Part shown: positions 1 through 64,000 of the stretch, piece by piece
Layout: each line of letters starts with the position of its first letter
Position numbering within the stretch: the stretch's first letter is position 1
Source of the DNA: Peribacillus loiseleuriae
Lineage (GTDB): Bacteria; Bacillota; Bacilli; Bacillales; DSM-1321
Length of the DNA stretch: 64,000 bases
Assembly (NCBI RefSeq): GCF_001183985.1
Contig: NZ_LFZW01000001.1
Span: forward strand, 462,206-526,205
Direction: 5' to 3'
Notes under the pieces: model-generated
Told to the model about the DNA's origin: nothing
Seen by the model: the letters and a program-made list of their open reading frames with translations, nothing else
The model's database searches: none
Translations under genes and position numbers: made by a program

Positions 1-1323
1 GCTAATTATGTAGAAAATCTAGTCTATAAAAATAAAACAGATGAACTGATTGAATATGGACAAACCATTTTAGCGAAGTTTGAAGCAGATCCGAGAAGGC
101 AGATTGCTACGTTAAATCAATACGCAAACGTGTTAGATGCACGAAAAATTTACTTTAGTGTGTTTGATCAACACTTGAACTTGTTAACGCCTAATATTGG
201 TCCACTTGAAAGTTTCGAGCTGACTGCTAAAGAGTATTCCCAGCTTTCAAATGGTGAAACGGTCATTATTCGCCATGAAGGCAAACGATTTATACAAGAA
301 ATGTCGGTTGTATTGTTACCGTATATCCAACGTGGGAATTTACTCGGAGTCATTGTTCTTTATGCTCCGGTAAGTGGTACACGAGAAATGATTAGTGAAG
401 TGAACAATTATTTATTCATTACCGTGATTATCGCTTTAACGGTATCCTTACTATTAAGCTGGTTTTTGTCTAAACTCCATGTGAATCGAATTCAACGTAT
501 TCGTGAAGCTACTTCGATGATTTCGTCTGGGAATTATAATGTCCATGTTCCATCCTCCAGCTTTGATGAAATCGGTGACTTAGGCAATGATTTCAATGAG
601 ATGGCACGGAAGTTAAAGAACTCCAATGAAGAAATTGAAAGTCTTGAAAACCGCAGGCGTCAATTCATGGCAGACGTATCTCATGAAATGCGAACGCCAT
701 TAACCACGATAAGCGGAATGATAGAAGGATTGCGGGATGACTTAATTCCTGAGGAAGAAAAAATGAAGGGAATTAGTCTGATGAATCAAGAGACGAAGCG
801 ATTAATCCGGTTAGTGAATGAAAATCTAGATTATGAAAAAATTCGATCCAATCAAGTCGTGTTAACCAAAGAAACGTTCCAGCTTCAAGAAGTATTGGAA
901 GTCATTCAAGAACATCTGTCCCTTCAGGCAGAAGATAAGAATAACAGGATTAAACTTGATGTTCCTAAAGATTTATTGGTTTTTGCGGATTATGACAGAC
1001 TGATGCAAATCTTAATTAATATTACCAAAAACAGTATTCAGTTTACCGAAAATGGAACGATATGGCTCCGGGGTAAAGTAGGGAAAGATTTGACCATTAT
1101 TGAAATTGAAGACACAGGTTCTGGGATTAATCCAGCAGATATTGAAGCAATCTGGCATCGCTTTTATAAAGCTGACTTGTCTCGAACTAGCAATCCCTAT
1201 GGAGAATTCGGTCTCGGTTTATCCATCGTTAAAAAGCTTGTCCAGCTTCATGATGGTGAAATTGAGGTGGAAAGTGAGGAAGGCAAGGGAACGATCTTTA
1301 CGATTCAATTGCCAGTAAAATAA
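1..1323 (+). CDS. Sensor histidine kinase, 5' end outside the window
   Basis: The reading frame is open from base 1 with no convincing start, so the N-terminus lies outside the window. In order one sees an extracytoplasmic sensor part, a membrane segment (about nt 403-465, ending LLLSWFL), a HAMP linker, a HisKA domain with the phosphoacceptor His in SHEMRTP (codon at 682), and a HATPase domain with N box NITKNS, G1 box DTGSGI and G2 box GLGLSIV. All catalytic boxes are intact, so this should be a working membrane kinase. Its response regulator is presumably just upstream, outside the window. The ligand cannot be told from the sequence. Confidence 0.93.
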   Translation, partial: ANYVENLVYKNKTDELIEYGQTILAKFEADPRRQIATLNQYANVLDARKIYFSVFDQHLNLLTPNIGPLESFELTAKEYSQLSNGETVIIRHEGKRFIQEMSVVLLPYIQRGNLLGVIVLYAPVSGTREMISEVNNYLFITVIIALTVSLLLSWFLSKLHVNRIQRIREATSMISSGNYNVHVPSSSFDEIGDLGNDFNEMARKLKNSNEEIESLENRRRQFMADVSHEMRTPLTTISGMIEGLRDDLIPEEEKMKGISLMNQETKRLIRLVNENLDYEKIRSNQVVLTKETFQLQEVLEVIQEHLSLQAEDKNNRIKLDVPKDLLVFADYDRLMQILINITKNSIQFTENGTIWLRGKVGKDLTIIEIEDTGSGINPADIEAIWHRFYKADLSRTSNPYGEFGLGLSIVKKLVQLHDGEIEVESEEGKGTIFTIQLPVK

Positions 1324-1493
1324 ATAGTTGCAAAGGTGACTAGTTATCAATCTGAAACAAAGCAGCTAATAGGATTCAATATGTAGATAATACGAAGCAC
1401 TATGGCCTATAATATGAAATAGCTTTAGGTGAAGAGACTGTGGAGAATCTTTCCATCGAGATAGTGTCAAATGAGTAAGAGGAGTGGAAAATC

Positions 1494-2306
1494 GTGTATA
1501 AAATCATTGCCATCGACATGGATGGGACCTTATTAAATGATCATCATGAAGTAACAGCAGACGTACGAGACGCGCTACATAGAGCAAAAGAGCAAGGTGT
1601 GAAAATCGTTCTCTGTTCCGGCCGTCCCATCGGTGGTATGCGCCGGTACTTGAAAGATCTTAAGCTAGATGAAGAGGAAGATTACGTGATTGCCTATAAC
1701 GGTGCTCTCGTTCAAAATACTCATACCAATGAGATCGTATCTGAGCTGTCACTTGGATATGAGGATTTAAAGTTGCTCTATGAACTTAGTATAGAGCTAG
1801 ACACTCCTATGCAATTTTTTGATGCAGAGAATGTCTATACACCGAATACAAATATCAGTGAATACACAGTGCTTGAATCGTTTATCAATCAAATCCCTTT
1901 ATGTTACCGCAAGATTGAAGAGATTCCAACAGATATTTTGCTGCCGAAAATCATGTTTATTGATGAACCTGAGCGTTTAAACAAAGTGATTGCTGCAATT
2001 CCGGCGTCAATAAAAGAAAAGTACATGATGGTTCAGAGTACACCTTATTTCTTAGAAATCTTACATCCAGAAGTTAGCAAAGGGAATGCTGTCAAGAAAC
2101 TAGCAGAAAAACTAGGGATCAAGCAGCAAGAGGTGATGAGTATAGGTGATAATGGTAATGATTTGTCAATGATCGAGTACGCTGGCTGTGGTGTGGCTAT
2201 GGAGAATGCCATTCCTGAGGTTAAGAAATCGGCTAATTTTCAAACTCGCTCCAATAATGAAAATGGGGTTGCGTATGCCATTCACGAGCTTGTACTGACG
2301 CGTTAG
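1494..2306 (+). CDS. Cof/YidA-type HAD-superfamily phosphatase
   Basis: A 270-residue protein opening with HAD motif I DMDGTLL (nucleophile and acid/base Asp), a CSGRP motif II, a lysine in LPKIMF and a motif IV GDNGNDLSMI. This is the Cof/YidA (subfamily IIB) pattern with a cap domain between motifs II and III. Such enzymes hydrolyse small sugar phosphates or FMN-like substrates in the cytosol; the actual substrate is not readable. It starts with GTG after AAGAGGAG (1477-1484). It is a single-gene unit ended by the hairpin at 2418. Confidence 0.9.
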   Translation: MYKIIAIDMDGTLLNDHHEVTADVRDALHRAKEQGVKIVLCSGRPIGGMRRYLKDLKLDEEEDYVIAYNGALVQNTHTNEIVSELSLGYEDLKLLYELSIELDTPMQFFDAENVYTPNTNISEYTVLESFINQIPLCYRKIEEIPTDILLPKIMFIDEPERLNKVIAAIPASIKEKYMMVQSTPYFLEILHPEVSKGNAVKKLAEKLGIKQQEVMSIGDNGNDLSMIEYAGCGVAMENAIPEVKKSANFQTRSNNENGVAYAIHELVLTR

Positions 2307-2417
2307 CTCTAGATGTGGGGTATTTTTCCCTGCCATGTGAATGGTTAATAAGTATCTGGTTTTAAACTGAGGTTCTGCCGTATTTTAATAAAGTTCGACA
2401 ATCTAAGACAAATTTAG

Positions 2418-2448
2418 ACTCCTTCCTTTAACTAGGGAGGAGTTTTTT
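2418..2448 (+). terminator. Intrinsic terminator after the Cof-type phosphatase gene
   Basis: A ten-pair stem (ACTCCTTCCT against AGGGAGGAGT, with one G-T pair), a short TTAACT-type loop and then TTTTTT. It sits 112 bases after the phosphatase stop and before the next ribosome site. Confidence 0.8.
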
Positions 2449-2493
2449 GATATGATAAAAAATAAGAAACATCAAAGAAATGAGGGGTATTAG

Positions 2494-3375
2494 ATGATGG
2501 TTAAAATTGAAAATAATTGGTTGAAGGTAAGTATTTCACGAAATGGAGCAGAAGTGCGAGAAGTACAGCATAAGAAAAATGGACTGGATTATATGTGGTC
2601 AGGGGATAGCGCATATTGGGGACGTGTTTCACCAGTCTTATTTCCGATTGTCGGAAGTTTAAAAGAGAACCAGTACCATCTAGATGGCAATACGTACAAA
2701 ATGTCACAGCACGGTTTTTTACGTGATAATGTTTTCGAAGTGGACAAACAGGAAACAGACTCTGTTTCCTTTGTAATCGAGTCTGCTGGACAATTTACAG
2801 ATGTATATCCATATGAATTTAAGGTCTATATTCATTATAAGCTTAAAGAAGATTCGCTAATTGTAAGCTGGGAAATCGTGAATGAAAATAAGGAAGAAAT
2901 GTATTTTTCCATTGGTGCACATCCAGCGTTTAAGCTTCCACTTTTAGAAAATGAGAAGATTGAGGATTACATATTGAAGCTTACACCTGCATCTAATAAG
3001 GAAGTCATTGAATATGAGCTAAAAGATTCTTTAATCCATGAGAAAGGGCCAGCTCAAGATTTTCACAAGATTTCGCTCACGCCTTCTTTATTTGCACAGG
3101 ACGCTCTAGTATACAGCCATATCGATCACATGAGACTGACATCTCAAAAATCGAGTCATGGTGTCGAACTAACATTCAAGGATTTTCCGTTCGTTGGCAT
3201 TTGGTCGAAATATAACGAGACAGATCGTACAATGGCATCGTTTGTCTGCATTGAACCATGGTACGGCATTGCTGACACGCATGATACATCAGGGAACTTG
3301 AAGGAGAAATTTGGAGTGAATCGGCTAGAAGCAGGGGAAACGTTCCAAGTTGAGTATGGAATGAAGTTTAATTAG
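2494..3375 (+). CDS. Aldose 1-epimerase family protein (LacX/GalM-like)
   Basis: A 293-residue protein of the aldose 1-epimerase (galactose mutarotase-like) beta-sandwich family. Recognisable stretches are the N-terminal NGAEVREVQHK, PVLFPIVGSLK, QHGFLRDNVFEV, the SIGAHPAFKLP segment with the conserved His, and CIEPWYGIADT near the C-terminus. Members equilibrate sugar anomers or hexose-6-phosphates; the LacX branch has no firmly known substrate. A GAGGGG ribosome site precedes two in-frame ATGs (2494, 2497), either of which could be used. It is monocistronic. Confidence 0.85.
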   Translation: MMVKIENNWLKVSISRNGAEVREVQHKKNGLDYMWSGDSAYWGRVSPVLFPIVGSLKENQYHLDGNTYKMSQHGFLRDNVFEVDKQETDSVSFVIESAGQFTDVYPYEFKVYIHYKLKEDSLIVSWEIVNENKEEMYFSIGAHPAFKLPLLENEKIEDYILKLTPASNKEVIEYELKDSLIHEKGPAQDFHKISLTPSLFAQDALVYSHIDHMRLTSQKSSHGVELTFKDFPFVGIWSKYNETDRTMASFVCIEPWYGIADTHDTSGNLKEKFGVNRLEAGETFQVEYGMKFN

Positions 3376-3416
3376 AGGAACTAAGATTCTTTTTATTTAG
3401 GACCCCTCTTTTTTAT
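3374..3416 (+). terminator. Probable terminator after the epimerase gene
   Basis: AGAGG and CTAA pair with TTAG and CCTCT around a T-rich loop, followed by a T tract. The stem has internal loops, so it is a weaker hairpin than others in the window. Confidence 0.5.
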
Positions 3417-3423
3417 ACTTACA

Positions 3424-3442
3424 TCCTGTCAAACCGGGATGA
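3424..3442 (+). repeat. Partial copy of the CGGGATAAA-type dispersed repeat
   Basis: The sequence TCCTGTCAAACCGGGATGA resembles the 3' end of the repeat copy at 60526-60611 (TCCTGTTAAATCGGGATAA). Only the tail is recognisable here. It lies just downstream of the epimerase terminator. Confidence 0.4.
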
Positions 3443-3577
3443 GCATGTCTTATATTCTAGAGAATAGAATCATATAATATTTCACCCTTGTTTCATTCTT
3501 TGTTAATAAATTCGTCATATTTGTTGGGTATGATGAATGTAACAAATAAATTGAAAGAAACAAGGAGGATGGTCCGT

Positions 3578-4795
3578 ATGGAGGAACATCAAATTGAAAC
3601 AAATACATCTTCACAAAGAGAACCACAAAAAAAAGGAAAAGCGGGCTGGGGGCAAACGATTGTTTCTGGATTAATTGGTTCCGTTTTAACGGCAACGATT
3701 TTTGTAACAGCGGGAGATCAGCTTTTCCCAGGCACTACAGCCCCTACTGAAAATCAAGCTACCAAAGCAGTAGAAAAAGATATAACAAAGGATAATGGCA
3801 TAAACGTTCAAACAACCTCATATACAGGAACACCAAGCCTTGCAGATATGGTTGAATCGGCTTCGAAGGCCATTGTTGGAGTCGTCAATTATCAACAATC
3901 GGCCAACCGATTTGCACTGAACTCGCAGGAAGTAGAAAGTGGAACAGGTTCAGGTGTCATGTATAAAATTGATGGAAAGAACGCCTATATTGTAACGAAT
4001 AATCATGTCATTGAAGGTGCATCAAAGGTTGAGGTTTCGTTATATAATGGTAAGACCACAACGGCAGAAATCGTCGGTTCCGATGCTTTAACTGATTTGG
4101 CTGTTTTGAAAATTGATGCTTCATTAGCTCCGGGTGAAATTAAATTTGGTGATTCAAGTACGGTCCGTGCCGGTGAGCAGGTTGTAGCAATTGGGAATCC
4201 ACTCGGTCTTGATTTTTCTAGAACGGTTACTGAAGGAATCATTAGTGCCGCTGAAAGAACCATTGACGTGGATACATCAAGCGGTACATGGGGATTAAAC
4301 GTCATCCAAACTGATGCTGCAATCAATCCAGGTAATAGCGGGGGAGCCCTAATCAATTCTAAAGGTGAAGTAATCGGAATTAATAGCTTAAAAATATCCG
4401 TAAATGGTGTCGAGGGCCTCGGATTTGCTATTCCAAGTAATGATGTGATTCCAATTGTGGACGAAATGATTAAAACAGGAAAAGTGACACGTCCATATTT
4501 AGGAGTGGGCCTTGCTGATTTAGCAGAACTTCCACAAGCATACGCACAAAACATTCCTCAAAATGTGAAGGCTGGAGTCATGGTCACAGATGTGGCAAAT
4601 GGATCTGCTGCAGAAAAAGGCGGCTTACAGCAGGAGGATATCATTACTGCGATGAATGGAAAAGAAATAAAGAGCGCTATGGAACTTAGAAAATATCTTT
4701 ATACAGAAGCAAAAGTGAATGAAAAAGTAAGTGTGGACGTGTATCGTGGAAATCAGAAATTAACATTACATGTTACATTAGGACAATCACAATAA
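3578..4795 (+). CDS. htrA: Membrane-anchored HtrA/DegP-type serine protease with PDZ domain
   Basis: A 405-residue S1C protease: a short cytoplasmic tail, one membrane segment (GLIGSVLTATIFVTAG), a trypsin-like domain with catalytic His143 (VTNNHVIEG), Asp173 (LTDLAVLK) and Ser254 (NPGNSGGAL), and one C-terminal PDZ domain. It should degrade or refold misfolded exported proteins on the outer face of the membrane. AAGGAGG at 3562-3568 is nine bases before the ATG at 3578, which decides the start over in-frame ATGs further upstream. In Bacillus the family is controlled by CssRS and auto-regulation; no such operator was identified here. Confidence 0.93.
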   Translation: MEEHQIETNTSSQREPQKKGKAGWGQTIVSGLIGSVLTATIFVTAGDQLFPGTTAPTENQATKAVEKDITKDNGINVQTTSYTGTPSLADMVESASKAIVGVVNYQQSANRFALNSQEVESGTGSGVMYKIDGKNAYIVTNNHVIEGASKVEVSLYNGKTTTAEIVGSDALTDLAVLKIDASLAPGEIKFGDSSTVRAGEQVVAIGNPLGLDFSRTVTEGIISAAERTIDVDTSSGTWGLNVIQTDAAINPGNSGGALINSKGEVIGINSLKISVNGVEGLGFAIPSNDVIPIVDEMIKTGKVTRPYLGVGLADLAELPQAYAQNIPQNVKAGVMVTDVANGSAAEKGGLQQEDIITAMNGKEIKSAMELRKYLYTEAKVNEKVSVDVYRGNQKLTLHVTLGQSQ

Positions 4796-4809
4796 CAACA
4801 TTGAAATGA

Positions 4810-4851
4810 ATGGCTCTGGCTGCGATTTAGTAGCTAGGGCCATTTTTTTTT
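4810..4851 (+). terminator. Intrinsic terminator after htrA
   Basis: A twelve-pair stem (ATGGCTCTGGCT against AGCTAGGGCCAT, two G-T pairs) is followed by nine T residues. It ends the single-gene htrA unit. Confidence 0.88.
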
Positions 4852-5050
4852 GAGATGTGCCCTTTAATTTGAATGGATGAAAGGCACTTTGAAACATATA
4901 TCAGCTGCTGTCGTGATCATTTCAAGTACAAGAATAAATGGTTGTATGAGAATTATGGTTCAAGTTTATAATAGTAGAGGGTGCCACCAAGCGAAAAATA
5001 CGATTCATATATAATTGTCAATAAAATTATTCCGAAAATATAGAAATAGT

Positions 5051-5079
5051 TTGACAATTCTGTGAACAAGGTGAATAAT
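5051..5079 (+). promoter_or_regulatory. Sigma-A-type promoter for the small membrane protein gene
   Basis: TTGACA (5051-5056) and AATAAT (5074-5079) are separated by 17 bases. The pair stands just ahead of the AAGGAGG site at 5088 and so would leave a very short leader. Confidence 0.45.
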
Positions 5080-5103
5080 ATATATATAAGGAGGATGATT
5101 AAA

Positions 5104-5337
5104 ATGGAATCTAGATTGAAGTTGTTAAACGCTACGAAGTATGTAGGGGTAATCCTACTTACAATGGGAATTGCAATTTTTTTATACGGTTCCTTTGTAA
5201 GCGATTACAAACCTGTGATGGGGATTGGGATTGGTACAGTGATGGGCGCTGTTTTTATCTTCTTGATGGGAATGTTTCTAGTAGCTTCTGAAGAGATGGT
5301 GACAAATTGTAAGCAGGGGAAAAAGATACTGCCTTGA
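5104..5337 (+). CDS. Small two-helix membrane protein of unknown function
   Basis: A 77-residue protein with two hydrophobic helices (YVGVILLTMGIAIFLYG and GIGTVMGAVFIFLMGMFLVA) and a short basic C-terminus containing one Cys. AAGGAGG at 5088-5094 lies nine bases before this ATG, which is preferred to an upstream in-frame ATG at 5062. It is monocistronic with its own probable promoter. I do not recognise the family and see no catalytic motif. Confidence 0.7.
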   Translation: MESRLKLLNATKYVGVILLTMGIAIFLYGSFVSDYKPVMGIGIGTVMGAVFIFLMGMFLVASEEMVTNCKQGKKILP

Positions 5338-5441
5338 TAATGGATTGGTTTAATAAGAATAATAAGAACGTGAATATTAAATGGTCATATAGATGTTGAA
5401 TAGGTGTAGTTGATATGATGAAACAAATGGCTGCGCCTTTT

Positions 5442-5472
5442 AAAAAAAAGAGAGCGTAATACGCCCTCTTTT
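5442..5472 (-). terminator. Terminator of the qox operon
   Basis: Read on the minus strand, an eleven-position stem with one mismatch (core AGAGGGCG/CGCTCTCT) and loop TATTA is followed by eight T residues. It lies 17 bases beyond the qoxD stop. Confidence 0.85.
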
Positions 5473-5488
5473 AAGTTGATCTTTTGGA

Positions 5489-5770
5489 TTACATATCCCA
5501 GACAAAGATTAACAATGTCCCGAAAATGGTAACTAAAGCAACCAATATACCAAAATAAACGTTTGAATAAATGGCAGCTTTATCTTCTGTTTCACCAGCA
5601 TGCATGAATACAACGAGTTGAAGGCCTGCTTGTACGAATGCAGTCACAAGAAGAATCGTCATGCCTGCTGTAAATGACATATCTACGAAGTAAACCAATA
5701 GAGCTACTGCTGTAAGGATTAACGAGAATACAAAACCCATTACTTGTTTTATTGGGAATAATTCTTTCAT
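5489..5770 (-). CDS. qoxD: Cytochrome aa3 quinol oxidase subunit IV
   Basis: A 93-residue protein with three membrane helices, matching the small subunit IV (QoxD/CyoD type) of bacterial heme-copper quinol oxidases. It is the last gene of the minus-strand qoxABCD operon, one base after the qoxC stop; its AAGGA ribosome site lies inside the end of qoxC. Subunit IV helps assembly and stability and carries no metal centre. Confidence 0.93.
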   Translation of the reverse strand: MKELFPIKQVMGFVFSLILTAVALLVYFVDMSFTAGMTILLVTAFVQAGLQLVVFMHAGETEDKAAIYSNVYFGILVALVTIFGTLLIFVWDM

Positions 5771-5771
5771 A

Positions 5772-6368
5772 TTACATCATTCCTTTCAAGTAGATGAAGC
5801 TAAAGATAAAGATCCAAACTACATCTAGGAAATGCCAGTAAAGAGAGAAAATGAATGATTTATTGGCTGTTTCAGGAGTCAATCCACGTTTTTTCACTTG
5901 TAGGATAATAAATAATCCCCAGAAGAAACCTAATGTTACGTGCAGTCCATGTGTTCCTAACGTTGTTAATAACATGGATGTGAATCCGCTAGTGCTCAGT
6001 CCAGCGCCTTCGTGTATATATGTTGTGAATTCGAAAATTTCAAATCCTAAGAACCCTAAACCTAGAACAAGAGTTACCGCAAAGAAGGACATCATGGCTT
6101 TTTGTTTGCCTAAGCGCATGGCGTGAATACCAAGACCAATAGTAAAACTACTTGCTAAAAGCAAGATTGTTTCCATTAATACTGGTGATAGTTCAAAGAT
6201 TTCTGCACCGGTAGGACCATTGCCCGAACGGTTCTCATACACGAAGTAAGACGTGAAGAGCGTTGCAAAAAGCATAATTTCGGCACCTAGGAAGATCCAA
6301 AAACCAAAGATTTTTAACCGGTTTTCTTCCGTGCTATATTCAAGTGGAAGCGAGTGATCAATTTTCAT
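5772..6368 (-). CDS. qoxC: Cytochrome aa3 quinol oxidase subunit III
   Basis: A 198-residue, five-helix subunit III. Family hallmarks include LEYSTEENRLKIFGFWIFLGAE at the N-terminus and the TLGTHGLHVTLGFFWG and WHFLDVVWIFIF segments. Its ATG overlaps the qoxB stop by one base (TAATG), indicating translational coupling. It has no redox centre and stabilises subunit I and its proton-entry pathway. Confidence 0.95.
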   Translation of the reverse strand: MKIDHSLPLEYSTEENRLKIFGFWIFLGAEIMLFATLFTSYFVYENRSGNGPTGAEIFELSPVLMETILLLASSFTIGLGIHAMRLGKQKAMMSFFAVTLVLGLGFLGFEIFEFTTYIHEGAGLSTSGFTSMLLTTLGTHGLHVTLGFFWGLFIILQVKKRGLTPETANKSFIFSLYWHFLDVVWIFIFSFIYLKGMM

Positions 6369-8314
6369 TATTTAGCACCTCGCAATTTTGTTTCTGTTTC
6401 TTCAATTTCTTCTACAGGGATGTAATGTCCATGATCTTTTTCGAACGAACGGTATACCAGACAACCTAGGATACCGAGTAACGAAATAATGGCAAGTGGC
6501 CAGATACTGAAGATCATACTAAATCCAAAGACGAAGAAGATACAACTCATAATAAATGGTAAACCGCTAGAATTCGGCATATGAATTTTTTCGATTTTAC
6601 CTTTAAATATTTCGTGGCCATTTTTCTTAGCATCCCAGAATGCTTCAGTTGATTTAACTTGCGGCATAACCGCGAAGTTGTATTCCGGTACTGGAGTATG
6701 AGTAGCCCACTCAAGAGTACGTGCATTCCATGGATCGTTACCGATATTCCGTGGTGAGTAACGAACGCTATAATAGATATTGTACACAAGTAACGCAAAA
6801 CTAATGGCCATAATACCTGCTCCGATAAATGCAACCATATTCAATGGACCAAATCCAGTTGCTTCAGAGTACGTGTACATTCGGCGTGCTTGACCGTCTA
6901 AACCAGTAATATACATTGGGATGAATGCTAAAACGAATCCAATGGACATTAACCATACTGTCCATTTACCGATTCTCTCATTTAACATGAATCCGAACAT
7001 TTTTGGCCAGTAGTACGTAAGACCACCAAGCATTGCATATACAACACCAGGGATAATCACGTTATGGAAATGAGCAACTAAGAACATTGTATTATGATAT
7101 TGATAATCCGCAGCTGACATCGCAAGCATAACCCCTGTTACCCCACCAAGTGTGAACAGCGGAAGGAAATGCATCGCGTAAAGCATTGGAGTAGTAAATT
7201 CAATTTTCCCTTTCCAAAGGGTGAACAACCAGTTGAAGATTTTAACCCCAGTTGGAACAGCAATCGCCATCGTTGTAATGGAGAAAAAGCTGTTTGCAAG
7301 TGCCCCTTGCCCCATCGTAAAGAAATGGTGAGCCCACACAAAGAATGAAAAGGCAGAGATAACAACCATTGAAGCAACCATGGATTTATACCCATAAAGA
7401 TTGCGACGTGCAAAGGTCGAGATAATCTCACTAAATAAACCGAATGCCGGCAAGATCAAGATATATACTTCAGGATGTCCCCAAACCCAGAATAGGTTGG
7501 CCCAAAGCATATCTGAACCACCGTCACCAATTGCAAAGAATTTTGTATCGAATAAACGATCCATTGTACCCATTGCAAGTAATACGGTTAATACAGGGAA
7601 AGCAAAAACAATGATTAAGTTAGAGATTAAAGCAGACCATGTGAACATCGGCATTTGCATTAATTTCATGCCAGGTGCTCTCATCTTAAAAATAGTCGTG
7701 ATGAAGTTGATACCCGTCATTAAAGTACCGATACCAGCTATCTGAATTGCAATCATGTAATAATTCGAACCTACAGAAGTACTAAAATCATTCCCTGCAA
7801 GCGGAAAATAAGAAGTCCAACCTGCATCAGGTGAACCACCAATTACGAATGAGATGTTGAATAGCATCGCACCCATAAAGAATAGCCAGAAGCTTATGGC
7901 GTTTAGACGTGGGAAGGCTACGTCACGGGCACCAATTTGTAATGGTACGACGAAATTAAAAAAGAACATAATAAATGGCATAGCCATAAAGAGAATCATA
8001 ACGACCCCATGAGTTGAGAATACTTCGTTATAATGCTGAGATTCTAGTAATTTATTATCAGGAATGGCAAGTTGAGCACGTAACATAATAGCATCTACGC
8101 CACCGCGGAATAGCATAAGTAAAGCAGAAATTAGATACATAATACCGATCCGTTTATGGTCTACTGTTGTTAACCATTCACGCCATAGATAATCCCATTT
8201 TTTAAAATAGGTTATGCCTACGAGAACCGCAATAACAGTAAGACCGATGGCAACCATTGATGCGTATATCAAAAAGCTTGGATGCGGTACGGCAAAGCGA
8301 TCAAAGAAATCCAT
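6368..8314 (-). CDS. qoxB: Cytochrome aa3 quinol oxidase subunit I
   Basis: A 648-residue heme-copper oxidase subunit I with about 14 membrane helices. Visible ligand regions: STHGVVMILF for the low-spin heme, WGHPEVYILI (Cu-B His and the cross-linked Tyr), HHFFT (Cu-B pair) and VAHFHNVI (heme a3 and low-spin heme His). It reduces oxygen to water at the a3/Cu-B centre while pumping protons, using electrons from menaquinol through QoxA. It is the second gene of qoxABCD, with a 70-base gap after qoxA. Confidence 0.97.
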   Translation of the reverse strand: MDFFDRFAVPHPSFLIYASMVAIGLTVIAVLVGITYFKKWDYLWREWLTTVDHKRIGIMYLISALLMLFRGGVDAIMLRAQLAIPDNKLLESQHYNEVFSTHGVVMILFMAMPFIMFFFNFVVPLQIGARDVAFPRLNAISFWLFFMGAMLFNISFVIGGSPDAGWTSYFPLAGNDFSTSVGSNYYMIAIQIAGIGTLMTGINFITTIFKMRAPGMKLMQMPMFTWSALISNLIIVFAFPVLTVLLAMGTMDRLFDTKFFAIGDGGSDMLWANLFWVWGHPEVYILILPAFGLFSEIISTFARRNLYGYKSMVASMVVISAFSFFVWAHHFFTMGQGALANSFFSITTMAIAVPTGVKIFNWLFTLWKGKIEFTTPMLYAMHFLPLFTLGGVTGVMLAMSAADYQYHNTMFLVAHFHNVIIPGVVYAMLGGLTYYWPKMFGFMLNERIGKWTVWLMSIGFVLAFIPMYITGLDGQARRMYTYSEATGFGPLNMVAFIGAGIMAISFALLVYNIYYSVRYSPRNIGNDPWNARTLEWATHTPVPEYNFAVMPQVKSTEAFWDAKKNGHEIFKGKIEKIHMPNSSGLPFIMSCIFFVFGFSMIFSIWPLAIISLLGILGCLVYRSFEKDHGHYIPVEEIEETETKLRGAK

Positions 8315-8384
8315 ACTTTTTTGACTCCTTCCAAGATTATATTGCTTTTCATATAAAACGAGTGATTAGTATATGTGTAACCTA

Positions 8385-9308
8385 TTAATGATGATGACTG
8401 TGATCTTCTTCTTTCAAAGAATCACTTGATTCATGATGGTGGTTGCCTTCTTCTGAAACCTTATCAGAATCAGCTGAATCATGATGATGTTCTGGAGCTG
8501 GTGAGAATTCTAAATGCGTTCCAGTATATGTGGATCGTCCAAGATGTCCAGGTTCTAATAAATCATTAAATTTCTCTTCAGTAAGAGGTTTAGCTGTATC
8601 GTGCACTTCTTTTACCCATTTATCAAAGTCAGCTTGGGACATTGCCTCAACATCGAACGTATTTTCAGCAAACCCTTCTCCACTGAAGTTTGCATTTCGG
8701 CCCATTAATTCACCAGGTTCGTATGCTGCTAAATGTAATGTTGTAACCATGTCACCCATTGCGTATTTTTGTCCACCAAGTTGTGGAATCCAGAAGCTAG
8801 TAATTGGCCCGAATGAATAAAGCTTGAATTCAAGTGGGCGATTTGCTGGGATATTTACATAGTTAACGGTTTCGATACCTTCTTCAGGATAACTAAAATG
8901 CCATTTCCAGTTAGAAGATGAAGCGTAAATGACTAATGGTTCTTGACCTTCGTATCCCTTCGGTGTGGCCTCTACTTCATAGTTACTCTTAACAGACATA
9001 ACAGAAAGGAAAATGACAATGATAATTGGAACACCAATACAAATTGCTTCTACAAACATATTCCCTTCAATGTGTGGAGGTTCATAATCTGCACTCTGTT
9101 TAGAAGCGCGGTATTTAACTAACACGAATACTAAAATTGCAAAAACAACAATAACAATACCAGACATGATCCAGATGGATAACATAATATCATCGGCTTG
9201 CACTTTAGCTTGCGGCCCTTTAGGGTCCAAGACCAGTAGTGGTTCACAACCAGATAGCACAGCAGCAACCGTGAAAATCATGGCTAATAGAGCCCATTTT
9301 AACTTCAT
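8385..9308 (-). CDS. qoxA: Cytochrome aa3 quinol oxidase subunit II (lipoprotein)
   Basis: A 307-residue subunit II. It begins with a lipoprotein signal (lipobox LSGC), followed by two membrane helices and an external cupredoxin domain (SSNWKWHFSYPEEG, FGPITSFWIPQLGGQKYAMG). The Cu-A Cys/His ligands of cytochrome c oxidases are absent, which fits a quinol oxidase. The last ~40 residues are very rich in His and acidic residues (HHHD, NHHHE, HSHHH), an unusual tail. It is the first gene of the qox operon. Confidence 0.95.
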   Translation of the reverse strand: MKLKWALLAMIFTVAAVLSGCEPLLVLDPKGPQAKVQADDIMLSIWIMSGIVIVVFAILVFVLVKYRASKQSADYEPPHIEGNMFVEAICIGVPIIIVIFLSVMSVKSNYEVEATPKGYEGQEPLVIYASSSNWKWHFSYPEEGIETVNYVNIPANRPLEFKLYSFGPITSFWIPQLGGQKYAMGDMVTTLHLAAYEPGELMGRNANFSGEGFAENTFDVEAMSQADFDKWVKEVHDTAKPLTEEKFNDLLEPGHLGRSTYTGTHLEFSPAPEHHHDSADSDKVSEEGNHHHESSDSLKEEDHSHHH

Positions 9309-9982
9309 AGTAGTACCCCTTTCCCTTATATTTCTAGTTATTTAGATAAAGTGTTAACTGTTTCACAAACTGACGCTTCTATCTTATTACCATCTATATA
9401 AAAATACAATCAAAAGATAAATATGTCACAAAAAGTTCATGAAAATGTTGAGAAATAGTGGCCGTTGAGGAGATAAATTGGATTAATTGAAGATGTTGGA
9501 ATATGATGATAGGGTTTAGGGATATTCCTGATTGAAATCATGTGATATCGAATGGACGGACCATAGAAAAAATTACATTAATATAATATATAGAGAAGCA
9601 GAAGCCGTAAAGGATCTCTGCTTTTTTTTATTTAGTAATCCGCCCAAATGTTTTTTACTAATGGGAGTTTCACTTTATAAGGGGGACTAGTAAGAGCAGT
9701 GATGCTAACAATAGATAAGGAGTTTTAAGAAAAAATGGGCAACTTTATGGGATATGAATAATTATTAAAGAAAAGTCAAAAAGTAACATATACAGTCTTG
9801 GGCAGCGGACGAGTAGCAATAAAAAAGAGTTAGAAGAATTACTAAAGTTTTTGCTAGACCATGTACGAATTGTCTTTGAAGGTCCTATTGTCATTAGGCG
9901 ACTTCTGAGGAATATACGAATGCGGTGTATGTTGCATCTATCTAATTGCTATTTTTAATATGAAGTAAAGGAGGATTCACGA
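9309..9982. other. Long gap between qoxA and cydA
   Basis: These 674 bases should hold the divergent qox and cyd promoters. A hairpin (AGCAGA/TCTGCT core with partial inner pairing) plus eight T residues lies at 9597-9630 on the plus strand and looks like a terminator without an obvious gene before it. Around 9820-9920 one frame reads like a decayed coding fragment (KELEELLKFLLDHVRIV), with stops on either side. I found no complete gene here and no clear FNR, Rex or ResD palindrome. Confidence 0.5.
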
Positions 9983-11314
9983 TTGGTCGAGTATGATCCC
10001 GTTTTATATAGCAGAATTTTAACCGGTACCACGTTAGGTTTTCATACCATATTTGCTACCCTAGGAGTTGGTATTCCGCTTCTAATTGCGTTAGCAGAAT
10101 GGATCGGAATTAAACGGAATGACTTGCATTACCATGTGCTTGCAAGGCGTTGGACTAGAGGGTATATCATCTCTGTTGCTGTTGGGGTGGTTACCGGGAC
10201 TGCGATTTCCCTACAACTCAGCTTATTGTGGCCGAATTTTATGGAAGCGGCTGGTCATACCATTGCGCTGCCTTTATTCTTGGAGACATTTGCCTTTTTC
10301 TTTGAAGCCATTTTCCTGGGGATCTATCTCTATACATGGGATCGGTTTAAGAGCAGATATGCACATTTTCTCTTATTAATCCCTGTTTTTATAGGTGGTG
10401 GAGCTTCAGCCTTTTTTATATCAACTGTTAATGCCTTCATGAATTCACCTATTGGTTTTAATTATGAAAATGGCATATTAACAAATGTGAATCCTATTAT
10501 GGCGATGTTCAATCCAGCCACACCAACAAAGGTAACGCATGTTTTGGCATCTTCTTATTTAACTGCTGCCTTTATTTTGGCCTCAATAGCAGCCTTTTCC
10601 ATTTTAAGAGGCAGGGACCATGTATATCATAAAAAAGCATTGAAATTATCGATGACTGTCGCCCTTGCCTTTGCCATTTGTACGGCCTTGATTGGGGATT
10701 TATCAGGGAAATACCTGGCTCAATATCAACCAGAAAAGCTGGCAGCAGCCGAGTGGCATTTTGAAACAGAAAAAGGAGCGACGTTAATATTTGCTGGTTC
10801 CTTAGATGAAAACAATAAAATTAGCAAGGCTATCGAAATTCCATATGCACTAAGTATTCTGGCGCATGGAATTCCAGGGGCGGAAGTAATAGGTCTGGAG
10901 GAATTTCCAGTCGAGGATTGGCCTCCTTTGGTCGTCCATTATTACTTTGACTGGATGGTTACAATCGGCATGTTTCTTGCTCTTGTTGCCTTTATCTACT
11001 TTTGCATGCAATACAGGAAAAAATGGAATGAATTTAACAAGCCATTATTAAGCGCTATTATCGTGGGCGGGCCGCTTGCGATGCTTGCAATTGAAGCCGG
11101 TTGGTTCATGGCAGAACAAGGCCGTCAACCATGGATCATAAGAGGATTTATGCGCACCGCAGAAGCTGCGACAACATCAAACCATGTCGATACGATGCTT
11201 TATCTATTTATTTTGCTTTATCTCATTTTGGCCATTTCTATCATTATTGTGCTCAAAAGGGTGTTTAAAGCGAGCCCGCTTGAGAAGGAATTAAAAAAAC
11301 AAGGGATCGAATAG
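9983..11314 (+). CDS. cydA: Cytochrome bd-type quinol oxidase subunit I
   Basis: A 443-residue CydA with the heme-ligand His21 (TLGFHTIFATLG), the later GRQPW signature (AEQGRQPWII), and about nine membrane helices. The quinol loop is short, as in CioA/YthA-type bd oxidases often called cyanide-insensitive. It oxidises menaquinol and reduces oxygen without pumping protons. The start is a TTG preceded by AAAGGAGG (9967-9974) at eight bases. First gene of a cydA-cydB-cydS-cydD-cydC set. Confidence 0.95.
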   Translation: MVEYDPVLYSRILTGTTLGFHTIFATLGVGIPLLIALAEWIGIKRNDLHYHVLARRWTRGYIISVAVGVVTGTAISLQLSLLWPNFMEAAGHTIALPLFLETFAFFFEAIFLGIYLYTWDRFKSRYAHFLLLIPVFIGGGASAFFISTVNAFMNSPIGFNYENGILTNVNPIMAMFNPATPTKVTHVLASSYLTAAFILASIAAFSILRGRDHVYHKKALKLSMTVALAFAICTALIGDLSGKYLAQYQPEKLAAAEWHFETEKGATLIFAGSLDENNKISKAIEIPYALSILAHGIPGAEVIGLEEFPVEDWPPLVVHYYFDWMVTIGMFLALVAFIYFCMQYRKKWNEFNKPLLSAIIVGGPLAMLAIEAGWFMAEQGRQPWIIRGFMRTAEAATTSNHVDTMLYLFILLYLILAISIIIVLKRVFKASPLEKELKKQGIE

Positions 11315-11329
11315 GGAGGAACCATTGAT

Positions 11330-12343
11330 ATGAGCTATGAACTACTCGGCATTACGGTGCTATGGACATTTTTATACGGCTATGTCATTGTGGCGTCCAT
11401 TGATTTCGGTGCTGGTTTTTTTAACTATTACACATCGATAACGGGAAAAGGGCCCATTGTTCATAAAGTTATTGATCGTTATCTTTCACCAGTTTGGGAA
11501 GTGACAAATGTATTCCTGGTATTCTTTTATGTAGGATTAATTGGTTTTTTTCCATCGGTTGCCTATTACTATGGGACAACTCTACTTATTCCAGGTAGCA
11601 TTGCGACGATTCTGCTTGCTATACGCGGCTCCTATTACGCATTCCACCATTACGGTCCAAAAAAGGCAAAGTGGACACAATTTTTGTACGGATTAACTGG
11701 TCTGCTTATCCCTGCCTCCTTATCGACTGTTTTGACCATTTCAGAGGGGGGATATTTGAATGTCAGCGGTGGTAATGTGTCTTTGGATTACAGTGGGTTA
11801 TTTACGAGCTTCTATTCTTGGACCGTTATTATCTTGGCGATTGTAAGTGTGCTGTATATCTCTGCCTGCTTTTTAACGTATTATGCGCATAAAGCCGGGG
11901 ACACAGAGGCTTTTGATATTTTGAGAAAATATGCCCTTTCTTGGAGTTTGCCCACCATTCTAGCAAGTTTTCTTGTATTTTTATCAATCAGTCACCACAA
12001 CTGGGAACATTTCAGCCGTATGCTTGACCTTTCCTGGATGTTCATTCTATCGAGCCTATTTTTCCTTGGTGCGGTCTATCTCATTTGGAAAAAACAAAGA
12101 TTGGGTCTTTCGTTCATATTCGTCATGCTTCAATATGCTTTTGCCTTTTATGGATATGGGGCTGCTCACCTGCCTTACCTGCTCTATCCGTACCTCTCGA
12201 TTTATGATGGGTTTACGAATGAAGCAATGGCCATCGCCTTAATCATTACCTTTGTTGCCGGTTTATTATTGCTCATTCCATCGCTCTATCTTCTTATGCG
12301 ATTGTTTGTATTTAGCAACCAGTATGTACAAGGAAAGAAATAG
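11330..12343 (+). CDS. cydB: Cytochrome bd-type quinol oxidase subunit II
   Basis: A 337-residue, eight- to nine-helix protein of the CydB/CioB/YthB family; SIDFGAGFFNYY near the N-terminus and GSYYAFHHYGP are typical. It pairs with CydA and holds no heme itself. A GGGAGGA ribosome site follows the cydA stop closely (15-base gap), so the two are co-expressed. Confidence 0.94.
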   Translation: MSYELLGITVLWTFLYGYVIVASIDFGAGFFNYYTSITGKGPIVHKVIDRYLSPVWEVTNVFLVFFYVGLIGFFPSVAYYYGTTLLIPGSIATILLAIRGSYYAFHHYGPKKAKWTQFLYGLTGLLIPASLSTVLTISEGGYLNVSGGNVSLDYSGLFTSFYSWTVIILAIVSVLYISACFLTYYAHKAGDTEAFDILRKYALSWSLPTILASFLVFLSISHHNWEHFSRMLDLSWMFILSSLFFLGAVYLIWKKQRLGLSFIFVMLQYAFAFYGYGAAHLPYLLYPYLSIYDGFTNEAMAIALIITFVAGLLLLIPSLYLLMRLFVFSNQYVQGKK

Positions 12344-12354
12344 GAGGTGTCTAC

Positions 12355-12456
12355 TTGACTACATTTTTAATTATGGTAGCACCATGGATTATTGTTGTAA
12401 TTGCCATCGTCCTATTATTTGTCTGGGGGGCGAAGGGGAAAGACACATACCGTTGA
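12355..12456 (+). CDS. cydS: Small cytochrome bd subunit CydS-like (33 aa)
   Basis: A 33-codon ORF begins with TTG at 12355, after TAGGAGGTG (12341-12349) that overlaps the end of cydB. The product starts MTTFLIMVAPWIIVV, is one hydrophobic helix and ends in a short charged tail (KGKDTYR). The TFLIMxAP start and length match CydS, the single-helix third subunit first seen in the Geobacillus bd oxidase structure. It should pack against CydA and shield heme b558. Sixteen more in-frame sense codons follow the TGA stop. Confidence 0.8.
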   Translation: MTTFLIMVAPWIIVVIAIVLLFVWGAKGKDTYR

Positions 12457-12503
12457 CTAGAAAGGTACCCGGATTATGAGGCAGAGGAAGCCGGAATGTT
12501 AAA

Positions 12504-12564
12504 GTGAAACTTCCATCAATCGGGATTTTTATCTCCAAAAGATGGTTCGTTAAACCGGGATAAA
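12504..12564 (+). repeat. Dispersed CGGGATAAA-type repeat, copy A
   Basis: This stretch runs from GTGAAACTTCCATCAATCGG to GTTAAACCGGGATAAA. The same two ends occur at 45961-46080 and 55538-55585 (minus orientation) and 60526-60611 (plus). Here it lies between cydS and cydD and occupies nearly the whole gap. Confidence 0.6.
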
Positions 12565-12584
12565 GTTGGGAGATCGGCAATGTT

Positions 12585-14318
12585 ATGAATCAGCTAAAAA
12601 AAATGGCGTTTGCAAAGAGAAGAACCATGTTTTTACTGGTTCTTTTCGCTTGTTTGACAGGCGCAGTGATAATTATACAAGCCTATTATTTTGTGAAAAT
12701 TGTTGATTTGGTCTTTCTAAAAGCTGCTTCCTTTGACGCTATTGAACTTCCATTGGGCATTTTGCTTGCCGTACTTTTCGCCAGGGTGATATTCATGTAT
12801 GCGGGAAGGAGAACAGGCATCAAACTTGCTTCAAAAGTAAAAAGAGAAGTAAGGGAAACGTTGTTTGTGAAATATGCCAGAAATCCGATCCAGACTTCCT
12901 TGAGTGGGCAGACGGGGCGGAAGGTAAGTACGGTAATGGATGCGGTAGATGAAATCGACAGCTATTTCAGCAGTTACATTCCTCAAATCATCCAAACCGC
13001 CATTGTGCCCGTTGTTATATTGCTTGCCGTTTTTACCCAACCTGCTTATTCTGGTCTGCTTATGCTGATTACGGCACCTTTTGTTCCGATTTTTATGGTG
13101 ATTATCGGGATAAAAACGCAAAAAAAAGCAGAAAACCAGATGGAAAAGATGGCAGCCTTTTCAGGACATTTTCTCGATATTCTACAAGGTCTAACAACGC
13201 TTAAGCTGTTTGGTCGAGCGAGACAGCAAACAGAAGCCATTAAAAAAAGTAGCTCTGATTTCCGCGATGCTACTATGGAAGTACTCAAAGTCGCCTTTTT
13301 ATCTTCGCTTACATTAGAATTCATTTCGACGCTTAGTATCGGTTTGATTGCATTTGAGTTATGTATCCGCCTTGTTGTTTTCAAGAATATCAGCTTTTTC
13401 TCCGCATTTTTTATATTAATACTGGCACCGGATTTTTACTTGTCGTTAAAAGACCTGGGAAGTGCCTTTCATTCGGGACGTGGGAGTATGGGGGCAGTTC
13501 AAAAGATTGCGGACGAATTAGCGCAAGAAGAGCAATCAATCTCATGGGGGACCGTGCATTTGCCTAAAGGTAGTCCCCCGCCTGCTATAGAAATCCAGGG
13601 AGTAAAGTTTACTTATGATGAAGGGGATTTTTCGTTAAAGGATTTGAATGTCTCGATTCTTCCTTTTGAAAAGACAGCAATTGTCGGCCCTAATGGGTCT
13701 GGGAAAACAACTCTTTTGCATATCATAGCTGGATTGTTGGAACCTACTGAGGGATTGATACAGATGAATAAGAGGCGGCGTTCTGAATACGAGGAAAAGA
13801 GCTGGTTTACCCAAATTAGTTATATTTCCCAGAATCCATATCTTTTCTCTGGAACGATTGCTGAAAATATCCGTATTGGCGGGGATCTGGGAGCCTCTAT
13901 GGAGGAAGTAGAAAAAGCCGCTGAAAAAGCGGGGCTATCAGGGATGATTCAATCGCTTGAACGTGGGATTGATACAGCGATTGGCGAAGCAGGAAGGGGC
14001 CTGTCTGGAGGCGAGAAGCAGAGGGTTGCACTCGCAAGGGCGTTTTTAAAAAGACCTTCCCTTATTCTTTTTGATGAGCCTACCACAGGGCTTGATCTAT
14101 ATACAGAACAAATATTGCAAGCGTCGATGAGCGAACTGAGCAAGAATTCGACCGTGATCACGGTTGCTCACCGTCTCTATACGATTCAAGATGCCGATCA
14201 AATTTTATTTTTGAAAAATGGCAGACTGGTTGCGGCTGGAAAACATAAGGAGCTTATCGAAACAGTCACAGAATATCGCAATATGGTGTTTGCGCAACAA
14301 GGAGCGGGTACAGAGTGA
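12585..14318 (+). CDS. cydD: CydD-type ABC transporter subunit for bd oxidase assembly
   Basis: A 577-residue half-transporter with six membrane helices and then an ATPase domain: Walker A GPNGSGKTT, signature LSGGEKQRVALARA, Walker B LILFDEPTTGLD and switch His in VAHRLYT. With CydC it forms the heterodimeric exporter (thiol or heme traffic) needed to mature cytochrome bd; that role is inferred from family and operon position. The stop overlaps the cydC start (GTGA). Confidence 0.92.
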   Translation: MNQLKKMAFAKRRTMFLLVLFACLTGAVIIIQAYYFVKIVDLVFLKAASFDAIELPLGILLAVLFARVIFMYAGRRTGIKLASKVKREVRETLFVKYARNPIQTSLSGQTGRKVSTVMDAVDEIDSYFSSYIPQIIQTAIVPVVILLAVFTQPAYSGLLMLITAPFVPIFMVIIGIKTQKKAENQMEKMAAFSGHFLDILQGLTTLKLFGRARQQTEAIKKSSSDFRDATMEVLKVAFLSSLTLEFISTLSIGLIAFELCIRLVVFKNISFFSAFFILILAPDFYLSLKDLGSAFHSGRGSMGAVQKIADELAQEEQSISWGTVHLPKGSPPPAIEIQGVKFTYDEGDFSLKDLNVSILPFEKTAIVGPNGSGKTTLLHIIAGLLEPTEGLIQMNKRRRSEYEEKSWFTQISYISQNPYLFSGTIAENIRIGGDLGASMEEVEKAAEKAGLSGMIQSLERGIDTAIGEAGRGLSGGEKQRVALARAFLKRPSLILFDEPTTGLDLYTEQILQASMSELSKNSTVITVAHRLYTIQDADQILFLKNGRLVAAGKHKELIETVTEYRNMVFAQQGAGTE

Positions 14319-16036
14319 AGGATTTACTACTTGTCGTTCGGTTAGTTGTGATAGAGAAGAAAGACATCCTGTATACTATTTTGTTTGGATTTCTCGCAGG
14401 GATCGTTGCGATTAGCTTATTTGCTTCCAGTGGGTATTTGATTTCAAAAGCAGCCCTTGCACCCCCATTGTATACGATGACGGTGATGTTGGCGTTGCTG
14501 AAACTATGTTCGATTCTTCGTGCTCTCAGTCGTTATGCAGAGCGTTTTTTTTCACATCGGGCGACTTTTGCTATTTTAGGTAATTTGCGTGTTTCATTTT
14601 TTGAAAAATTGGAACCACTGGCATCAGGTATTTTACAAAAGTATCGAAGCGGCGACCTTCTTTCTCGCATTGTTGGAGATGTGGAAAGTTTGCAAAATTT
14701 CTTTCTCCGCGTTTTTTATCCCCCCATTGTTTTCGTTCTTGTGTTTTTAAGTACGATTGTCTTTACTTCTTTCTACTCGGTTTATGTTGCCTTGTCATTA
14801 CTTGCAGGTATGATTTTGACCGGTTTTATCGTCCCGATTTTATTTGCGCTAAGGCAAAGGCATATTGAGCAGGGAATTCAAAGTGAGCGCGGTGAATTGT
14901 CTACTGAAGTAACCGAGTTTCTTTACGGATTCCGTGATTTGAAAATCTATCGGAAACTGGAAGAAAGAGAACGGCGGCTGCTTGAGCTTTCCGATCTGTA
15001 CATAAGGGAGCAAGAGCGAAAGGAAGGTTTGGCTAATTTCAGTCAAACGTTGAATACGTTAATCGCGAATTGTGTGTCCTGGGCTATAGTTGCGCTGGGG
15101 GCTTACCAAGTTGTCACTGGTAAATTGGATGGTCTATACCTTGCAATGCTTGTGATGATTTCCCTGAATGTGTTTGAATACTCGATTCCTTTGGCAGCTT
15201 TCCCTGTTCATTTCGAAGACAGTCGAAGAGCGGCTGCACGACTTTTTTCAGTGGTGGGGAAGGATGCTACTATGAAATTGGAGCCAGATAGCGAGATTTA
15301 TAACTTGGATCAAGATGCCATCTCCATTGATATAAATAAGGTAACTTTCTCTTTTTCTGACCACACCCGACCGATTCTGAATCAGGTTTCGCTAACCTTG
15401 CCAGCTGGTTCAAAGACAGCTATCGTTGGCCCATCTGGCTCAGGGAAATCAACACTGCTGCAGCTGCTTATGAAAATGCAGATTGCTGATCATGGAAGGA
15501 TATTACTAAATGGTATTTCCGTTGATAGGATTCAGGAAGAAAATATTTGGAAAAGCATGAATGTAGTTCTGCAGGAAAATCACTTTTTCTACGGAACCAT
15601 CAAAGAAAATTTACTGATTGCCAGAGAGAATGCAACAGATGAGGAGTTAGAAGCGGCGCTAACGAAGGTCCAGCTTGACGGATTCACGTTAGATCAAGCG
15701 GTTTTTGAAAAAGGAGAAAATCTATCTGGAGGAGAAAAACAAAAACTAGCCATTGCTCGTACGCTGTTAAAGGGAAGCCGGTTATGGTTATTGGATGAAC
15801 CAACTTCGTCAATGGATGCGTTAACGGAACAAAACATGTATAGGCACTTATTTAATCAAGCTAAAAACGATACGCTTGTACTCATAAGTCACCGCTTAAC
15901 AGGCTTGGAACAGATGGATCAGATTATCGTAATGGACCAAGGAATGGTCGTCGAATCCGGCTCGTTCACAGAGCTTATGGAGAAAAGAGGATACTTTTAC
16001 GGTTTGAAGCAAATTGAGAAGAGTGTTCTTTTTTAA
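14315..16036 (+). CDS. cydC: CydC-type ABC transporter subunit for bd oxidase assembly
   Basis: A 573-residue partner half-transporter: six helices, Walker A GPSGSGKST, signature LSGGEKQKLAIART, Walker B LWLLDEPTSSMD and switch His in ISHRLTG. The GTG start overlaps the cydD TGA by three bases, a strong coupling signal. Both nucleotide sites look canonical, unlike the other ABC pair at 31140. It ends the cyd operon; a terminator follows at 16137. Confidence 0.92.
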   Translation: MKDLLLVVRLVVIEKKDILYTILFGFLAGIVAISLFASSGYLISKAALAPPLYTMTVMLALLKLCSILRALSRYAERFFSHRATFAILGNLRVSFFEKLEPLASGILQKYRSGDLLSRIVGDVESLQNFFLRVFYPPIVFVLVFLSTIVFTSFYSVYVALSLLAGMILTGFIVPILFALRQRHIEQGIQSERGELSTEVTEFLYGFRDLKIYRKLEERERRLLELSDLYIREQERKEGLANFSQTLNTLIANCVSWAIVALGAYQVVTGKLDGLYLAMLVMISLNVFEYSIPLAAFPVHFEDSRRAAARLFSVVGKDATMKLEPDSEIYNLDQDAISIDINKVTFSFSDHTRPILNQVSLTLPAGSKTAIVGPSGSGKSTLLQLLMKMQIADHGRILLNGISVDRIQEENIWKSMNVVLQENHFFYGTIKENLLIARENATDEELEAALTKVQLDGFTLDQAVFEKGENLSGGEKQKLAIARTLLKGSRLWLLDEPTSSMDALTEQNMYRHLFNQAKNDTLVLISHRLTGLEQMDQIIVMDQGMVVESGSFTELMEKRGYFYGLKQIEKSVLF

Positions 16037-16136
16037 TGAGTGGGATTGGAGCTGCATAATTCTACCGCATATACAGATTCTCTGGGTAATCCTCCTACAA
16101 TAACGTAGGGGAACAGAGAGGGAACCGCTTCACTGT

Positions 16137-16176
16137 AAAAAAGGAGAAAACCTGATAGTGGTTCTCCCCTTTTTTA
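16137..16176 (+). terminator. Terminator of the cyd operon
   Basis: AAAAGGAGAAAACC pairs with GGTTCTCCCCTTTT around TGATAGT and runs into six T residues, about 100 bases after the cydC stop. Confidence 0.85.
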
Positions 16177-16367
16177 TATGTCTGAACTAGGCTTATACCC
16201 AAAGGTAGTGTGTAATCTCTTGCCTTCTGTAGCAAGAGTGGTGACGATTGTTTTTAAGTGGTTGGTCGATTTTATCAAAAAGTGGATGGCGTAAGATATC
16301 ATGGTTCTATTATAATTGAGGAAGAATAAATATTCAGAAAACAAGGGGAACCGGAGGTAAGAGATTC

Positions 16368-16466
16368 ATGAGCAATCTTCAAAATGTTCGAGTGGCCGTA
16401 GTTCAAGCTTCTTCAACCATTATGGATGAAGAAAAAAGTTTGCAAGGAGATCCTCATGAAGATTAG
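16368..16466 (+). pseudogene. N-terminal stub of a carbon-nitrogen hydrolase (nitrilase)
   Basis: ATG at 16368 with a GGAGGTAAG ribosome site opens a 32-codon frame reading MSNLQNVRVAVVQASSTIMD. This is the typical first strand of nitrilase-superfamily enzymes, where the catalytic Glu would follow. After about 26 residues the frame runs into the ribosome site and start of the next small gene and stops. The rest of the enzyme is missing, so this is a deletion remnant that keeps its own translation start. Confidence 0.65.
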
Positions 16467-16650
16467 CATGGTACTCGTCATTATTATTGGCATAGTTTCA
16501 GCTATTTCTACAATTGCACTAACTGGTAAAGGTGATCAAGATTATAGCAAAGCGACAAAAGGGAATTTAATGAATTTAACACTGATCTATGTGGGTCTAG
16601 GCGTTATTTCAGCAATCGGGATTGCGTATGTTCTTATTAAATTGGCTTAA
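16456..16650 (+). CDS. Small two-helix membrane protein of unknown function
   Basis: A 64-residue protein with two hydrophobic helices (MVLVIIIGIVSAISTIAL and LIYVGLGVISAIGIAYVLI) joined by a polar loop GKGDQDYSKATKGN. AAGGAGA at 16444-16450 sits five bases before ATG 16456, which is chosen over an in-frame ATG at 16426 inside the nitrilase stub. It is followed at once by a strong terminator. I do not recognise the family. Confidence 0.6.
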   Translation: MKISMVLVIIIGIVSAISTIALTGKGDQDYSKATKGNLMNLTLIYVGLGVISAIGIAYVLIKLA

Positions 16651-16682
16651 AGTTTACCTTGTTAACAAATTACTAAAACGGG

Positions 16683-16721
16683 ACATTTTATCTAGATGAA
16701 GCAATCTAGATAGAATGTTTT
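16683..16721 (+). terminator. Strong intrinsic terminator
   Basis: Fifteen-base arms (ACATTTTATCTAGAT and ATCTAGATAGAATGT, one G-T pair) around the loop GAAGCA are followed by a T tract. It ends the small membrane protein gene. Confidence 0.9.
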
Positions 16722-16896
16722 TTGATTGAAATATTAACAGTATAAATTTGTGTAGGAAGGCACGTAATATCCTTTATTTGCAATCTATTAATGAGAGTGT
16801 TAAATTAATATTGTACCAAATGGTAGGTACAAAATGTTCGGAGCAATTTAGGTTAACCTATTTATATAGAGAAAAGAGTGAAAGGAAGCGTGCCTT

Positions 16897-17232
16897 TTGA
16901 ATATCACAATAACAGGCAAAGCGATAAATGAACTGAACAAAAAAATTGGGGAACAAAATGGAATATTGAAAATAAAATATGAAATCGATGATAACGAGTT
17001 TTTTGGATGTGCTGGTGGCATACCGACCTTATGGTTTGTCTCTTCTGCAGAAGAAAATAATGATCAATTATTTGATACAAATAACCGCGCTGTTTTAATG
17101 GAAAAGTCAAAATTGCTCTTTTTTGAAAAAGAACTTAAAATTGATTTTTCAAATGCAGCTAATAGTTTTCAATTAGTGAGCCCGGAGCGAATCATAAACG
17201 GAAGAATGGCGTTTATTAATAAAGTTAAATAG
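16897..17232 (+). CDS. YqkB-like HesB/IscA-family protein
   Basis: A 111-residue protein of the iron-sulfur biosynthesis (HesB-like) fold, close in pattern to Bacillus YqkB: N-terminal ITGKAINELNKK, central GILKIKYEIDDNEFFGCAGG, then LWFVSS and FFEKELKIDF. Only one Cys (GCAG) remains, so the classical three-Cys scaffold function of IscA is not expected; the role is unknown. The start is TTG at 16897 behind AAAGGAAG (16881-16888). It is monocistronic. Confidence 0.7.
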   Translation: MNITITGKAINELNKKIGEQNGILKIKYEIDDNEFFGCAGGIPTLWFVSSAEENNDQLFDTNNRAVLMEKSKLLFFEKELKIDFSNAANSFQLVSPERIINGRMAFINKVK

Positions 17233-17274
17233 GATGGCGTTTCTGTTGCTAATTGGAAATGATATAGAAAAAAC

Positions 17275-17326
17275 TCGCAGTTAAAGTAGCTTTTGCTCAG
17301 GGGAGCAAAGCCTACTTTAACTGCGA
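17275..17326. repeat. Long perfect hairpin next to the oxidoreductase fragment
   Basis: TCGCAGTTAAAGTAG (17275-17289) is the exact reverse complement of 17312-17326. After one mismatch the inner part pairs for eight more positions around a short loop. There is no T tract, so it is not a standard terminator. It may be a decayed mobile-element end or an mRNA structure. Confidence 0.6.
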
Positions 17327-17328
17327 AT

Positions 17329-17628
17329 AGTTTATTAAACAATTTGACATATAAGAATAATTGGATACCGACAAAAACAATTCAAGAAATGTCAAACATA
17401 CCTTATGATGTCCTCATCGTGGGAAGTGGACCTGGCGGGGGAGCAACTTTGTCTCGAGTGTGTGAATTGTGGGAAAATCAAGGTGCTAAAAAGATTGGGA
17501 TTATTGAGAAAGGGGATCAATTATTTCATTCACATACCCTTAATATTCCTACGATGAATGTAGAGTGTGCTCGAGATCAACTCCTTCCAGATAATTCAAC
17601 TACTTTTGTCGATCGTAATAATGCTTGA
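17329..17628 (+). pseudogene. N-terminal fragment of a GMC-type FAD oxidoreductase
   Basis: About 100 codons contain the Rossmann FAD-binding start YDVLIVGSGPGGGATLSRVC, then KKIGIIEKGDQLFHSHTLN, typical of glucose-methanol-choline oxidoreductases or gluconate dehydrogenase-like proteins of about 500 residues. Translation ends at 17628; the substrate-binding and C-terminal His-Asn regions are absent. No good ribosome site is seen and the frame reads through the hairpin at 17275. It is a gene remnant beside an IS630 remnant. Confidence 0.75.
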
Positions 17629-17714
17629 ACTAGATTTTGTGTTAATTGATGCAGGATTTTTCTTCTTTTGCTCTTGTTAATGTTGTAAAACTCCAATTAT
17701 GATCCTTCACAAAA

Positions 17715-18139
17715 GGGCGGCAGCGAAAAATCTCAACGTACGGTCAATACCAAAGTGTAAAAATATTTGGTGTGCTTAATTATGAAACAGGGTCTGTTTT
17801 CTGTATGCAGGAACCATCTCTTCACTTTCTAGAAAACGTCTTGCTTGAATACCCTAGAGGAAAATCGTAATGGAGCTTGATCATGCCCGAATTCATCATG
17901 TTAAGTTGATCCAACCTTTTTTAGAGGAACATCAAGAACGCCTAAAGCTTCTTTTTTTTACCCCAAAACAGTCCTAATCTAAACCCGATTGAAGGGTTAT
18001 GGAAGTGGGTGAAACATCTGTTGTTTATCATGTGTTTTACGAGTCTGTACAAGAAATTCATAAAAATATTCAAGCCTTTGTTGCAAAGATCAATCAAACT
18101 CGAAAAAAGGGTATTGATCGGTTATGTGTAATTTTATAG
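17715..18139 (+). mobile_element. Frameshifted IS630-family transposase remnant
   Basis: The C-terminal DDE part of an IS630-type transposase is readable across three frames: STYGQYQSVKIFG, then VMELDHARIHHVKLIQPFLE, then PQNSPNLNPIEGLWKWVK (the DDE Asp and the NPIE motif), and finally VYHVFYESVQEIHKN to a TAG at 18137. Frameshifts fall near 17865, 17960 (in a T run) and 18010. The N-terminal half was not found. The element is dead and flanked by other gene debris. Confidence 0.8.
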
Positions 18140-18500
18140 ATTGTTTAATGCGTTTCATATAGAACAATCTTTGGATGAAAAAAACGATTTTCTGATGTTT
18201 TGGAATCACCGGCTTTTTGTGCCAACAAATTTCTAATTTCTCCAACCGACAATTTCCAATTTTGTATAATTCCTTTTTTTTATTATATTCGACTAGTAAT
18301 AGGTGAACGATTTATCAAAATTGCGTTTGATAACCACGTTAACGTAAAGAGTAGATTAGTTATCCGGAAATTCAGTGAACCTCTCCACCTAAGTCAAGAA
18401 TTTATATGGAGCAACTTACAAAAAGAGGAATAGTCTTGCACGGCTAAATACATATGTGTAACAATATAAGTACAAATGTGCATACGAAAGGCTGAATATA
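18140..18500. other. Gap before deoR
   Basis: These 361 bases hold no gene I can support. The last ~80 bases presumably carry the deoR promoter. The deoR ribosome site (GAAAGG, 18485-18490) is modest. Confidence 0.4.
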
Positions 18501-19445
18501 ATGAACTCTGAAAAAATTGAAAAGATGGTTGAAGCAGCTAAGCTTTATCATTTAATGGATTTTAGCCAAATGGAAGTTGCCAAGAAACTTGGTGTCTCCA
18601 GACCAACTGTATCAAAGATCCTGCAACAGGCGAAAGAAGAGGGAATTGTTGAGATTAAGATTATGGATCCATCAGAGAACTGTCGAATGTTGGGGGAGGA
18701 GCTTGAAGAGAGATTTGGTCTGAAAAAGGCAATTGTCGTTTCCGTTCCTCTATACGAAGAGAATGTTGTAAAACAGGCAATCGGCAAGATTGCTGCTAAC
18801 TATGTTAACAGTATTGTCAAAGATGGTGATACTATCGGTATCACTTGGGGAACAACTATGTACCAAGTAGCGTTGCATCTTAAGCATAAATCAGTTCGGG
18901 ATGTGAAAATTGTCCAGTTGAAGGGCGGGGTCAGCCATTCTCAAAATAAAACCTATGCTTCAGAAGCGTTGAATTTATTCGAGAAAGCGTTCGATGCCAT
19001 GCTCTATCAACTTCCTTTACCGGCAATTGTTGATCATGTCGTTGTTAAACAAGCCATAGACGCAGACCGTCATATTCGTAAATTGCTTACGCTTGGAAAA
19101 GAAGCGAATATTGCCATCTATACGGTTGGAGTACCGCAAACCGAATCGCTGCTTTTTCAATTAGGTTATTTTACAGAAGAAGATGAAAAGGTCATTTCAG
19201 AGCATGCTGTCGGTGATATTGCTTCCCGTTTTTTCGATAAAGATGGTCATATTTGCAATACAGATTTAAATGCGAGAACAATAGGTGTTGAATTGGAAGA
19301 CTTGAAGAACAAAGAACAATCCATTCTTGTTGCCGGTGGTTTGAAGAAGGTTGATGGTATAAGGGGAGCTATTAAGTCGAAAATGAGTAATGTATTGATT
19401 ACAGATGCTAACACGGCAAAAATACTTTTAAATAAAGAAACATAA
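18501..19445 (+). CDS. deoR: Deoxyribonucleoside regulator DeoR (SorC family)
   Basis: A 314-residue regulator: N-terminal helix-turn-helix (YHLMDFSQMEVAKKLGVSRP, then TVSKILQQAKEEG) and a C-terminal sugar-binding domain of the SorC/DeoR-Bacillus type (DGDTIGITWGTTMYQVA, KIVQLKGGVS, LNARTIGVELEDL, VAGGLKKVDGI). In Bacillus subtilis this protein represses the deoxynucleoside operon and is released by deoxyribose-5-phosphate. Its position directly before cdd, nupC, pdp and deoC supports the same job. It has its own terminator at 19458. Confidence 0.92.
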   Translation: MNSEKIEKMVEAAKLYHLMDFSQMEVAKKLGVSRPTVSKILQQAKEEGIVEIKIMDPSENCRMLGEELEERFGLKKAIVVSVPLYEENVVKQAIGKIAANYVNSIVKDGDTIGITWGTTMYQVALHLKHKSVRDVKIVQLKGGVSHSQNKTYASEALNLFEKAFDAMLYQLPLPAIVDHVVVKQAIDADRHIRKLLTLGKEANIAIYTVGVPQTESLLFQLGYFTEEDEKVISEHAVGDIASRFFDKDGHICNTDLNARTIGVELEDLKNKEQSILVAGGLKKVDGIRGAIKSKMSNVLITDANTAKILLNKET

Positions 19446-19457
19446 GATTGAAGCAAA

Positions 19458-19489
19458 CGCGGTAGCCTTTTGGTTACCGTGCTTTTTTT
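19458..19489 (+). terminator. Terminator after deoR
   Basis: A ten-pair stem (CGCGGTAGCC against GGTTACCGTG, two G-T pairs) with loop TTTT is followed by seven T residues. Confidence 0.85.
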
Positions 19490-19677
19490 GAATTAGCCAC
19501 TTGAAGCTTCGCTAGTGGTAGTCCAAGTAAGATTTCAGGTATGGTGGATGGGGGAAAGGGAATATAAGGATGTTGTGGTAATTTTACAAAAGTTAATTTA
19601 ATGTTTTACAAATGTTTTATGATTTGCTATAGTGAAATCAAACGAATTCAATTTATATTGGTTTGTCTAATCTTGTT

Positions 19678-19691
19678 TGATAACGCTTTCC
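19678..19691 (+). promoter_or_regulatory. Probable CcpA cre site for the deo operon
   Basis: TGATAACGCTTTCC matches the cre consensus TGWAARCGYTWNCW at 12 of 14 positions. Carbon catabolite repression of this operon by CcpA is known in Bacillus subtilis. Confidence 0.5.
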
Positions 19692-19782
19692 CATTAGGGA
19701 GGAGGGTCTTATAACTGATTAGCTAGTCGAGAGAGAAATGCGAAGGAAAAGAAACTAAAAACACGAGTACAACTTATATGTT

Positions 19783-19797
19783 TTCAATCCTTCAATT
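19783..19797. promoter_or_regulatory. Tandem TTCAAT half-sites, possible DeoR operator
   Basis: TTCAATCCTTCAATT contains two TTCAAT units eight bases apart. Bases 19785-19797 are an exact inverted copy of 20041-20053. ATTGAA/TTCAAT is the half-site reported for Bacillus DeoR, so this is a candidate operator. Confidence 0.4.
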
Positions 19798-20040
19798 GTG
19801 TGCGAAATGTAAAATAAGTGAGTTGCAAATGTTCGTACTAAAGTTTTGATCTATAGTTGTCTGACTTCCGACCTTTGAAATTCACTATTTATGGTATTTA
19901 GGCGAATTTTGAAGTATTTCAACTCTTCCTAGAAAAACATTAGACCCATCAGCTTCAGAGTAAAGTTTAGATTAACCCAAATAAAGGCGGATACAAATTG
20001 ACTTTGTTTGTGTGTGTCATCGGTCAGGATAAAAAATGAT

Positions 20041-20053
20041 AATTGAAGGATTG
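20041..20053. promoter_or_regulatory. AATTGAAGGATTG element before cdd, possible DeoR operator
   Basis: This 13-base sequence is the exact reverse complement of 19785-19797 and lies 11 bases before the cdd start. A close variant, ATTGAAAGATTG, occurs again at 20512-20523 before nupC. Confidence 0.4.
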
Positions 20054-20064
20054 GTGAAGTTAGA

Positions 20065-20466
20065 ATGGACAAACTTACATTAGTGAAAGAAGCAATTAAA
20101 GCTAGAGAAAGTGCATATACACCATATTCTAAATTCAATGTAGGGGCAGCGGTTTTGTCAGGAAATGATAAGGTTTTTCTTGGATGCAATATTGAAAATG
20201 CTTCTTACGGACTAACGAATTGTGCTGAACGTACGGCTATTTTTAAAGCGGTTTCAGACAAAGAAACAGAAATGAAAGCAATTGCGATTGTCGCTGATAC
20301 GGACGGGCCAGTATCTCCATGCGGAGCCTGTCGACAAGTAATAGCAGAGTTTGCAAATCAAGATACAAAAATCTACCTTGCAAACTTAAATGGAGATATT
20401 CAAGAAACAACAATTGAACAATTATTACCTGGGTATTTTACATCCAAGGATATGGAGAGAAGCTAA
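20065..20466 (+). CDS. cdd: Cytidine deaminase
   Basis: A 133-residue homotetrameric-type cytidine deaminase with substrate motif KFNVGAAV, the catalytic C-A-E (NCAERTAIF: zinc Cys and proton-shuttle Glu) and SPCGACRQVI giving two more zinc Cys ligands. It converts cytidine and deoxycytidine to uridine and deoxyuridine, which Pdp downstream can then cleave. The ribosome site is weak (GGTGAAG). It heads the deo gene set. Confidence 0.96.
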   Translation: MDKLTLVKEAIKARESAYTPYSKFNVGAAVLSGNDKVFLGCNIENASYGLTNCAERTAIFKAVSDKETEMKAIAIVADTDGPVSPCGACRQVIAEFANQDTKIYLANLNGDIQETTIEQLLPGYFTSKDMERS

Positions 20467-20536
20467 ACGCCATTTCGATAAATAGTGATGTACTATTCGG
20501 CTATGACCATCATTGAAAGATTGCACATATAAGGGA

Positions 20537-20568
20537 TACCGCTAGCAACTCGCGTTTTGCTGGTGGTA
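20537..20568 (+). repeat. Hairpin between cdd and nupC
   Basis: TACCGCTAGCAA (20537-20548) pairs over its full length, with G-T pairs, to TTGCTGGTGGTA (20557-20568). It ends 13 bases before the nupC ribosome site and lacks a T tract, so it may be a processing or stability element rather than a terminator. Confidence 0.45.
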
Positions 20569-20591
20569 CACCGTAACATTTGGAGGGACTT

Positions 20592-21773
20592 ATGAGATAC
20601 CTAATATCGTTTTGTGGGTTATTGCTGGTTTTCGGTTTGGCATTTTTAGTAAGCAAAAATAGAAAAGAAATTAAATATAAGAATATTATTCTTATGTTGG
20701 TCATTCAGTTTTTATTGGCTGCCGTACTCTTGAATACACGCTTCGGTTACACTTTAATTAAAGGGGTATCGAATGTATTCGATCGTTTATTGGAATATGC
20801 TAGTGCAGGGGTTTCATTTGTATTCGGAGGATTGGCTAATGAGGGTGAATATTCATTCTTTCTCAATGTACTTTTGCCAATTGTCTTTATATCTGTATTA
20901 ATTGGTATTTTGCAACACTTTAAAATCCTACCTATATTCATGAAATGGGTTGGCTGGTTGTTAAGTAAGGTCAATGGAATGGGGAAAATGGAATCTTATA
21001 ACGCTGTTGCGTCAGTAATGGTAGGTCAATCGGAAGTGTTTATCACACTCAAGAAACAATTAGCTAAAATTTCGCCTCAACGGATGTATACACTGTGTGC
21101 ATCTGCAATGTCGACGGTTTCGATGTCCATTGTCGGTGCTTACATGACTATGATTGAACCGAAATATGTCGTAACAGCGATTGTGCTGAATTTGTTCGGT
21201 GGGTTCATTATTTCGTCCATTATCAACCCGTATAAAGTAGATGAAAATGAAGATATCCTTACTATTGAAGATGAAGAGAAGCAGTCCTTCTTCCAAATGC
21301 TTGGGGAATATATCATGGACGGGTTCAAAGTGGCCGTTATTGTTGGTGCCATGCTAATTGGATTCGTTGCATTGATGGCCTTGATTAATGCATTGTTCGA
21401 TATGATCTTCGGTATTTCGTTCCAGGAAATCTTAGGATACCTGTTTGCGCCGATTGCATTCTTAATGGGTGTTCCTTGGGCAGAGGCTATTTCAGCTGGC
21501 GGTATTATGGCGACGAAACTTGTAACGAATGAATTTGTTGCTATGATGAGCCTAGGGGATGTAGCTAACACTTTTAGTACTCATACGCTAGCCATCATTT
21601 CAGTATTCCTTGTGTCATTCGCTAACTTCTCTTCCATCGGTATTATTGCCGGTGCGGTAAAAGGCTTGAATGAAAAACAAGGGAATGTTGTTGCGCGCTT
21701 CGGGTTGAAACTTCTCTACGGAGCTACACTTGTGAGTATCTTAACAGCTATAATCGTCGGATTAATCATCTAA
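20592..21773 (+). CDS. nupC: Concentrative nucleoside transporter NupC
   Basis: A 393-residue CNT-family transporter with about eight to ten membrane helices. Conserved CNT stretches include [20 protein letters not shown] (substrate/ion site) and a later [11 protein letters not shown]. It imports nucleosides and deoxynucleosides with protons or sodium. The ATG at 20592 has GGAGGG (20582-20587) five bases ahead; an in-frame TTG at 20580 is within that ribosome site and is rejected. Confidence 0.95.
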
Positions 21774-21782
21774 ATATACAAT

Positions 21783-21827
21783 AGAAAAAAGTAACTCCCG
21801 AAAAATGGGTATATGTTACTTTTTTCT
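21783..21827 (+). terminator. Terminator after nupC
   Basis: AGAAAAAAGTAAC pairs with GTTACTTTTTTCT across thirteen positions with a small inner CCC/GGG stem. The T-rich right arm makes it work as an intrinsic terminator, dividing the deo gene set into at least two transcription units unless read-through occurs. Confidence 0.8.
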
Positions 21828-21877
21828 TTATTCGTCTCACTGCATGAGAACGATGCACCAACAGGAGGTACTTGTTT

Positions 21878-22489
21878 ATGTTAAATGTAGGAATACTGCT
21901 TTCAGGCGCGGTATTATTTCTTAATGGATTGATGCTTAAAGGAAAGGCAGAAGCTAAAAGTGTAGCCATTTTAAATTTCCTTGTTGGGATTCTGCAAATT
22001 GTTATCCCATTCTACTTAATTGCGATATCGGATCAGAGCAATTGGACAATATATGGACTTGCGGCTACCTTCTTATTTGGCCTAACATTTCTATATGTAT
22101 CCTTCACATTCTATAAAGGAATGGACGGTAGTGGCTTAGGATGGTTCTCCGCTTGGGTGACAATGATCGCTATCTTCTATACGCTTGTTTCAATCGTTCA
22201 TTTTCATGATTATGTGACAGCGTTGACTTGGCTGATGTGGGCATTTTTATGGTATTTATTCTATGCTCTTAATATTTTAAAGAAACCGATTGAAGAGTAT
22301 GTCGGTAAAGTGGCTCTTGTGCAGTCTTTTGTGACTTTGACTTTCCCGGCCCTTCTTTCGTTTATCGGAATGTGGGAAGATTTGGTGATTCAGCGTTTGT
22401 GGCTGGTAGTTTTGTCAGTTTCCATTCTGTATTTCATCAAGGGAGCTGTCGAACTTAGAGCAAGTCAGCAAAAACAAGCAGTTTCTTAA
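21878..22489 (+). CDS. UreI/AmiS-family channel protein
   Basis: A 203-residue, six-helix protein of the AmiS/UreI family (short-chain amide and urea channels): N-terminal GILLSGAVLFLNGLML, NFLVGILQIVIPF, WTIYGLAATFLFGLTFLYV, then WLMWAFLWYLFYAL. Known members are proton-gated urea or amide channels. AGGAGGT (21863-21869) is eight bases before ATG 21878. Its place between nupC and pdp is odd; a role in moving a small product of nucleoside breakdown is only an inference. Confidence 0.8.
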   Translation: MLNVGILLSGAVLFLNGLMLKGKAEAKSVAILNFLVGILQIVIPFYLIAISDQSNWTIYGLAATFLFGLTFLYVSFTFYKGMDGSGLGWFSAWVTMIAIFYTLVSIVHFHDYVTALTWLMWAFLWYLFYALNILKKPIEEYVGKVALVQSFVTLTFPALLSFIGMWEDLVIQRLWLVVLSVSILYFIKGAVELRASQQKQAVS

Positions 22490-22814
22490 ATAAGGTAAGG
22501 ATCCCAAAGAGGAATACTGCGGATCACGTGATGAACTTTTTTGCATAAGTTCAAGTGGGTTTTTACGTTTGTTCAAAATTGATTAAGTAAAATTCAAAGG
22601 ATGTTATCATCCCAAATAAAAGCTAGTTTTACGACGAATATCTTTTTCCGTACTTGAAGGCGGAAATATTGATGCTCGGCAGGGATACATCAACGAAATA
22701 TTTTTTAATTGAAAGACGCTTTCGGAACAACCAAAAGGGAAGCATTATTCAGCGCACAATAAATCAAATAATTCATAAAGAGCAAAATAACATATACAAG
22801 AGGAGTTGGATTAC
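22490..22814. other. Gap before pdp
   Basis: This stretch has the terminator-like hairpin at 22525-22565, then several imperfect inverted repeats of AATATT-type sequence (about 22638-22712) and no gene. The last 60 bases lead to the pdp ribosome site; a promoter for pdp-deoC is expected but no clear -35/-10 pair was found. Confidence 0.4.
22525..22565 (+). terminator. Probable terminator after the UreI-like gene
   Basis: TGAACTT (22532-22538) pairs with AAGTTCA (22547-22553), with an outer CAC/GTG, followed by GGGTTTTT. Confidence 0.5.
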
Positions 22815-24116
22815 ATGAGAATGGTAGATTTAATCGAGAAAAAACGCGATGGTGGTGAATTAACGAAAGAAGAAATCAATTTTATAATTGAAGGTTATAC
22901 AAGTGAATCTATTCCTGATTACCAAATGTCTTCTTTCTTAATGTCTGTATTCTTTAAAGGGATGACGGCTGAAGAAACAGCTAATATGACACTGGCAATG
23001 GTTAACTCAGGTGATCAAATTGATCTGTCAGCTATTGAAGGCATTAAAGTCGACAAGCATAGTACTGGCGGTGTCGGCGATACAACGACAATCGTTCTTG
23101 CTCCACTAGTTGCTGCGGTTGGTGTTCCAGTTGCGAAACTTTCTGGACGTGGGCTTGGTCATACTGGCGGTACAGTGGATAAATTCGAATCTATTCCTGG
23201 TTTCCGCTCTGAAATAGAAGCTGACCAATTCATCAATCAAGTAAATGAGGTGAAAGTCGCTGTTACAGGGCCAACAGGAAACTTGACTCCAGCGGATAAG
23301 AAGATATATGGTCTGCGTGATGTTACAGCTACCGTTAATTCCATCCCATTAATGGCAAGCTCCATTATGAGTAAGAAAATTGCCTCAGGTTCTGATGCGA
23401 TCGTGCTTGACGTAAAAGTGGGTGCCGGTGCCTTCATGAAAGATGTGGAAAGTGCTAAAGAACTGGCTCATGCAATGGTTGAGATTGGTAAAAATGTCGG
23501 TCGTGATACAATGGCAGTTATCTCTGACATGGATCAACCGCTTGGATTCGCAATTGGTAATGTACTTGAAGTGAAAGAAGCAATCGATACTCTTCGTGGC
23601 GAAGGCCCTAAAGATTTGAAAGAGCTTTGCTTGACATTAGGCAGCAAGATGGTTGTCTTGGCTAAGCATGCAGAAACGGTTGAAGAAGCACGTGAAATGC
23701 TTGAAGAAGTCATTGCGAATGGTAAAGCACTTGAAAAATTCAAAGAATTCGTGATTGCGCAAGGCGGGGATGCTTCTGTTATTGACGATCCATTTAAACT
23801 GGCGAGAGCTCAATATGAAATTCCGGTATTGGCAAAAGAAGATGGATATGTAGCAGAAATCGAAGCGGATAGCATCGGTACAGCAGCTATGATTCTTGGA
23901 GCGGGACGCGCTACAAAAGACTCAGTTGTGGATTTGGCTGTCGGATTAATGTTGCATAAGAAAATCGGCGATGAAGTGAAAAAAGGCGATACAATCGTTA
24001 CCATCTACAGCAATCGCGAAAATGTCGATGATGTTATAGAACGCATTTATGAATCATACAGATTCTCACTTACAAAAGTAGCAGACCCTGTCCTTGTACA
24101 TGCAGAAGTCCATTGA
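22815..24116 (+). CDS. pdp: Pyrimidine-nucleoside phosphorylase
   Basis: A 433-residue homodimeric family II nucleoside phosphorylase, the exact family length. Motifs: [14 protein letters not shown] (phosphate site), [16 protein letters not shown], and [19 protein letters not shown] with the pyrimidine-binding Ser/Lys. It splits uridine, deoxyuridine and thymidine into base and (deoxy)ribose-1-phosphate. AAGAGGAG (22798-22805) is nine bases ahead of ATG 22815; the TTG at 22806 is too close. It lies 64 bases before deoC. Confidence 0.96.
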
Positions 24117-24180
24117 TATTAAGCATTGCGGAACTTACTGTAATGGTTAAATCTAATCTAAAATTGACGGAGGAATGAAT

Positions 24181-24858
24181 ATGAATAAAGAACAAATCGC
24201 TCGCTTGATTGACCATACATTATTAAAGGCAGATGCTAGCCGTGAAGCCGTTATTCAATTGGCGAAAGAAGCGAAGGAGCATCGTTTTGCATCTGTATGT
24301 GTGAACCCATCACAAATTGAAACTGCTTTCGAAATATTGAAGGATACGCCGGAAGTAAAAGTGTGCACAGTCATCGGTTTCCCATTAGGAGCTTCTACTC
24401 CTGAAGCAAAAGCGTTCGAAACGAGGGATGCTATTGAAAAAGGTGCAACAGAAGTGGATATGGTTATTAATGTTGGTGCTTTAAAAGATAGAAACGATGA
24501 ACTCGTTTTGGATGATATCAAAGCAGTGGTTGATGCGGCACAAGGACAAGCAATAACAAAGGTCATTATCGAAACATGCTTATTGACAGATGAAGAAAAA
24601 GTACGTGCATGTGAGCTTTCTGTAAAGGCAGGCGCAGACTTTGTAAAAACATCTACTGGTTTCTCTACTGGAGGAGCAACAGTAACTGATATCGCATTAA
24701 TGCGTAAAACAGTTGGACCGGATGTAGGCGTTAAAGCTTCAGGTGGAGTCCGCAACCTTGCTGATGTGGAAGCGTTAGTAGAAGCAGGAGCAACTCGTAT
24801 TGGTGCAAGCTCCGGAGTTGCGATTGTAAATGGTCAACAATCCAACTCAGCTTATTGA
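24181..24858 (+). CDS. deoC: Deoxyribose-phosphate aldolase
   Basis: A 225-residue class I aldolase of the DeoC family: [10 protein letters not shown] at the N-terminus, [14 protein letters not shown], the Schiff-base Lys156 in [14 protein letters not shown] and a second active-site Lys in GVKASGGVR. It cleaves deoxyribose-5-phosphate to glyceraldehyde-3-phosphate and acetaldehyde. GGAGG at 24169-24173 fits ATG 24181 (seven bases) better than the ATG at 24175. It ends the deo set; the phosphopentomutase that would feed it is not in this window. Confidence 0.96.
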
Positions 24859-24928
24859 TTGATTAATGAAGTCGCAGGCAAACGCCGAGAGTACTGAAAA
24901 AACACATCCTATAATATGTGAATTAGCA

Positions 24929-24958
24929 AAAAAACGCTGTGTTTTAACGGCGTTTTTT
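24929..24958 (+). terminator. Terminator after deoC
   Basis: AAAAAACGCTG pairs with CGGCGTTTTTT (one G-T pair) around TGTTTTAA, giving a stem that runs into a six-T tract. Confidence 0.88.
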
Positions 24959-25036
24959 ACTATTATTCCTATTCACCGTAAAAAGTCTTTGATATTAAGT
25001 CTGATCTTTCGCGAACAGAATTTGATAAACATCCAG

Positions 25037-25065
25037 AAAAAGCTAGCTGTTTAAGCTAGCTTTTT
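25037..25065. terminator. Bidirectional hairpin terminator at the end of the FbpB-like gene
   Basis: AAAAAGCTAGCT and AGCTAGCTTTTT are perfect inverted copies around GTTTA. The T or A runs on both sides fit termination in either direction. The stop codon of the minus-strand small gene lies in the loop region. Confidence 0.8.
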
Positions 25066-25182
25066 AAGTTCATGGCGTTTTTCAATCCGTATCTCAATTT
25101 TTTCTAATGCTTGTTTATCATTAAGTAATTCTTGTTTGTTCTCTTGCAATAACTCTTTAAATGATTTCTTGATGAATTTCAT
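25051..25182 (-). CDS. Small basic protein, FbpB-like (43 aa)
   Basis: On the minus strand AAAGGAG is ten bases before ATG 25182, and 43 sense codons follow. The product is charged and helical with the segments SFKELLQENKQELLND and ALEKIEIRIEKRH. This closely resembles the FbpB family of small Fur-regulated basic proteins, proposed helpers of the FsrA small RNA in iron sparing. A TATAAT-type -10 lies upstream at about 25254-25259, but I saw no Fur box there; instead four ACAATT repeats stand upstream (25279-25319). Confidence 0.65.
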   Translation of the reverse strand: MKFIKKSFKELLQENKQELLNDKQALEKIEIRIEKRHELKKLA

Positions 25183-25278
25183 AAAGATGAAACTCCTTTC
25201 TAGTCTATTTTATTTTTGGTTCTGATTGGTAGGTAAAGAAATAACAAATTTATTATAGTAGTCCATTTAAATAATACA

Positions 25279-25319
25279 ACAATTCTGACAATTTTACCGA
25301 TACAATTTCGACAATTCTG
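25279..25319. promoter_or_regulatory. Array of four ACAATT 9-mers upstream of the small FbpB-like gene
   Basis: ACAATTCTG, ACAATTTTA, a five-base spacer, ACAATTTCG and ACAATTCTG follow each other (25279, 25288, 25302, 25311). They lie just upstream of the minus-strand promoter of the FbpB-like gene and look like a multi-site operator for an unidentified regulator. Confidence 0.45.
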
Positions 25320-25327
25320 TGTCTTTT

Positions 25328-25427
25328 GGGGTCAGACCCCATTTCCCAAGTTTTGTATAGTAGAAAAATCCCTTGGTATGGAAGGGTTTTAGTGTTATTA
25401 AAAAGGGGTCAGACCCTATTTCCCGAG
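25328..25427. repeat. REP-like doublet of GGGGTCAGACCC
   Basis: GGGGTCAGACCCC (25328-25340) and GGGGTCAGACCC (25405-25416) are near-palindromes, each followed by the related sequence ATTTCCC(A/G)AG. Between them is a hairpin AAAATCCCTT/AAGGGTTTT. The same core recurs at 43486-43576 and, decayed, at 26090-26099. Confidence 0.7.
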
Positions 25428-25437
25428 GTGTTTACAA

Positions 25438-26071
25438 ATGGGTAGCAAGAAGAAAGTGAAGAAGAGAAGGAAGTGTGAGCGAGAGAAGAGGCTCGTGAAT
25501 GCTCCCGGGTGGGTAAAGTTATTTGAGGGGGAGCATTTGGTTTGTCAGTGGCAAGGTTCATAAGATGCACATCTCTATGGCGATAAAGGAATTGGATGAG
25601 CTTGGCCATTTAACGAAGAAGCGTGAAAGTGAAGCAAAGGAAGATCGCAGAGTAGAAAAGAGGAAAGCAAGAGAACAGAATTTGCGAAAAAAAGAGAGAA
25701 AGCTTCTCAAGAGAGAACGACAAAGACAATATAAAGATGAATATGATTATGACGATGAAACATTTGCTTTTATTGCTGGATATACGTCAAATGGATTTCC
25801 ATATGGGTACCTATGAGGAAATGGTAGAAATCAATCAACGTACCAGAGAGAAATCGTGGCTTGATTTTGAAAATTTTCTCAATCTAGTCTATTCGAAGAA
25901 TGTTTCAATGATATATGGGTAGACCTTGGAGTTTGGTTTCCGGAAGATTATGCGGAAGAAATGAACAGAGTAGGAGTGCAATCCAGAGACCACAGCGAGG
26001 TATCCTCAGAAAACCTATTAACGGGAGCGAGTTGTCAGAGCCTTTTAGAAGAAATAGAACAAACGAAATGA
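25438..26071 (+). pseudogene. Decayed hypothetical protein gene with several frameshifts
   Basis: GAGGTG and ATG 25438 open a frame reading MGSKKKVKKRRKCEREK. It stops at about 25563 and continues in another frame with a very charged middle (KKRESEAKEDRRVEKRKARE) and DETFAFIAGYTSNGFPYG. A further shift near 25815 gives YEEMVEINQRT, and another near 25890 gives DIWVDLGVWFPEDYAEEM up to TGA 26069. The pattern matches a Bacillaceae hypothetical family I recognise only by its FAFIAGYTSxGxPYG motif. At least three frameshifts show it is dead. Confidence 0.6.
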
Positions 26072-26089
26072 GGATTCCTCATAACAAAA

Positions 26090-26099
26090 GTTAGACCCC
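26090..26099. repeat. Decayed copy of the GTCAGACCC repeat
   Basis: GTTAGACCCC followed by GTTCTTTTCAT resembles the end of the 43486-43576 element (GTCAGACCCTTTTCAT). It lies just after the decayed gene, opposite the doublet at 25328-25427. Confidence 0.4.
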
Positions 26100-26190
26100 G
26101 TTCTTTTCATACAGATTAAAATACGAAGTATCACATTCTACAATATAAAGTACGAGGTCTTAGATCTGTTGTGGGGCATTGCTCATATTG

Positions 26191-27027
26191 TTATATTTTG
26201 GTCAAAATAATGCCAAGCAAAGCGACTAGAACGCCAGCCACTTGATACATTTTTAATTTTTCTTTATACAAATAACAGCCTGCAAACACGACAATTAAGC
26301 AATTAAGACTAACGATAGGAAAGATAATGCTAGCGATTCCAGTATTCAACGCGTAAAAATACGATGCATAGCCAACAATACTTAAACAGCCAACCAACCC
26401 GCCAGTTTTTATTTCCAATCGTTGAATCTTCTGCTTCTTTACCAACATAGTAATGAAAAGGTAAACAGTACCGCCGAAATACATCGATGTTAACACATCA
26501 AGCGGTTGAATCTGAAGGTGAGAAGATGTCTGCATTAAAATCCCTAATATACCGAAAGAAAGAATTGCAAGCACAATATGAAAAATCCATGATCCATATT
26601 GAATGTCTGTTTTTGCATGTGGTGCATATTGAATCACAACGGCAGCAACGAGCATGCAAAATACGCCTATTCCTTGAATGAAGGATAAATGCTCCCCGAA
26701 AATTAGCGCAGCACCTATTACAGGAAAAATAGCATTCGCCGCAATCAAAGGTGACGTGAGACTTGCCGGTCCTTTTTCAAAAGCCCTGGACATTTGGATA
26801 TTGCCATTTGCATTCAAAATCCCAATAGCTGAACCAAGAATCAACGAAAGCCAATTCGGATGAAAACGACTGTTTAGCAGTCCAAAGCTTACTGTCATGA
26901 TGAAAGCCACTAAGTAAAAGAAAAACTGAACATGAACTTTCGAAATGCCTTTTCCGTTGCTAATCTTAAACACCGTGTTATTAATCCCAAAGCATAAACT
27001 TGTGAGAATAGCCAATAATACCCACAT
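26191..27027 (-). CDS. EamA/DMT-superfamily transporter
   Basis: A 278-residue protein with ten predicted membrane helices in two EamA repeats, beginning MWVLLAILTSLCFGINNTVF. The family exports metabolites or imports small solutes; no substrate is evident. I prefer ATG 27027 because it gives the usual family N-terminus and has a purine-rich AGGAAGCAGG upstream. An in-frame ATG at 27069 would add 14 residues without a ribosome site. It is divergent from the aspartokinase gene. Confidence 0.8.
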   Translation of the reverse strand: MWVLLAILTSLCFGINNTVFKISNGKGISKVHVQFFFYLVAFIMTVSFGLLNSRFHPNWLSLILGSAIGILNANGNIQMSRAFEKGPASLTSPLIAANAIFPVIGAALIFGEHLSFIQGIGVFCMLVAAVVIQYAPHAKTDIQYGSWIFHIVLAILSFGILGILMQTSSHLQIQPLDVLTSMYFGGTVYLFITMLVKKQKIQRLEIKTGGLVGCLSIVGYASYFYALNTGIASIIFPIVSLNCLIVVFAGCYLYKEKLKMYQVAGVLVALLGIILTKI

Positions 27028-27229
27028 TGATAGCGCCTGCTTCCTAAATGAATATGTGAAAACTTTCATAATTATAGGGTAATTGAATTACTAAAGCAAT
27101 GATATGAAAGAAGTCCTCTATAAAAACACAATTGTACACGAGAAAAAGAATTTCTCTTGCTTATTTTGTCGATTAGCGTAATAATAAGGTAATATTAACT
27201 GATAATTCTATTTATAGGGGTTGTATGAT

Positions 27230-28597
27230 TTGAAAGTTGTGAAATTTGGTGGTTCTTCACTTGCATCGGGTGAACAATTAAAAAAGGTATTTGATATCGT
27301 TATTTCGGACTCGGAACGGAAAATTGTCGTTGTATCGGCTCCAGGGAAACGAAATTTTGAAGATATAAAAGTAACGGATTTATTAATTGCTTGTGCAGAG
27401 GCCCGGCTTGCTGGTGATGATGCCATGGATTTATTAGAGATGGTCATGGGTCGATATGCTGAAATAGCTAAAGAATTAGAGCTGGAAGAAGCGGTGATTG
27501 CGGAAATTCGTGATCACTTCATCAGCCTACTTCATGGTAATCAAAACAAGCCAACAAGATTTATCGACGCACTTAAAGCCAGTGGAGAAGATAATAACGC
27601 GAAGCTGGTTGCCGCTTATTTTCGTAAACAGGGCATTGATGCACACTATATTAATCCACAATCAGCAGGGCTCATCGTCACGGATGAAGCAGGCTATACG
27701 CAAGTTCTCCCAGAATCGTATGATCAGCTCTCAAAGCTTCGTGATCAATCAGGAATTCTTGTTTTTCCAGGCTTCTTTGGCTATAACGAAGCTGGCGAAG
27801 TTGTAACTTTTTCGAGAAGTGGTTCAGATATTACGGGTTCGATTCTCGCAAACGGAACGAACGCAGATTTGTATGAGAATTTCACGGATGTTGATGCTGT
27901 TTATTCAGTCAATCCTTCTGTTGTTGAAAATCCGAAGCCAATCAAGGAACTTACATATCGTGAAATGCGCGAGTTATCTTACGCAGGATTCTCCGTTTTC
28001 CATGATGAAGCGCTCTTTCCGGCTTTTCGTGCAGGAATTCCCGTGCAAATAAAAAATACAAATAATCCATCTGCACCGGGGACAAAAGTTGTCAATGCTC
28101 GTGAAAACGAGAATGGCCCCGTTGTTGGGATTGCTAGTGACAAAGGATTCTGTAGTATATATGTAAGAAAATACTTAATGAACCGTGAAATTGGGTTTGG
28201 ACGCAAATTGTTACAAATTTTAGAAGATAATGATGTTTCGTATGAACATATTCCATCTGGGATTGATGATACGACGATTATTTTAAGAGAGTATCGATTG
28301 AACAAAGAAATCGAGACTCATATCGTAGAGCGAATCATGAATGAACTACAGGCGGATGAAGTAAAGGTGGAGCATGATCTCGCTTTACTTATGGTTGTTG
28401 GTGAAGGAATGAAGCATAATGTAGGTACGACAGCACGGGCTTCGAAGGCTCTTGCTAATGCAAAAGTAAACATCGAGATGATTAACCAAGGTTCTTCAGA
28501 AGTAAGCATGATGTTTGGAATCAAAGCACGAGATGAAGAAAAAGCCGTACGTGCGTTATATCAGGAGTTTTTCTCAAATGTAGTGGTGAATGTATAA
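27230..28597 (+). CDS. yclM: Aspartate kinase (monofunctional, YclM/ThrD type)
   Basis: A 455-residue aspartokinase: N-terminal KVVKFGGSSLASG (ATP/aspartate site), VVVSAPGKRNFEDIKVTD, catalytic FSRSGSDITG, and a C-terminal pair of ACT domains (KGFCSIYVRKYLMN, VGEGMKHNVGTTARASKAL). It makes aspartyl-phosphate for threonine, methionine and lysine synthesis. Length and pattern match Bacillus YclM (class III). The start is TTG 27230, nine bases after AGGGG; the TTG at 27221 is adjacent to that ribosome site. No lysine riboswitch is visible in the short leader. Confidence 0.94.
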   Translation: MKVVKFGGSSLASGEQLKKVFDIVISDSERKIVVVSAPGKRNFEDIKVTDLLIACAEARLAGDDAMDLLEMVMGRYAEIAKELELEEAVIAEIRDHFISLLHGNQNKPTRFIDALKASGEDNNAKLVAAYFRKQGIDAHYINPQSAGLIVTDEAGYTQVLPESYDQLSKLRDQSGILVFPGFFGYNEAGEVVTFSRSGSDITGSILANGTNADLYENFTDVDAVYSVNPSVVENPKPIKELTYREMRELSYAGFSVFHDEALFPAFRAGIPVQIKNTNNPSAPGTKVVNARENENGPVVGIASDKGFCSIYVRKYLMNREIGFGRKLLQILEDNDVSYEHIPSGIDDTTIILREYRLNKEIETHIVERIMNELQADEVKVEHDLALLMVVGEGMKHNVGTTARASKALANAKVNIEMINQGSSEVSMMFGIKARDEEKAVRALYQEFFSNVVVNV

Positions 28598-28604
28598 CAA
28601 GACG

Positions 28605-28634
28605 GGCAGACACAGTTGATGTGTTTGCCTTTTT
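28605..28634 (+). terminator. Terminator after aspartokinase
   Basis: GGCAGACACA pairs with TGTGTTTGCC (one G-T pair) around GTTGA, then TTTTT. Confidence 0.88.
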
Positions 28635-28701
28635 ACTTTTGGAACCCCTTTTTATGAAATGATTTTCTTGTCATGAAAAAAAGTAAACTTTGGAAGGGGA
28701 G

Positions 28702-29912
28702 ATGAGGGATAGGAGCTTGGTTAACGAATCTTAGAATAGTTATGTTTCTATTAATCAGTCTAATTTATTTTATGAGTACTCCTTCAAATAATAGTGGTGT
28801 ACAAATCTTTAGCGGAATCGCTACTCTATTATTTATTGTTAATCATATATCAATTTTATTTTGACCCAGGAAAGTGGTGTCTTATAGCTATTAATATTGA
28901 CGGGCTGCTTAGCTTTCTGTTTGCATTTGTTTTTTCAGGTACGACTCTATATTTAATACTTGTTGGCGTTACGGCTATTACATTATTTATTGTAGAAGCA
29001 AGAAAAAAATACTGGGAGTCCATGTAGTTGTCTTCTTATTAATCTGGAGCTTTGCGTTATTTTTCGCGTATATACACACCGGACAAATTCTTTTTTTTGA
29101 AAATGTAGCTGATTTTTCCTTTGTTGTATTTGGAGCAGTTGTTGGGAATTTAATTCACAGGCTGTTTAATGCAAGAGAAACGGTCAGTAAACAGTCTGAA
29201 CAATTAAATGAGTCCCATATAGAACTATCCCATGCTCATCAACAGTTGACTCAATATTCACTGTAACTTGAGCAATTAACATTGATTCGTGAGCGGAACA
29301 GGATTGCACGGGAAATTCATGATACGGCGGAGCATAGGATGACTGCTTTACTTATCCAATTAGAGCTTGTAAAAGAACTTATGAATCGTGATGAAAAGAA
29401 ATTAACAGAAATAGTAGGAGTTTGTGATAACTTGGTTCGGAGTGCTTTAGAAGAGAATCGTTTTTCGGTAAAAACACTTGAAAATGATACGACTGAATCG
29501 ACATCTTTTATTCAATCAGTCCGCATCATACAAATCAGGTTACTGCCGATTGTAAGTATAATATGTTCATAGTTGATGAGGCCAAAGATTAATTCCTTTA
29601 GCAGGCTGAATATGTTTAGGATTGGAATAGCAAAATGCTGATATGAAAGTTCATTGATCCCGATAGTAGAAGTAAAAACAGTTGGAAAGACCGCGACCAT
29701 TAGTATTCATTTGCAAGAATCATAATAAACCGATTCCAACGCCCATTTTAGGTTCACTGCTTGAAACGTATGGAAGAACGATAACAACGGGTGAACATGA
29801 AGGGCTTGGAACCAAATTGATTCATGATGTTATTAAGGAACATCATGGCTCCCTGGATTTTGTATATAAAGAAGAGCTTACGGTGAAAATTAAAATCCCG
29901 GCAATCCGTTAA
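28702..29912 (+). pseudogene. Broken membrane sensor histidine kinase (HisKA_3 type)
   Basis: Several frames together give a membrane part (NLRIVMFLLISLIYFMS, LLSFLFAFVFSGTTLYL, LIWSFALFFAYIHTGQ), a coiled linker (SKQSEQLNESHIELSHAHQQ), the HisKA_3 phosphoacceptor region RERNRIAREIHDTAEHRMTA, and a C-terminal ATPase end (GLGTKLIHDVIKEHHG). Stops and frameshifts occur near 28862, 29025, 29265 and 29570, and the middle of the ATPase domain is lost. No response regulator gene follows. Confidence 0.75.
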
Positions 29913-29930
29913 GTATATTTTGTAGTTCAA

Positions 29931-29964
29931 AAAAGGGTAAGCGCGTGTTCGCGTTTACCCTTTT
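29931..29964. terminator. Bidirectional terminator between converging genes
   Basis: AAAAGGGTAAGCGC pairs with GCGTTTACCCTTTT over fourteen positions around GTGTTC. It lies between the decayed kinase (plus) and the nitroreductase (minus). Confidence 0.88.
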
Positions 29965-29968
29965 AAAA

Positions 29969-30526
29969 CTATAAAATAGTGAAAATTTCTTCAATTGATT
30001 TACGCTCTCGCGGATTTGGAATCATGTCCGGATAGCCAACATGAATGCTACCAACAATTTTTTCACCTAGTTGCACGCCACAAGCCTCACGGAATTGCTT
30101 AGCAAAAATCGTGGCATAAGTCGCCCAAAAAGTTCCTAGGCCTTGTTCCCATGCTAATAATGTGAAATTATGAATCACACAACTTATGGCTGCAAAGTCT
30201 TCTTCACGAGTAACAGGGTTAGGATCTTCCTTCATAACAGCAAGAAGAATAGAGGGAGGGGTACTGATTTTATTAAACTCACGTTGACCCGCAGCTTCTT
30301 TTTTCGCAGGATCTTTTTCCTTTGCCATGGCTGCTGCCCGAGCTGCTTCAGCTAAAGAGATTAGGCTGTCGCCTTGAACAAAGATGAAGCGCCATGGCTG
30401 CGTCATTTTGTGGTTCGGTGCCCAAACAGCCGTCTCTAGCAAATCTTGAATCAATTCAACAGAAACCGGTGTATCCTTATAGCGTTTCACTGTACGTCTC
30501 TCTTTAATAATGGTAGATAAGCTCAT
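29969..30526 (-). CDS. Nitroreductase-family FMN oxidoreductase
   Basis: A 185-residue nitroreductase-fold protein: IIKERRTVKRYKD at the N-terminus (FMN phosphate binding), TAVWAPNHKMTQPWRFIFV, WEQGLGTFWATYA, and IVGSIHVGYPD near the C-terminus. It resembles the YdjA-like single-domain group, which uses NAD(P)H to reduce quinones, nitro compounds or enones; the physiological substrate is unknown. Monocistronic, ended by the bidirectional hairpin. Confidence 0.85.
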   Translation of the reverse strand: MSLSTIIKERRTVKRYKDTPVSVELIQDLLETAVWAPNHKMTQPWRFIFVQGDSLISLAEAARAAAMAKEKDPAKKEAAGQREFNKISTPPSILLAVMKEDPNPVTREEDFAAISCVIHNFTLLAWEQGLGTFWATYATIFAKQFREACGVQLGEKIVGSIHVGYPDMIPNPRERKSIEEIFTIL

Positions 30527-31139
30527 TTTTAATAGGCTCCTTCATCTAAACATGATTGAAAATCTGTGCATCCGCCTTACATAGTACGTCTTTTTATATG
30601 GGATATGTATATTACCTGTAGTATATAAATAATTCGATAAATATTCAAAAGAAAACGCTGATCCCATATGTGCTTAAAAGTAGGGGGTAAAAACATCTGG
30701 AATAAAGAGGGGGCAATATTCTAGTTATTTTTAAGTAATTAGCATGAAAACACATATGGGAATTAGCAACTCATCTATAGTGGCTACCAATAAGTAGACT
30801 CACCATTTAAGCAATCTATTATGCTAAGAGCATAATTTTTCGAGATTCAGAAGTCGATAATGATATTGAAAATCATTATCAATTAAATTCTCTCTTATTT
30901 TATTAAATAAGTCAAGGGGGCTATTGAAATTTTATTCGATTTTTTAAAATTAAGAGAAGGATAATGAAGTCTAATTCAGACTATTTAAAAATATACAAAA
31001 TAACTGTATGATTAAAGAATCTATCTTTCGTTTTACTAAATAGTTTATTAACTATAGGCTTGCTTGTATGATGCGAATCAGGTCAGTATTTTCCATAGTT
31101 CGGGTTTACTTCGACATAGAAATTTTAGGAAAGGACATC
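30527..31139. other. Regulatory gap upstream of the ABC exporter pair
   Basis: This 613-base gap contains a ten-base inverted pair, CCCATATGTG (30663-30672) and CACATATGGG (30751-30760), and a near-consensus Fur box at 30861-30881. No gene is supported. The exporter start is about 260 bases beyond the Fur box, so the transcript would have a long leader. Confidence 0.6.
30861..30881. promoter_or_regulatory. Fur box
   Basis: The 21-base sequence starts TGATATTGAA and ends ATCATTATCA. It agrees with the 21-base Bacillus Fur consensus (two overlapping 7-1-7 motifs) at 19 positions; the inner 7-1-7 TGAAAATCATTATCA is near-perfect. It predicts iron-dependent repression of the downstream ABC pair. 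Confidence 0.75.
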
Positions 31140-32900
31140 ATGGTGAAATGTATGAAGATTTTTTCGTATTTAAAGCCTTATCGAATGATGGTGGCACTTG
31201 CTCTTTTCCTTATGCTAGCTGAATTAGGTGTGGAGTTGTTGCAACCGCTGTTAATGGCAAAAATTATTGATGATGGCATTATGCAGGAGAATCTTGCAGT
31301 TGTCATAAAATGGGGAAGTGTGATGGTAGGGATTTCTTTTCTCTCCTTTATTGGTGGAATCATTAACTCATTTGCTGCGTCACATGTGAGCCAAGGCTTT
31401 GGCTATGACATTCGAAGTCATTTGTTTAAGAAGGTTCAAGCGTTTTCGTTCACTAACTTAACGAAATATCCAACATCTTCATTGATTACGAGGATGACGA
31501 ATGATGTTACAGTGCTGCAGAACACCGTGTTTATGGCGATGAGAATCATGCTCCGTGCACCGTTGCTTGTCATTCTTGGTACAGTGATGGCTCTGTTTAT
31601 TAACTTGAAATTGGCGTTAGTCCTTTTGATCTCTATTCCTGTGCTTGTTGTTTTTCTTGCCTGGGTAATGAAACGGGCATCAGTTATGTTTCGAGTCGTC
31701 CAAGAAAAGCTAGATAACGTAAATGGAGTCATGCAGGAGAATTTAACGGGAATGCGCCTCATTAAAGCTTTCTTGCGCAAAGATCATGAAGCAAGTCGAT
31801 TTAATGAGGCAAGTGATGCATTAAAAAAGGAAACAGCGTCATCGCTTCGATTAATCGAAACATCAACACCGATTCTGCTGTTCGTCATGAATGTGGGTAT
31901 TATCATGATTCTATGGCTTGGTCAAAAGAATATTGCTACTGGTCATGTTCAAGTTGGAGAAGTGGTCGCCATTGTCAACTATGCGACTAGAATCACAGCT
32001 TCGTTATCTGTATTGTCCTGGCTGATTATGTCGATTTCTCGTGCCCAAGCATCCGCAGGTCGAATTAACGATGTATTTGACACAGAAGTTGATTTAGTTG
32101 ACACAAAAGAAGAAAGCAGAGGAAATGAGATTCATAGCGGGGAAATTTCATTCAAGGATGTTTCATTTCGATATCCAACAGCAAAAACGCATGCTTTACG
32201 GAATATTACCTTTACGGCTAAAGCAGGTGAAACCATTGCAATTATGGGGGCAACTGGATCAGGAAAAACATCGTTATTTCAATTGATTCCGCGGCTATTT
32301 GATGTCGACCAAGGTCAAATTACAATTGACGGTAAGGATATTACAACCGTGAAGCTAGATATATTGCGGAAAAATATTGGCTTCGTCCCACAGGAGGCAT
32401 TGCTCTTTTCAGGATCGATTCAAGATAATATCGCATGGGGGAAAAACGATGCGAGTATGGAGGAAATCATTGCGGCATCCAAAGATGCGCAAATTTATGA
32501 AACGGTTTCTGCGCTTACGAATCAATATGACACGCCACTTGGTCAGAAAGGGGTCAATCTTTCCGGAGGGCAAAAGCAACGTTTATCGATTGCTCGCGCG
32601 CTAGTTAGAAAGCCGAAAATTCTGCTCCTGGATGATAGTACAAGTGCGTTGGATTTAAAAACAGAAGCTAAGCTTTTACATGCGTTAAAAACGTATACAT
32701 GTACGACGTTGATTATTACGCAAAAGGTGAGTACCGCTAAAGAAGCAAATCAAATTTTGCTGTTTGATGAAGGAGAATTGATTGCAAAAGGCTCACACAA
32801 ACAGCTTGTGGCTAGCCATTCACTATATCAGCAGATCGTACAGTCCCAATTGGGAAAGGAGGGACTGACCGTTGAAAAGAGTACCTCCCACTTATCATAA
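31140..32900 (+). CDS. ABC exporter half-transporter with degenerate nucleotide site (YfiB-like)
   Basis: A 586-residue half-transporter: six helices and then an ATPase domain with Walker A GATGSGKTS and signature LSGGQKQRLSIARA. Walker B reads LLLDDSTSALD, so the catalytic Glu is Asp, and the switch His is Gln (ITQKVST). This is the usual mark of the degenerate site in heterodimeric exporters (BmrC, TM287). It starts at ATG 31140 or GTG 31143 behind AAAGGA. It overlaps its partner gene by 29 bases and is probably Fur-controlled. Confidence 0.88.
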   Translation: MVKCMKIFSYLKPYRMMVALALFLMLAELGVELLQPLLMAKIIDDGIMQENLAVVIKWGSVMVGISFLSFIGGIINSFAASHVSQGFGYDIRSHLFKKVQAFSFTNLTKYPTSSLITRMTNDVTVLQNTVFMAMRIMLRAPLLVILGTVMALFINLKLALVLLISIPVLVVFLAWVMKRASVMFRVVQEKLDNVNGVMQENLTGMRLIKAFLRKDHEASRFNEASDALKKETASSLRLIETSTPILLFVMNVGIIMILWLGQKNIATGHVQVGEVVAIVNYATRITASLSVLSWLIMSISRAQASAGRINDVFDTEVDLVDTKEESRGNEIHSGEISFKDVSFRYPTAKTHALRNITFTAKAGETIAIMGATGSGKTSLFQLIPRLFDVDQGQITIDGKDITTVKLDILRKNIGFVPQEALLFSGSIQDNIAWGKNDASMEEIIAASKDAQIYETVSALTNQYDTPLGQKGVNLSGGQKQRLSIARALVRKPKILLLDDSTSALDLKTEAKLLHALKTYTCTTLIITQKVSTAKEANQILLFDEGELIAKGSHKQLVASHSLYQQIVQSQLGKEGLTVEKSTSHLS

Positions 32901-34665
32901 TGATCAGAAATCAAAAGTAAAACTGAAAAATTGGCTGGGTACCGTTAAACGAATTTGGAGCTATCTGGAAACGAATAAAACGATGCTGTTTCTCGTGTTA
33001 TTCATGGTCGTGGTTAGCTCAGGGTTGGGGCTACTTGGTCCGTATTTAGTAGGAGTATCCGTTGACGAATTCATTGTAATGAAAAAGTCTAATGGATTAA
33101 CGATGATGCTGATAGGCTTATTTATCATCTACGTGTTTTACTCACTATCGACATGGCTACAAAACTACTGGATGATCGGCATCGCTCAAGATTCAGTTTA
33201 TCAGATGAGAAAACAGCTTTTCTGGCACTTGCATAAACTGCCAATTCCATTTTTCGATCGCCGCAAGCATGGTGAACTAATGAGTCGAGTAACAAATGAT
33301 ATAGAAAATGTCAGTTCGACATTGAATAGCTCGGTCATTCAGATTTTCTCAAGTGTACTTACGTTACTTGGGACGATAGCTGTCATGCTATGGCTCAGTC
33401 CTTTATTAACATTGTTAACGCTCATCATCGTTCCCATCATGTTTTACGGAATGAGATGGATTACAGGACGGACAGGGAAACTATTTAAAGAACAACAGCG
33501 AAATCTGGGCTCCTTAAATGGATTTATTGAGGAAACGATTTCTGGACAACGAATCGTGAAAACTTTTTCTCAGGAAGATAAAGTGATTGAGGATTTTATT
33601 GAACGCAGTAAAAAACTGAAGCAATCAGGTTTTCTGGCTCAAGCCTATTCAGGGTTTATTCCGAAACTAATGAATATGCTCAATAACCTCAGCTTTGCGA
33701 TTGTTGCCGGAGTTGGCGGGTATTTGGCGTTAAAAGGTCAAATTTCTATTGGGACCATCGTGATTTTTACCGAGTATTCTAGGCAATTTACCCGTCCATT
33801 AAATGATTTAGCTAACCAATTCAATACGTTGTTATCTGCTGTCGCAGGAGCTGAACGCGTATTTGAAATTCTAGATGAAGAGATCGAAGAAAGGGACGAG
33901 AATGATGCAGAAGAGCTGGACGATGTAGAAGGTCATGTTACCTTTCAGTCTGTTTCTTTTTCCTATGACAATTCAAGGGATACTGTACGTAATGTAAGTT
34001 TCGGTGCATCTTCGGGCGAAACGATTGCATTTGTAGGTCCGACTGGAGCAGGGAAAACGACCCTTATTAATTTACTGTCGCGTTTTTATGATCCAGATAG
34101 TGGCAGCATCCTTGTTGACGGTCATGATATTCGGCATGTAAAACGGTCGAGTCTACGCCGGCATATGGGCTTTGTTTTGCAAGATTCGTTCTTGTTCCAA
34201 GGAACGATCATAGAAAATATCCGCTATGGTAGACTGGACGCAACCGACGAGGAAGTGATGAGCGCAGCTAAACAGGCGAATGCTCATTCGTTTATCATGA
34301 AGCTCCCGAATCAGTATGACACACAGCTTTTGCAAGACGGAAGCGGAATTAGTCAGGGACAAAGGCAGCTCCTTTCGATTGCCCGAGCCATCTTGGCTGA
34401 TCCCATTATTCTGATTTTAGATGAAGCGACCAGCAGTATTGATACGATCACTGAATTGAAAATCCAAGAAGCTTTGCAACGATTAATGAAGGGAAGAACT
34501 AGTTTCGTCATTGCACATCGATTGAATACGATTCAGCAAGCAGACCAAATTTTTGTTCTTCAAGATGGTGAAATTATTGAAAAAGGTTCACATAGCTCAT
34601 TGCTTCAGGAAAAAGGATTTTACTATGGACTCTATAACCGACAACTGGAAGACACGGCAAATTAA
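32872..34665 (+). CDS. ABC exporter half-transporter with canonical site (YfiC-like)
   Basis: A 597-residue partner: an N-terminal cytoplasmic extension, six helices, Walker A GPTGAGKTT, signature ISQGQRQLLSIARA (noncanonical Ser-Gln-Gly for SGG), Walker B LILDEATSSID and switch His in IAHRLNT. The catalytic Glu and His are present, so this subunit supplies the active residues of the heterodimer. The start is TTG 32872 after AAAGGAGGG, inside the end of the first gene. Substrate unknown; drug, lipid or metal-chelator export are possible. Confidence 0.88.
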   Translation: MKRVPPTYHNDQKSKVKLKNWLGTVKRIWSYLETNKTMLFLVLFMVVVSSGLGLLGPYLVGVSVDEFIVMKKSNGLTMMLIGLFIIYVFYSLSTWLQNYWMIGIAQDSVYQMRKQLFWHLHKLPIPFFDRRKHGELMSRVTNDIENVSSTLNSSVIQIFSSVLTLLGTIAVMLWLSPLLTLLTLIIVPIMFYGMRWITGRTGKLFKEQQRNLGSLNGFIEETISGQRIVKTFSQEDKVIEDFIERSKKLKQSGFLAQAYSGFIPKLMNMLNNLSFAIVAGVGGYLALKGQISIGTIVIFTEYSRQFTRPLNDLANQFNTLLSAVAGAERVFEILDEEIEERDENDAEELDDVEGHVTFQSVSFSYDNSRDTVRNVSFGASSGETIAFVGPTGAGKTTLINLLSRFYDPDSGSILVDGHDIRHVKRSSLRRHMGFVLQDSFLFQGTIIENIRYGRLDATDEEVMSAAKQANAHSFIMKLPNQYDTQLLQDGSGISQGQRQLLSIARAILADPIILILDEATSSIDTITELKIQEALQRLMKGRTSFVIAHRLNTIQQADQIFVLQDGEIIEKGSHSSLLQEKGFYYGLYNRQLEDTAN

Positions 34666-34669
34666 TTTG

Positions 34670-34716
34670 AAAAGATGACTCAAATGGGAGGGTTCCCTAG
34701 TTGAGTCATCTTTTTT
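34670..34716 (+). terminator. Terminator after the ABC pair
   Basis: AAAAGATGACTCA and TGAGTCATCTTTT pair over thirteen bases with an inner GGGA/TCCC; the T tract follows. Confidence 0.88.
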
Positions 34717-34933
34717 ATACGTATTCCATGCGTCAAGCCCAAATATAAAACATTCATGTTAGGAAAATGAACCGTTTACTCAAGGGGGATGTGGGTATTG
34801 AGGTATAACAGCCATCAGTTGGATGAAAGGATGTCCACGAGAAAATCTAGTTTAGAATACACAATCGTATTTATGGTTCTTATTTTTCAGGGAATAGTAA
34901 GAAAGAGTGCGAAAAAGGAAGGAGAGAATTTAA

Positions 34934-36301
34934 ATGAAACAATATGATGTAGTGATTATTGGATTCGGTAAAGGTGGGAAAACACTGGCTTCCTTCCTTG
35001 GTAAGAAAGGCTGGAATATAGCAGTTGTTGAAAAATCGAAAAAAATGTATGGAGGGACATGCATTAATGTAGCTTGTATCCCGACTAAATATCTTATTCA
35101 TGAAGCAAAGAAATTACAATTTCGACAAAATCAAGAGTGGGAGGAAAAAGCAAAGACGTATGCTTCTGTGATGGCAACTAAAAAGGAATTTATCGATAAA
35201 TTGCGTCTTGGTAACTATAAAAAAGTGAATCAACCTAATGTGGCAGAAGTGATTGATGGGTTTGCTTCATTTGTTGATGAACACACTCTTTCTGTTGAAC
35301 AAGAAAATGGCGTTATTCAAATAAATGCGGAAACGATTATTATTAATACAGGGGCGACGCCAGTTCTTCCAGATATAATTGGAATAGACAATAATCCGGT
35401 TGTATATACGAGCGAGACACTCCTTAATGAAGAAAGATTGCCGAAAACTTTATCCATTATTGGCGGTGGATATATCAGCTTGGAATTTGCTTCAATGTAT
35501 GCAGATTTCGGATCCAAAGTCCGTATTTTTGATCGCGGGGACACTTTCCTGCCAAAAGAAGATGGAGATGTGGCTAAAGCTGTTCGAGAGACATTGGAAA
35601 AGAAAGGGATAGAAATCCATCTGCAAGCACGAAGTAAAAAAATAGAAGGAGATCAGTTGGTTATCGAGTTTACGAATGAAGGGGCTGAAAAAAATTTTCA
35701 ATCTGACGCTATATTACTGGCAACAGGTCGAAAACCAAACACCGATGGTTTACAGTTGGAAAAAGCAGGCGTTAAAACGGGTAAACGAAAAGAGGTTGTT
35801 GTTGATTCTCAACTGCGAACATCTACACCACATATCTTTGCGATTGGTGATGTGAAGGGGGGACCGCAATTTACGTATGTTTCCTTAGATGATTACCGAA
35901 TCGTAGCAGACCAATTAACTGGGGGGAAAGAATATAATCAAGAAAAAAGAGGGTATCTACCTTATTCGGTATTTATTGACCCGCCCCTATCCCGAATTGG
36001 TTTGACTGAAAAAGAAGCGATAGACAAAAATGTGAACTTCGATCTGTTTACTTTGGCAGCGGCTGATATTCCAAGGGCGAAATTAGTAGGTGAAACTGAA
36101 GGGATGTTACAAGTAATTGTTGAGAAAGGTTCAGATGAAATTCTGGGTGCAGCTCTTTTTTGTGCCGAATCGTATGAAATCATTAACTTAATTAAATACA
36201 ATATGGATACGGGAGACACCTATCATACATTGAAAAATCAAATTTATACACATCCATCGATGACCGAAAGCCTTAATTACTTGTTTGATGAACTGGTATA
36301 G
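34934..36301 (+). CDS. Pyridine nucleotide-disulfide oxidoreductase, RclA-like
   Basis: A 455-residue flavoprotein: FAD-binding VVIIGFGKGGKTLA, redox-active disulfide Cys43-Cys48 (GGTCINVACIPTK), NAD(P)-binding SIIGGGYISLEFASM, the second FAD motif HIFAIGDVKGGPQFTYVSL, and a dimerisation domain ending IYTHPSMTESLNYL with the catalytic His. The pattern is that of RclA/hypothiocyanous acid reductase-type group I enzymes rather than lipoamide dehydrogenase or MerA, which has extra Cys. A role in defence against reactive chlorine or thiocyanate oxidants is an inference. Confidence 0.85.
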   Translation: MKQYDVVIIGFGKGGKTLASFLGKKGWNIAVVEKSKKMYGGTCINVACIPTKYLIHEAKKLQFRQNQEWEEKAKTYASVMATKKEFIDKLRLGNYKKVNQPNVAEVIDGFASFVDEHTLSVEQENGVIQINAETIIINTGATPVLPDIIGIDNNPVVYTSETLLNEERLPKTLSIIGGGYISLEFASMYADFGSKVRIFDRGDTFLPKEDGDVAKAVRETLEKKGIEIHLQARSKKIEGDQLVIEFTNEGAEKNFQSDAILLATGRKPNTDGLQLEKAGVKTGKRKEVVVDSQLRTSTPHIFAIGDVKGGPQFTYVSLDDYRIVADQLTGGKEYNQEKRGYLPYSVFIDPPLSRIGLTEKEAIDKNVNFDLFTLAAADIPRAKLVGETEGMLQVIVEKGSDEILGAALFCAESYEIINLIKYNMDTGDTYHTLKNQIYTHPSMTESLNYLFDELV

Positions 36302-36673
36302 TCAATTTAGAATATAAAAGGATCATATACAATTCGCAAATGTAGATATAGTATAAGGCTGGTTCTACGAAAAGATCCTATGAAACCATTGAATCGTAAG
36401 ACAGTTTATTCATTGTGAAAAGTAGATGTAAGCTATGATTAGCATCTTTATAACAAAGTCCGATAATTTATATTAAAGTTTGATAAAAACGATATGTTGA
36501 TTCATGAATAATAGCAAGCTGTTTTTTTATTACCAATTCATATGCAATATTAATAGACAAAAAATCTTTGAGGACGGGGGAGGGGAAAATCAGAAGGTAG
36601 GAAAGTTTAATACGCATAAAGTAAGAGAACTTGGCATACAGGACGGTGAAATATATAAATAAAGAAAAAAATA

Positions 36674-36704
36674 GAGTTGGTTCAAAAAAATATTGACCCG
36701 ACTC
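36674..36704 (-). terminator. Terminator of the cop operon
   Basis: On the minus strand GAGTCGGGTCAA pairs with TTGAACCAACTC (one mismatch, one G-T pair) and is followed by TATTTTTTT. Confidence 0.75.
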
Positions 36705-36745
36705 AATTTCCTTTCCTTTTATCGCAGATTAGCGGGCAGTTAAAT

Positions 36746-36783
36746 CCCCCACTTCAAATTTTCCATAGAAAACTAAGTGGAGG
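36746..36783. repeat. Hairpin just beyond the copA stop
   Basis: CCACTTCAAATTTTC pairs with GAAAACTAAGTGG (bulges) around CATA. It lies within 10-40 bases of the end of copA and has no T tract. Confidence 0.45.
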
Positions 36784-36788
36784 GTAGT

Positions 36789-39200
36789 TCAAAACTTTAC
36801 TCGTTGTAATCGCAGTGCATTTAATACAACGGATACCGAACTGAATGCCATTGCAGCACCTGCAACCCAAGGAGCAAGAAGTCCTACAGCTGCGATTGGA
36901 ATACCAATTGTGTTATACGCAAATGCCCAGAATAAGTTTTGTTTAATGTTGCGCATTGTTTTACGACTCATAATGATTGCATCTGCAATACTGTTTAAGT
37001 CGCCGCGAATTAGTGTAATATCAGCAGCTTCCATTGCAACGTCTGTTCCTGTTCCAATAGCCATCCCGATATTTGCCGTTACGAGGGCAGGAGCGTCATT
37101 GATACCGTCACCGACCATTGCAACCTTATTACCCGTCGCTTGTAGTTTTTTTACTTCGTCGGCTTTGCCTTCAGGTAACACTTCTGCGATGATGTGATCG
37201 ACGCCAACTTCTTGACCAATTGCTTTTGCTGTACGCTCGTTATCACCTGTCATCATAATGACCGTAATGCCCATATCTAGCAGGCGACGAACAGCTTCTT
37301 TCGATGTGTCTTTAATTGTATCTGCAACGGCCACTAAACCAGCGTACTGTCCATTAATCGCTGCAAGCATCGCTGTTTTACCGTTTTCTTCGAGTTGTTC
37401 CATTGTTGGTAAAACATTTGAAACATTGATACCGTATTGTTGCATTAATTTACGTGTACCAATGACCACACTTTGACCAGATACCGTTGCTTGCACACCG
37501 TAACCAGGAATCGCTTCGAAAAATTGCCCATTTCCTAGTTCAATTCCTTTATCTTGAATACCTTGAACAATGGCTTCTGCTAGAGGGTGCTCTGATTGTT
37601 TCTCTGCTGCTCCGATTAGTGATAAGAAACGTTTCTCGTCTTGCCCAATTGCCACGACAACATCTGTTAACACCGGTTTACCATGTGTCACTGTACCTGT
37701 TTTATCAATAATAACTGTATCAATGCTTTGTGTCTGCTCTAAGTGCTCGCCTCCTTTGAATAAAATACCAAATTCAGCTGCACGACCAGATCCTGCCATA
37801 ATGGACGTTGGTGTTGCAAGACCCAGTGCACATGGACATGCAATTACAAGTATCGCAATGAACACTTCAAGTGCTGGTGTAAATTCACTTGGTTGCACCC
37901 ATAAAATCCAAACAAGGAAGGCAATAATGGCAATTCCTACAACGATTGGGACGAAAATACCTGAAATTTGGTCTGCTAACCGTTGAATCGGCGCTTTTGA
38001 ACCTTGCGCATCTTCGACTACTTTAATAATTTGTGCTAATGCTGTATCGCGTCCAACTTTCGTTGCTTTCATTTGAATAAAGCCATTTTTATTAATCGTT
38101 GAACCGAATAAAGCGTCACCTTGCTTTTTATCAACGGGGAGACTTTCTCCAGTTAACATCGATTCATCAACAGCAGTATTTCCTTCTAGTACTTCACCGT
38201 CAACTGGAATTTTTTCACCTGGTTTCACTAAAATGGTGTCACCCATCACGACTTCTTCTAATGGAATTTCCTTTTCAACACCGTTGCGCAAAACAATCGC
38301 TGTTTTCGCTTGTAAGCCCATTAATTTTTTTATCGCTTCCGATGAACGACCTTTTGCTTTTGCTTCAAATAACTTACCTAAAATAATCAGTGTAATCAGT
38401 ACCGCACTTGTTTCAAAGTAAAGGTGCGCATCGTGATGTGAATCAATTGTGACAATCGCTTGGTACACACTGTAGAAATAAGCAGCGGATGTACCCATGA
38501 CAACAAGTACGTCCATATTGGCACTACCATTTCGTAATGCTTTGTATGCACCGACATAGAACTGTTTTCCGATAATAAATTGTACGGGTGTGGCTAATAC
38601 CATTTGTATCCACGGATTCATTAAAAAAGTCGGTACGTAAAGGAACGATGTAAATGAAAAATGTCCAACCATCGTCCAAAGTAATGGTAATGAAAAACAA
38701 GCTGATATAATAAATTTACGTTTTTGTGTTTGGATTGTTTTTTCACGATGATCAATCGATTCCTGCTCATCTGTTTTTTTGTGCGCACCATAGCCTAACT
38801 TTTCGACTTTTGCGATGATATCTGCAATCGCTACTTCTGATGGGTTAAATTCAATCGTTGCTTTTTCAAGTGCTAAGTTGACATTTGCAGATAAGACCCC
38901 TTCGATTTTGTTTAATCCTTTTTCAATGCGTGTTGCGCAGGCTGCACATGTCATTCCTGTAATGTCTAGCTCTGATTTTTGTTTCACGACACCATAACCA
39001 AGTGCCTCAATTTTCTTTTCAAAATCTGCTTCACTAAGTTTCGTTGGATCATATGCAATCGATGATTTTTCAAGCGCTAAATTGACATTTGCATGTTCGA
39101 CACCATCCATTTTATTTAACCCTTTTTCAATACGTGTCGCACATGCTGCACACGTCATTCCTGTGATTTGCAGATTGGCTTCTTTAACTGCTGTATTCAT
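36789..39200 (-). CDS. copA: Copper-exporting P1B-type ATPase
   Basis: An 803-residue CopA with two N-terminal heavy-metal domains, each carrying [15 protein letters not shown], eight membrane helices with the CPC metal site in [15 protein letters not shown] actuator motif, phosphorylation motif [11 protein letters not shown], the P1B HP motif (SEHPLA) and GDGINDAP. It pumps Cu(I) out of the cytosol. ATG 39200 is eight bases after AGGTGG; a GTG at 39212 is within that ribosome site. It is downstream of csoR and copZ on the same strand. Confidence 0.96.
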
Positions 39201-39218
39201 GATACTTTCCACCTCGAT

Positions 39219-39237
39219 TATACCGACTGGGGGTATA
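39219..39237. promoter_or_regulatory. CsoR operator-like site upstream of copA
   Basis: TATACCGACTGGGGGTATA has ATACC and GGTAT arms around a G-rich core, as in CsoR boxes. It lies between copZ and copA. Confidence 0.55.
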
Positions 39238-39282
39238 TAGTTTTTAAAATAAGAGAGTGCTACGAGGGCACCCGACTTATTT

Positions 39283-39489
39283 TTATTCTACTTCATAACC
39301 TTGGTCGTCGATTGTTTCTTTAATTTGTTCTAGTGATACTTGTGTTTCATCGAATGCTACTACTACTTGAGCATCCGCTAAGTTTGCCTTTACTTGCTCA
39401 ACGCCTGCTAATTGACCAACGCTTCCCTCGATTGAATGAACACAATGTCCACATGACATTCCTTGTACGCTTAATGTTATATTTTTCAT
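39283..39489 (-). CDS. copZ: Copper chaperone CopZ
   Basis: A 68-residue single heavy-metal domain with the Cu(I) site Cys13-x2-Cys16 in GMSCGHC. It shuttles Cu(I) to the N-terminal domains of CopA. Located between csoR and copA, each gene with its own operator-like site, as part of the copper resistance set. Confidence 0.95.
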
Positions 39490-39529
39490 GTTTTTTCATT
39501 CCTTTAAATTAAAAATTATCTAGTGTAGC

Positions 39530-39549
39530 ATACGCTATAGGGGTATATA
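39530..39549. promoter_or_regulatory. CsoR operator-like site upstream of copZ
   Basis: The segment CATACGCTATAGGGGTATAT contains the GGGGTAT half and an imperfect ATAC half. It lies about 40-60 bases upstream of the copZ start. Confidence 0.5.
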
Positions 39550-39567
39550 GAAGACGAGAAATTTCTT

Positions 39568-39900
39568 TTATTTTTTCATTAATCTTTGAATGGTAACTAC
39601 TAATTCATCTAAAACAGTATCGTCCCCTTCAGCTAGTCGATCCACGACACAACCTTTTAAATGACCTTCTAACAGAATCTTAGCGACACTATTTAAAGCC
39701 GATTGTGTTGCTGAAAGCTGTGTGATAACATCATCACAGTATACATCCTTTTCAATCATTCCCTTAATGCCACGGATTTGACCTTCGATTCGATTTAAGC
39801 GATTCGTTAAATCCTTTTTCACACGCTCAGGATGATGGCTTTGTCGACAAGACGCAGCTTCTTCTGCATCGCAAGCAACTTCTTTCCCTGTGTTTTCCAT
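39568..39900 (-). CDS. csoR: Copper-sensing repressor CsoR
   Basis: A 110-residue DUF156-type all-helical repressor with the Cu(I) triad Cys55 (DVYCDD), His80 and Cys84 (EGHLKGC), and the core LTNRLNRIEGQIRGI. Cu(I) binding releases it from the cop operators. The N-terminal extension has two more Cys and a His pair (SCRQSHHPE), whose role is unclear. It heads the minus-strand csoR-copZ-copA set. Confidence 0.95.
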   Translation of the reverse strand: MENTGKEVACDAEEAASCRQSHHPERVKKDLTNRLNRIEGQIRGIKGMIEKDVYCDDVITQLSATQSALNSVAKILLEGHLKGCVVDRLAEGDDTVLDELVVTIQRLMKK

Positions 39901-39933
39901 CAGCTCAACCTCCTACCTTGACTCCACTATACG

Positions 39934-39950
39934 ATACCTAAGTAGGGTAT
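39934..39950. promoter_or_regulatory. CsoR operator-like site upstream of csoR
   Basis: ATACCTAAGTAGGGTAT is a near-perfect inverted repeat 34 bases upstream of the csoR start and would allow autoregulation. Confidence 0.6.
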
Positions 39951-40045
39951 GTAAAGAGGAGAGTTTTGCCTTTTAAAAAAAGTTTAATCTTTTCTCTTAC
40001 AGCTTTAGTATAAACACGTTTCTTAATGATGGAGGAGAGTACCTA

Positions 40046-40132
40046 ATGGTTAATCTAAATTATACCCAGAAAGTAGATTTAGAAACGTATAGTAATGAAT
40101 TAATTAAAATTGTACAGAAAGCGACTGTATGA
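40046..40132 (+). CDS. Possible 28-residue peptide
   Basis: GGAGGAGAG (40031-40039) stands six bases before ATG 40046; 28 sense codons follow (begins MVNLNYTQKVDLETY). It is hydrophilic, ends at TGA 40130, and is not recognised. It may be a real small protein or the start of a truncated gene. It is divergent from csoR. Confidence 0.35.
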   Translation: MVNLNYTQKVDLETYSNELIKIVQKATV

Positions 40133-40163
40133 GGGAAGTGATTAAATAACAAAGGGGAACTCG

Positions 40164-40292
40164 ATGGATTTTGTAGAGAAAGTGTTTAATTGGATGCTAG
40201 TAATCGGACTTGTCTTATTAGCAGGACGTATTATGACGGCGGTGTTTTTATTTCTGGATGTTCCCTTTACAATCTTTTTTGGCTATGTTTAA
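40164..40292 (+). CDS. Possible 42-residue membrane peptide
   Basis: AAAGGGGA (40151-40158) precedes ATG 40164 by five bases. The 42 residues form a hydrophobic helix (WMLVIGLVLLAGRIMTAVFL) followed by another hydrophobic stretch ending FFGYV. It is 31 bases after the preceding small ORF and is followed by a terminator, so the two may form a tiny operon. Family not recognised. Confidence 0.4.
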   Translation: MDFVEKVFNWMLVIGLVLLAGRIMTAVFLFLDVPFTIFFGYV

Positions 40293-40317
40293 AATAGTGT
40301 TGAAAATTAAGCGATTT

Positions 40318-40356
40318 TTAAGGGAAGCCCTTTGACTTCCCTTAATTCGCCTTTTA
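40318..40356 (+). terminator. Terminator after the two small ORFs
   Basis: TTAAGGGAAG and CTTCCCTTAA are perfect inverted copies around CCCTTTGA, with further AAGCGA/TTCGCCTT pairing outside and a short T run. Confidence 0.65.
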
Positions 40357-40454
40357 AGAATAATGCGTAAGCACTTGAAAGTCTTAGTGAATAGGTTATA
40401 CATAAGCCTTATCAATTAACAATTCACTATTTTTGATTTTTTATGTAATTGTAA

Positions 40455-41084
40455 TTATAGTTCTTTTTGACATTTTACCATTATAAATTTAAATGGAGGC
40501 TTATTTTCCAAATTCTTATGTGGCTCAACAATTTCCGGAAATTCTATTAGTCCATATTTTCCAAATTCTTGTTTTATCGAGTCAGAATCATAAAAAAACA
40601 TTTTTACCCCTTCCATGATCTCGAAATAGTCTTTACCCAGTTGTTTGCCCTTTCCAAACATTGGGGCTTCTTTTGAAATAGTAGTAAAAATCATATATCC
40701 GTTTGGCTTTAACTGATTATAGCAATCTTTAATAAACTTATCTCTCTCACGATTATTCAGTAAGTGAATAAGTGCATAACAAAATATACCATCATAAAGT
40801 TTGTTATCAAAAGGCATATCGGTTACTGAACCATGAAAAATACTCATATTAAGCCCATTTTGCCTTGCCAATTCAATCGCTGTTTTTGAAATCTCAATAC
40901 CTGTTACATTTATTCCGTTTTCAATAAAAACCTTTGCATTTCTACCATATCCAATACCAGGAAACAATATATCCTTAACTTTCTTTTCAAGAAAAAAGTC
41001 CTTTGTCAAGATTGCGGAGTCTGAAGGTTCAAATCCCCACATCATTTGATTTTCTACAAAACTTGATTCCCAGAATTCTGTCAT
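40455..41084 (-). CDS. Class I SAM-dependent methyltransferase
   Basis: A 209-residue methyltransferase with motif I LFPGIGYGRNAKVF, acidic loop IEISKTAI, motif HGSVTDMPF and IFCYALIHLLNN. The type-11-like Rossmann fold is clear; it resembles tellurite/thiopurine-type or small-molecule methyltransferases of this size, but the substrate cannot be assigned. AAAGGAG stands about nine bases before ATG 41084. That ribosome site and start lie inside the end of the IS1595 remnant (ATGA overlap). Confidence 0.8.
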   Translation of the reverse strand: MTEFWESSFVENQMMWGFEPSDSAILTKDFFLEKKVKDILFPGIGYGRNAKVFIENGINVTGIEISKTAIELARQNGLNMSIFHGSVTDMPFDNKLYDGIFCYALIHLLNNRERDKFIKDCYNQLKPNGYMIFTTISKEAPMFGKGKQLGKDYFEIMEGVKMFFYDSDSIKQEFGKYGLIEFPEIVEPHKNLENKPPFKFIMVKCQKEL

Positions 41085-41994
41085 ACCTCAATCTCCTTTA
41101 CAAATATTGGCTCTCTTTCTTTAAAACCTGCTGTTTTTGTATAAGCATAGGCTACATTACATTGAACCATAAAGTTTTTTACCTTTGTTGCTTCTTTATC
41201 ATTTTCAAATAGTTCAAGCCATTTGAACCAGTACATATAGTTACTGATATATTTAGTTGCAACACCATTAAACCTATTCATCGACTTCTTTAATTTGCTG
41301 TGAACAGTATTTATGTGTTGAATATGGTATATTCCTTCTTTATGCTTTCCTCTTTTTACACGCTTATGGTCTAACGAAAAATCATGGGCGAACTGAACAT
41401 AACTCTTATGACTATCAGTACAAAGGATCGTCATAAAAGTTATCCCCTATACGGCCATCATAGAGCCTTTCTAATTCTTGATGTGTCATTCTGCCCTTAC
41501 ATAGTAATTCCATGATTAAATTACCTTGCCTATCAATAGCAGTTGCTATACATACTTGTTCGTTAGATATACCTCTCTTTTTAACCTGCTTACCTCTTTA
41601 CGAGATTTTCTTGGCATTTTAGAAGGTTTCGTACCTTTAAAACTTTCAGCAAAAAATACTCTTATGCAGTCAAGGATTTTATGCCTCCCAAAGAAACTTG
41701 TTGCTATGTTAATGCCAACAATTGCGGCACTTTTCCTAATGGAATAACCATTTATCATACACTTCGCATATTTAAGCCACTTATCTAATGTTTTCTTACT
41801 CTTGTAAGTAGCAGAGTTAGTAAAGTCAGTAAAGGTCTTTCGGCATGACTTACATATATATCGTTGTTACCATTATATCTTCCGTTTCTTGATACAGTTT
41901 CAGCACCGCAATGAGGGCAGACTTTCCCCTTGGCAAATCTAAAATCTTTAACTTCCTGTGTAATTTGACTTACTTGTGAGCCCAACACAAGCAC
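41081..41994 (-). mobile_element. Frameshifted IS1595-family transposase remnant
   Basis: Read on the minus strand, fragments appear in order: a zinc ribbon CPHCGAETVSRNGRY; RKSAAIVGINIATSFFGRHK and KPSKMPRKSRKEVSRLK; the RNase-H-like DDE part ILCTDSHKSYVQFA; and NTVHSKLKKSMNRFNGVATK with NYMYWFKWLE, typical of ISXO2-like IS1595 transposases. At least three frame changes (near 41785, 41545 and 41434) inactivate it. The C-terminal end overlaps the methyltransferase start. Confidence 0.85.
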
Positions 41995-42418
41995 TTCCTC
42001 TAAAAAAGAATATATATGCTGTTGTTGGTGTAACGGTAATCTTTTTATTTGTTCTATATATAGTGCTTAAATATGCCATAGTCATGCCCTACTTCCATTG
42101 AATATCGCAAAATTATCGCATATTCACGAAACTATATCAAATTTCAACATTGATTTAAAACATAGCCTCTTTTTTAAGACACGAATGTTATTTCATTTGT
42201 CATTTTAATAGTTGGTGCACTCGGTTCGAAAATTATGAAAGGGAATAAAAAATAAACTTTCTGTTCATCCATACACGTATAGCTCGTTTCTTACTATTAG
42301 ATTGGCAGCCTTTCCTTGTGAAGAAAGACGCGATTGGGAAATTATAGAATAAATCATTGTGAAGATGGTAAAACTATAACATAATGATGCCTAATAAGGG
42401 TAAGAGAGGATATGTTAG
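41995..42418. other. Gap with a membrane protein remnant
   Basis: Around 42008-42100 one plus-strand frame gives a hydrophobic segment (VVGVTVIFLFVLYIVLKYA), and around 42195-42255 another gives ILIVGALGSKIMKGNKK and a stop. These look like scraps of a small membrane protein gene broken by the IS insertion. No intact gene is present; the ATP-grasp promoter should be in the last 100 bases. Confidence 0.4.
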
Positions 42419-43459
42419 ATGAAGAAAAGAATTTGGTTCAATCGCTGGTTTTCGACAGCGTATCATTTTATTGAAGCGATAAAAAATAATCCTGACGGAA
42501 TGGAGTTCGAGATTTTTGGGACGCATTCTAATCCAAATACGGTGTATTTTCACGTGTGTGACCATTCAGAAACGGAGCCTGAAATAGATGGAGAAGCGTA
42601 TATCCAATATTGCGTCGATTTTTGTAAAAAGAATCAAATCAATGTATTCATACCGTATCAGCACGCATTGGAAATTTCGAAGCAGCTCAAACGATTCGAT
42701 GAAGTAGGGACGCGCGTCTTAGTGATTGATGATTATTCGTTGATGGAGACAATTTCGGATAAAGGAAAGCTCTATGAATCTTTTGAGAAAAATGGATTAG
42801 AGAAATTTATACCGGACTATCATATTGTAACAACCGCTGAGCAATTTGCAAAAGCATATCATAAATTACATAGTTGTGGGAAAACGGTCTGCGTCAAACC
42901 GGTTGACGGTAGGGGTGGCGAAGGATTCAGAGTAATTAAACGTGAAGCTGACGGATTGAAAGATTTATTCGGTTATATTTCCCATAAAGTTTCGTACAAT
43001 GATGCATATAAAATCTTGGCATCAGAAGCTTCCTTTCAACCATTAATGGTATTGGAATATTTGGCTGATTTTGAATATAGTATTGATTGCCTAGCTTATG
43101 GAGGAGAACTTCTTGCAGCCGTACCTCGTAAGAAAGCAGGGGGCAGGATACGCGAGCTGAAGGAAGTACCCGAGCTACTTCAATTAGCCCAATCAATTCA
43201 TGATGTTTACAACATTCCATACGTGTACAATGTGCAAGTAAAATATAATCAAGGCGTTCCAAAGCTTTTGGAAATCAATCCGCGTATGTCAGGCGGCTTA
43301 CACATTTCAACGCTTTCAGGAGTAAATTTCCCTTATCTTGCCGTGAGATTGTTATTAACAGGTGATGCACGAGTAGAGAAGCCGATATTCGATATAAGAG
43401 CTACCCATATTGAGAATGCAGTTATTTTGGGAAAAGGGCAGATGGAAAAAGCTATCTAA
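42419..43459 (+). CDS. ATP-grasp enzyme of unknown substrate
   Basis: A 346-residue ATP-grasp protein: a pre-ATP-grasp Rossmann-like part (VFIPYQHALEISKQL), KGKLYESFEKNGL, an ATP-binding segment KTVCVKPVDGRGGEGFRV with a Gly-rich loop, MVLEYLADFEYSIDCL, and the metal-binding end PKLLEINPRMSGGLHIS. It resembles carbamoyl-phosphate-synthase-like amino-acid ligases that join carboxylates to amines. ATP-grasp enzymes are part of some Ter-linked gene sets, but this gene is about 7 kb from the Ter locus and no direct link is shown. Confidence 0.75.
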   Translation: MKKRIWFNRWFSTAYHFIEAIKNNPDGMEFEIFGTHSNPNTVYFHVCDHSETEPEIDGEAYIQYCVDFCKKNQINVFIPYQHALEISKQLKRFDEVGTRVLVIDDYSLMETISDKGKLYESFEKNGLEKFIPDYHIVTTAEQFAKAYHKLHSCGKTVCVKPVDGRGGEGFRVIKREADGLKDLFGYISHKVSYNDAYKILASEASFQPLMVLEYLADFEYSIDCLAYGGELLAAVPRKKAGGRIRELKEVPELLQLAQSIHDVYNIPYVYNVQVKYNQGVPKLLEINPRMSGGLHISTLSGVNFPYLAVRLLLTGDARVEKPIFDIRATHIENAVILGKGQMEKAI

Positions 43460-43485
43460 TATTATGAAATGGGTGTCCAAAAAAG

Positions 43486-43576
43486 AAAGGGTCAGACCCC
43501 ACATCTTCTATATATGGTTTATATGTCGTGTAAATGACACTATAAACGGTGTATAGTGTGTGAGGTCAGACCCTTT
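43486..43576. repeat. REP-like inverted repeat element between converging genes
   Basis: AAAGGGTCAGACCCCACA (43486-43503) and TGTGAGGTCAGACCCTTT (43559-43576) are inverted copies matching at 16 of 18 positions. The whole 91-base element can fold into one long hairpin. The GTCAGACCC core is shared with 25328-25427. It lies between the ATP-grasp gene and the cdaR end and may also stop transcription. Confidence 0.7.
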
Positions 43577-43603
43577 TCATGTTCTTACTATGATTTACTT
43601 TGG

Positions 43604-44695
43604 TTATTTCTTCATTTTGTGTGAGATCCAAATCGCAAGCTGCAAAGTGATGGCATCTTTGAAGTGTTTAGGATTATATCCGGTATCCTCTTCAATTTTC
43701 TTCAATCGATAAATTAAAGTGTTTCTATGGATAAATAGTTCATCCGCAGTTTGTTGGATGTTAAAGTTATTTTGAAAAAAGCTTTCAAGTGTGTCGGTAT
43801 ATTTTATGAGTGTTTTCGTCATAACTCTTTGGTAAAACCTTTCAGATTCATATGGATTAAGTTGATGAATTAAAACTTTGAGTTCGACGTCAGCGAAAGA
43901 GATTACTTCTTCAGAAGGATTGCTGATCGCAAGTGCTAAATCACAATCTTGATAGGATTGATAAAACATATTTAGAGAATCAAACGGAATACTAATGGCT
44001 AGGCGAAATGTTAGTTGAAGTTTTTTTAGTGCATGATAAATTTCCTCAAGTTTTTTATCAATCTTCATTTGTGCTTGGTTGGAAAAAGCCAAAAAGATAC
44101 GATTTGTGTTAATAAAACCAATAATACCGTTCTCCTCACCTAGTATTTCTTCTATCTTTTCTACAACAGTATGATTCGTAATCGTACCTTCAGCCATTTG
44201 AATGACAACGGTATTATACGGAGGATGAAAGCTAATGCCAAGTAAATTAAGACCACGACTAATATGATCAAAGGATGGATTAATCTTCAATAATTCTTCA
44301 ATCACCATTTCTTTTGTTCGTTTCTTCCACTCCATTTGGGAGGTCATATATTCTGCCTTTATCATTAATTCTGTTGTCATCTTGACTAGTTCCCCTAAAT
44401 CAGCCATTTCATCTGGATTACCTGTAATCCCAATGACCCCAACAATCTTGTCTTGAAAAACAATGGGTAGGTTGATACCAGGGTGAGACCCTTTCCAGGC
44501 TACACTTTGATTAGAAGGAATCGTTAGCGTCTGCCCGGTTTTTAAAACGTGAAGTGCTCCTTCGTGAATATCATCGATTCTTTCAACATCTCGGGAAGCG
44601 ATGATAATACCTGAATCATTCATGATATTGATATTCCGGTTAAGACGTATTGAAGTTTCCTTAACAATTGTATGAGCAATACTCCTTGTTAACAT
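43604..44695 (-). CDS. cdaR: CdaR-family transcriptional regulator
   Basis: A 363-residue regulator with the N-terminal diacid-recognition domain (IAHTIVKETSIRLNRNINIM, HPGINLPIVFQDKIVGVIGI) and a C-terminal PucR-type helix-turn-helix (ADELFIHRNTLIYRLKKIEE). Relatives activate glycerate, glucarate and galactarate genes in response to the acid. It is divergent from the glycerate kinase gene, so it most likely controls that operon. A GGAGGA ribosome site precedes the ATG. Confidence 0.9.
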   Translation of the reverse strand: MLTRSIAHTIVKETSIRLNRNINIMNDSGIIIASRDVERIDDIHEGALHVLKTGQTLTIPSNQSVAWKGSHPGINLPIVFQDKIVGVIGITGNPDEMADLGELVKMTTELMIKAEYMTSQMEWKKRTKEMVIEELLKINPSFDHISRGLNLLGISFHPPYNTVVIQMAEGTITNHTVVEKIEEILGEENGIIGFINTNRIFLAFSNQAQMKIDKKLEEIYHALKKLQLTFRLAISIPFDSLNMFYQSYQDCDLALAISNPSEEVISFADVELKVLIHQLNPYESERFYQRVMTKTLIKYTDTLESFFQNNFNIQQTADELFIHRNTLIYRLKKIEEDTGYNPKHFKDAITLQLAIWISHKMKK

Positions 44696-44792
44696 AATTC
44701 CTCCATGTTTTAGTTAATCCAAACAAAATATTCAGAAAATAATCCTCGTATTTTATACGTTAAACACGAAGCTTTCAAGAGTCAAGTTCAGT

Positions 44793-44824
44793 TATAATTA
44801 AATCATAAATTGAAAGCGTTTTCT
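44793..44824 (+). promoter_or_regulatory. Promoter -10 and perfect CcpA cre site before glycerate kinase
   Basis: TATAAT at 44793-44798 is followed by TGAAAGCGTTTTCT at 44811-44824, which fits the cre consensus TGWAARCGYTWNCW at all 14 positions. The site lies just downstream of the expected start of transcription, so CcpA would block initiation or elongation. A small CGTAT/ATACG inverted repeat at 44747-44759 could be a CdaR operator. Confidence 0.75.
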
Positions 44825-44840
44825 AGAAAGGGGGGAGATT

Positions 44841-46007
44841 ATGAAAATCGTTATTGCGCCAGATTCATTTAAAGGTAGTTTAAGTGCAGTAGAAGCATCC
44901 ATCTCTATTAAAAAAGGCATTAAAAAGGCTCTTCCTGATGCAGAAACGGTCTTGTTACCTATAGCTGATGGTGGTGAAGGGACGATGGAGACATTGGTTG
45001 TAGCTACAGGCGGTAGTAAAAAGCGTGTAGCTGTTTCTGGACCACTCGGCGAAACGGTGGAAGCTGAATATGGCGTATTAGGGGATGAAGAAACATGTGT
45101 CATTGAAATGGCGTCTGCATCAGGGCTTGCACTCATCCCTCATGAACAGCTTAACCCCAGACTTGCAACTACGTATGGAACTGGAGAATTAATCAAACAA
45201 GCTTTAGATGATGGGTTTCAATCTTTCATTTTGGCAATTGGCGGTTCTGCTACAAATGATGGAGGGGCTGGGATGTTACAGGCTCTAGGGATGAAGCTTT
45301 TAGATGAAAATGGAAAGGAGATTTCCTTTGGTGGAGCTGAATTAGCCCGAATAAACTCAGTCGATGTCAGTGGATTTGACAAAAGAATTAAAGGTAGGAA
45401 ATTTCTGATAGCTTCCGATGTACAAAATCCTTTAATCGGATCAGATGGAGCGTCTTCTGTTTTTGGACCACAGAAGGGCGCGACAATTGAAGATGTAAAG
45501 ATGTTGGATCAATGTTTGGCTCACTGGGCAGATGAAGTTGAAAAGGTCACAGGTATCCATCTTCATGACCGACCTGGTGCTGGGGCAGCTGGAGGTCTTG
45601 GCGGAGCTTTCCAAGCATTTTTCCCTGCTGAAATGAGGCGTGGGATCGACATTGTCATTGAATATACGAAGTTACAGCAAGCGCTTATCGGGGCAGATCT
45701 TGTGATTACTGGAGAGGGCCAGGTTGACTTTCAGACAGCATCTGGAAAGACGCCAATGGGAGTAGCGCAAGCCGCTAAATCACAAGGGATTCCTTCTATC
45801 ATTCTGGCAGGATCTATTGGGCCAGGTATTGAAACTTTATATCAATTTGGGGTAGTAAGTGTGAACAGTATTATTAATCAACCGATGATGCTGAGTGAAG
45901 CAATGGAACGTGCAGGTGAATTATTAGAGCATTGTTCGGAGCAAGTTATTCGTTCATTTTTTTATCCCGCATTAACGGAAAGTCAAAACCCCCACCTCGA
46001 GAATTAG
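44841..46007 (+). CDS. Glycerate kinase (GarK/GlxK family)
   Basis: A 388-residue type-1 glycerate kinase: APDSFKGSLSA at the N-terminus, PIADGGEGTME, LAIGGSATNDGGAGML, RPGAGAAGGLGGAF and VITGEGQVDFQT. It phosphorylates D-glycerate (to 2- or 3-phosphoglycerate). It begins the operon that includes the KdgT-like permease and LarA homologue. Its last ~15 residues (FYPALTESQNPHLEN) are encoded by a copy of the dispersed intergenic repeat, so the natural C-terminus appears to have been replaced. Confidence 0.92.
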   Translation: MKIVIAPDSFKGSLSAVEASISIKKGIKKALPDAETVLLPIADGGEGTMETLVVATGGSKKRVAVSGPLGETVEAEYGVLGDEETCVIEMASASGLALIPHEQLNPRLATTYGTGELIKQALDDGFQSFILAIGGSATNDGGAGMLQALGMKLLDENGKEISFGGAELARINSVDVSGFDKRIKGRKFLIASDVQNPLIGSDGASSVFGPQKGATIEDVKMLDQCLAHWADEVEKVTGIHLHDRPGAGAAGGLGGAFQAFFPAEMRRGIDIVIEYTKLQQALIGADLVITGEGQVDFQTASGKTPMGVAQAAKSQGIPSIILAGSIGPGIETLYQFGVVSVNSIINQPMMLSEAMERAGELLEHCSEQVIRSFFYPALTESQNPHLEN

Positions 46008-46080
46008 AGGAATCGAAGAAGCTTAGGTGGGGACTAACCATCAGTGGGTATGAAAGACCCCCCACTGATAGAAGGTTCAC
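45961..46080 (-). repeat. Dispersed CGGGATAAA-type repeat, copy B
   Basis: In minus orientation it starts GTGAACCTTCTATCAGTGGG and ends GTTAATGCGGGATAAA. It contains two hairpins: CCCCACCT (45990-45997) with AGGTGGGG (46025-46032), and ATCAGTGGG (46040-46048) with CCCACTGAT (46061-46069). It covers the end of the glycerate kinase gene and the gap to the permease gene. Confidence 0.65.
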
Positions 46081-46118
46081 TGTATCATCAACTAAATAGA
46101 TAAAGGGAGGTTTGGCAT

Positions 46119-47243
46119 ATGAAAATCAAAAAAACGATAGAAAAAGTTCCGGGTGGATTAATGGTCGTTCCTCTTTTGTTTGGGGCGTTACTAAATACCA
46201 TCGATCAAATGCATATCCCTTTTGTCATGAATTTCTTGAAGACGCTTGGGGTCGCTCAAACACCAGATGGATTTTATGAATTTTTACGAATCGGTGGGTT
46301 TTCGGAGGCATTATTTAAAAATGGTTCGCTGGTATTAATAGCACTTTTTCTCTTCTGTGCTGGAAGTCAAATGAACTTGAAAGTAGGTGGGAGAGCACTT
46401 AAGAAAGGTGTCTTGCTCACATCTTCAAAATATTTAACCGGTCTTACAATAGGACTACTATTTGGAATCTTTTTCGATCCAATGGATGGGATTCTTGGCT
46501 TGTCTACATTGGCTATTATTGCCGCTATGACAAATGGAAACGGTGGAATGTATGTAGCATTGACGGGTCAATATGGAAACCGTTCGGATGTTGGCGCAGT
46601 GTCAGTTCTATCTTTAAACGATGGTCCATTCCTCACTCTTATGTCTTTAGGTTTATTAGGTTCTAGTTTTCCGGTCATCGCTTTTATCGCTGTTTTACTG
46701 CCAATTGGTTTAGGGATGTTACTTGGAAATTTAGATCCTGAAATCCGAGCTTTTTTAAAGCCAGGAGAAATCCTACCAGTTCCATTCTTCGCCTTTGCTT
46801 TGGGGGCGGGGATGAATCTTGCTAACTTCTTCAACCCATCCGTTGTTGCTGCAGGTCTTACAATCGGAATTTTAACAACGGTCCTTACTGCTACGACAGG
46901 TATTCTAGTATTCAAGTTATTCAAAGAAAAAAGTTATATCGGTCCTGTTGCTGAAGCATCGACAGCAGGAAATGCCGCAGCTACCCCTGCAGCGATAGCA
47001 GCTGCATCCGCAGTTGCAGCGAGTTCTGGCATGATGAGTAATGCGGAGGCTGCTAGCTATGCAAGTATAGTAAACGTTGCTACCGCGCAAATCTCAATCG
47101 CTACCTTAACGACTGCTATTTTGTGTCCAATCGCTGTTATTTTAGTAGATAAATATCAAAAGAAGCGTGGTATCGATGGTACGATTGAAGGCCCAGGTCC
47201 AAATAATGATATCAACAAAGTGACTCATTCATCTATCAATTAA
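46119..47243 (+). CDS. kdgT: KdgT-family 2-keto-3-deoxygluconate-type permease
   Basis: A 374-residue permease with about ten helices, opening KKTIEKVPGGLMVVPLLFGALLN and with MTNGNGGMYVALTGQYG and EASTAGNAAATPAAIAAA, hallmarks of the KDGT family. The type member takes up 2-keto-3-deoxygluconate with protons. Given the neighbours, glycerate or another hydroxy acid is a plausible substrate here. AAAGGGAGG is seven bases upstream of the ATG. Confidence 0.88.
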   Translation: MKIKKTIEKVPGGLMVVPLLFGALLNTIDQMHIPFVMNFLKTLGVAQTPDGFYEFLRIGGFSEALFKNGSLVLIALFLFCAGSQMNLKVGGRALKKGVLLTSSKYLTGLTIGLLFGIFFDPMDGILGLSTLAIIAAMTNGNGGMYVALTGQYGNRSDVGAVSVLSLNDGPFLTLMSLGLLGSSFPVIAFIAVLLPIGLGMLLGNLDPEIRAFLKPGEILPVPFFAFALGAGMNLANFFNPSVVAAGLTIGILTTVLTATTGILVFKLFKEKSYIGPVAEASTAGNAAATPAAIAAASAVAASSGMMSNAEAASYASIVNVATAQISIATLTTAILCPIAVILVDKYQKKRGIDGTIEGPGPNNDINKVTHSSIN

Positions 47244-47437
47244 AAGGATTTCTAAAAGGGGCTGCCATTGAAATATTAACGTAGTTTAAGATGTTAATAG
47301 ACAATATATGAATTGTATATAAAGTAGTTGTGGTGTCCGTTTTTGGTTCGGACACCCTCTAGTCTTTTTACTTAAAGCCACTCTTTTTTTGAATGTTTAC
47401 TTCGCTACTTTTATTTTTATAGGGAAAGGAAATAGAT

Positions 47438-48700
47438 ATGAAAACAAATTTATTGTACGGAAAAGACGGATTATTACTTGATTTACCTGATGATGTATTC
47501 TTGGTTGAGCCAAACAATCTATTGGGAATGGAGGAAGAAAAAGAGGCGGTCACACATGCTCTTAGAAATCCAATAGGTGCTCGCTCCCTTAAGGAAACCG
47601 TTAAAGCGACAGATACGGTCGCGATTGTTATCAGTGATATTACAAGACCAACTCCTAATCATAAACTAGTTCCTTGGCTGATTGAGGAGTTGAGCCATGT
47701 TCCACTAGAGAATTTTGTCATTATAAACGGCACTGGCACCCATCGGGACCAAACAAGTGAAGAGTTTGTTTTGATGCTTGGTGAATGGGTCGTAGACAAT
47801 ATTCGTATCATCAATAATAATTGCCATGATAAAGAAACATTAGTTAATTTGGGGCAGAGCAAGTTTGGTTGTGATGTTTATTTAAATAAAGAGTATGTGG
47901 AAGCTGATTTTCGGATTGTAACAGGTTTTATTGAACCCCATTTTTTTGCCGGGTTTTCTGGAGGACCTAAAGGCATTATGCCGGGGATTGCTGGGATAGA
48001 GACAATCATGACATTTCATAATGCAAGAATGATCGGGGACCCCCTATCAACATGGGGAAATATGGAGAACAACCCTGTTCAAGAAATGACGCGTGAAATA
48101 AATCAAATGTGTAAACCAGACTTCATGTTGAACGTCACTTTAAATAAAGACAAAGAAATAACAGCTGTATTTGCTGGTGAATTATATGAAGCACATGACA
48201 AGGGGTGTGCGTTTGTTAAGGAACATGCGATGATACAGTGCGCAAAACGATTTGATGTAGTCATTACATCAAATTCAGGCTACCCTCTTGATCAAAATCT
48301 TTATCAAGCGGTGAAGGGGATGAGCGCCGCGCATAAAATCGTGAAAAAAGGAGGCGCAATTATTATTGCATCCGAATGTTCAGATGGGCTTCCGAGCCAC
48401 GGCAACTATTCGAAGATTTTTGACATGGCGAAAAGTCCTCAAGAGTTATTAGATTTGATAAGCAGTCCTGAATTTAAAATGTTCGATCAATGGCAAGTTC
48501 AAAAACAGGCGGTTATTCAAGTGTGGGCGGATGTATATGTTTATTCTAAACTTACGGATGAGCAAGTGAAGGGCGCCATGCTAAAAAGCACGGATAACAT
48601 TGAACAAACGCTTGAGGAATTAAAACAGATTTATGGTGAGGATATGTCGATAGCTGTTTTGCCTTTGGGTCCACTAACGATACCTTATGTAGAAGAGTAA
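47438..48700 (+). CDS. larA: LarA-family nickel-pincer 2-hydroxyacid racemase/epimerase
   Basis: A 420-residue LarA homologue. Catalytic and pincer-cofactor residues are all in place: His102 (GTGTH), His168 (EPHFF), Lys178 (GGPKGIMPG, covalent link to the nickel-pincer nucleotide) and His194 (TFHNARM), each six positions below the Lactobacillus plantarum numbering. It should racemise or epimerise a 2-hydroxy acid. Its neighbours (glycerate kinase, KdgT-like permease, CdaR) suggest glycerate or a sugar acid rather than lactate. The cofactor genes larB, larC and larE are not in the window. Confidence 0.88.
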   Translation: MKTNLLYGKDGLLLDLPDDVFLVEPNNLLGMEEEKEAVTHALRNPIGARSLKETVKATDTVAIVISDITRPTPNHKLVPWLIEELSHVPLENFVIINGTGTHRDQTSEEFVLMLGEWVVDNIRIINNNCHDKETLVNLGQSKFGCDVYLNKEYVEADFRIVTGFIEPHFFAGFSGGPKGIMPGIAGIETIMTFHNARMIGDPLSTWGNMENNPVQEMTREINQMCKPDFMLNVTLNKDKEITAVFAGELYEAHDKGCAFVKEHAMIQCAKRFDVVITSNSGYPLDQNLYQAVKGMSAAHKIVKKGGAIIIASECSDGLPSHGNYSKIFDMAKSPQELLDLISSPEFKMFDQWQVQKQAVIQVWADVYVYSKLTDEQVKGAMLKSTDNIEQTLEELKQIYGEDMSIAVLPLGPLTIPYVEE

Positions 48701-48769
48701 ATTGAGACCGGGAGGGGAGGATAGAGAATTGGTATACTTTTTATAAAAAATTATAAGTAAGGTACACAT

Positions 48770-49090
48770 ATAAGGGGATGTCCTATAACATCCCCCGTAA
48801 TTACTACATATAGTATACTTTTATCCGAAATTTCGTTTCTAAGACAACAAAAGTGGCTTCGGCGCGCAAATCTCAAATCTCGCTCGAAAAGTAGTGATTC
48901 TGACACGCAAATTTGAATTCCGGGTTGCTATGGTTGAAAAGGTGAGGTGAAGCATGCATCAAGTCCGGTGTTTCTGCCTAAACTTGCTCATCCCGCATCA
49001 TTTTGCAACCGAGTTTTTAAATGAAGTGCAAGCAACACGAATAACTATGTGGCGAGTGCTGGGGTAAACACTTATGGGACATCCTCTTAT
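48770..49090. mobile_element. Possible MITE-like element with 18-bp inverted ends
   Basis: ATAAGGGGATGTCCTATA (48770-48787) and TATGGGACATCCTCTTAT (49073-49090) are inverted copies matching at 16 of 18 positions and enclose 321 bases without coding capacity. An inner hairpin GGGGATGT/ACATCCCC sits at the left end (48774-48795). No clear target duplication was seen. It fills the gap between larA and the VWA gene. Confidence 0.5.
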
Positions 49091-49095
49091 TGCAC

Positions 49096-50457
49096 TTAAA
49101 TAATTACATGCTTGCTTTTCGCTTCTTTTATCCATAACGGAAATTCATTGAGTAATTTATTATACAAATCATGGTCACTCTCATTCTCGATGTCGACGAT
49201 CTGAAAAAAGTTTGCATTGTCGATGAAGCGGCCTTCTAAATTGTCGAGCTTCTTAAGGACGTCAAAGTTTCCGTTACCAATTCCGACGAACTGCCAAAAC
49301 AAGGGCTGATTGGATGATTCAATCAATACTTTTGAAACATTGTCTTGTTTCCGGCTTGCCTTCTTCACGCCGCCATCATTGATGAAAATCAAATAGACCG
49401 GTACCTCGCTTGTTTCTTCTTCTAAATATTTTTGTAATACATCTCTCATAACAGGTGGTTCATTATTGGCACCAAACTTTTTTACTGTTGGATTAGAAAG
49501 GATTTCGCGTTCGATATAATCAGTGAAGTCGTTCTCGGTAATCGAAGGCATCCGTGTGAATTCATTGTCATAAATCCATACGTCTAAGACGCCGTCATCA
49601 TCGAAGCGGGTTGCCAATGCAAGGAGCCTTTCAATAACGTTTTGAACGGTGCCGTTTTGATAAAGCCTGCGCATCGAACCTGATATATCAAGGACCACTC
49701 CTACTCGGGAAATTCCTTTCTGTAGTGCCTTTTTCTCCAACGCGATATCGACTTTTTTCTTGAGCAGGTCAAAACTAGTGAGTTTTAACGGCTCGGTTAT
49801 TTGAACAGGCTCGGGCACCGGTTTAGGAGTCTCCTCGGTTTCCTCGTGATAAAGATCCAAGAATTCCTGAAGCCCGGCATTATACCCTCTGCCAACTGGA
49901 TTAAAACGCCAGTCATCGTCCTTGTTGTAAATATTCCCTAGTTCACAAGCTGTTTCGTCATGGAACTGATTTTCGGTAAAGGAAATGAGGGTGTCGTTTG
50001 TGTCAAAGTCTTCAAGGGTCATGTGGATGGAGCGAAAGTGCTGGAAGCTTTGATTTTTTTCAGCAGCATTATGTATGGTCAGGACGAAGAGTAGTTCTTG
50101 AATGTCGCTCCTTATGTAGGGCATGTCCAGGGTCATATGTTGCTTCGCTGCATTGTGCATTTGATTTGCCAAGATAAGAGACTTGTCCGGAGATACCCGC
50201 TGGTTATAAAAGATAAAGTACTCTTCAAGAGGAATTTTTCGCTGTTCATTTAACATAAATACGGATACGTCAACATCGTATTGGCTACTCTCATAGGGAG
50301 TGGAAATATCCCATGCTATAGTAATGCGCCATTTTTTCGTGTGCGGGTATTGTTTGCTCAGATTCATTCTCTGGCCTTTAACTAAGGTAAGTATACGAAC
50401 ACATCCTTCAATAATCTTCTTTTCATTGTACACGAAAGGGTCAATTGTTTGATACAT
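49096..50457 (-). CDS. TerD-VWA protein (TerF/TerY-like)
   Basis: About 453 residues. An N-terminal TerD domain (LVKGQRMNLSKQYPHTKKW, NIYNKDDDWRFNPVGRGYNAGL) is joined by a Pro/Glu-rich linker (TEETPKPVPEPVQ) to a C-terminal VWA domain with the MIDAS motif DISGSMRR. Such proteins act in Ter complexes that sense metals. The start is uncertain: ATG 50457 has no good ribosome site, and an in-frame TTG at 50502 is also possible. A site AAGGAT followed by an out-of-frame GTG lies near 50401, so an N-terminal frameshift cannot be excluded. Divergent from yceG. Confidence 0.8.
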   Translation of the reverse strand: MYQTIDPFVYNEKKIIEGCVRILTLVKGQRMNLSKQYPHTKKWRITIAWDISTPYESSQYDVDVSVFMLNEQRKIPLEEYFIFYNQRVSPDKSLILANQMHNAAKQHMTLDMPYIRSDIQELLFVLTIHNAAEKNQSFQHFRSIHMTLEDFDTNDTLISFTENQFHDETACELGNIYNKDDDWRFNPVGRGYNAGLQEFLDLYHEETEETPKPVPEPVQITEPLKLTSFDLLKKKVDIALEKKALQKGISRVGVVLDISGSMRRLYQNGTVQNVIERLLALATRFDDDGVLDVWIYDNEFTRMPSITENDFTDYIEREILSNPTVKKFGANNEPPVMRDVLQKYLEEETSEVPVYLIFINDGGVKKASRKQDNVSKVLIESSNQPLFWQFVGIGNGNFDVLKKLDNLEGRFIDNANFFQIVDIENESDHDLYNKLLNEFPLWIKEAKSKHVII

Positions 50458-50637
50458 ATATATCCAAAAGTCAGTAACTTCAATGAAACCTTTTGCGGGC
50501 AAATACGTTATAATAGATACAAGAGTTTTTCAGTGATTTTTGACAGCCTAGACCCTTAAAGCTGTGCCATCTGAATTGGTAGGCATGCGTAGGTTGAACA
50601 AAGAGCTTAGCGCTTTTCTTTGAAAGGAGATTTGTCA

Positions 50638-52260
50638 GTGGGTGCATTTGGTCAATACGCAAAGATCAATCCGGTATTGATCGATTTTACAGAAGATGAA
50701 TGGAAACAATTAATCGAAAAGAAACGCTTAGAAAGAGATAATTTCCGAAGCGGTGAACCCTTCATTAGCTTTGGGCAAGTGGCGGCTCGTTTTTTAGGTA
50801 TTCCCCGAGATGAGGATGATTATTATCTTACATTATTTACATTATCTCAAAACCCTCATGTATACGTCTGGAATGACCGTTTAAACAAAGAAAATGATCC
50901 CGAGAAATTTCATGCACTTCAAGAAGTGCTACAAATAAACCAAAGTGAACAGCTTTCCGTTAATCGATTTATTGCTTTTCTTGAAGGGAGACAGCTTATT
51001 CCGTCTCATGAAGATACTTCGATTCATCGGCATATACGTGAAAGTTTCAATAAAACATTATCCCAATTTGTCGAACAACATGAATCAGGATTTAAGCATC
51101 CTGATTTTCGCAGGGTGATTAGCGATTTAATTAAATGGCTTTGGAACCATGTTGATGAAATCCTTAGTAAACTAGATGAAGGAGAAGTTCCAGTTGTTTT
51201 ATGGTATGGCGACGCAACGAAAAGCGAACTTTATTTCTTATCATTTATTCTAAATTTAGGCTTTGATTTATTAATATTCCATCCACTAGGGTCTGATATC
51301 TTCAAAGAACTAGATCCAGAACGGAAGCAAATGATTGTTCAGGATTTTCAAGTAAAAAAAGAACCAAGACCTTTTCCAACACAGCGCCCGGATCGTAGGG
51401 CAACGGTTGCGTATCAGGCATCTAAGGAAATTGAGCGGATTCTACACACTGAAGAGACGCCTATATTCAAGCCTTGGCAGTATCGTTCCCATTTCCCTGT
51501 TTCCATCACACTAAAAACAACGTATGATGAATTATTTTTAATGAGCAGGGAAAGAGCGTTCATTAGACCGAACTTTAAAATTGAAGGAAATGAAGTGCAT
51601 ATACCTTCCCTATTCGCGAAGGTATCCGGCGTGATAACGAATAGAAGTGAGTATTGGGGGAAAGTTGAGGAGCTAAAAGGTGGCGATCTATCGCTGTTTA
51701 TCCGTTATTTTCCTTTTACAAACAGCATCAATGGCAATTACCTCTATCATTATCAGCATGCACTTTCCGATGATGGGGTACTAGATCCAAAAAAAATGAT
51801 TAATAGCGTATGGTGGAAATTAAAGCAATTGCCACTTGGTGTCCAAGAAGCAATTGCTGCGGGAATTTCAAGAGTTTGTGCGCACCCTAAGCTTCTTCGT
51901 GAGCATCATGAGACGATAGAGGATGTTCAATTGTATTTATTTACACAGCTTACTGTATTGCCCGAGTCTATTGTTGGATTGTTACTTAAATTTGATTATC
52001 CACAGTTTGTTCCGAGAATTATTTTGTATAATAGCGGTTCCGGAAATGGATTAGCACGTTCAGATACTGCGTTATTGCTTTTGTTAAATGAGTTGGGTTT
52101 TGATATCATTCTCCTTAATCCATCAGGACTTAGAGATTTAGAGCTTTACCTAGATGAACAATATTATGATGTACATTTAATGGATCAATTTGAATTTAAT
52201 TATGAATATAAAGAACCAAAAAAACCGATATGGCGCCGTCTTTTCAAAAAAGATACGTAA
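50638..52260 (+). CDS. yceG: YceG-family Ter-cluster protein
   Basis: A 540-residue cytoplasmic protein of the YceG family, always found with TelA/YceH and TerD genes in Bacilli. Recognisable parts are FISFGQVAARFLGIPRDEDD, VVLWYGDATKSELYFLSF, LLLKFDYPQFVPRIILYN and GNGLARSDTALLLLLNELGF. The biochemical role is unknown. AAAGGAG (50623-50629) is eight bases before GTG 50638, which decides the start. It is 16 bases before telA. Confidence 0.85.
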   Translation: MGAFGQYAKINPVLIDFTEDEWKQLIEKKRLERDNFRSGEPFISFGQVAARFLGIPRDEDDYYLTLFTLSQNPHVYVWNDRLNKENDPEKFHALQEVLQINQSEQLSVNRFIAFLEGRQLIPSHEDTSIHRHIRESFNKTLSQFVEQHESGFKHPDFRRVISDLIKWLWNHVDEILSKLDEGEVPVVLWYGDATKSELYFLSFILNLGFDLLIFHPLGSDIFKELDPERKQMIVQDFQVKKEPRPFPTQRPDRRATVAYQASKEIERILHTEETPIFKPWQYRSHFPVSITLKTTYDELFLMSRERAFIRPNFKIEGNEVHIPSLFAKVSGVITNRSEYWGKVEELKGGDLSLFIRYFPFTNSINGNYLYHYQHALSDDGVLDPKKMINSVWWKLKQLPLGVQEAIAAGISRVCAHPKLLREHHETIEDVQLYLFTQLTVLPESIVGLLLKFDYPQFVPRIILYNSGSGNGLARSDTALLLLLNELGFDIILLNPSGLRDLELYLDEQYYDVHLMDQFEFNYEYKEPKKPIWRRLFKKDT

Positions 52261-52276
52261 GAAAGAGGGATCAAGA

Positions 52277-53371
52277 ATGCAGATTAATAGTACAGAAATA
52301 CTTGATGAGAACACGAATCAGCTGTCACTTAATAAAACGGAAGAAATTAAGCTGAAGCTTCGCCAGGAACCGGAAGTACAGAAGCTGGCTCAGCAAATAG
52401 ATGTGAAAAATCAGATTTCGTTGCTGGAGTTCGGTAAAGAGCCAGCTGTTGAAATTTCGAAGTTCTCAGATCGTATTTTAGGTACGATGAAAGCTAGTTC
52501 AATGGAAGATTCCAGTGAATTATTGAAGCAACTAGGTAAGGTAATGGATCAGTTCGATCGGAAGGATTTTGCCCAAGAGAAGAAGGGTTTGTTTGGAAAG
52601 TTGTTCAATAAGGGCGAGAAAATGATTGAAAAGATATTTGGAAAATATCAAACAATGGGCGGTGAAATCGATAAGATTTACGTTGAAATCTCCAAATACC
52701 AAAATGAAATGATGACATCAACGAACACGCTAGAACAAATGTATGAACAAAACTTTAATTATTACCTTTCTCTTGAAAAATATGGTGTGGCAGGTGCTAT
52801 GAAGGCAGAGGAATTGAAAACAACATTACTGCCGCAATATGAAGCAAGAGCCATAGCAGGAGACCAAATTGCAGCGATGGAATTAGAAACATTGCGAAAT
52901 GGTATTGAAACGCTAGAACAACGGGTATATGACTTGGAAATGGCGAAGATGGTTGCATTGCAGACAGCGCCACAAATCCGATTACTTCAAAGAGGGAACA
53001 CGAAGCTGATTGGAAAAATTAATTCTGCCTTTGTTACAACCATTCCAATTTTTAAAAATGGATTAATCCAAGCGGTATCTGCCAAACGTCAAAAGCTTGT
53101 TGCTGATTCAATGAGTGAGCTTGATCGCAGAACGAATGAAATGCTTGTGCGAAATGCACAAAATATTTCTTCACAAAGCACAGAGATTGCAAGACTTGCA
53201 GGAGCACCGAGTATCAAAATTGAAACAATTGAAGAGTCATGGAACATTATTATTAATGGACTGGAAGAAACAAAGAAAATTGAGGATGAAAATAAACGGA
53301 CGCGTGAAGAAGGTACAAAACGATTAATTGAACTAAAGGAAAGCTTTCAAGCAAGACAACTGAAAAGTTAA
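52277..53371 (+). CDS. telA: Toxic anion resistance protein TelA (YceH)
   Basis: A 364-residue TelA/KlaA-family protein, mostly helical, with the typical LMKASSMEDSSELLKQLGKVMDQFD-like start region and PQIRLLQRGNTKLIGKINSAF near the centre. TelA proteins contribute to resistance to tellurite and peptide antibiotics by an unknown route. GAGGGA is six bases before ATG 52277. It follows yceG closely and precedes the three TerD genes. Confidence 0.93.
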   Translation: MQINSTEILDENTNQLSLNKTEEIKLKLRQEPEVQKLAQQIDVKNQISLLEFGKEPAVEISKFSDRILGTMKASSMEDSSELLKQLGKVMDQFDRKDFAQEKKGLFGKLFNKGEKMIEKIFGKYQTMGGEIDKIYVEISKYQNEMMTSTNTLEQMYEQNFNYYLSLEKYGVAGAMKAEELKTTLLPQYEARAIAGDQIAAMELETLRNGIETLEQRVYDLEMAKMVALQTAPQIRLLQRGNTKLIGKINSAFVTTIPIFKNGLIQAVSAKRQKLVADSMSELDRRTNEMLVRNAQNISSQSTEIARLAGAPSIKIETIEESWNIIINGLEETKKIEDENKRTREEGTKRLIELKESFQARQLKS

Positions 53372-53461
53372 GAGTATTATTATTTGTTCCATTGGAAGAA
53401 TGATGATAGAATAAAAAATAAATAAAACACGCTGGCGTGAGTTGGCAAGGGAGTGTTTCTG

Positions 53462-54073
53462 TTGGCGATTTCATTACAAAAAGGACAAAAAGTAGACCTT
53501 ACAAAAGGCAGAGCCGGTTTATCATCCATAACAGTAGGCTTAGGATGGGACCCAGTGAGTGCTGGTAAGCCAAAAGGGATTTTGGGAGGATTGTTTGGTG
53601 GAGGAAGTACTCCAAACATTGACTGTGATGCTTCTGCCATCCTTTTGGACAAGAATGGAAAATTAACGAGTAAAAATAACTTGATCTACTTCGGTAATAA
53701 AACAAGTGGGGATGGAAGTATAAAACATACAGGTGATAACCTAACAGGAGATGGTGATGGTGATGATGAGCAAATCATCGTTGACTTAAACCGTGTGTCA
53801 CCTAATGTAGAAAAGATTGTATTCGTCGTGAATATTTACGGCTGTGTACAAAGAAAACAAGATTTCGGAATGATTCAAAATGCCTTTATCCGTTTGGTGG
53901 ATAATTCAAACGGCCAAGAATTAATCCATTTTAATCTGACTGATAACTACGCGGGATTAACTTCATTATTTGTTGGAGAAATCTATCGCCACAACGGTGA
54001 GTGGAAATTTAACGCAATCGGAGACGGTACAAAAGATACATCCATTTCTGAGATTGCAAATAAGTATGCGTAA
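53462..54073 (+). CDS. terD: TerD-family protein 1 (YceC-like)
   Basis: A 203-residue Ter[19 protein letters not shown], a Gly-rich insert (GILGGLFGGGST) not found in the other copies, CDASAILLDKNGKL and the Ca-binding [17 protein letters not shown]. Relative to the next two copies the [11 protein letters not shown] motif is changed (DFGMIQNAFIR). TTG 53462 lies eight bases after AAGGGAG. It is likely a divergent partner in a TerD hetero-complex. Confidence 0.88.
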   Translation: MAISLQKGQKVDLTKGRAGLSSITVGLGWDPVSAGKPKGILGGLFGGGSTPNIDCDASAILLDKNGKLTSKNNLIYFGNKTSGDGSIKHTGDNLTGDGDGDDEQIIVDLNRVSPNVEKIVFVVNIYGCVQRKQDFGMIQNAFIRLVDNSNGQELIHFNLTDNYAGLTSLFVGEIYRHNGEWKFNAIGDGTKDTSISEIANKYA

Positions 54074-54115
54074 TTTTTTTGTAAAAAAAATCTAATAAAG
54101 TGAGGGAAAATAATT

Positions 54116-54694
54116 ATGGCTATTTCATTAAGCAAAGGACAAAAGGTAGATTTAACAAAAGGGAATCCAGGACTGAAAAATTTAATTATTGGTTTAGGCT
54201 GGGATACAAACAAGTATGATGGTGGACATGATTTTGATTTGGATTCTTCTGTGTTTTTACTAAACGCTACTGGAAAAGTAAGTTCTGAAAAAGATTTTGT
54301 ATTCTTTAACAATCTTCAAGGTGGTAACGGTTCTGTCATACATACAGGAGATAACCTTACAGGAGAAGGTGATGGAGACGATGAGCAAATTAAAATCGAC
54401 TTAAGCCTGGTACCAGCCGAGATTGAAAAAATTGCTTTTACGATTACGATCCACGATGCAGAAGCTCGCGGTCAAAACTTTGGTCAAGTATCGAACGCAT
54501 TCGTACGTGTTGTAAATGAACAAGGCAATACAGAACTTATTCGCTATGATCTTGGAGAAGATTTCTCGATTGAAACAGCTGTTGTTGTTGCGGAATTGTA
54601 CCGTCACAATGGCGAGTGGAAGTTCAATGCAATTGGTAGTGGCTACCAAGGTGGTTTGGCTGCACTGGTAACTGACTATGGTTTATCTGTATAA
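54116..54694 (+). CDS. terD: TerD-family protein 2 (YceD-like)
   Basis: A 192-residue canonical Ter[40 protein letters not shown] (first Ca site), [20 protein letters not shown] (second Ca site), [13 protein letters not shown] and [20 protein letters not shown]. TerD domains bind calcium and are thought to form soluble stress-response assemblies near the membrane. It is 42 bases after TerD 1. Confidence 0.94.
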
Positions 54695-54742
54695 CCTTTA
54701 ATATCTTCCAAAATAAGATCAAAAAAAAAGAGAGTTTCTTCT

Positions 54743-54787
54743 GATAGCCCCTTCACCTTTAATGAACTTTGTTGAAGGGGGATTATC
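54743..54787 (+). repeat. Hairpin between the second and third TerD genes
   Basis: CCCCTTCA (54748-54755) and TGAAGGGG (54773-54780) pair, with partial GATA/TATC pairing outside. There is no T tract, so it may tune expression of the last TerD gene. Confidence 0.45.
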
Positions 54788-54815
54788 TTTATGTGAAATA
54801 GAAGGGATGATGTAG

Positions 54816-55394
54816 ATGTCCATTTCATTATCAAAGGGGCAACGAATTGATTTAACTAAAACAAATCCAGGTTTGACACGTGCTGTTATCGGTCTAGGCT
54901 GGGATACGAATAAATATAGTGGCGGTTATGATTTTGATCTTGATGCCTCGGCATTTTTAGTTGATCAAAATGATAAATGCACCAACGATCTTGATTTCAT
55001 TTTTTATAATAATTTGCAAGATCCGAGTGGTTCTGTCCTACATACAGGTGATAATCGTACAGGTGAAGGTGATGGGGATGATGAGCAGATTAAAATAGAT
55101 TTTAATAAAGTTCCTGCAAATATCCATAAGATTGCAATCACTGTTACGATTCATGACGCATCTGCGCGTAGCCAAAACTTTGGTCAAGTGTCTAATGCAT
55201 TTGTGCGCGTTGTAAACGAAGATACAAATGTAGAAGTTTTACGTTATGATCTTGGAGAAGATTTCTCGATAGAAACGGCAGTTGTGATTTGTGAGTTATA
55301 CCGTCACGGTTCTGATTGGAAATTTAATGCAATTGGCAGCGGGTTCTCAGGCGGCTTGGCTTCATTGTGTCAAAACTATGGTTTATCTGTTTAA
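54816..55394 (+). CDS. terD: TerD-family protein 3 (YceE-like)
   Basis: A 192-residue TerD close to TerD 2: [82 protein letters not shown] precedes the ATG. In Bacillus subtilis the corresponding gene is followed by TerC (yceF); here no TerC gene follows and the unit ends with a hairpin. Confidence 0.94.
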
Positions 55395-55501
55395 ACGATA
55401 CACATATATCTTATAACGATTTTGTCACTGCAACTTTAAGAACCATTGTTAATTTAGGAAGTGCAAGAAAAAGCAGTACATTCATAATTGTTCCAAATGT
55501 C

Positions 55502-55532
55502 AAAAGGGTGAACACATTTGTGTTTCCCTTTT
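55502..55532 (+). terminator. Terminator-like hairpin after the TerD genes
   Basis: AAAAGGG and GAACACA pair with TGTGTTT and CCCTTTT with a one-base bulge and a very short loop; the right arm is T-rich. Confidence 0.6.
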
Positions 55533-55537
55533 CGTCA

Positions 55538-55585
55538 TTTATCCCGCATTAATGGGAAGTAAAATCCCGCTGATTGAAGTTTCAC
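55538..55585 (-). repeat. Dispersed CGGGATAAA-type repeat, copy C
   Basis: In minus orientation it runs from GTGAAACTTCAATCAGCGGG to CATTAATGCGGGATAAA. This is the shortest full copy, only six bases after the terminator hairpin. Confidence 0.6.
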
Positions 55586-56022
55586 TATAGCATTTGAATG
55601 GGAAATGTTGTGTTGTGGCTAAATGAAGTAGGTGTGGTTTTCGTAAAAAGTAATAAAGTATAGGATTTTCATATGCTTTGAGGCTGGGGACTACGGGATG
55701 TAGCTAGCGTTCTGCTTACTAGTTGATGGCGAAATGTTGGCAAATTCCGCCTTCGTGGTTTAATCCCTGATATCTTCGAGCGAAGGATGTGTGAATCTTA
55801 GGTGGTCTTCTTATGCTAAAAGAATCTTTCGCTTTTAAGACAAACAAGAAATAGGGAGAGAAAACAAAAAGGCTCTCCCTATTTCTTGCTTGTCTTATAC
55901 TAGACTTTAGGTTGACCAAGATACTTACGCTGTCTTAAGTGAAAATAAAGTATACGTTTTTTTAATGGTTTTTAGTAACTAACCTTACACCGGTGACAGT
56001 TTTTGTGATAGGAGGTAGCAGT
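55586..56022. other. Leader region of the Ter biosynthetic module
   Basis: This 437-base stretch has no gene. Its main feature is a very long hairpin at 55837-55896, and a small CTTCG-AGCGAAG inverted repeat near 55770. The promoter of the downstream four-gene module should be between the hairpin and 56010 but I could not fix it. Confidence 0.5.
55837..55896. repeat. Very long hairpin upstream of the biosynthetic module
   Basis: Bases 55837-55860 pair with 55873-55896 at 23 of 24 positions; the core AAGAAATAGGGAGAG is perfect. The loop is A-rich (12 bases). No T tract follows on either strand, so it is not a plain terminator. Confidence 0.7.
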
Positions 56023-57219
56023 TTGAAGCATTTTAATTATTTAACAAAGGATCGTGAAGAGAAAACCTTTTATCGAATGCCGATGGAATTTTCTAAAGAC
56101 AGTGAGAAAGAATTGCTGGCACTTACGCTTGGAGCTTGCTTGTATATGCCTGGCACTCGTCCAAATATTTGCGCTGATATAGTTAATCAGAAGCATGATG
56201 GTTTAGTGTCTATGGTCCTTTGTCTTGAAGATGCTGTAAGCGATCATGAAGTGTATCAGGCAGAAATGAATGTAATTGCTCAGCTTCAACAGCTCCATAT
56301 GCAGATTGAATCGGGATTATTTTCAACGGGTGAACTGCCAATCATTTTTATTCGTGTGAGAAATGAAGAGCAAATGAGAAATGTAGCGGAGCATCTTGGT
56401 AGCTCCATACATGTGCTAACTGGCTTTGTTTTTCCAAAATTCACAGCTGAAAATGGGACGGGTTATATTGCGGCTCTTCGTGACTTAAATGAGCAATATA
56501 GCATTCGATTATATGGGATGCCGATTCTTGAATCAGCTGAAGTTATCTATAAGGAATCGAGAATCACTTCATTATTAAGCATAAAGAAGCTGCTTGATGA
56601 ACATTATGATTGCATCTTAAATGTCCGGATGGGAGCAACTGACTTTTGTGGATTATATGGCATAAGAAGAAGTAGTGATTCGACGATTTATGATATTTCG
56701 GTTGTCAGAGATTGTATTGCCGATATCGTGAATGTATTTGGCCGAAGTGAAAAAGAGTATGTTGTGTCGGGGCCTGTATGGGAGTACTTTTATAAAGAGG
56801 AACGAGTACTTAAACCGCAGCTTCGCCAAACTCCTTTTACGAACAGTCTTGGTAAAGAAGGCATATCGATTCGTAAAGAATTCTTAAATGAATATTTGGA
56901 CGGATTGATTCAGGAAATATTGCTGGACAAAAACAATGGACTTACTGGGAAAACTGTCATTCATCCGACCCATATAAAGCCTGTTCACGCGTTTTCCGTT
57001 GTCTCCTATGAAGAATATATGGATGCCATTAGTATATTAGAGGGAATAGGTGGAGAATCGGGTGTGCTGAAAAGTCAATTTTCCAATAAAATGAATGAAA
57101 TGAAGCCCCATTATAATTGGGCAATAAAAATCGTTAGCAAAGCGAAAATATACGGGGTGTATCATGAACAATGCTCATACATTGATTTACTCACAGAGCA
57201 AGAACAGGTCCATATTTAA
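56023..57219 (+). CDS. HpcH/HpaI-CitE-like C-C bond lyase of the Ter module
   Basis: A 398-residue protein of the pyruvate/PEP-aldolase TIM-barrel class related to citrate lyase beta: CLYMPGTRPNI, MVLCLEDAVSDHE (metal-binding Glu/Asp), NVRMGATDFCGLYG and the C-terminal GKTVIHPTHIKPV. It is expected to cleave or form a C-C bond in a predicted nucleoside-like metabolite pathway. TTG 56023 is six bases after GGAGGT, preferred to an upstream GTG. It overlaps the next gene by 56 bases. Confidence 0.85.
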   Translation: MKHFNYLTKDREEKTFYRMPMEFSKDSEKELLALTLGACLYMPGTRPNICADIVNQKHDGLVSMVLCLEDAVSDHEVYQAEMNVIAQLQQLHMQIESGLFSTGELPIIFIRVRNEEQMRNVAEHLGSSIHVLTGFVFPKFTAENGTGYIAALRDLNEQYSIRLYGMPILESAEVIYKESRITSLLSIKKLLDEHYDCILNVRMGATDFCGLYGIRRSSDSTIYDISVVRDCIADIVNVFGRSEKEYVVSGPVWEYFYKEERVLKPQLRQTPFTNSLGKEGISIRKEFLNEYLDGLIQEILLDKNNGLTGKTVIHPTHIKPVHAFSVVSYEEYMDAISILEGIGGESGVLKSQFSNKMNEMKPHYNWAIKIVSKAKIYGVYHEQCSYIDLLTEQEQVHI

Positions 57220-58588
57220 TATATTAGATTCTTTAGCTGTAACAGTTGAGGTAACGGAAGATCCTTATGAACTGCCTTTAGACCATTTCTTCGGAATGGC
57301 TGCCCGAAAGAATAAGAAACGTGGCTTTTTGTTTGTTAGCAAAATTCTGGGCAAGCATATTCCAGTAGCGCCGGTTACATCTTTGTTAAGTGGTGCGTTA
57401 TTAGCGATGCGTTATTTAGAAACGGTACATGACCATCCAATAGAGGGAAGAAAAGCTGCGGTTGAAGCGTTGTTATCAGGAAGTAGGCAAGAAGAAATCT
57501 ATCAATCTCTCATGGATGATCCATTTCCTTTAGCTGAAGAAACACTTTTTATCGGCTTCGCTGAGACTGCGACAGCACTTGGACATAGTGTATTTGATTT
57601 ATTTAATAATGCCCATTATCTTCATACGACAAGAGAGCAAATCGTCGGGCTACAGTCGAGCATAGAATTTGAAGAAGAACACTCTCATGCGACTGAGCAA
57701 GCGTGCTATGGAAATAAAGAACTGTTGCAGAAAGATGGTCCGATCGTACTTGTTGATGATGAAATTACTACAGGAAAAACCGCGTTAAATATTATTGAAT
57801 CCATTCATGCAGCATATCCTCGTCGAGAGTATGTCGTCTTATCTCTTTTGGATTGGCGTTCAGAAGCAAACAAAGAAGCGTACGCGAAATTAGAAGCAAA
57901 GCTGGGAATCCGCATTCGAACCGCAACATTATTGGCAGGTATGATTAAGGTAGATGGAAATCCTGTTGATACGGAAGGTTACTATGAATATACCAATTCC
58001 GATGCTGCAGTTGAAACGGAGATTCACTCTATCAATCTATCAGAATATGAGAACTTTAAACAGATTGATGATGTTGAGTATGTATCTATTAGTAGTGAAG
58101 GACATGTGAATAAAGTTCCTTATTCCGGAATGACAGGACGCTTTAATGGAATATCATCAACGGATCGTCCAAGTATTGATGATTATGCATTTCATGTGGG
58201 AGTGGGTCTTAAGCAAACCCGTTCTGGCGGAAAAACGTTATGTCTAGGGACGGGTGAATTTATGTATCTTCCAATGAAAATCGCTTCATATATGGGTAAG
58301 GATGTCTTTTATCAATCGACGACGAGAAGTCCGATTCATCGAATTGATAAAGAGGGGTATGCTGTGACAAGTGGGTTTGACTTTGTGAATCCGGATGATT
58401 CGGCGATCACAAATTATTTTTACAATATCCCGTACAAAAGCTACCAAGACATCTATCTATTTCTCGAGCGTAAAGTAACAGAGGTTCGCCTGGAATCTTT
58501 ATTAGAAAAAATCAAACAAGTCGGTGCAGAGAGGCTCTTTGTTGTGACCGTGAATTCTCAGCAGAAAGGAGAAAGTCATGCCGATTAA
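57164..58588 (+). CDS. Phosphoribosyltransferase-TRSP domain protein
   Basis: A 474-residue protein with an N-terminal type I phosphoribosyltransferase domain (PRPP loop VLVDDEITTGKTA, about residues 195-207) and a C-terminal TRSP domain (GLKQTRSGGKTLCLGTGEF, YQSTTRSPIH). The TRSP domain is named after such a Thr-Arg-Ser-Pro segment. The family is found in Ter-linked biosynthetic sets and is predicted to put a base-like group on ribose-5-phosphate. It overlaps genes on both sides, so translation is coupled. Confidence 0.88.
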   Translation: MNNAHTLIYSQSKNRSIFNILDSLAVTVEVTEDPYELPLDHFFGMAARKNKKRGFLFVSKILGKHIPVAPVTSLLSGALLAMRYLETVHDHPIEGRKAAVEALLSGSRQEEIYQSLMDDPFPLAEETLFIGFAETATALGHSVFDLFNNAHYLHTTREQIVGLQSSIEFEEEHSHATEQACYGNKELLQKDGPIVLVDDEITTGKTALNIIESIHAAYPRREYVVLSLLDWRSEANKEAYAKLEAKLGIRIRTATLLAGMIKVDGNPVDTEGYYEYTNSDAAVETEIHSINLSEYENFKQIDDVEYVSISSEGHVNKVPYSGMTGRFNGISSTDRPSIDDYAFHVGVGLKQTRSGGKTLCLGTGEFMYLPMKIASYMGKDVFYQSTTRSPIHRIDKEGYAVTSGFDFVNPDDSAITNYFYNIPYKSYQDIYLFLERKVTEVRLESLLEKIKQVGAERLFVVTVNSQQKGESHAD

Positions 58589-59699
58589 ACAAAATTTTCC
58601 GATTACGCCAATGGGCAGTTATCCACCTGAAGATGTGACGTTTTTATTAAAAGATCTAAGTGGAGTCATAGAGGAGCGGGGAACAGAGGAACGGGAAGAA
58701 GCGATTCAATCTGGTGTTCATTACTCTGAAATGTTGCCGATTGAATACAAGCCGACATCTGAATACATGGAAGTGTATCAAAAAGCATTGGGAGAATATG
58801 CTGAAAAACTGGCGGTGGCAATAGGCGTGGTGGCGGAAGAGATTCTTGCAAAGAAGGGGCGGAATTTGATTCTAGTTTCGTTAGCAAGAGCAGGTACTCC
58901 GATTGGCATCCTAATTAAGCGTTATTTGTCATTCGCTTATAACTTGGATGCGCCTCATTACAGTGTTTCTATCATCCGTGGTAAAGGAATTGATGAGCGG
59001 GCGATATGTTACATTAAAGAGAATCATCCAGATAGCCAGATTCAGTTTATTGATGGGTGGACAGGTAAAGGGGCAATTAGTCGTGAATTAACACAAGCTT
59101 GCCAAAACATAAATGACAAGTTTGGTTATCATCTTGATGACGGTCTTGCTGTGTTAGCTGACCCAGGTTATTGTTCTGAAATTTATGGAACGAGAGAGGA
59201 CTTCTTGATACCGAGTGCTTGTCTGAATTCAACTGTTTCAGGTCTTGTAAGCCGTACGGTTCACAATAAAGCATATATTTCTGATCAAGACTTTCACGGT
59301 GCAAAATATTATCGTCATCTTGAAGAGGAAGATGTGTCAAATGAATTTATTGCAACCATCGTGAAAGAGTTTCCTAGGGCTGGACGGGATATTCAAACTC
59401 AGCTTGATAAAATTCGTTCGGAGCACACGACGCCAAATTGGTCAGGGGCGGCTTGTGTGAAAAAGATACAAGTTGATTTTTTAATCGATGATATAAATCA
59501 TGTAAAGCCTGGAGTTGGGGAAACGACTCGTGTTTTATTGCGAAGAGTTCCTTGGAAGATTCTCGTGAAAGACCGACATGACGAGCGATTGAAACATATT
59601 ATCCTACTTGCCAAAGATCGTGGGGTTCCGATTGAAGAGTATAAAGATATGTCATATACGTGCTGCGGACTAATCAAGTCATTGAGGAAGGAACTATGA
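58578..59699 (+). CDS. stiP: StiP-family protein (PRTase-like/PELOTA)
   Basis: A 373-residue protein of the StiP family: LVSLARAGTPIGILIKRYL, a PRPP-type loop QFIDGWTGKGAISREL, then a C-terminal PELOTA-like RNA-binding part (IDDINHVKPGVGETTRVLLR). It is annotated in databases as a tellurite-like stress cysteine protease, but the sequence looks like a PRTase fold with a nucleic-acid-binding domain. Its start overlaps the previous gene by 11 bases, with AAAGGAG before it. Confidence 0.85.
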   Translation: MPIKQNFPITPMGSYPPEDVTFLLKDLSGVIEERGTEEREEAIQSGVHYSEMLPIEYKPTSEYMEVYQKALGEYAEKLAVAIGVVAEEILAKKGRNLILVSLARAGTPIGILIKRYLSFAYNLDAPHYSVSIIRGKGIDERAICYIKENHPDSQIQFIDGWTGKGAISRELTQACQNINDKFGYHLDDGLAVLADPGYCSEIYGTREDFLIPSACLNSTVSGLVSRTVHNKAYISDQDFHGAKYYRHLEEEDVSNEFIATIVKEFPRAGRDIQTQLDKIRSEHTTPNWSGAACVKKIQVDFLIDDINHVKPGVGETTRVLLRRVPWKILVKDRHDERLKHIILLAKDRGVPIEEYKDMSYTCCGLIKSLRKEL

Positions 59700-60511
59700 T
59701 TTTTGCAAGTGATCTGGACCAAACGTTGATTTACTCGATTCGTTCAATGAGGCTTTCACAAGGATGCCCGGTACCCGCGATGCGTGTTGTTGAAAAGCGG
59801 GGCAAACGGGAAATCTCTTATATGACTTTAGCGGCAATTGAATTATTAAAAAGGGTTGCTGACAAGATGATGTTTCTTCCGGTTACAACAAGAACGGTAG
59901 AACAGTTTCGATATATTACTCTATTCCAAGAGGGAATCGTCCCGTCTTTTGCAGTGACTAGTAATGGTGGAAATATTCTTGTTAAAGGCAAAATAGATGA
60001 AGAGTGGCAGAGACTAATTAAAGTGAAGCTGAAAAATGAGGCATTAAACGGAGAAAAGATACTTGAACATTTTAGTGAAATAGCTAACGACGAGTGGGTT
60101 CATTCCCAACATACGGCAGATGGATTGTTTCATTATTGTTTGATTGAGCGTGACTCGGCTCCGTTGGATGAATTGATCCATTTCAAAGAACTAATCGATC
60201 AACAAGGCTGGAAAATGTCTCTGCAAGGTCGTAAGCTTTATTTTGTACCAAAAGCGGTGAATAAATGGGATGCAGTCGCTTATATTAAAGAAAAAAGCAA
60301 TCGAGAATTTGTGGCAGCAGCGGGAGATTCGCTACTTGATCTGCCTATGCTTGAGGTTGCGGACTATGCAATTGCGCCGATCCACGGAGAGTTGAGTGAA
60401 GTCGGGAATCCTGTAGTGAAGGGAACAATCTACCGAACAGAGCAAAAAGGAATCCTAGCAGCTGAAGATATATTGAATCAAGTCTTGCAAATTTATAAAG
60501 AACGTCTATAG
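59696..60511 (+). CDS. HAD-superfamily phosphatase of the Ter module
   Basis: A 271-residue HAD hydrolase: motif I SDLDQTLIY (Asp6/Asp8), motif II PVTTRTVEQF, a Lys before motif IV, and AAGDSLLDLPML. It resembles sucrose-phosphatase-like enzymes and should dephosphorylate the pathway product. ATG 59696 overlaps the stiP stop (ATGA) and follows GAGGAAGGA. Last gene of the four-gene coupled module. Confidence 0.88.
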   Translation: MIFASDLDQTLIYSIRSMRLSQGCPVPAMRVVEKRGKREISYMTLAAIELLKRVADKMMFLPVTTRTVEQFRYITLFQEGIVPSFAVTSNGGNILVKGKIDEEWQRLIKVKLKNEALNGEKILEHFSEIANDEWVHSQHTADGLFHYCLIERDSAPLDELIHFKELIDQQGWKMSLQGRKLYFVPKAVNKWDAVAYIKEKSNREFVAAAGDSLLDLPMLEVADYAIAPIHGELSEVGNPVVKGTIYRTEQKGILAAEDILNQVLQIYKERL

Positions 60512-60525
60512 TTGTTTTGTATAAA

Positions 60526-60611
60526 GTGAAGCTTCCATCAAAGGGGGCTTCTTTACCGCTCTTCTTATTTTTCATGAAAAGTAAGGGGGCATCCTGTTAA
60601 ATCGGGATAAA
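60526..60611 (+). repeat. Dispersed CGGGATAAA-type repeat, copy D
   Basis: It runs from GTGAAGCTTCCATCAAAGGG to GTTAAATCGGGATAAA, with a longer middle than copies A and C. It lies between the HAD gene and the small HTH gene. Confidence 0.6.
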
Positions 60612-60636
60612 ATGCCAATCAAGAAGGTGTTTTCAA

Positions 60637-60879
60637 TTGATCAACCTATTTAAAAAACAACCTAATCTAGATAGCCGAAACATATTAAGCTCTAGTGAAG
60701 CATGCAAAGAATGGGGCATTGACTCTTCGACGTTAAGAAGGAGAATCCATGATTTCCCTCATGGAACCATTCGTAAATTTGGAACATCATGGGTGGTCAC
60801 TCGTGAAGGAATGTATGCGGTATTTGGTGAAAAGAAAACTCAAGCGAGCTTCGACAGCTGGAAATCTGAGTATAAGTAA
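60637..60879 (+). CDS. Small helix-turn-helix protein
   Basis: An 80-residue protein with a MerR/excisionase-like helix-turn-helix (LSSSEACKEWGIDSSTLRRR) and a following wing-like part (HGTIRKFGTSWVVTREGMYAVFG). It may regulate the nearby Ter genes, but it could equally be an unrelated small regulator. The start is a TTG after AAGGTG. A very strong terminator follows. Confidence 0.7.
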   Translation: MINLFKKQPNLDSRNILSSSEACKEWGIDSSTLRRRIHDFPHGTIRKFGTSWVVTREGMYAVFGEKKTQASFDSWKSEYK

Positions 60880-60880
60880 G

Positions 60881-60928
60881 AAAACAAACGGAAGACTCTT
60901 TGGATAGAGTCTTCCGTTTGTTTTTATG
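60881..60928 (+). terminator. Strong terminator after the HTH gene
   Basis: Nineteen-base perfect arms (core CAAACGGAAGACTCT, 60881-60899 with 60906-60924), a six-base loop and a T run. Confidence 0.93.
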
Positions 60929-60950
60929 GTGCCCAGCATGGGCACTTTTT
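60929..60950 (+). terminator. Second terminator hairpin
   Basis: GTGCCCA and TGGGCAC around GCA, then five T residues, directly after the previous terminator. Confidence 0.7.
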
Positions 60951-61015
60951 GCTTTACGTGTTGTCTAGAGTAAGTAGCGTAGTTTTCTAATGACTAATAA
61001 GTTCTTGCTTTTTTG

Positions 61016-62428
61016 TTAAGAAAGAAATTCAGCTGGATCAAGACCGAGTTCTCTACAAACTTCGCTGACAACGCGCTGTTCGTTTGCGTCGAAGTTACCA
61101 TCTGCGTAGCCGATCGCTATGCTATATCTTGCAATAAGGCGAGCGATTTCCGGTTTTGTTCGGACACGGCCTAATGCTTTGAAGGCTTCAGCACGGCCGA
61201 CAATCATATCGCGTTCGATTTTCTGAGTAAAGTTGTTGAATTGTGCGATCACTTTGTTTGTATCGAAGACCCGTAATTCTTCGCTTTGGTTGACAAAATC
61301 AATCATTTGTTGACGCTCAGATGGGTCTAAATGTCCGTCTGCCATTGAAACAAGTGCACAACCGGCAACAATTGCATCAAGTACATCCTGACTTTTATAT
61401 CGAGCGAATAAATTCTGTGCTTTCCGCTTTTGCTGCACGGCCCATTCGGAATAGTCGGTTTGATTCGGTGACCACGAATTGCCGCAACTGTTACAAGTTA
61501 GTTTCAATTGATTTTTTCCAATGAATCCGCCTAGCAATCCGACTGGACCGAGAATTAACCCGCCGACTGCTGCTTTACCAAGTCCGAATCCTTTTTGTCC
61601 AGTTCGAACATTGGTTGAATGGCAACGCGGGCATTGCAGTTCTTCTCCGCCGTATTGCTGTGAGGCTCCACCTCTTTGTGCTTGATTTTGCATAGGAGGT
61701 TGGTAGGTTTGTTGTTGATACGCGGGCTGATTACCATATGTATTGGTATTACCAAATCCCGTCTGTTGATTGCCGAACGCTTGCTGCTGGTGCGGCGAAG
61801 GGATAGGCTGCTGTTGATAAGGTTGTTGAACAATTGGAGGAGGTGCGGGTGCATCATCGACATTCACACCGAAGTTTCTACATAAAGCGGATAAACCGCC
61901 TTGGAAACCACTTGCAATGGCATTGAATTTCCATTCTCCGTTATGCCGATACAATTCTGCTGTTACGATTGCGGTTTCGACTGTGAAGTCTCTTCCGAGT
62001 TCGAACCGTATTAATTCCTCAAACGTTTGTGTGTTAAAAATTCTTACATAAGCATTGGCGACTTGTCCGAAATTTTGCTGCTTCATATGCGCATCATGAA
62101 TTGTGATTGTAAATGCGATACGATGGATCGCCTGCGGTACAAGATTTAAATCAATTTGAATTTGTTCATCATCTTGATGACCTGAACCTGTCCGGTTATC
62201 TCCGCTATATAGAATAGATCCGTTTCCTCCAGAAGGGTTATTGTAGAAAACAAAATCTGCATCGCTCGCTACTTTACCGTTAGCACCAGTTAAAAAGGCT
62301 GATGCATCTAAATCATAGCTAGCCCCAAAATTTCCGACATCCCATCCTAGCCCTACAACGACGTGTTGCAGTCCTGGATGGGTTTTGGTTAAGTCTACTT
62401 TCTGTCCTTTGCTTAGGGTTACGCCCAT
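61016..62428 (-). CDS. TerD-zinc ribbon-TerB fusion protein
   Basis: A 470-residue multidomain protein: TerD domain ([43 protein letters not shown]), a Gln/Pro/Tyr-rich low-complexity linker (about residues 193-270), a Cys4 zinc ribbon (CPRCHSTN and CNSCGNSW) with a Gly-rich hydrophobic segment between its halves, and a C-terminal TerB domain (ALVSMADGHLDPSERQ, IAIGYADGNFDANEQR) with its two acidic motifs. It may link calcium or metal sensing by TerD to TerB assemblies. ATG 62428 fits AAGGAG; GTG 62437 is too close to it. Confidence 0.9.
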   Translation of the reverse strand: MGVTLSKGQKVDLTKTHPGLQHVVVGLGWDVGNFGASYDLDASAFLTGANGKVASDADFVFYNNPSGGNGSILYSGDNRTGSGHQDDEQIQIDLNLVPQAIHRIAFTITIHDAHMKQQNFGQVANAYVRIFNTQTFEELIRFELGRDFTVETAIVTAELYRHNGEWKFNAIASGFQGGLSALCRNFGVNVDDAPAPPPIVQQPYQQQPIPSPHQQQAFGNQQTGFGNTNTYGNQPAYQQQTYQPPMQNQAQRGGASQQYGGEELQCPRCHSTNVRTGQKGFGLGKAAVGGLILGPVGLLGGFIGKNQLKLTCNSCGNSWSPNQTDYSEWAVQQKRKAQNLFARYKSQDVLDAIVAGCALVSMADGHLDPSERQQMIDFVNQSEELRVFDTNKVIAQFNNFTQKIERDMIVGRAEAFKALGRVRTKPEIARLIARYSIAIGYADGNFDANEQRVVSEVCRELGLDPAEFLS

Positions 62429-62570
62429 CGATTCCACGCTCCTTACATGATTATTCTTTTTGAAAAATATTACTATTATCGTACCACAAAAGCCTAGAGG
62501 TGTAATGGATTAATAACCTAATACGCCAAAGGTTGAATTTGTTATCTTGTTTGGAAAAAACAAACTGAAA

Positions 62571-62587
62571 TGTTAGTTAACCTAACA
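62571..62587. promoter_or_regulatory. Upstream TnrA/GlnR box of amt
   Basis: TGTTAGTTAACCTAACA has perfect TGTTAG/CTAACA arms and the 17-base TGTNA-N7-TNACA layout, with two departures from the A/T-rich consensus core. Confidence 0.65.
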
Positions 62588-62614
62588 AATATTTTGAATA
62601 TTTATAAAATTAAG

Positions 62615-62644
62615 TTGACTTTTCGTTAATGTATTTAATATGAT
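62615..62644 (+). promoter_or_regulatory. Promoter of amt
   Basis: TTGACT (62615-62620) and TATGAT (62639-62644) are separated by 18 bases. The upstream TnrA box is centred near -71 and the downstream one near +21 of the expected start. Confidence 0.55.
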
Positions 62645-62662
62645 ATTAAATATAACATTCAA

Positions 62663-62679
62663 TGTTATATATTCTAACA
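62663..62679. promoter_or_regulatory. Downstream TnrA/GlnR box of amt
   Basis: TGTTATATATTCTAACA matches the consensus TGTNANAWWWTMTNACA at every defined position. It lies in the 5' leader just before the ribosome site, where binding would repress. Confidence 0.7.
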
Positions 62680-62699
62680 TTAGTGAAGGGGGAGAAAAA

Positions 62700-63914
62700 A
62701 TGGAATTAGCGGATTCAGTATTTATGTTTGTGGCGACCATGCTTGTCTGGATTATGACTCCAGGAATTGCACTTTTTTACGGAGGCATGGTAAAAAGCAA
62801 AAATGTTTTAAACACTGCCATGCATAGTTATATGCCGCTAGCTGTCATCTCAATCTTATGGGTTACAATCGGCTATTCGCTTTCTTTTTCAGAGGGAAAT
62901 GCTTTCTTTGGGGGTTTAGATTGGATTGGATTGAAAGGGGTTGGGTTTGAGCCTGGACCTTATAGTGATACGATTCCGCACAGTTTGTTCATGTTATTCC
63001 AAATGACATTTGCTGTAATAACCGTTTCTATTATTGCTGGAGGGGTCGCTGAGCGCATGAAATTCTCAGCATTCCTACTGTTCACAATTTTTTGGTCGTT
63101 GCTAGTATACGCTCCACTAGCTCATTGGGTATGGGGCGGTGGGTGGTTAGCTCAGCTTGGAACATTGGATTTCGCAGGTGGTAATGTGGTTCATGTTTCC
63201 TCTGGTGTTACGGGTCTCGTGTTAGCAATTATGCTCGGAAAACGTAAACTGTCAGGTGAAAACTCACCGCATAATCTTCCGCTAACATTCCTAGGTGCGA
63301 CATTATTATGGTTCGGGTGGTACGGCTTTAACGTCGGAAGCGCTCTGACGATTAATGAAGTGGCCATGGTCGTTTTTGTGAACACGGCAGTTGCTGCTTC
63401 AGCTGGCATTCTTGGCTGGCTTGCAATTGAGTATGTGTGCAATAAAAAGCCTACGATGCTTGGTGCATTATCGGGAGCAATCTCCGGGTTAGTTGCGATT
63501 ACACCTGCCTGTGGCTTCGTTACAGTGCCTGCCGCTATTATTATTGGCTTAATTGGTGGAGCTGTCTGTTTCTGGGGTGTTTCTTATTTAAAAGGAAAGC
63601 TTGGCTACGATGATGCACTTGACGCGTTTGGTCTTCATGGAGTAGGTGGCACATGGGGAGGGATTGCAACTGGCTTATTCGCTACAACCTCTGTTAATCC
63701 TGGAGGAGCAAACGGATTGCTGTATGGGGGTATCGGTTTATTTTGGAAACAGCTGATTGCAATCATCGCCACCTACATTTTCGTAGCAGTGCTTACATTT
63801 ATCATTGCTAAAGTGATTAGTTACTTAGTACCGTTACGCGTGAATGAAGAAGATGAAACACTTGGTCTGGATATTTCTTTACATGGAGAAAAGGCATACC
63901 ACGAATCCATTTAA
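62700..63914 (+). CDS. amt: Ammonium transporter (Amt/NrgA)
   Basis: A 404-residue Amt-family channel with eleven helices: FVATMLVWIMTPGIALFYGG, FQMTFAVITVSIIAGGVAER, the pore-lining His in VVHVSSGVTGL, and FGLHGVGGTWGG with the second pore His. It conducts ammonium/ammonia under nitrogen limitation. AAGGGGGAG is five bases before ATG 62700. It is followed at 13 bases by the PII gene, as in nrgAB, and the two TnrA/GlnR boxes fit nitrogen control. Confidence 0.96.
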   Translation: MELADSVFMFVATMLVWIMTPGIALFYGGMVKSKNVLNTAMHSYMPLAVISILWVTIGYSLSFSEGNAFFGGLDWIGLKGVGFEPGPYSDTIPHSLFMLFQMTFAVITVSIIAGGVAERMKFSAFLLFTIFWSLLVYAPLAHWVWGGGWLAQLGTLDFAGGNVVHVSSGVTGLVLAIMLGKRKLSGENSPHNLPLTFLGATLLWFGWYGFNVGSALTINEVAMVVFVNTAVAASAGILGWLAIEYVCNKKPTMLGALSGAISGLVAITPACGFVTVPAAIIIGLIGGAVCFWGVSYLKGKLGYDDALDAFGLHGVGGTWGGIATGLFATTSVNPGGANGLLYGGIGLFWKQLIAIIATYIFVAVLTFIIAKVISYLVPLRVNEEDETLGLDISLHGEKAYHESI

Positions 63915-63927
63915 GTAGGAGGGCTAT

Positions 63928-64000
63928 ATGATGGGAGATGTGTTAACAAAGATCGAAATCGTCACAAGGCCAGATAATTTCGAAGCGTTCAAGCAGGAGT
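63928..64000 (+). CDS. glnK: Nitrogen regulatory PII protein GlnK/NrgB, 3' part outside window
   Basis: AGGAGG (63917-63922) precedes two adjacent ATGs (63928, 63931). The 24 codons visible read KIEIVTRPDNFEAFKQE, the N-terminal strand of PII proteins such as Bacillus NrgB. The partner Amt gene lies just upstream. The rest, including the T-loop, is outside the window. Confidence 0.88.
   Translation, partial: MMGDVLTKIEIVTRPDNFEAFKQE

Follow-up and report, generated by a model that had tools for sequence, protein, structure and literature searches.

What do the overlapping enzyme genes in a Ter stress locus of Peribacillus loiseleuriae make, and how firmly do they belong to the Ter system? 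Ter loci range from soil Bacilli to Enterobacterales plasmids. Ter-linked enzymes were reportedly predicted by Anantharaman, Iyer and Aravind in 2012 to make a nucleoside-like compound, and in the literature examined the product is still a prediction. It is termed one in an extract of PMC8115787, whilst an extract of PMC12054061 words it as shown, citing the 2012 study alone. A search of titles and abstract beginnings, with subscription journals mostly outside its scope, retrieved no report of a product of the module. The module is thus a known predicted system, and what the analysis adds here is the PELOTA domain and the ATP-grasp gene, a recurring gene overlap, a possible reading of the TRSP domain, a smallest gene set and a probable reassignment of StiP.

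Organization of the locus

The window, by which we mean the whole 64,000-nucleotide stretch analysed, carries the following features.

42419..43459, plus strand: Ter-pathway ATP-grasp (PF15632), detached; Pfam E 5.2e-43
49096..50502, minus strand: TerD-vWA protein (TerF-like); ORF and Pfam
50638..52260, plus strand: YceG; ORF and Pfam, GTG start after AAAGGAG by eye, mechanical ORF from 50620
52277..53371, plus strand: TelA (PF05816); ORF and Pfam, ATG start likely, mechanical ORF from 52190
53453..54073, plus strand: TerD 1; ORF and Pfam
54116..54694, plus strand: TerD 2; ORF and Pfam
54816..55394, plus strand: TerD 3; ORF and Pfam
55395..56022, no strand: gap of 628 bases, the terC slot in 66 of 80 relatives; repeat copy and hairpin inside
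56023..57219, plus strand: CitE/HpcH-like C-C bond lyase (PF15617); Pfam, TTG start after AGGAGG
57164..57219, plus strand: lyase/PRTase frame overlap of 56 bases; recurs in relatives
57164..58588, plus strand: PRTase_2 (residues 43-259) and TRSP (324-449); Pfam and model
58578..59699, plus strand: StiP, with PRTase-fold domain (residues ~60-260) and PELOTA_1 (288-368); Pfam and model
59696..60511, plus strand: HAD phosphatase; ORF and Pfam, DxDxT motif intact, start inside ATGA overlap
60637..60879, plus strand: HTH_59 protein; Pfam
61016..62428, minus strand: TerD-zinc ribbon-TerB fusion; ORF and Pfam, ATG start 62428, GTG alternative 62437

All of the genes listed in an earlier note on this DNA proved real by ORF and Pfam analysis, as did its three overlaps among the module genes, of 56 (57164-57219), 11 (58578-58588) and 4 bases (59696-59699). 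That note had overlooked the PELOTA_1 domain, which Pfam placed at the C-terminus of StiP. The zinc ribbon within the TerD-TerB fusion is putative, being read by eye from CxxC...CxxC spacing alone. A gene resembling that of the HTH_59 protein directly precedes YceG in some relatives, and the window's genome encodes another protein with a TerD domain at a different site (open frame of 432 aa; G000:C1:2642000-2642512; L005, L042).

Comparison with Bacillota relatives

The locus was compared with 80 others, the best 80 of at least 571 confirmed relatives, picked by likeness to the PRTase and carrying flanks of up to 9 kb, so that absences near locus edges are soft. TerD was present in 80/80 of these loci, YceG and TelA in 51/80, and the ATP-grasp in 22/80. 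The order lyase-PRTase-StiP-HAD was found in 78 of the 80, the HAD gene not being found in the other two, one of which (L054) ended at a contig edge; the same order was seen in 13 of the 14 StiP-bearing genomes of a phylum-wide draw, the window's included.

The earlier note had called the Ter locus complete, a label that does not hold, since terC is absent from its usual slot and YceG-TelA is displaced. TBLASTN searches with a Bacillus TerC query gave no match below E 3.4 across the 64 kb, and the same query matched 68/80 relatives (49 with an Escherichia coli query), in 66 of which TerC lay 3-391 bases before the lyase. Four TerC-family matches occur elsewhere in the window's genome, and two of these reach up to 75% identity with locus-type TerC, hence terC function need not be lost. 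In the window the YceG-TelA pair lies upstream of the module, whereas 49 of the 51 YceG-bearing loci have it downstream of HAD. We regard the locus as a Bacillota-type Ter stress locus that has been rearranged and carries a biosynthetic module, ordinary for its group.

A dispersed repeat of approximately 53 bases was observed in the terC-slot gap at 55538-55590 (TTTATCCCGCATTAA.GGGCAGTAAA...CCACTGATTGAAGTTTCACTTTAT), and as many as 45 other genomic sites may carry it. Searches with the gap sequence gave 49 genome matches at E <= 10, of which 45, some short or weak, fell on this interval besides the gap itself.

The detached ATP-grasp gene

The description of a four-gene module stands insofar as the four overlapping genes are real, but the module comprises at least five genes, the ATP-grasp gene at 42419-43459 (PF15632) having been overlooked. 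Its product is 51% identical to a Ter-linked ATP-grasp of another locus (L035), though the gene lies 13 kb from the lyase and outside its operon. A sugar-acid cluster encoding a Diacid_rec regulator, a glycerate kinase, a KdgT permease and a LarA-like protein occupies 43604-48700, between the ATP-grasp and the Ter genes. In the genome with the nearest ATP-grasp of an order-level draw (G361, 57%), this gene is also on a contig other than that of StiP. ATP-grasp matches in the genome draws were taken at an E-value cut-off of 1e-40, set after the match list had been viewed, which excluded weaker matches in genomes lacking StiP (order draw, 3; phylum draw, 5; E 1.5e-37 at best). Six of the 80 loci had both ATP-grasp and YceG, 45 YceG only, 16 ATP-grasp only and 13 neither, a distribution that we think tracks ancestry. 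Upstream of the ATP-grasp, a 117-aa ORF (41081-41434, minus strand) resembles, by eye, a C-terminal transposase fragment.

Overlap of the lyase and PRTase genes

An overlap of the lyase and PRTase frames is seen again in 79 of the 80 relatives, with a candidate PRTase ATG 35-86 bases before the lyase end in 78; of the exceptions, L107 has its candidate ATG at 4 bases and L075 has none. Across the final 45 bases of the lyase, the overlap frame was open in 78/80 relatives, compared to 8-35 in controls comprising 13 gene-end/frame combinations (n = 51-80 each), and an ATG was found 30-90 bases before the lyase end in 80/80, compared to 1-60 in the same controls. With the window counted in, 20 of 81 loci had no alternative start codon from the lyase stop to five codons before the conserved core. 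PRTase_2-TRSP and StiP share a single open frame in 7/80 loci (L048, L052, L054, L055, L088, L094 and L117). The overlaps suggest that the module genes are co-translated.

Linkage to TerD across genomes

Among the 239 genomes of the phylum draw, StiP was found in 14 and TerD in 15, and all 14 StiP genomes had TerD (nominal Fisher P 1e-21), the TerD match of the exception (G066) being weak and with a stop inside. In the order draw of 150 genomes, 26/26 StiP genomes had TerD (nominal Fisher P 3e-25). These P values are nominal, since the genomes are related and since G139 and the genome of the window itself occur in both draws. The co-occurrence with Ter genes that the earlier note had anticipated was therefore borne out in both draws (14/14 and 26/26). 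Similarly, among 14 named control genomes, StiP matches were retrieved only from Deinobacterium chartae, which also has TerD. Four of the 30 TerD-positive genomes of the order draw lacked StiP, indicating that TerD can do without the module; two of these (L139 and L140) encode TerD, YceG and TelA with the module absent, L139 also having no TerC in the stretch examined. The Bacillus subtilis-type TerD-TerC-YceG-TelA locus likewise has the TerD/YceG/TelA core in common with the window but no biosynthetic module, and the B. subtilis control gave a TerD match and no StiP match. In the genomes sampled, then, the module accompanies Ter, and Ter may occur without the module.

An IMG/VR contig labelled as viral (L127, 67.5 kb) encodes all five enzymes of the module, but TerD was not found in the 17 kb examined, which counts against a strict Ter linkage.

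Other carriers and gene order

The Ter system with biosynthetic module of Anantharaman, Iyer and Aravind (2012), compared here through Pfam and extracts of citing papers, shares with the window PF15617, PF15609 with PF12500, PF11202 with PF15608, HAD and PF15632, and is likewise linked to TerD, TelA and YceG. The window differs from it, as far as these extracts describe it, in having no terC in the usual slot, YceG-TelA upstream rather than downstream, and the ATP-grasp 13 kb away.

StiP was present in 2567 of 72,556 plasmid records, mostly of Klebsiella, Escherichia, Enterobacter or Salmonella. Plasmid-borne ter clusters from Enterobacterales (L044) and Pseudomonas (L141), represented by one record each, have the five enzymes beside TerD, TerC and TerB as in the window, but differ in that the ATP-grasp stands at the head, YceG and TelA are not annotated in the stretch, and the order is ATP-grasp-PRTase-HAD-StiP-lyase, L141 having an extra gene between ATP-grasp and PRTase. 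This gene (L141 5885-7024) is annotated as a trypsin-like peptidase. Acinetobacter phage vB_AbaM_ME3 shares PRTase_2, HAD, StiP-PELOTA, TerD and a TerC-like gene with the window, in the order PRTase-HAD-StiP; two lyase queries at E 1e-5 found no lyase in this phage, and its PRTase gave no TRSP match. An extract of PMC7824862 reports the Ter genes of ME3, and suggests that TerB and TerD sense the PRTase/HAD product as a signal. Genome G189 has PRTase, StiP and HAD with no PF15617 match, and its StiP gave no Pfam PELOTA match. With ME3 and G189 both devoid of a lyase match, the lyase and ATP-grasp look accessory, and PRTase, StiP and HAD form the smallest set among the loci examined.

A pathway order had also been read from the gene order. 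This we reject, given that the order differs outside the Bacillota, with PRTase, HAD, StiP and lyase arranged differently on the two plasmids and in ME3. In an unannotated 15-kb record (MT836648.1, "Bacteriophage sp."), positions 6260-9221 encode StiP and PRTase on the strand opposite to that of the lyase.

Predicted PRTase-type domains of the module

Sequence searches with the four enzymes retrieved no relative of solved structure, StiP giving nothing beyond chance L24 rows (E 0.1 or higher). The PRTase_2-TRSP model (pLDDT 90.6) contains the PRTase fold, with the PRPP motif VDDEITTGKT intact. Residue conservation was assessed over 93 of 100 rows for both PRTase and StiP (7 fusions of at least 520 aa were excluded), 97 for the lyase and 98 for HAD (none dropped); the rows are mostly of Bacillota, and L045 and L129 are the same phage.

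The window's StiP is 97% identical to a P. loiseleuriae protein. StiP is named a protease by Pfam and NCBI, and it was considered whether it could be a cysteine protease that processes Ter proteins. The support for this is confined to these database names. No cysteine of the window's protein was kept in 93/93 rows (C215 in 88, C199 in 85, C362 and C363 in 84, others in 52 or fewer), so a conserved catalytic cysteine was not found, and among the fold matches listed, those titles that name a molecule name a PRTase, PyrR or a CriT-bearing enzyme, whilst some name none. An extract of a 2017 review also mentions two PRTases of the Ter system (PMC5512222). A protease function is thus scarcely conceivable and was rejected, which suggests that the protease label should come off the large StiP protein family.

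The StiP model (pLDDT 86.5) instead points to a PRTase-type protein, albeit with modest scores (best Foldseek E 2.2e-4, TMt ~0.55 at most). Its loop D159-G-W-T-G-K-G has one acid rather than the usual two, departing from the canonical two-acid PRPP motif, yet D159, G160, W161, G163 and G165 are invariant in 93/93 rows. StiP would accordingly be PRTase-like, short of a classical type I enzyme. A related suggestion would make StiP a PyrR-like regulator that binds RNA and senses PRPP or nucleotides, with PRTase_2 alone catalytic. Of the 25 best VIA rows for StiP, 15 carry the name PyrR, and PELOTA is a predicted RNA-binding domain; however, the invariant loop residues, the fusion to PRTase_2 in 7/80 loci and the presence of StiP in phage fit an enzyme at least equally well, and we regard a purely regulatory StiP as improbable.

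The TRSP domain, for which our literature search found no paper, may be a degenerate second PRTase-like domain, for which profile similarity and the predicted order of elements offer moderate evidence, and we hold this to be more likely than not. The structural elements predicted for TRSP (helix 332-350, strand 358, helix 368, strands 381, 404, 416 and 429, helix 440 and strand 457) follow the order of the PRTase half, minus a small helix (185-189) and the last helix-strand pair. In the TRSP/PRTase_2 profile alignment, the region of the LGTGE loop fell opposite that of the FAETAT loop, TTRSP opposite TTRE, and the F-x-E strand opposite VDDE, at P 0.0043 and a score of 22.0 (20.8 with query and template swapped), for an HHalign probability of only 8-26%. 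None of 150 column shuffles reached this score (18.2 at most), nor did 32 decoy windows (19.4 at most). Thirty profile rotations scored 15.4-26.2, and the two at 26.2 that were examined gave P 7e-4 with the register unchanged and a longer tail, whereas a narrower alignment gave P 0.2. The same method misses the relation between StiP and PRTase_2 that the models suggest, and its comparison of TRSP with StiP was also insignificant.

Proposed chemistry

The reading of the module as PRPP-linked enzymes agrees with the PRPP-type motif of the PRTase, the PRTase fold predicted for StiP and the intact HAD motif. Given the gene families, the linkage, the folds of the predicted models and the intact motifs, all of which are observations, the whole is best explained as PRPP-dependent phosphoribosylation followed by dephosphorylation by HAD, and this is probably correct, the product being most likely a small ribosylated compound. 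In such a pathway, the APRT-like PRTase_2 would take PRPP and place ribose-5-phosphate on an acceptor, and StiP, as the second PRTase-fold protein and bearing PELOTA, would act on the same pathway or product, with the HAD enzyme stripping the 5-phosphate. The CitE-like lyase and ATP-grasp ligase, as dispensable parts, could prepare or decorate the acceptor. The product may then be sensed by TerD and TerB, as an extract of PMC7824862 suggests.

Several observations sit less comfortably with this reading. For a free metabolite, the widely retained PELOTA domain would be unneeded. The StiP loop DGWTGKG has its single acid and the StiP fold scores are modest; TerD does not need the module, and in L127 the module occurs without TerD in the 17 kb examined. 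The product could alternatively be a ribosylated RNA or polymer rather than a free nucleoside-like signal, for which Rit1 is a precedent, as a PRPP-dependent tRNA modification enzyme. PELOTA_1 is retained in both ME3 and the viral locus L127, and the StiP model ties with CriT in Z (11.3, 198 aligned). According to an extract of PMC10299916, CriT and a HAD enzyme use PRPP for O-linked ribofuranose, and a glycan PRTase with a HAD phosphatase is described as a two-step pair in an extract of PMC11127046. As these published PRTase and HAD pairs act on polymers in the parts cited, the acceptor could be something other than a free base. The CriT/CrpP and gPRT/PRP ribofuranosyltransferases resemble the module in combining a PRTase-type enzyme with a HAD phosphatase on PRPP; they make glycans, though, their likeness to the window is the CriT fold tie only, and CriT gave no sequence match to the module at E <= 1. 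We consider a polymer product unlikely. One may further speculate that the three PRTase-like folds (PRTase_2, TRSP and StiP), together with the RNA-binding PELOTA, would carry out PRPP-dependent ribosylation of RNA or another macromolecule under stress, with lyase and ATP-grasp optional, a scheme that we hold to be rather doubtful.

Under the preferred reading of a small ribosylated product, StiP as a PRTase-type protein, TRSP possibly as a PRTase-like half, the PRTase, StiP and HAD core and the separable ATP-grasp give a concrete minimal enzyme set for purification.

Candidate regulatory signals

No known regulatory RNA was matched near the module when 44-64 kb was scanned at Rfam gathering thresholds, and the promoter and terminator scans did not rise above chance. 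Two hairpins flank the biosynthetic module, one at 55836-55897 (25-bp stem, 96% paired) and the other at 60881-60924 (19-bp perfect stem). An ECF-sigma-like pattern matched once in the window (0.85 expected) and nowhere at the locus. A sigma-B-like pattern matched nine times in the window compared to 3.8 expected; three of these matches lie inside the Ter region, that at 55579-55605 being the only one upstream of a gene.
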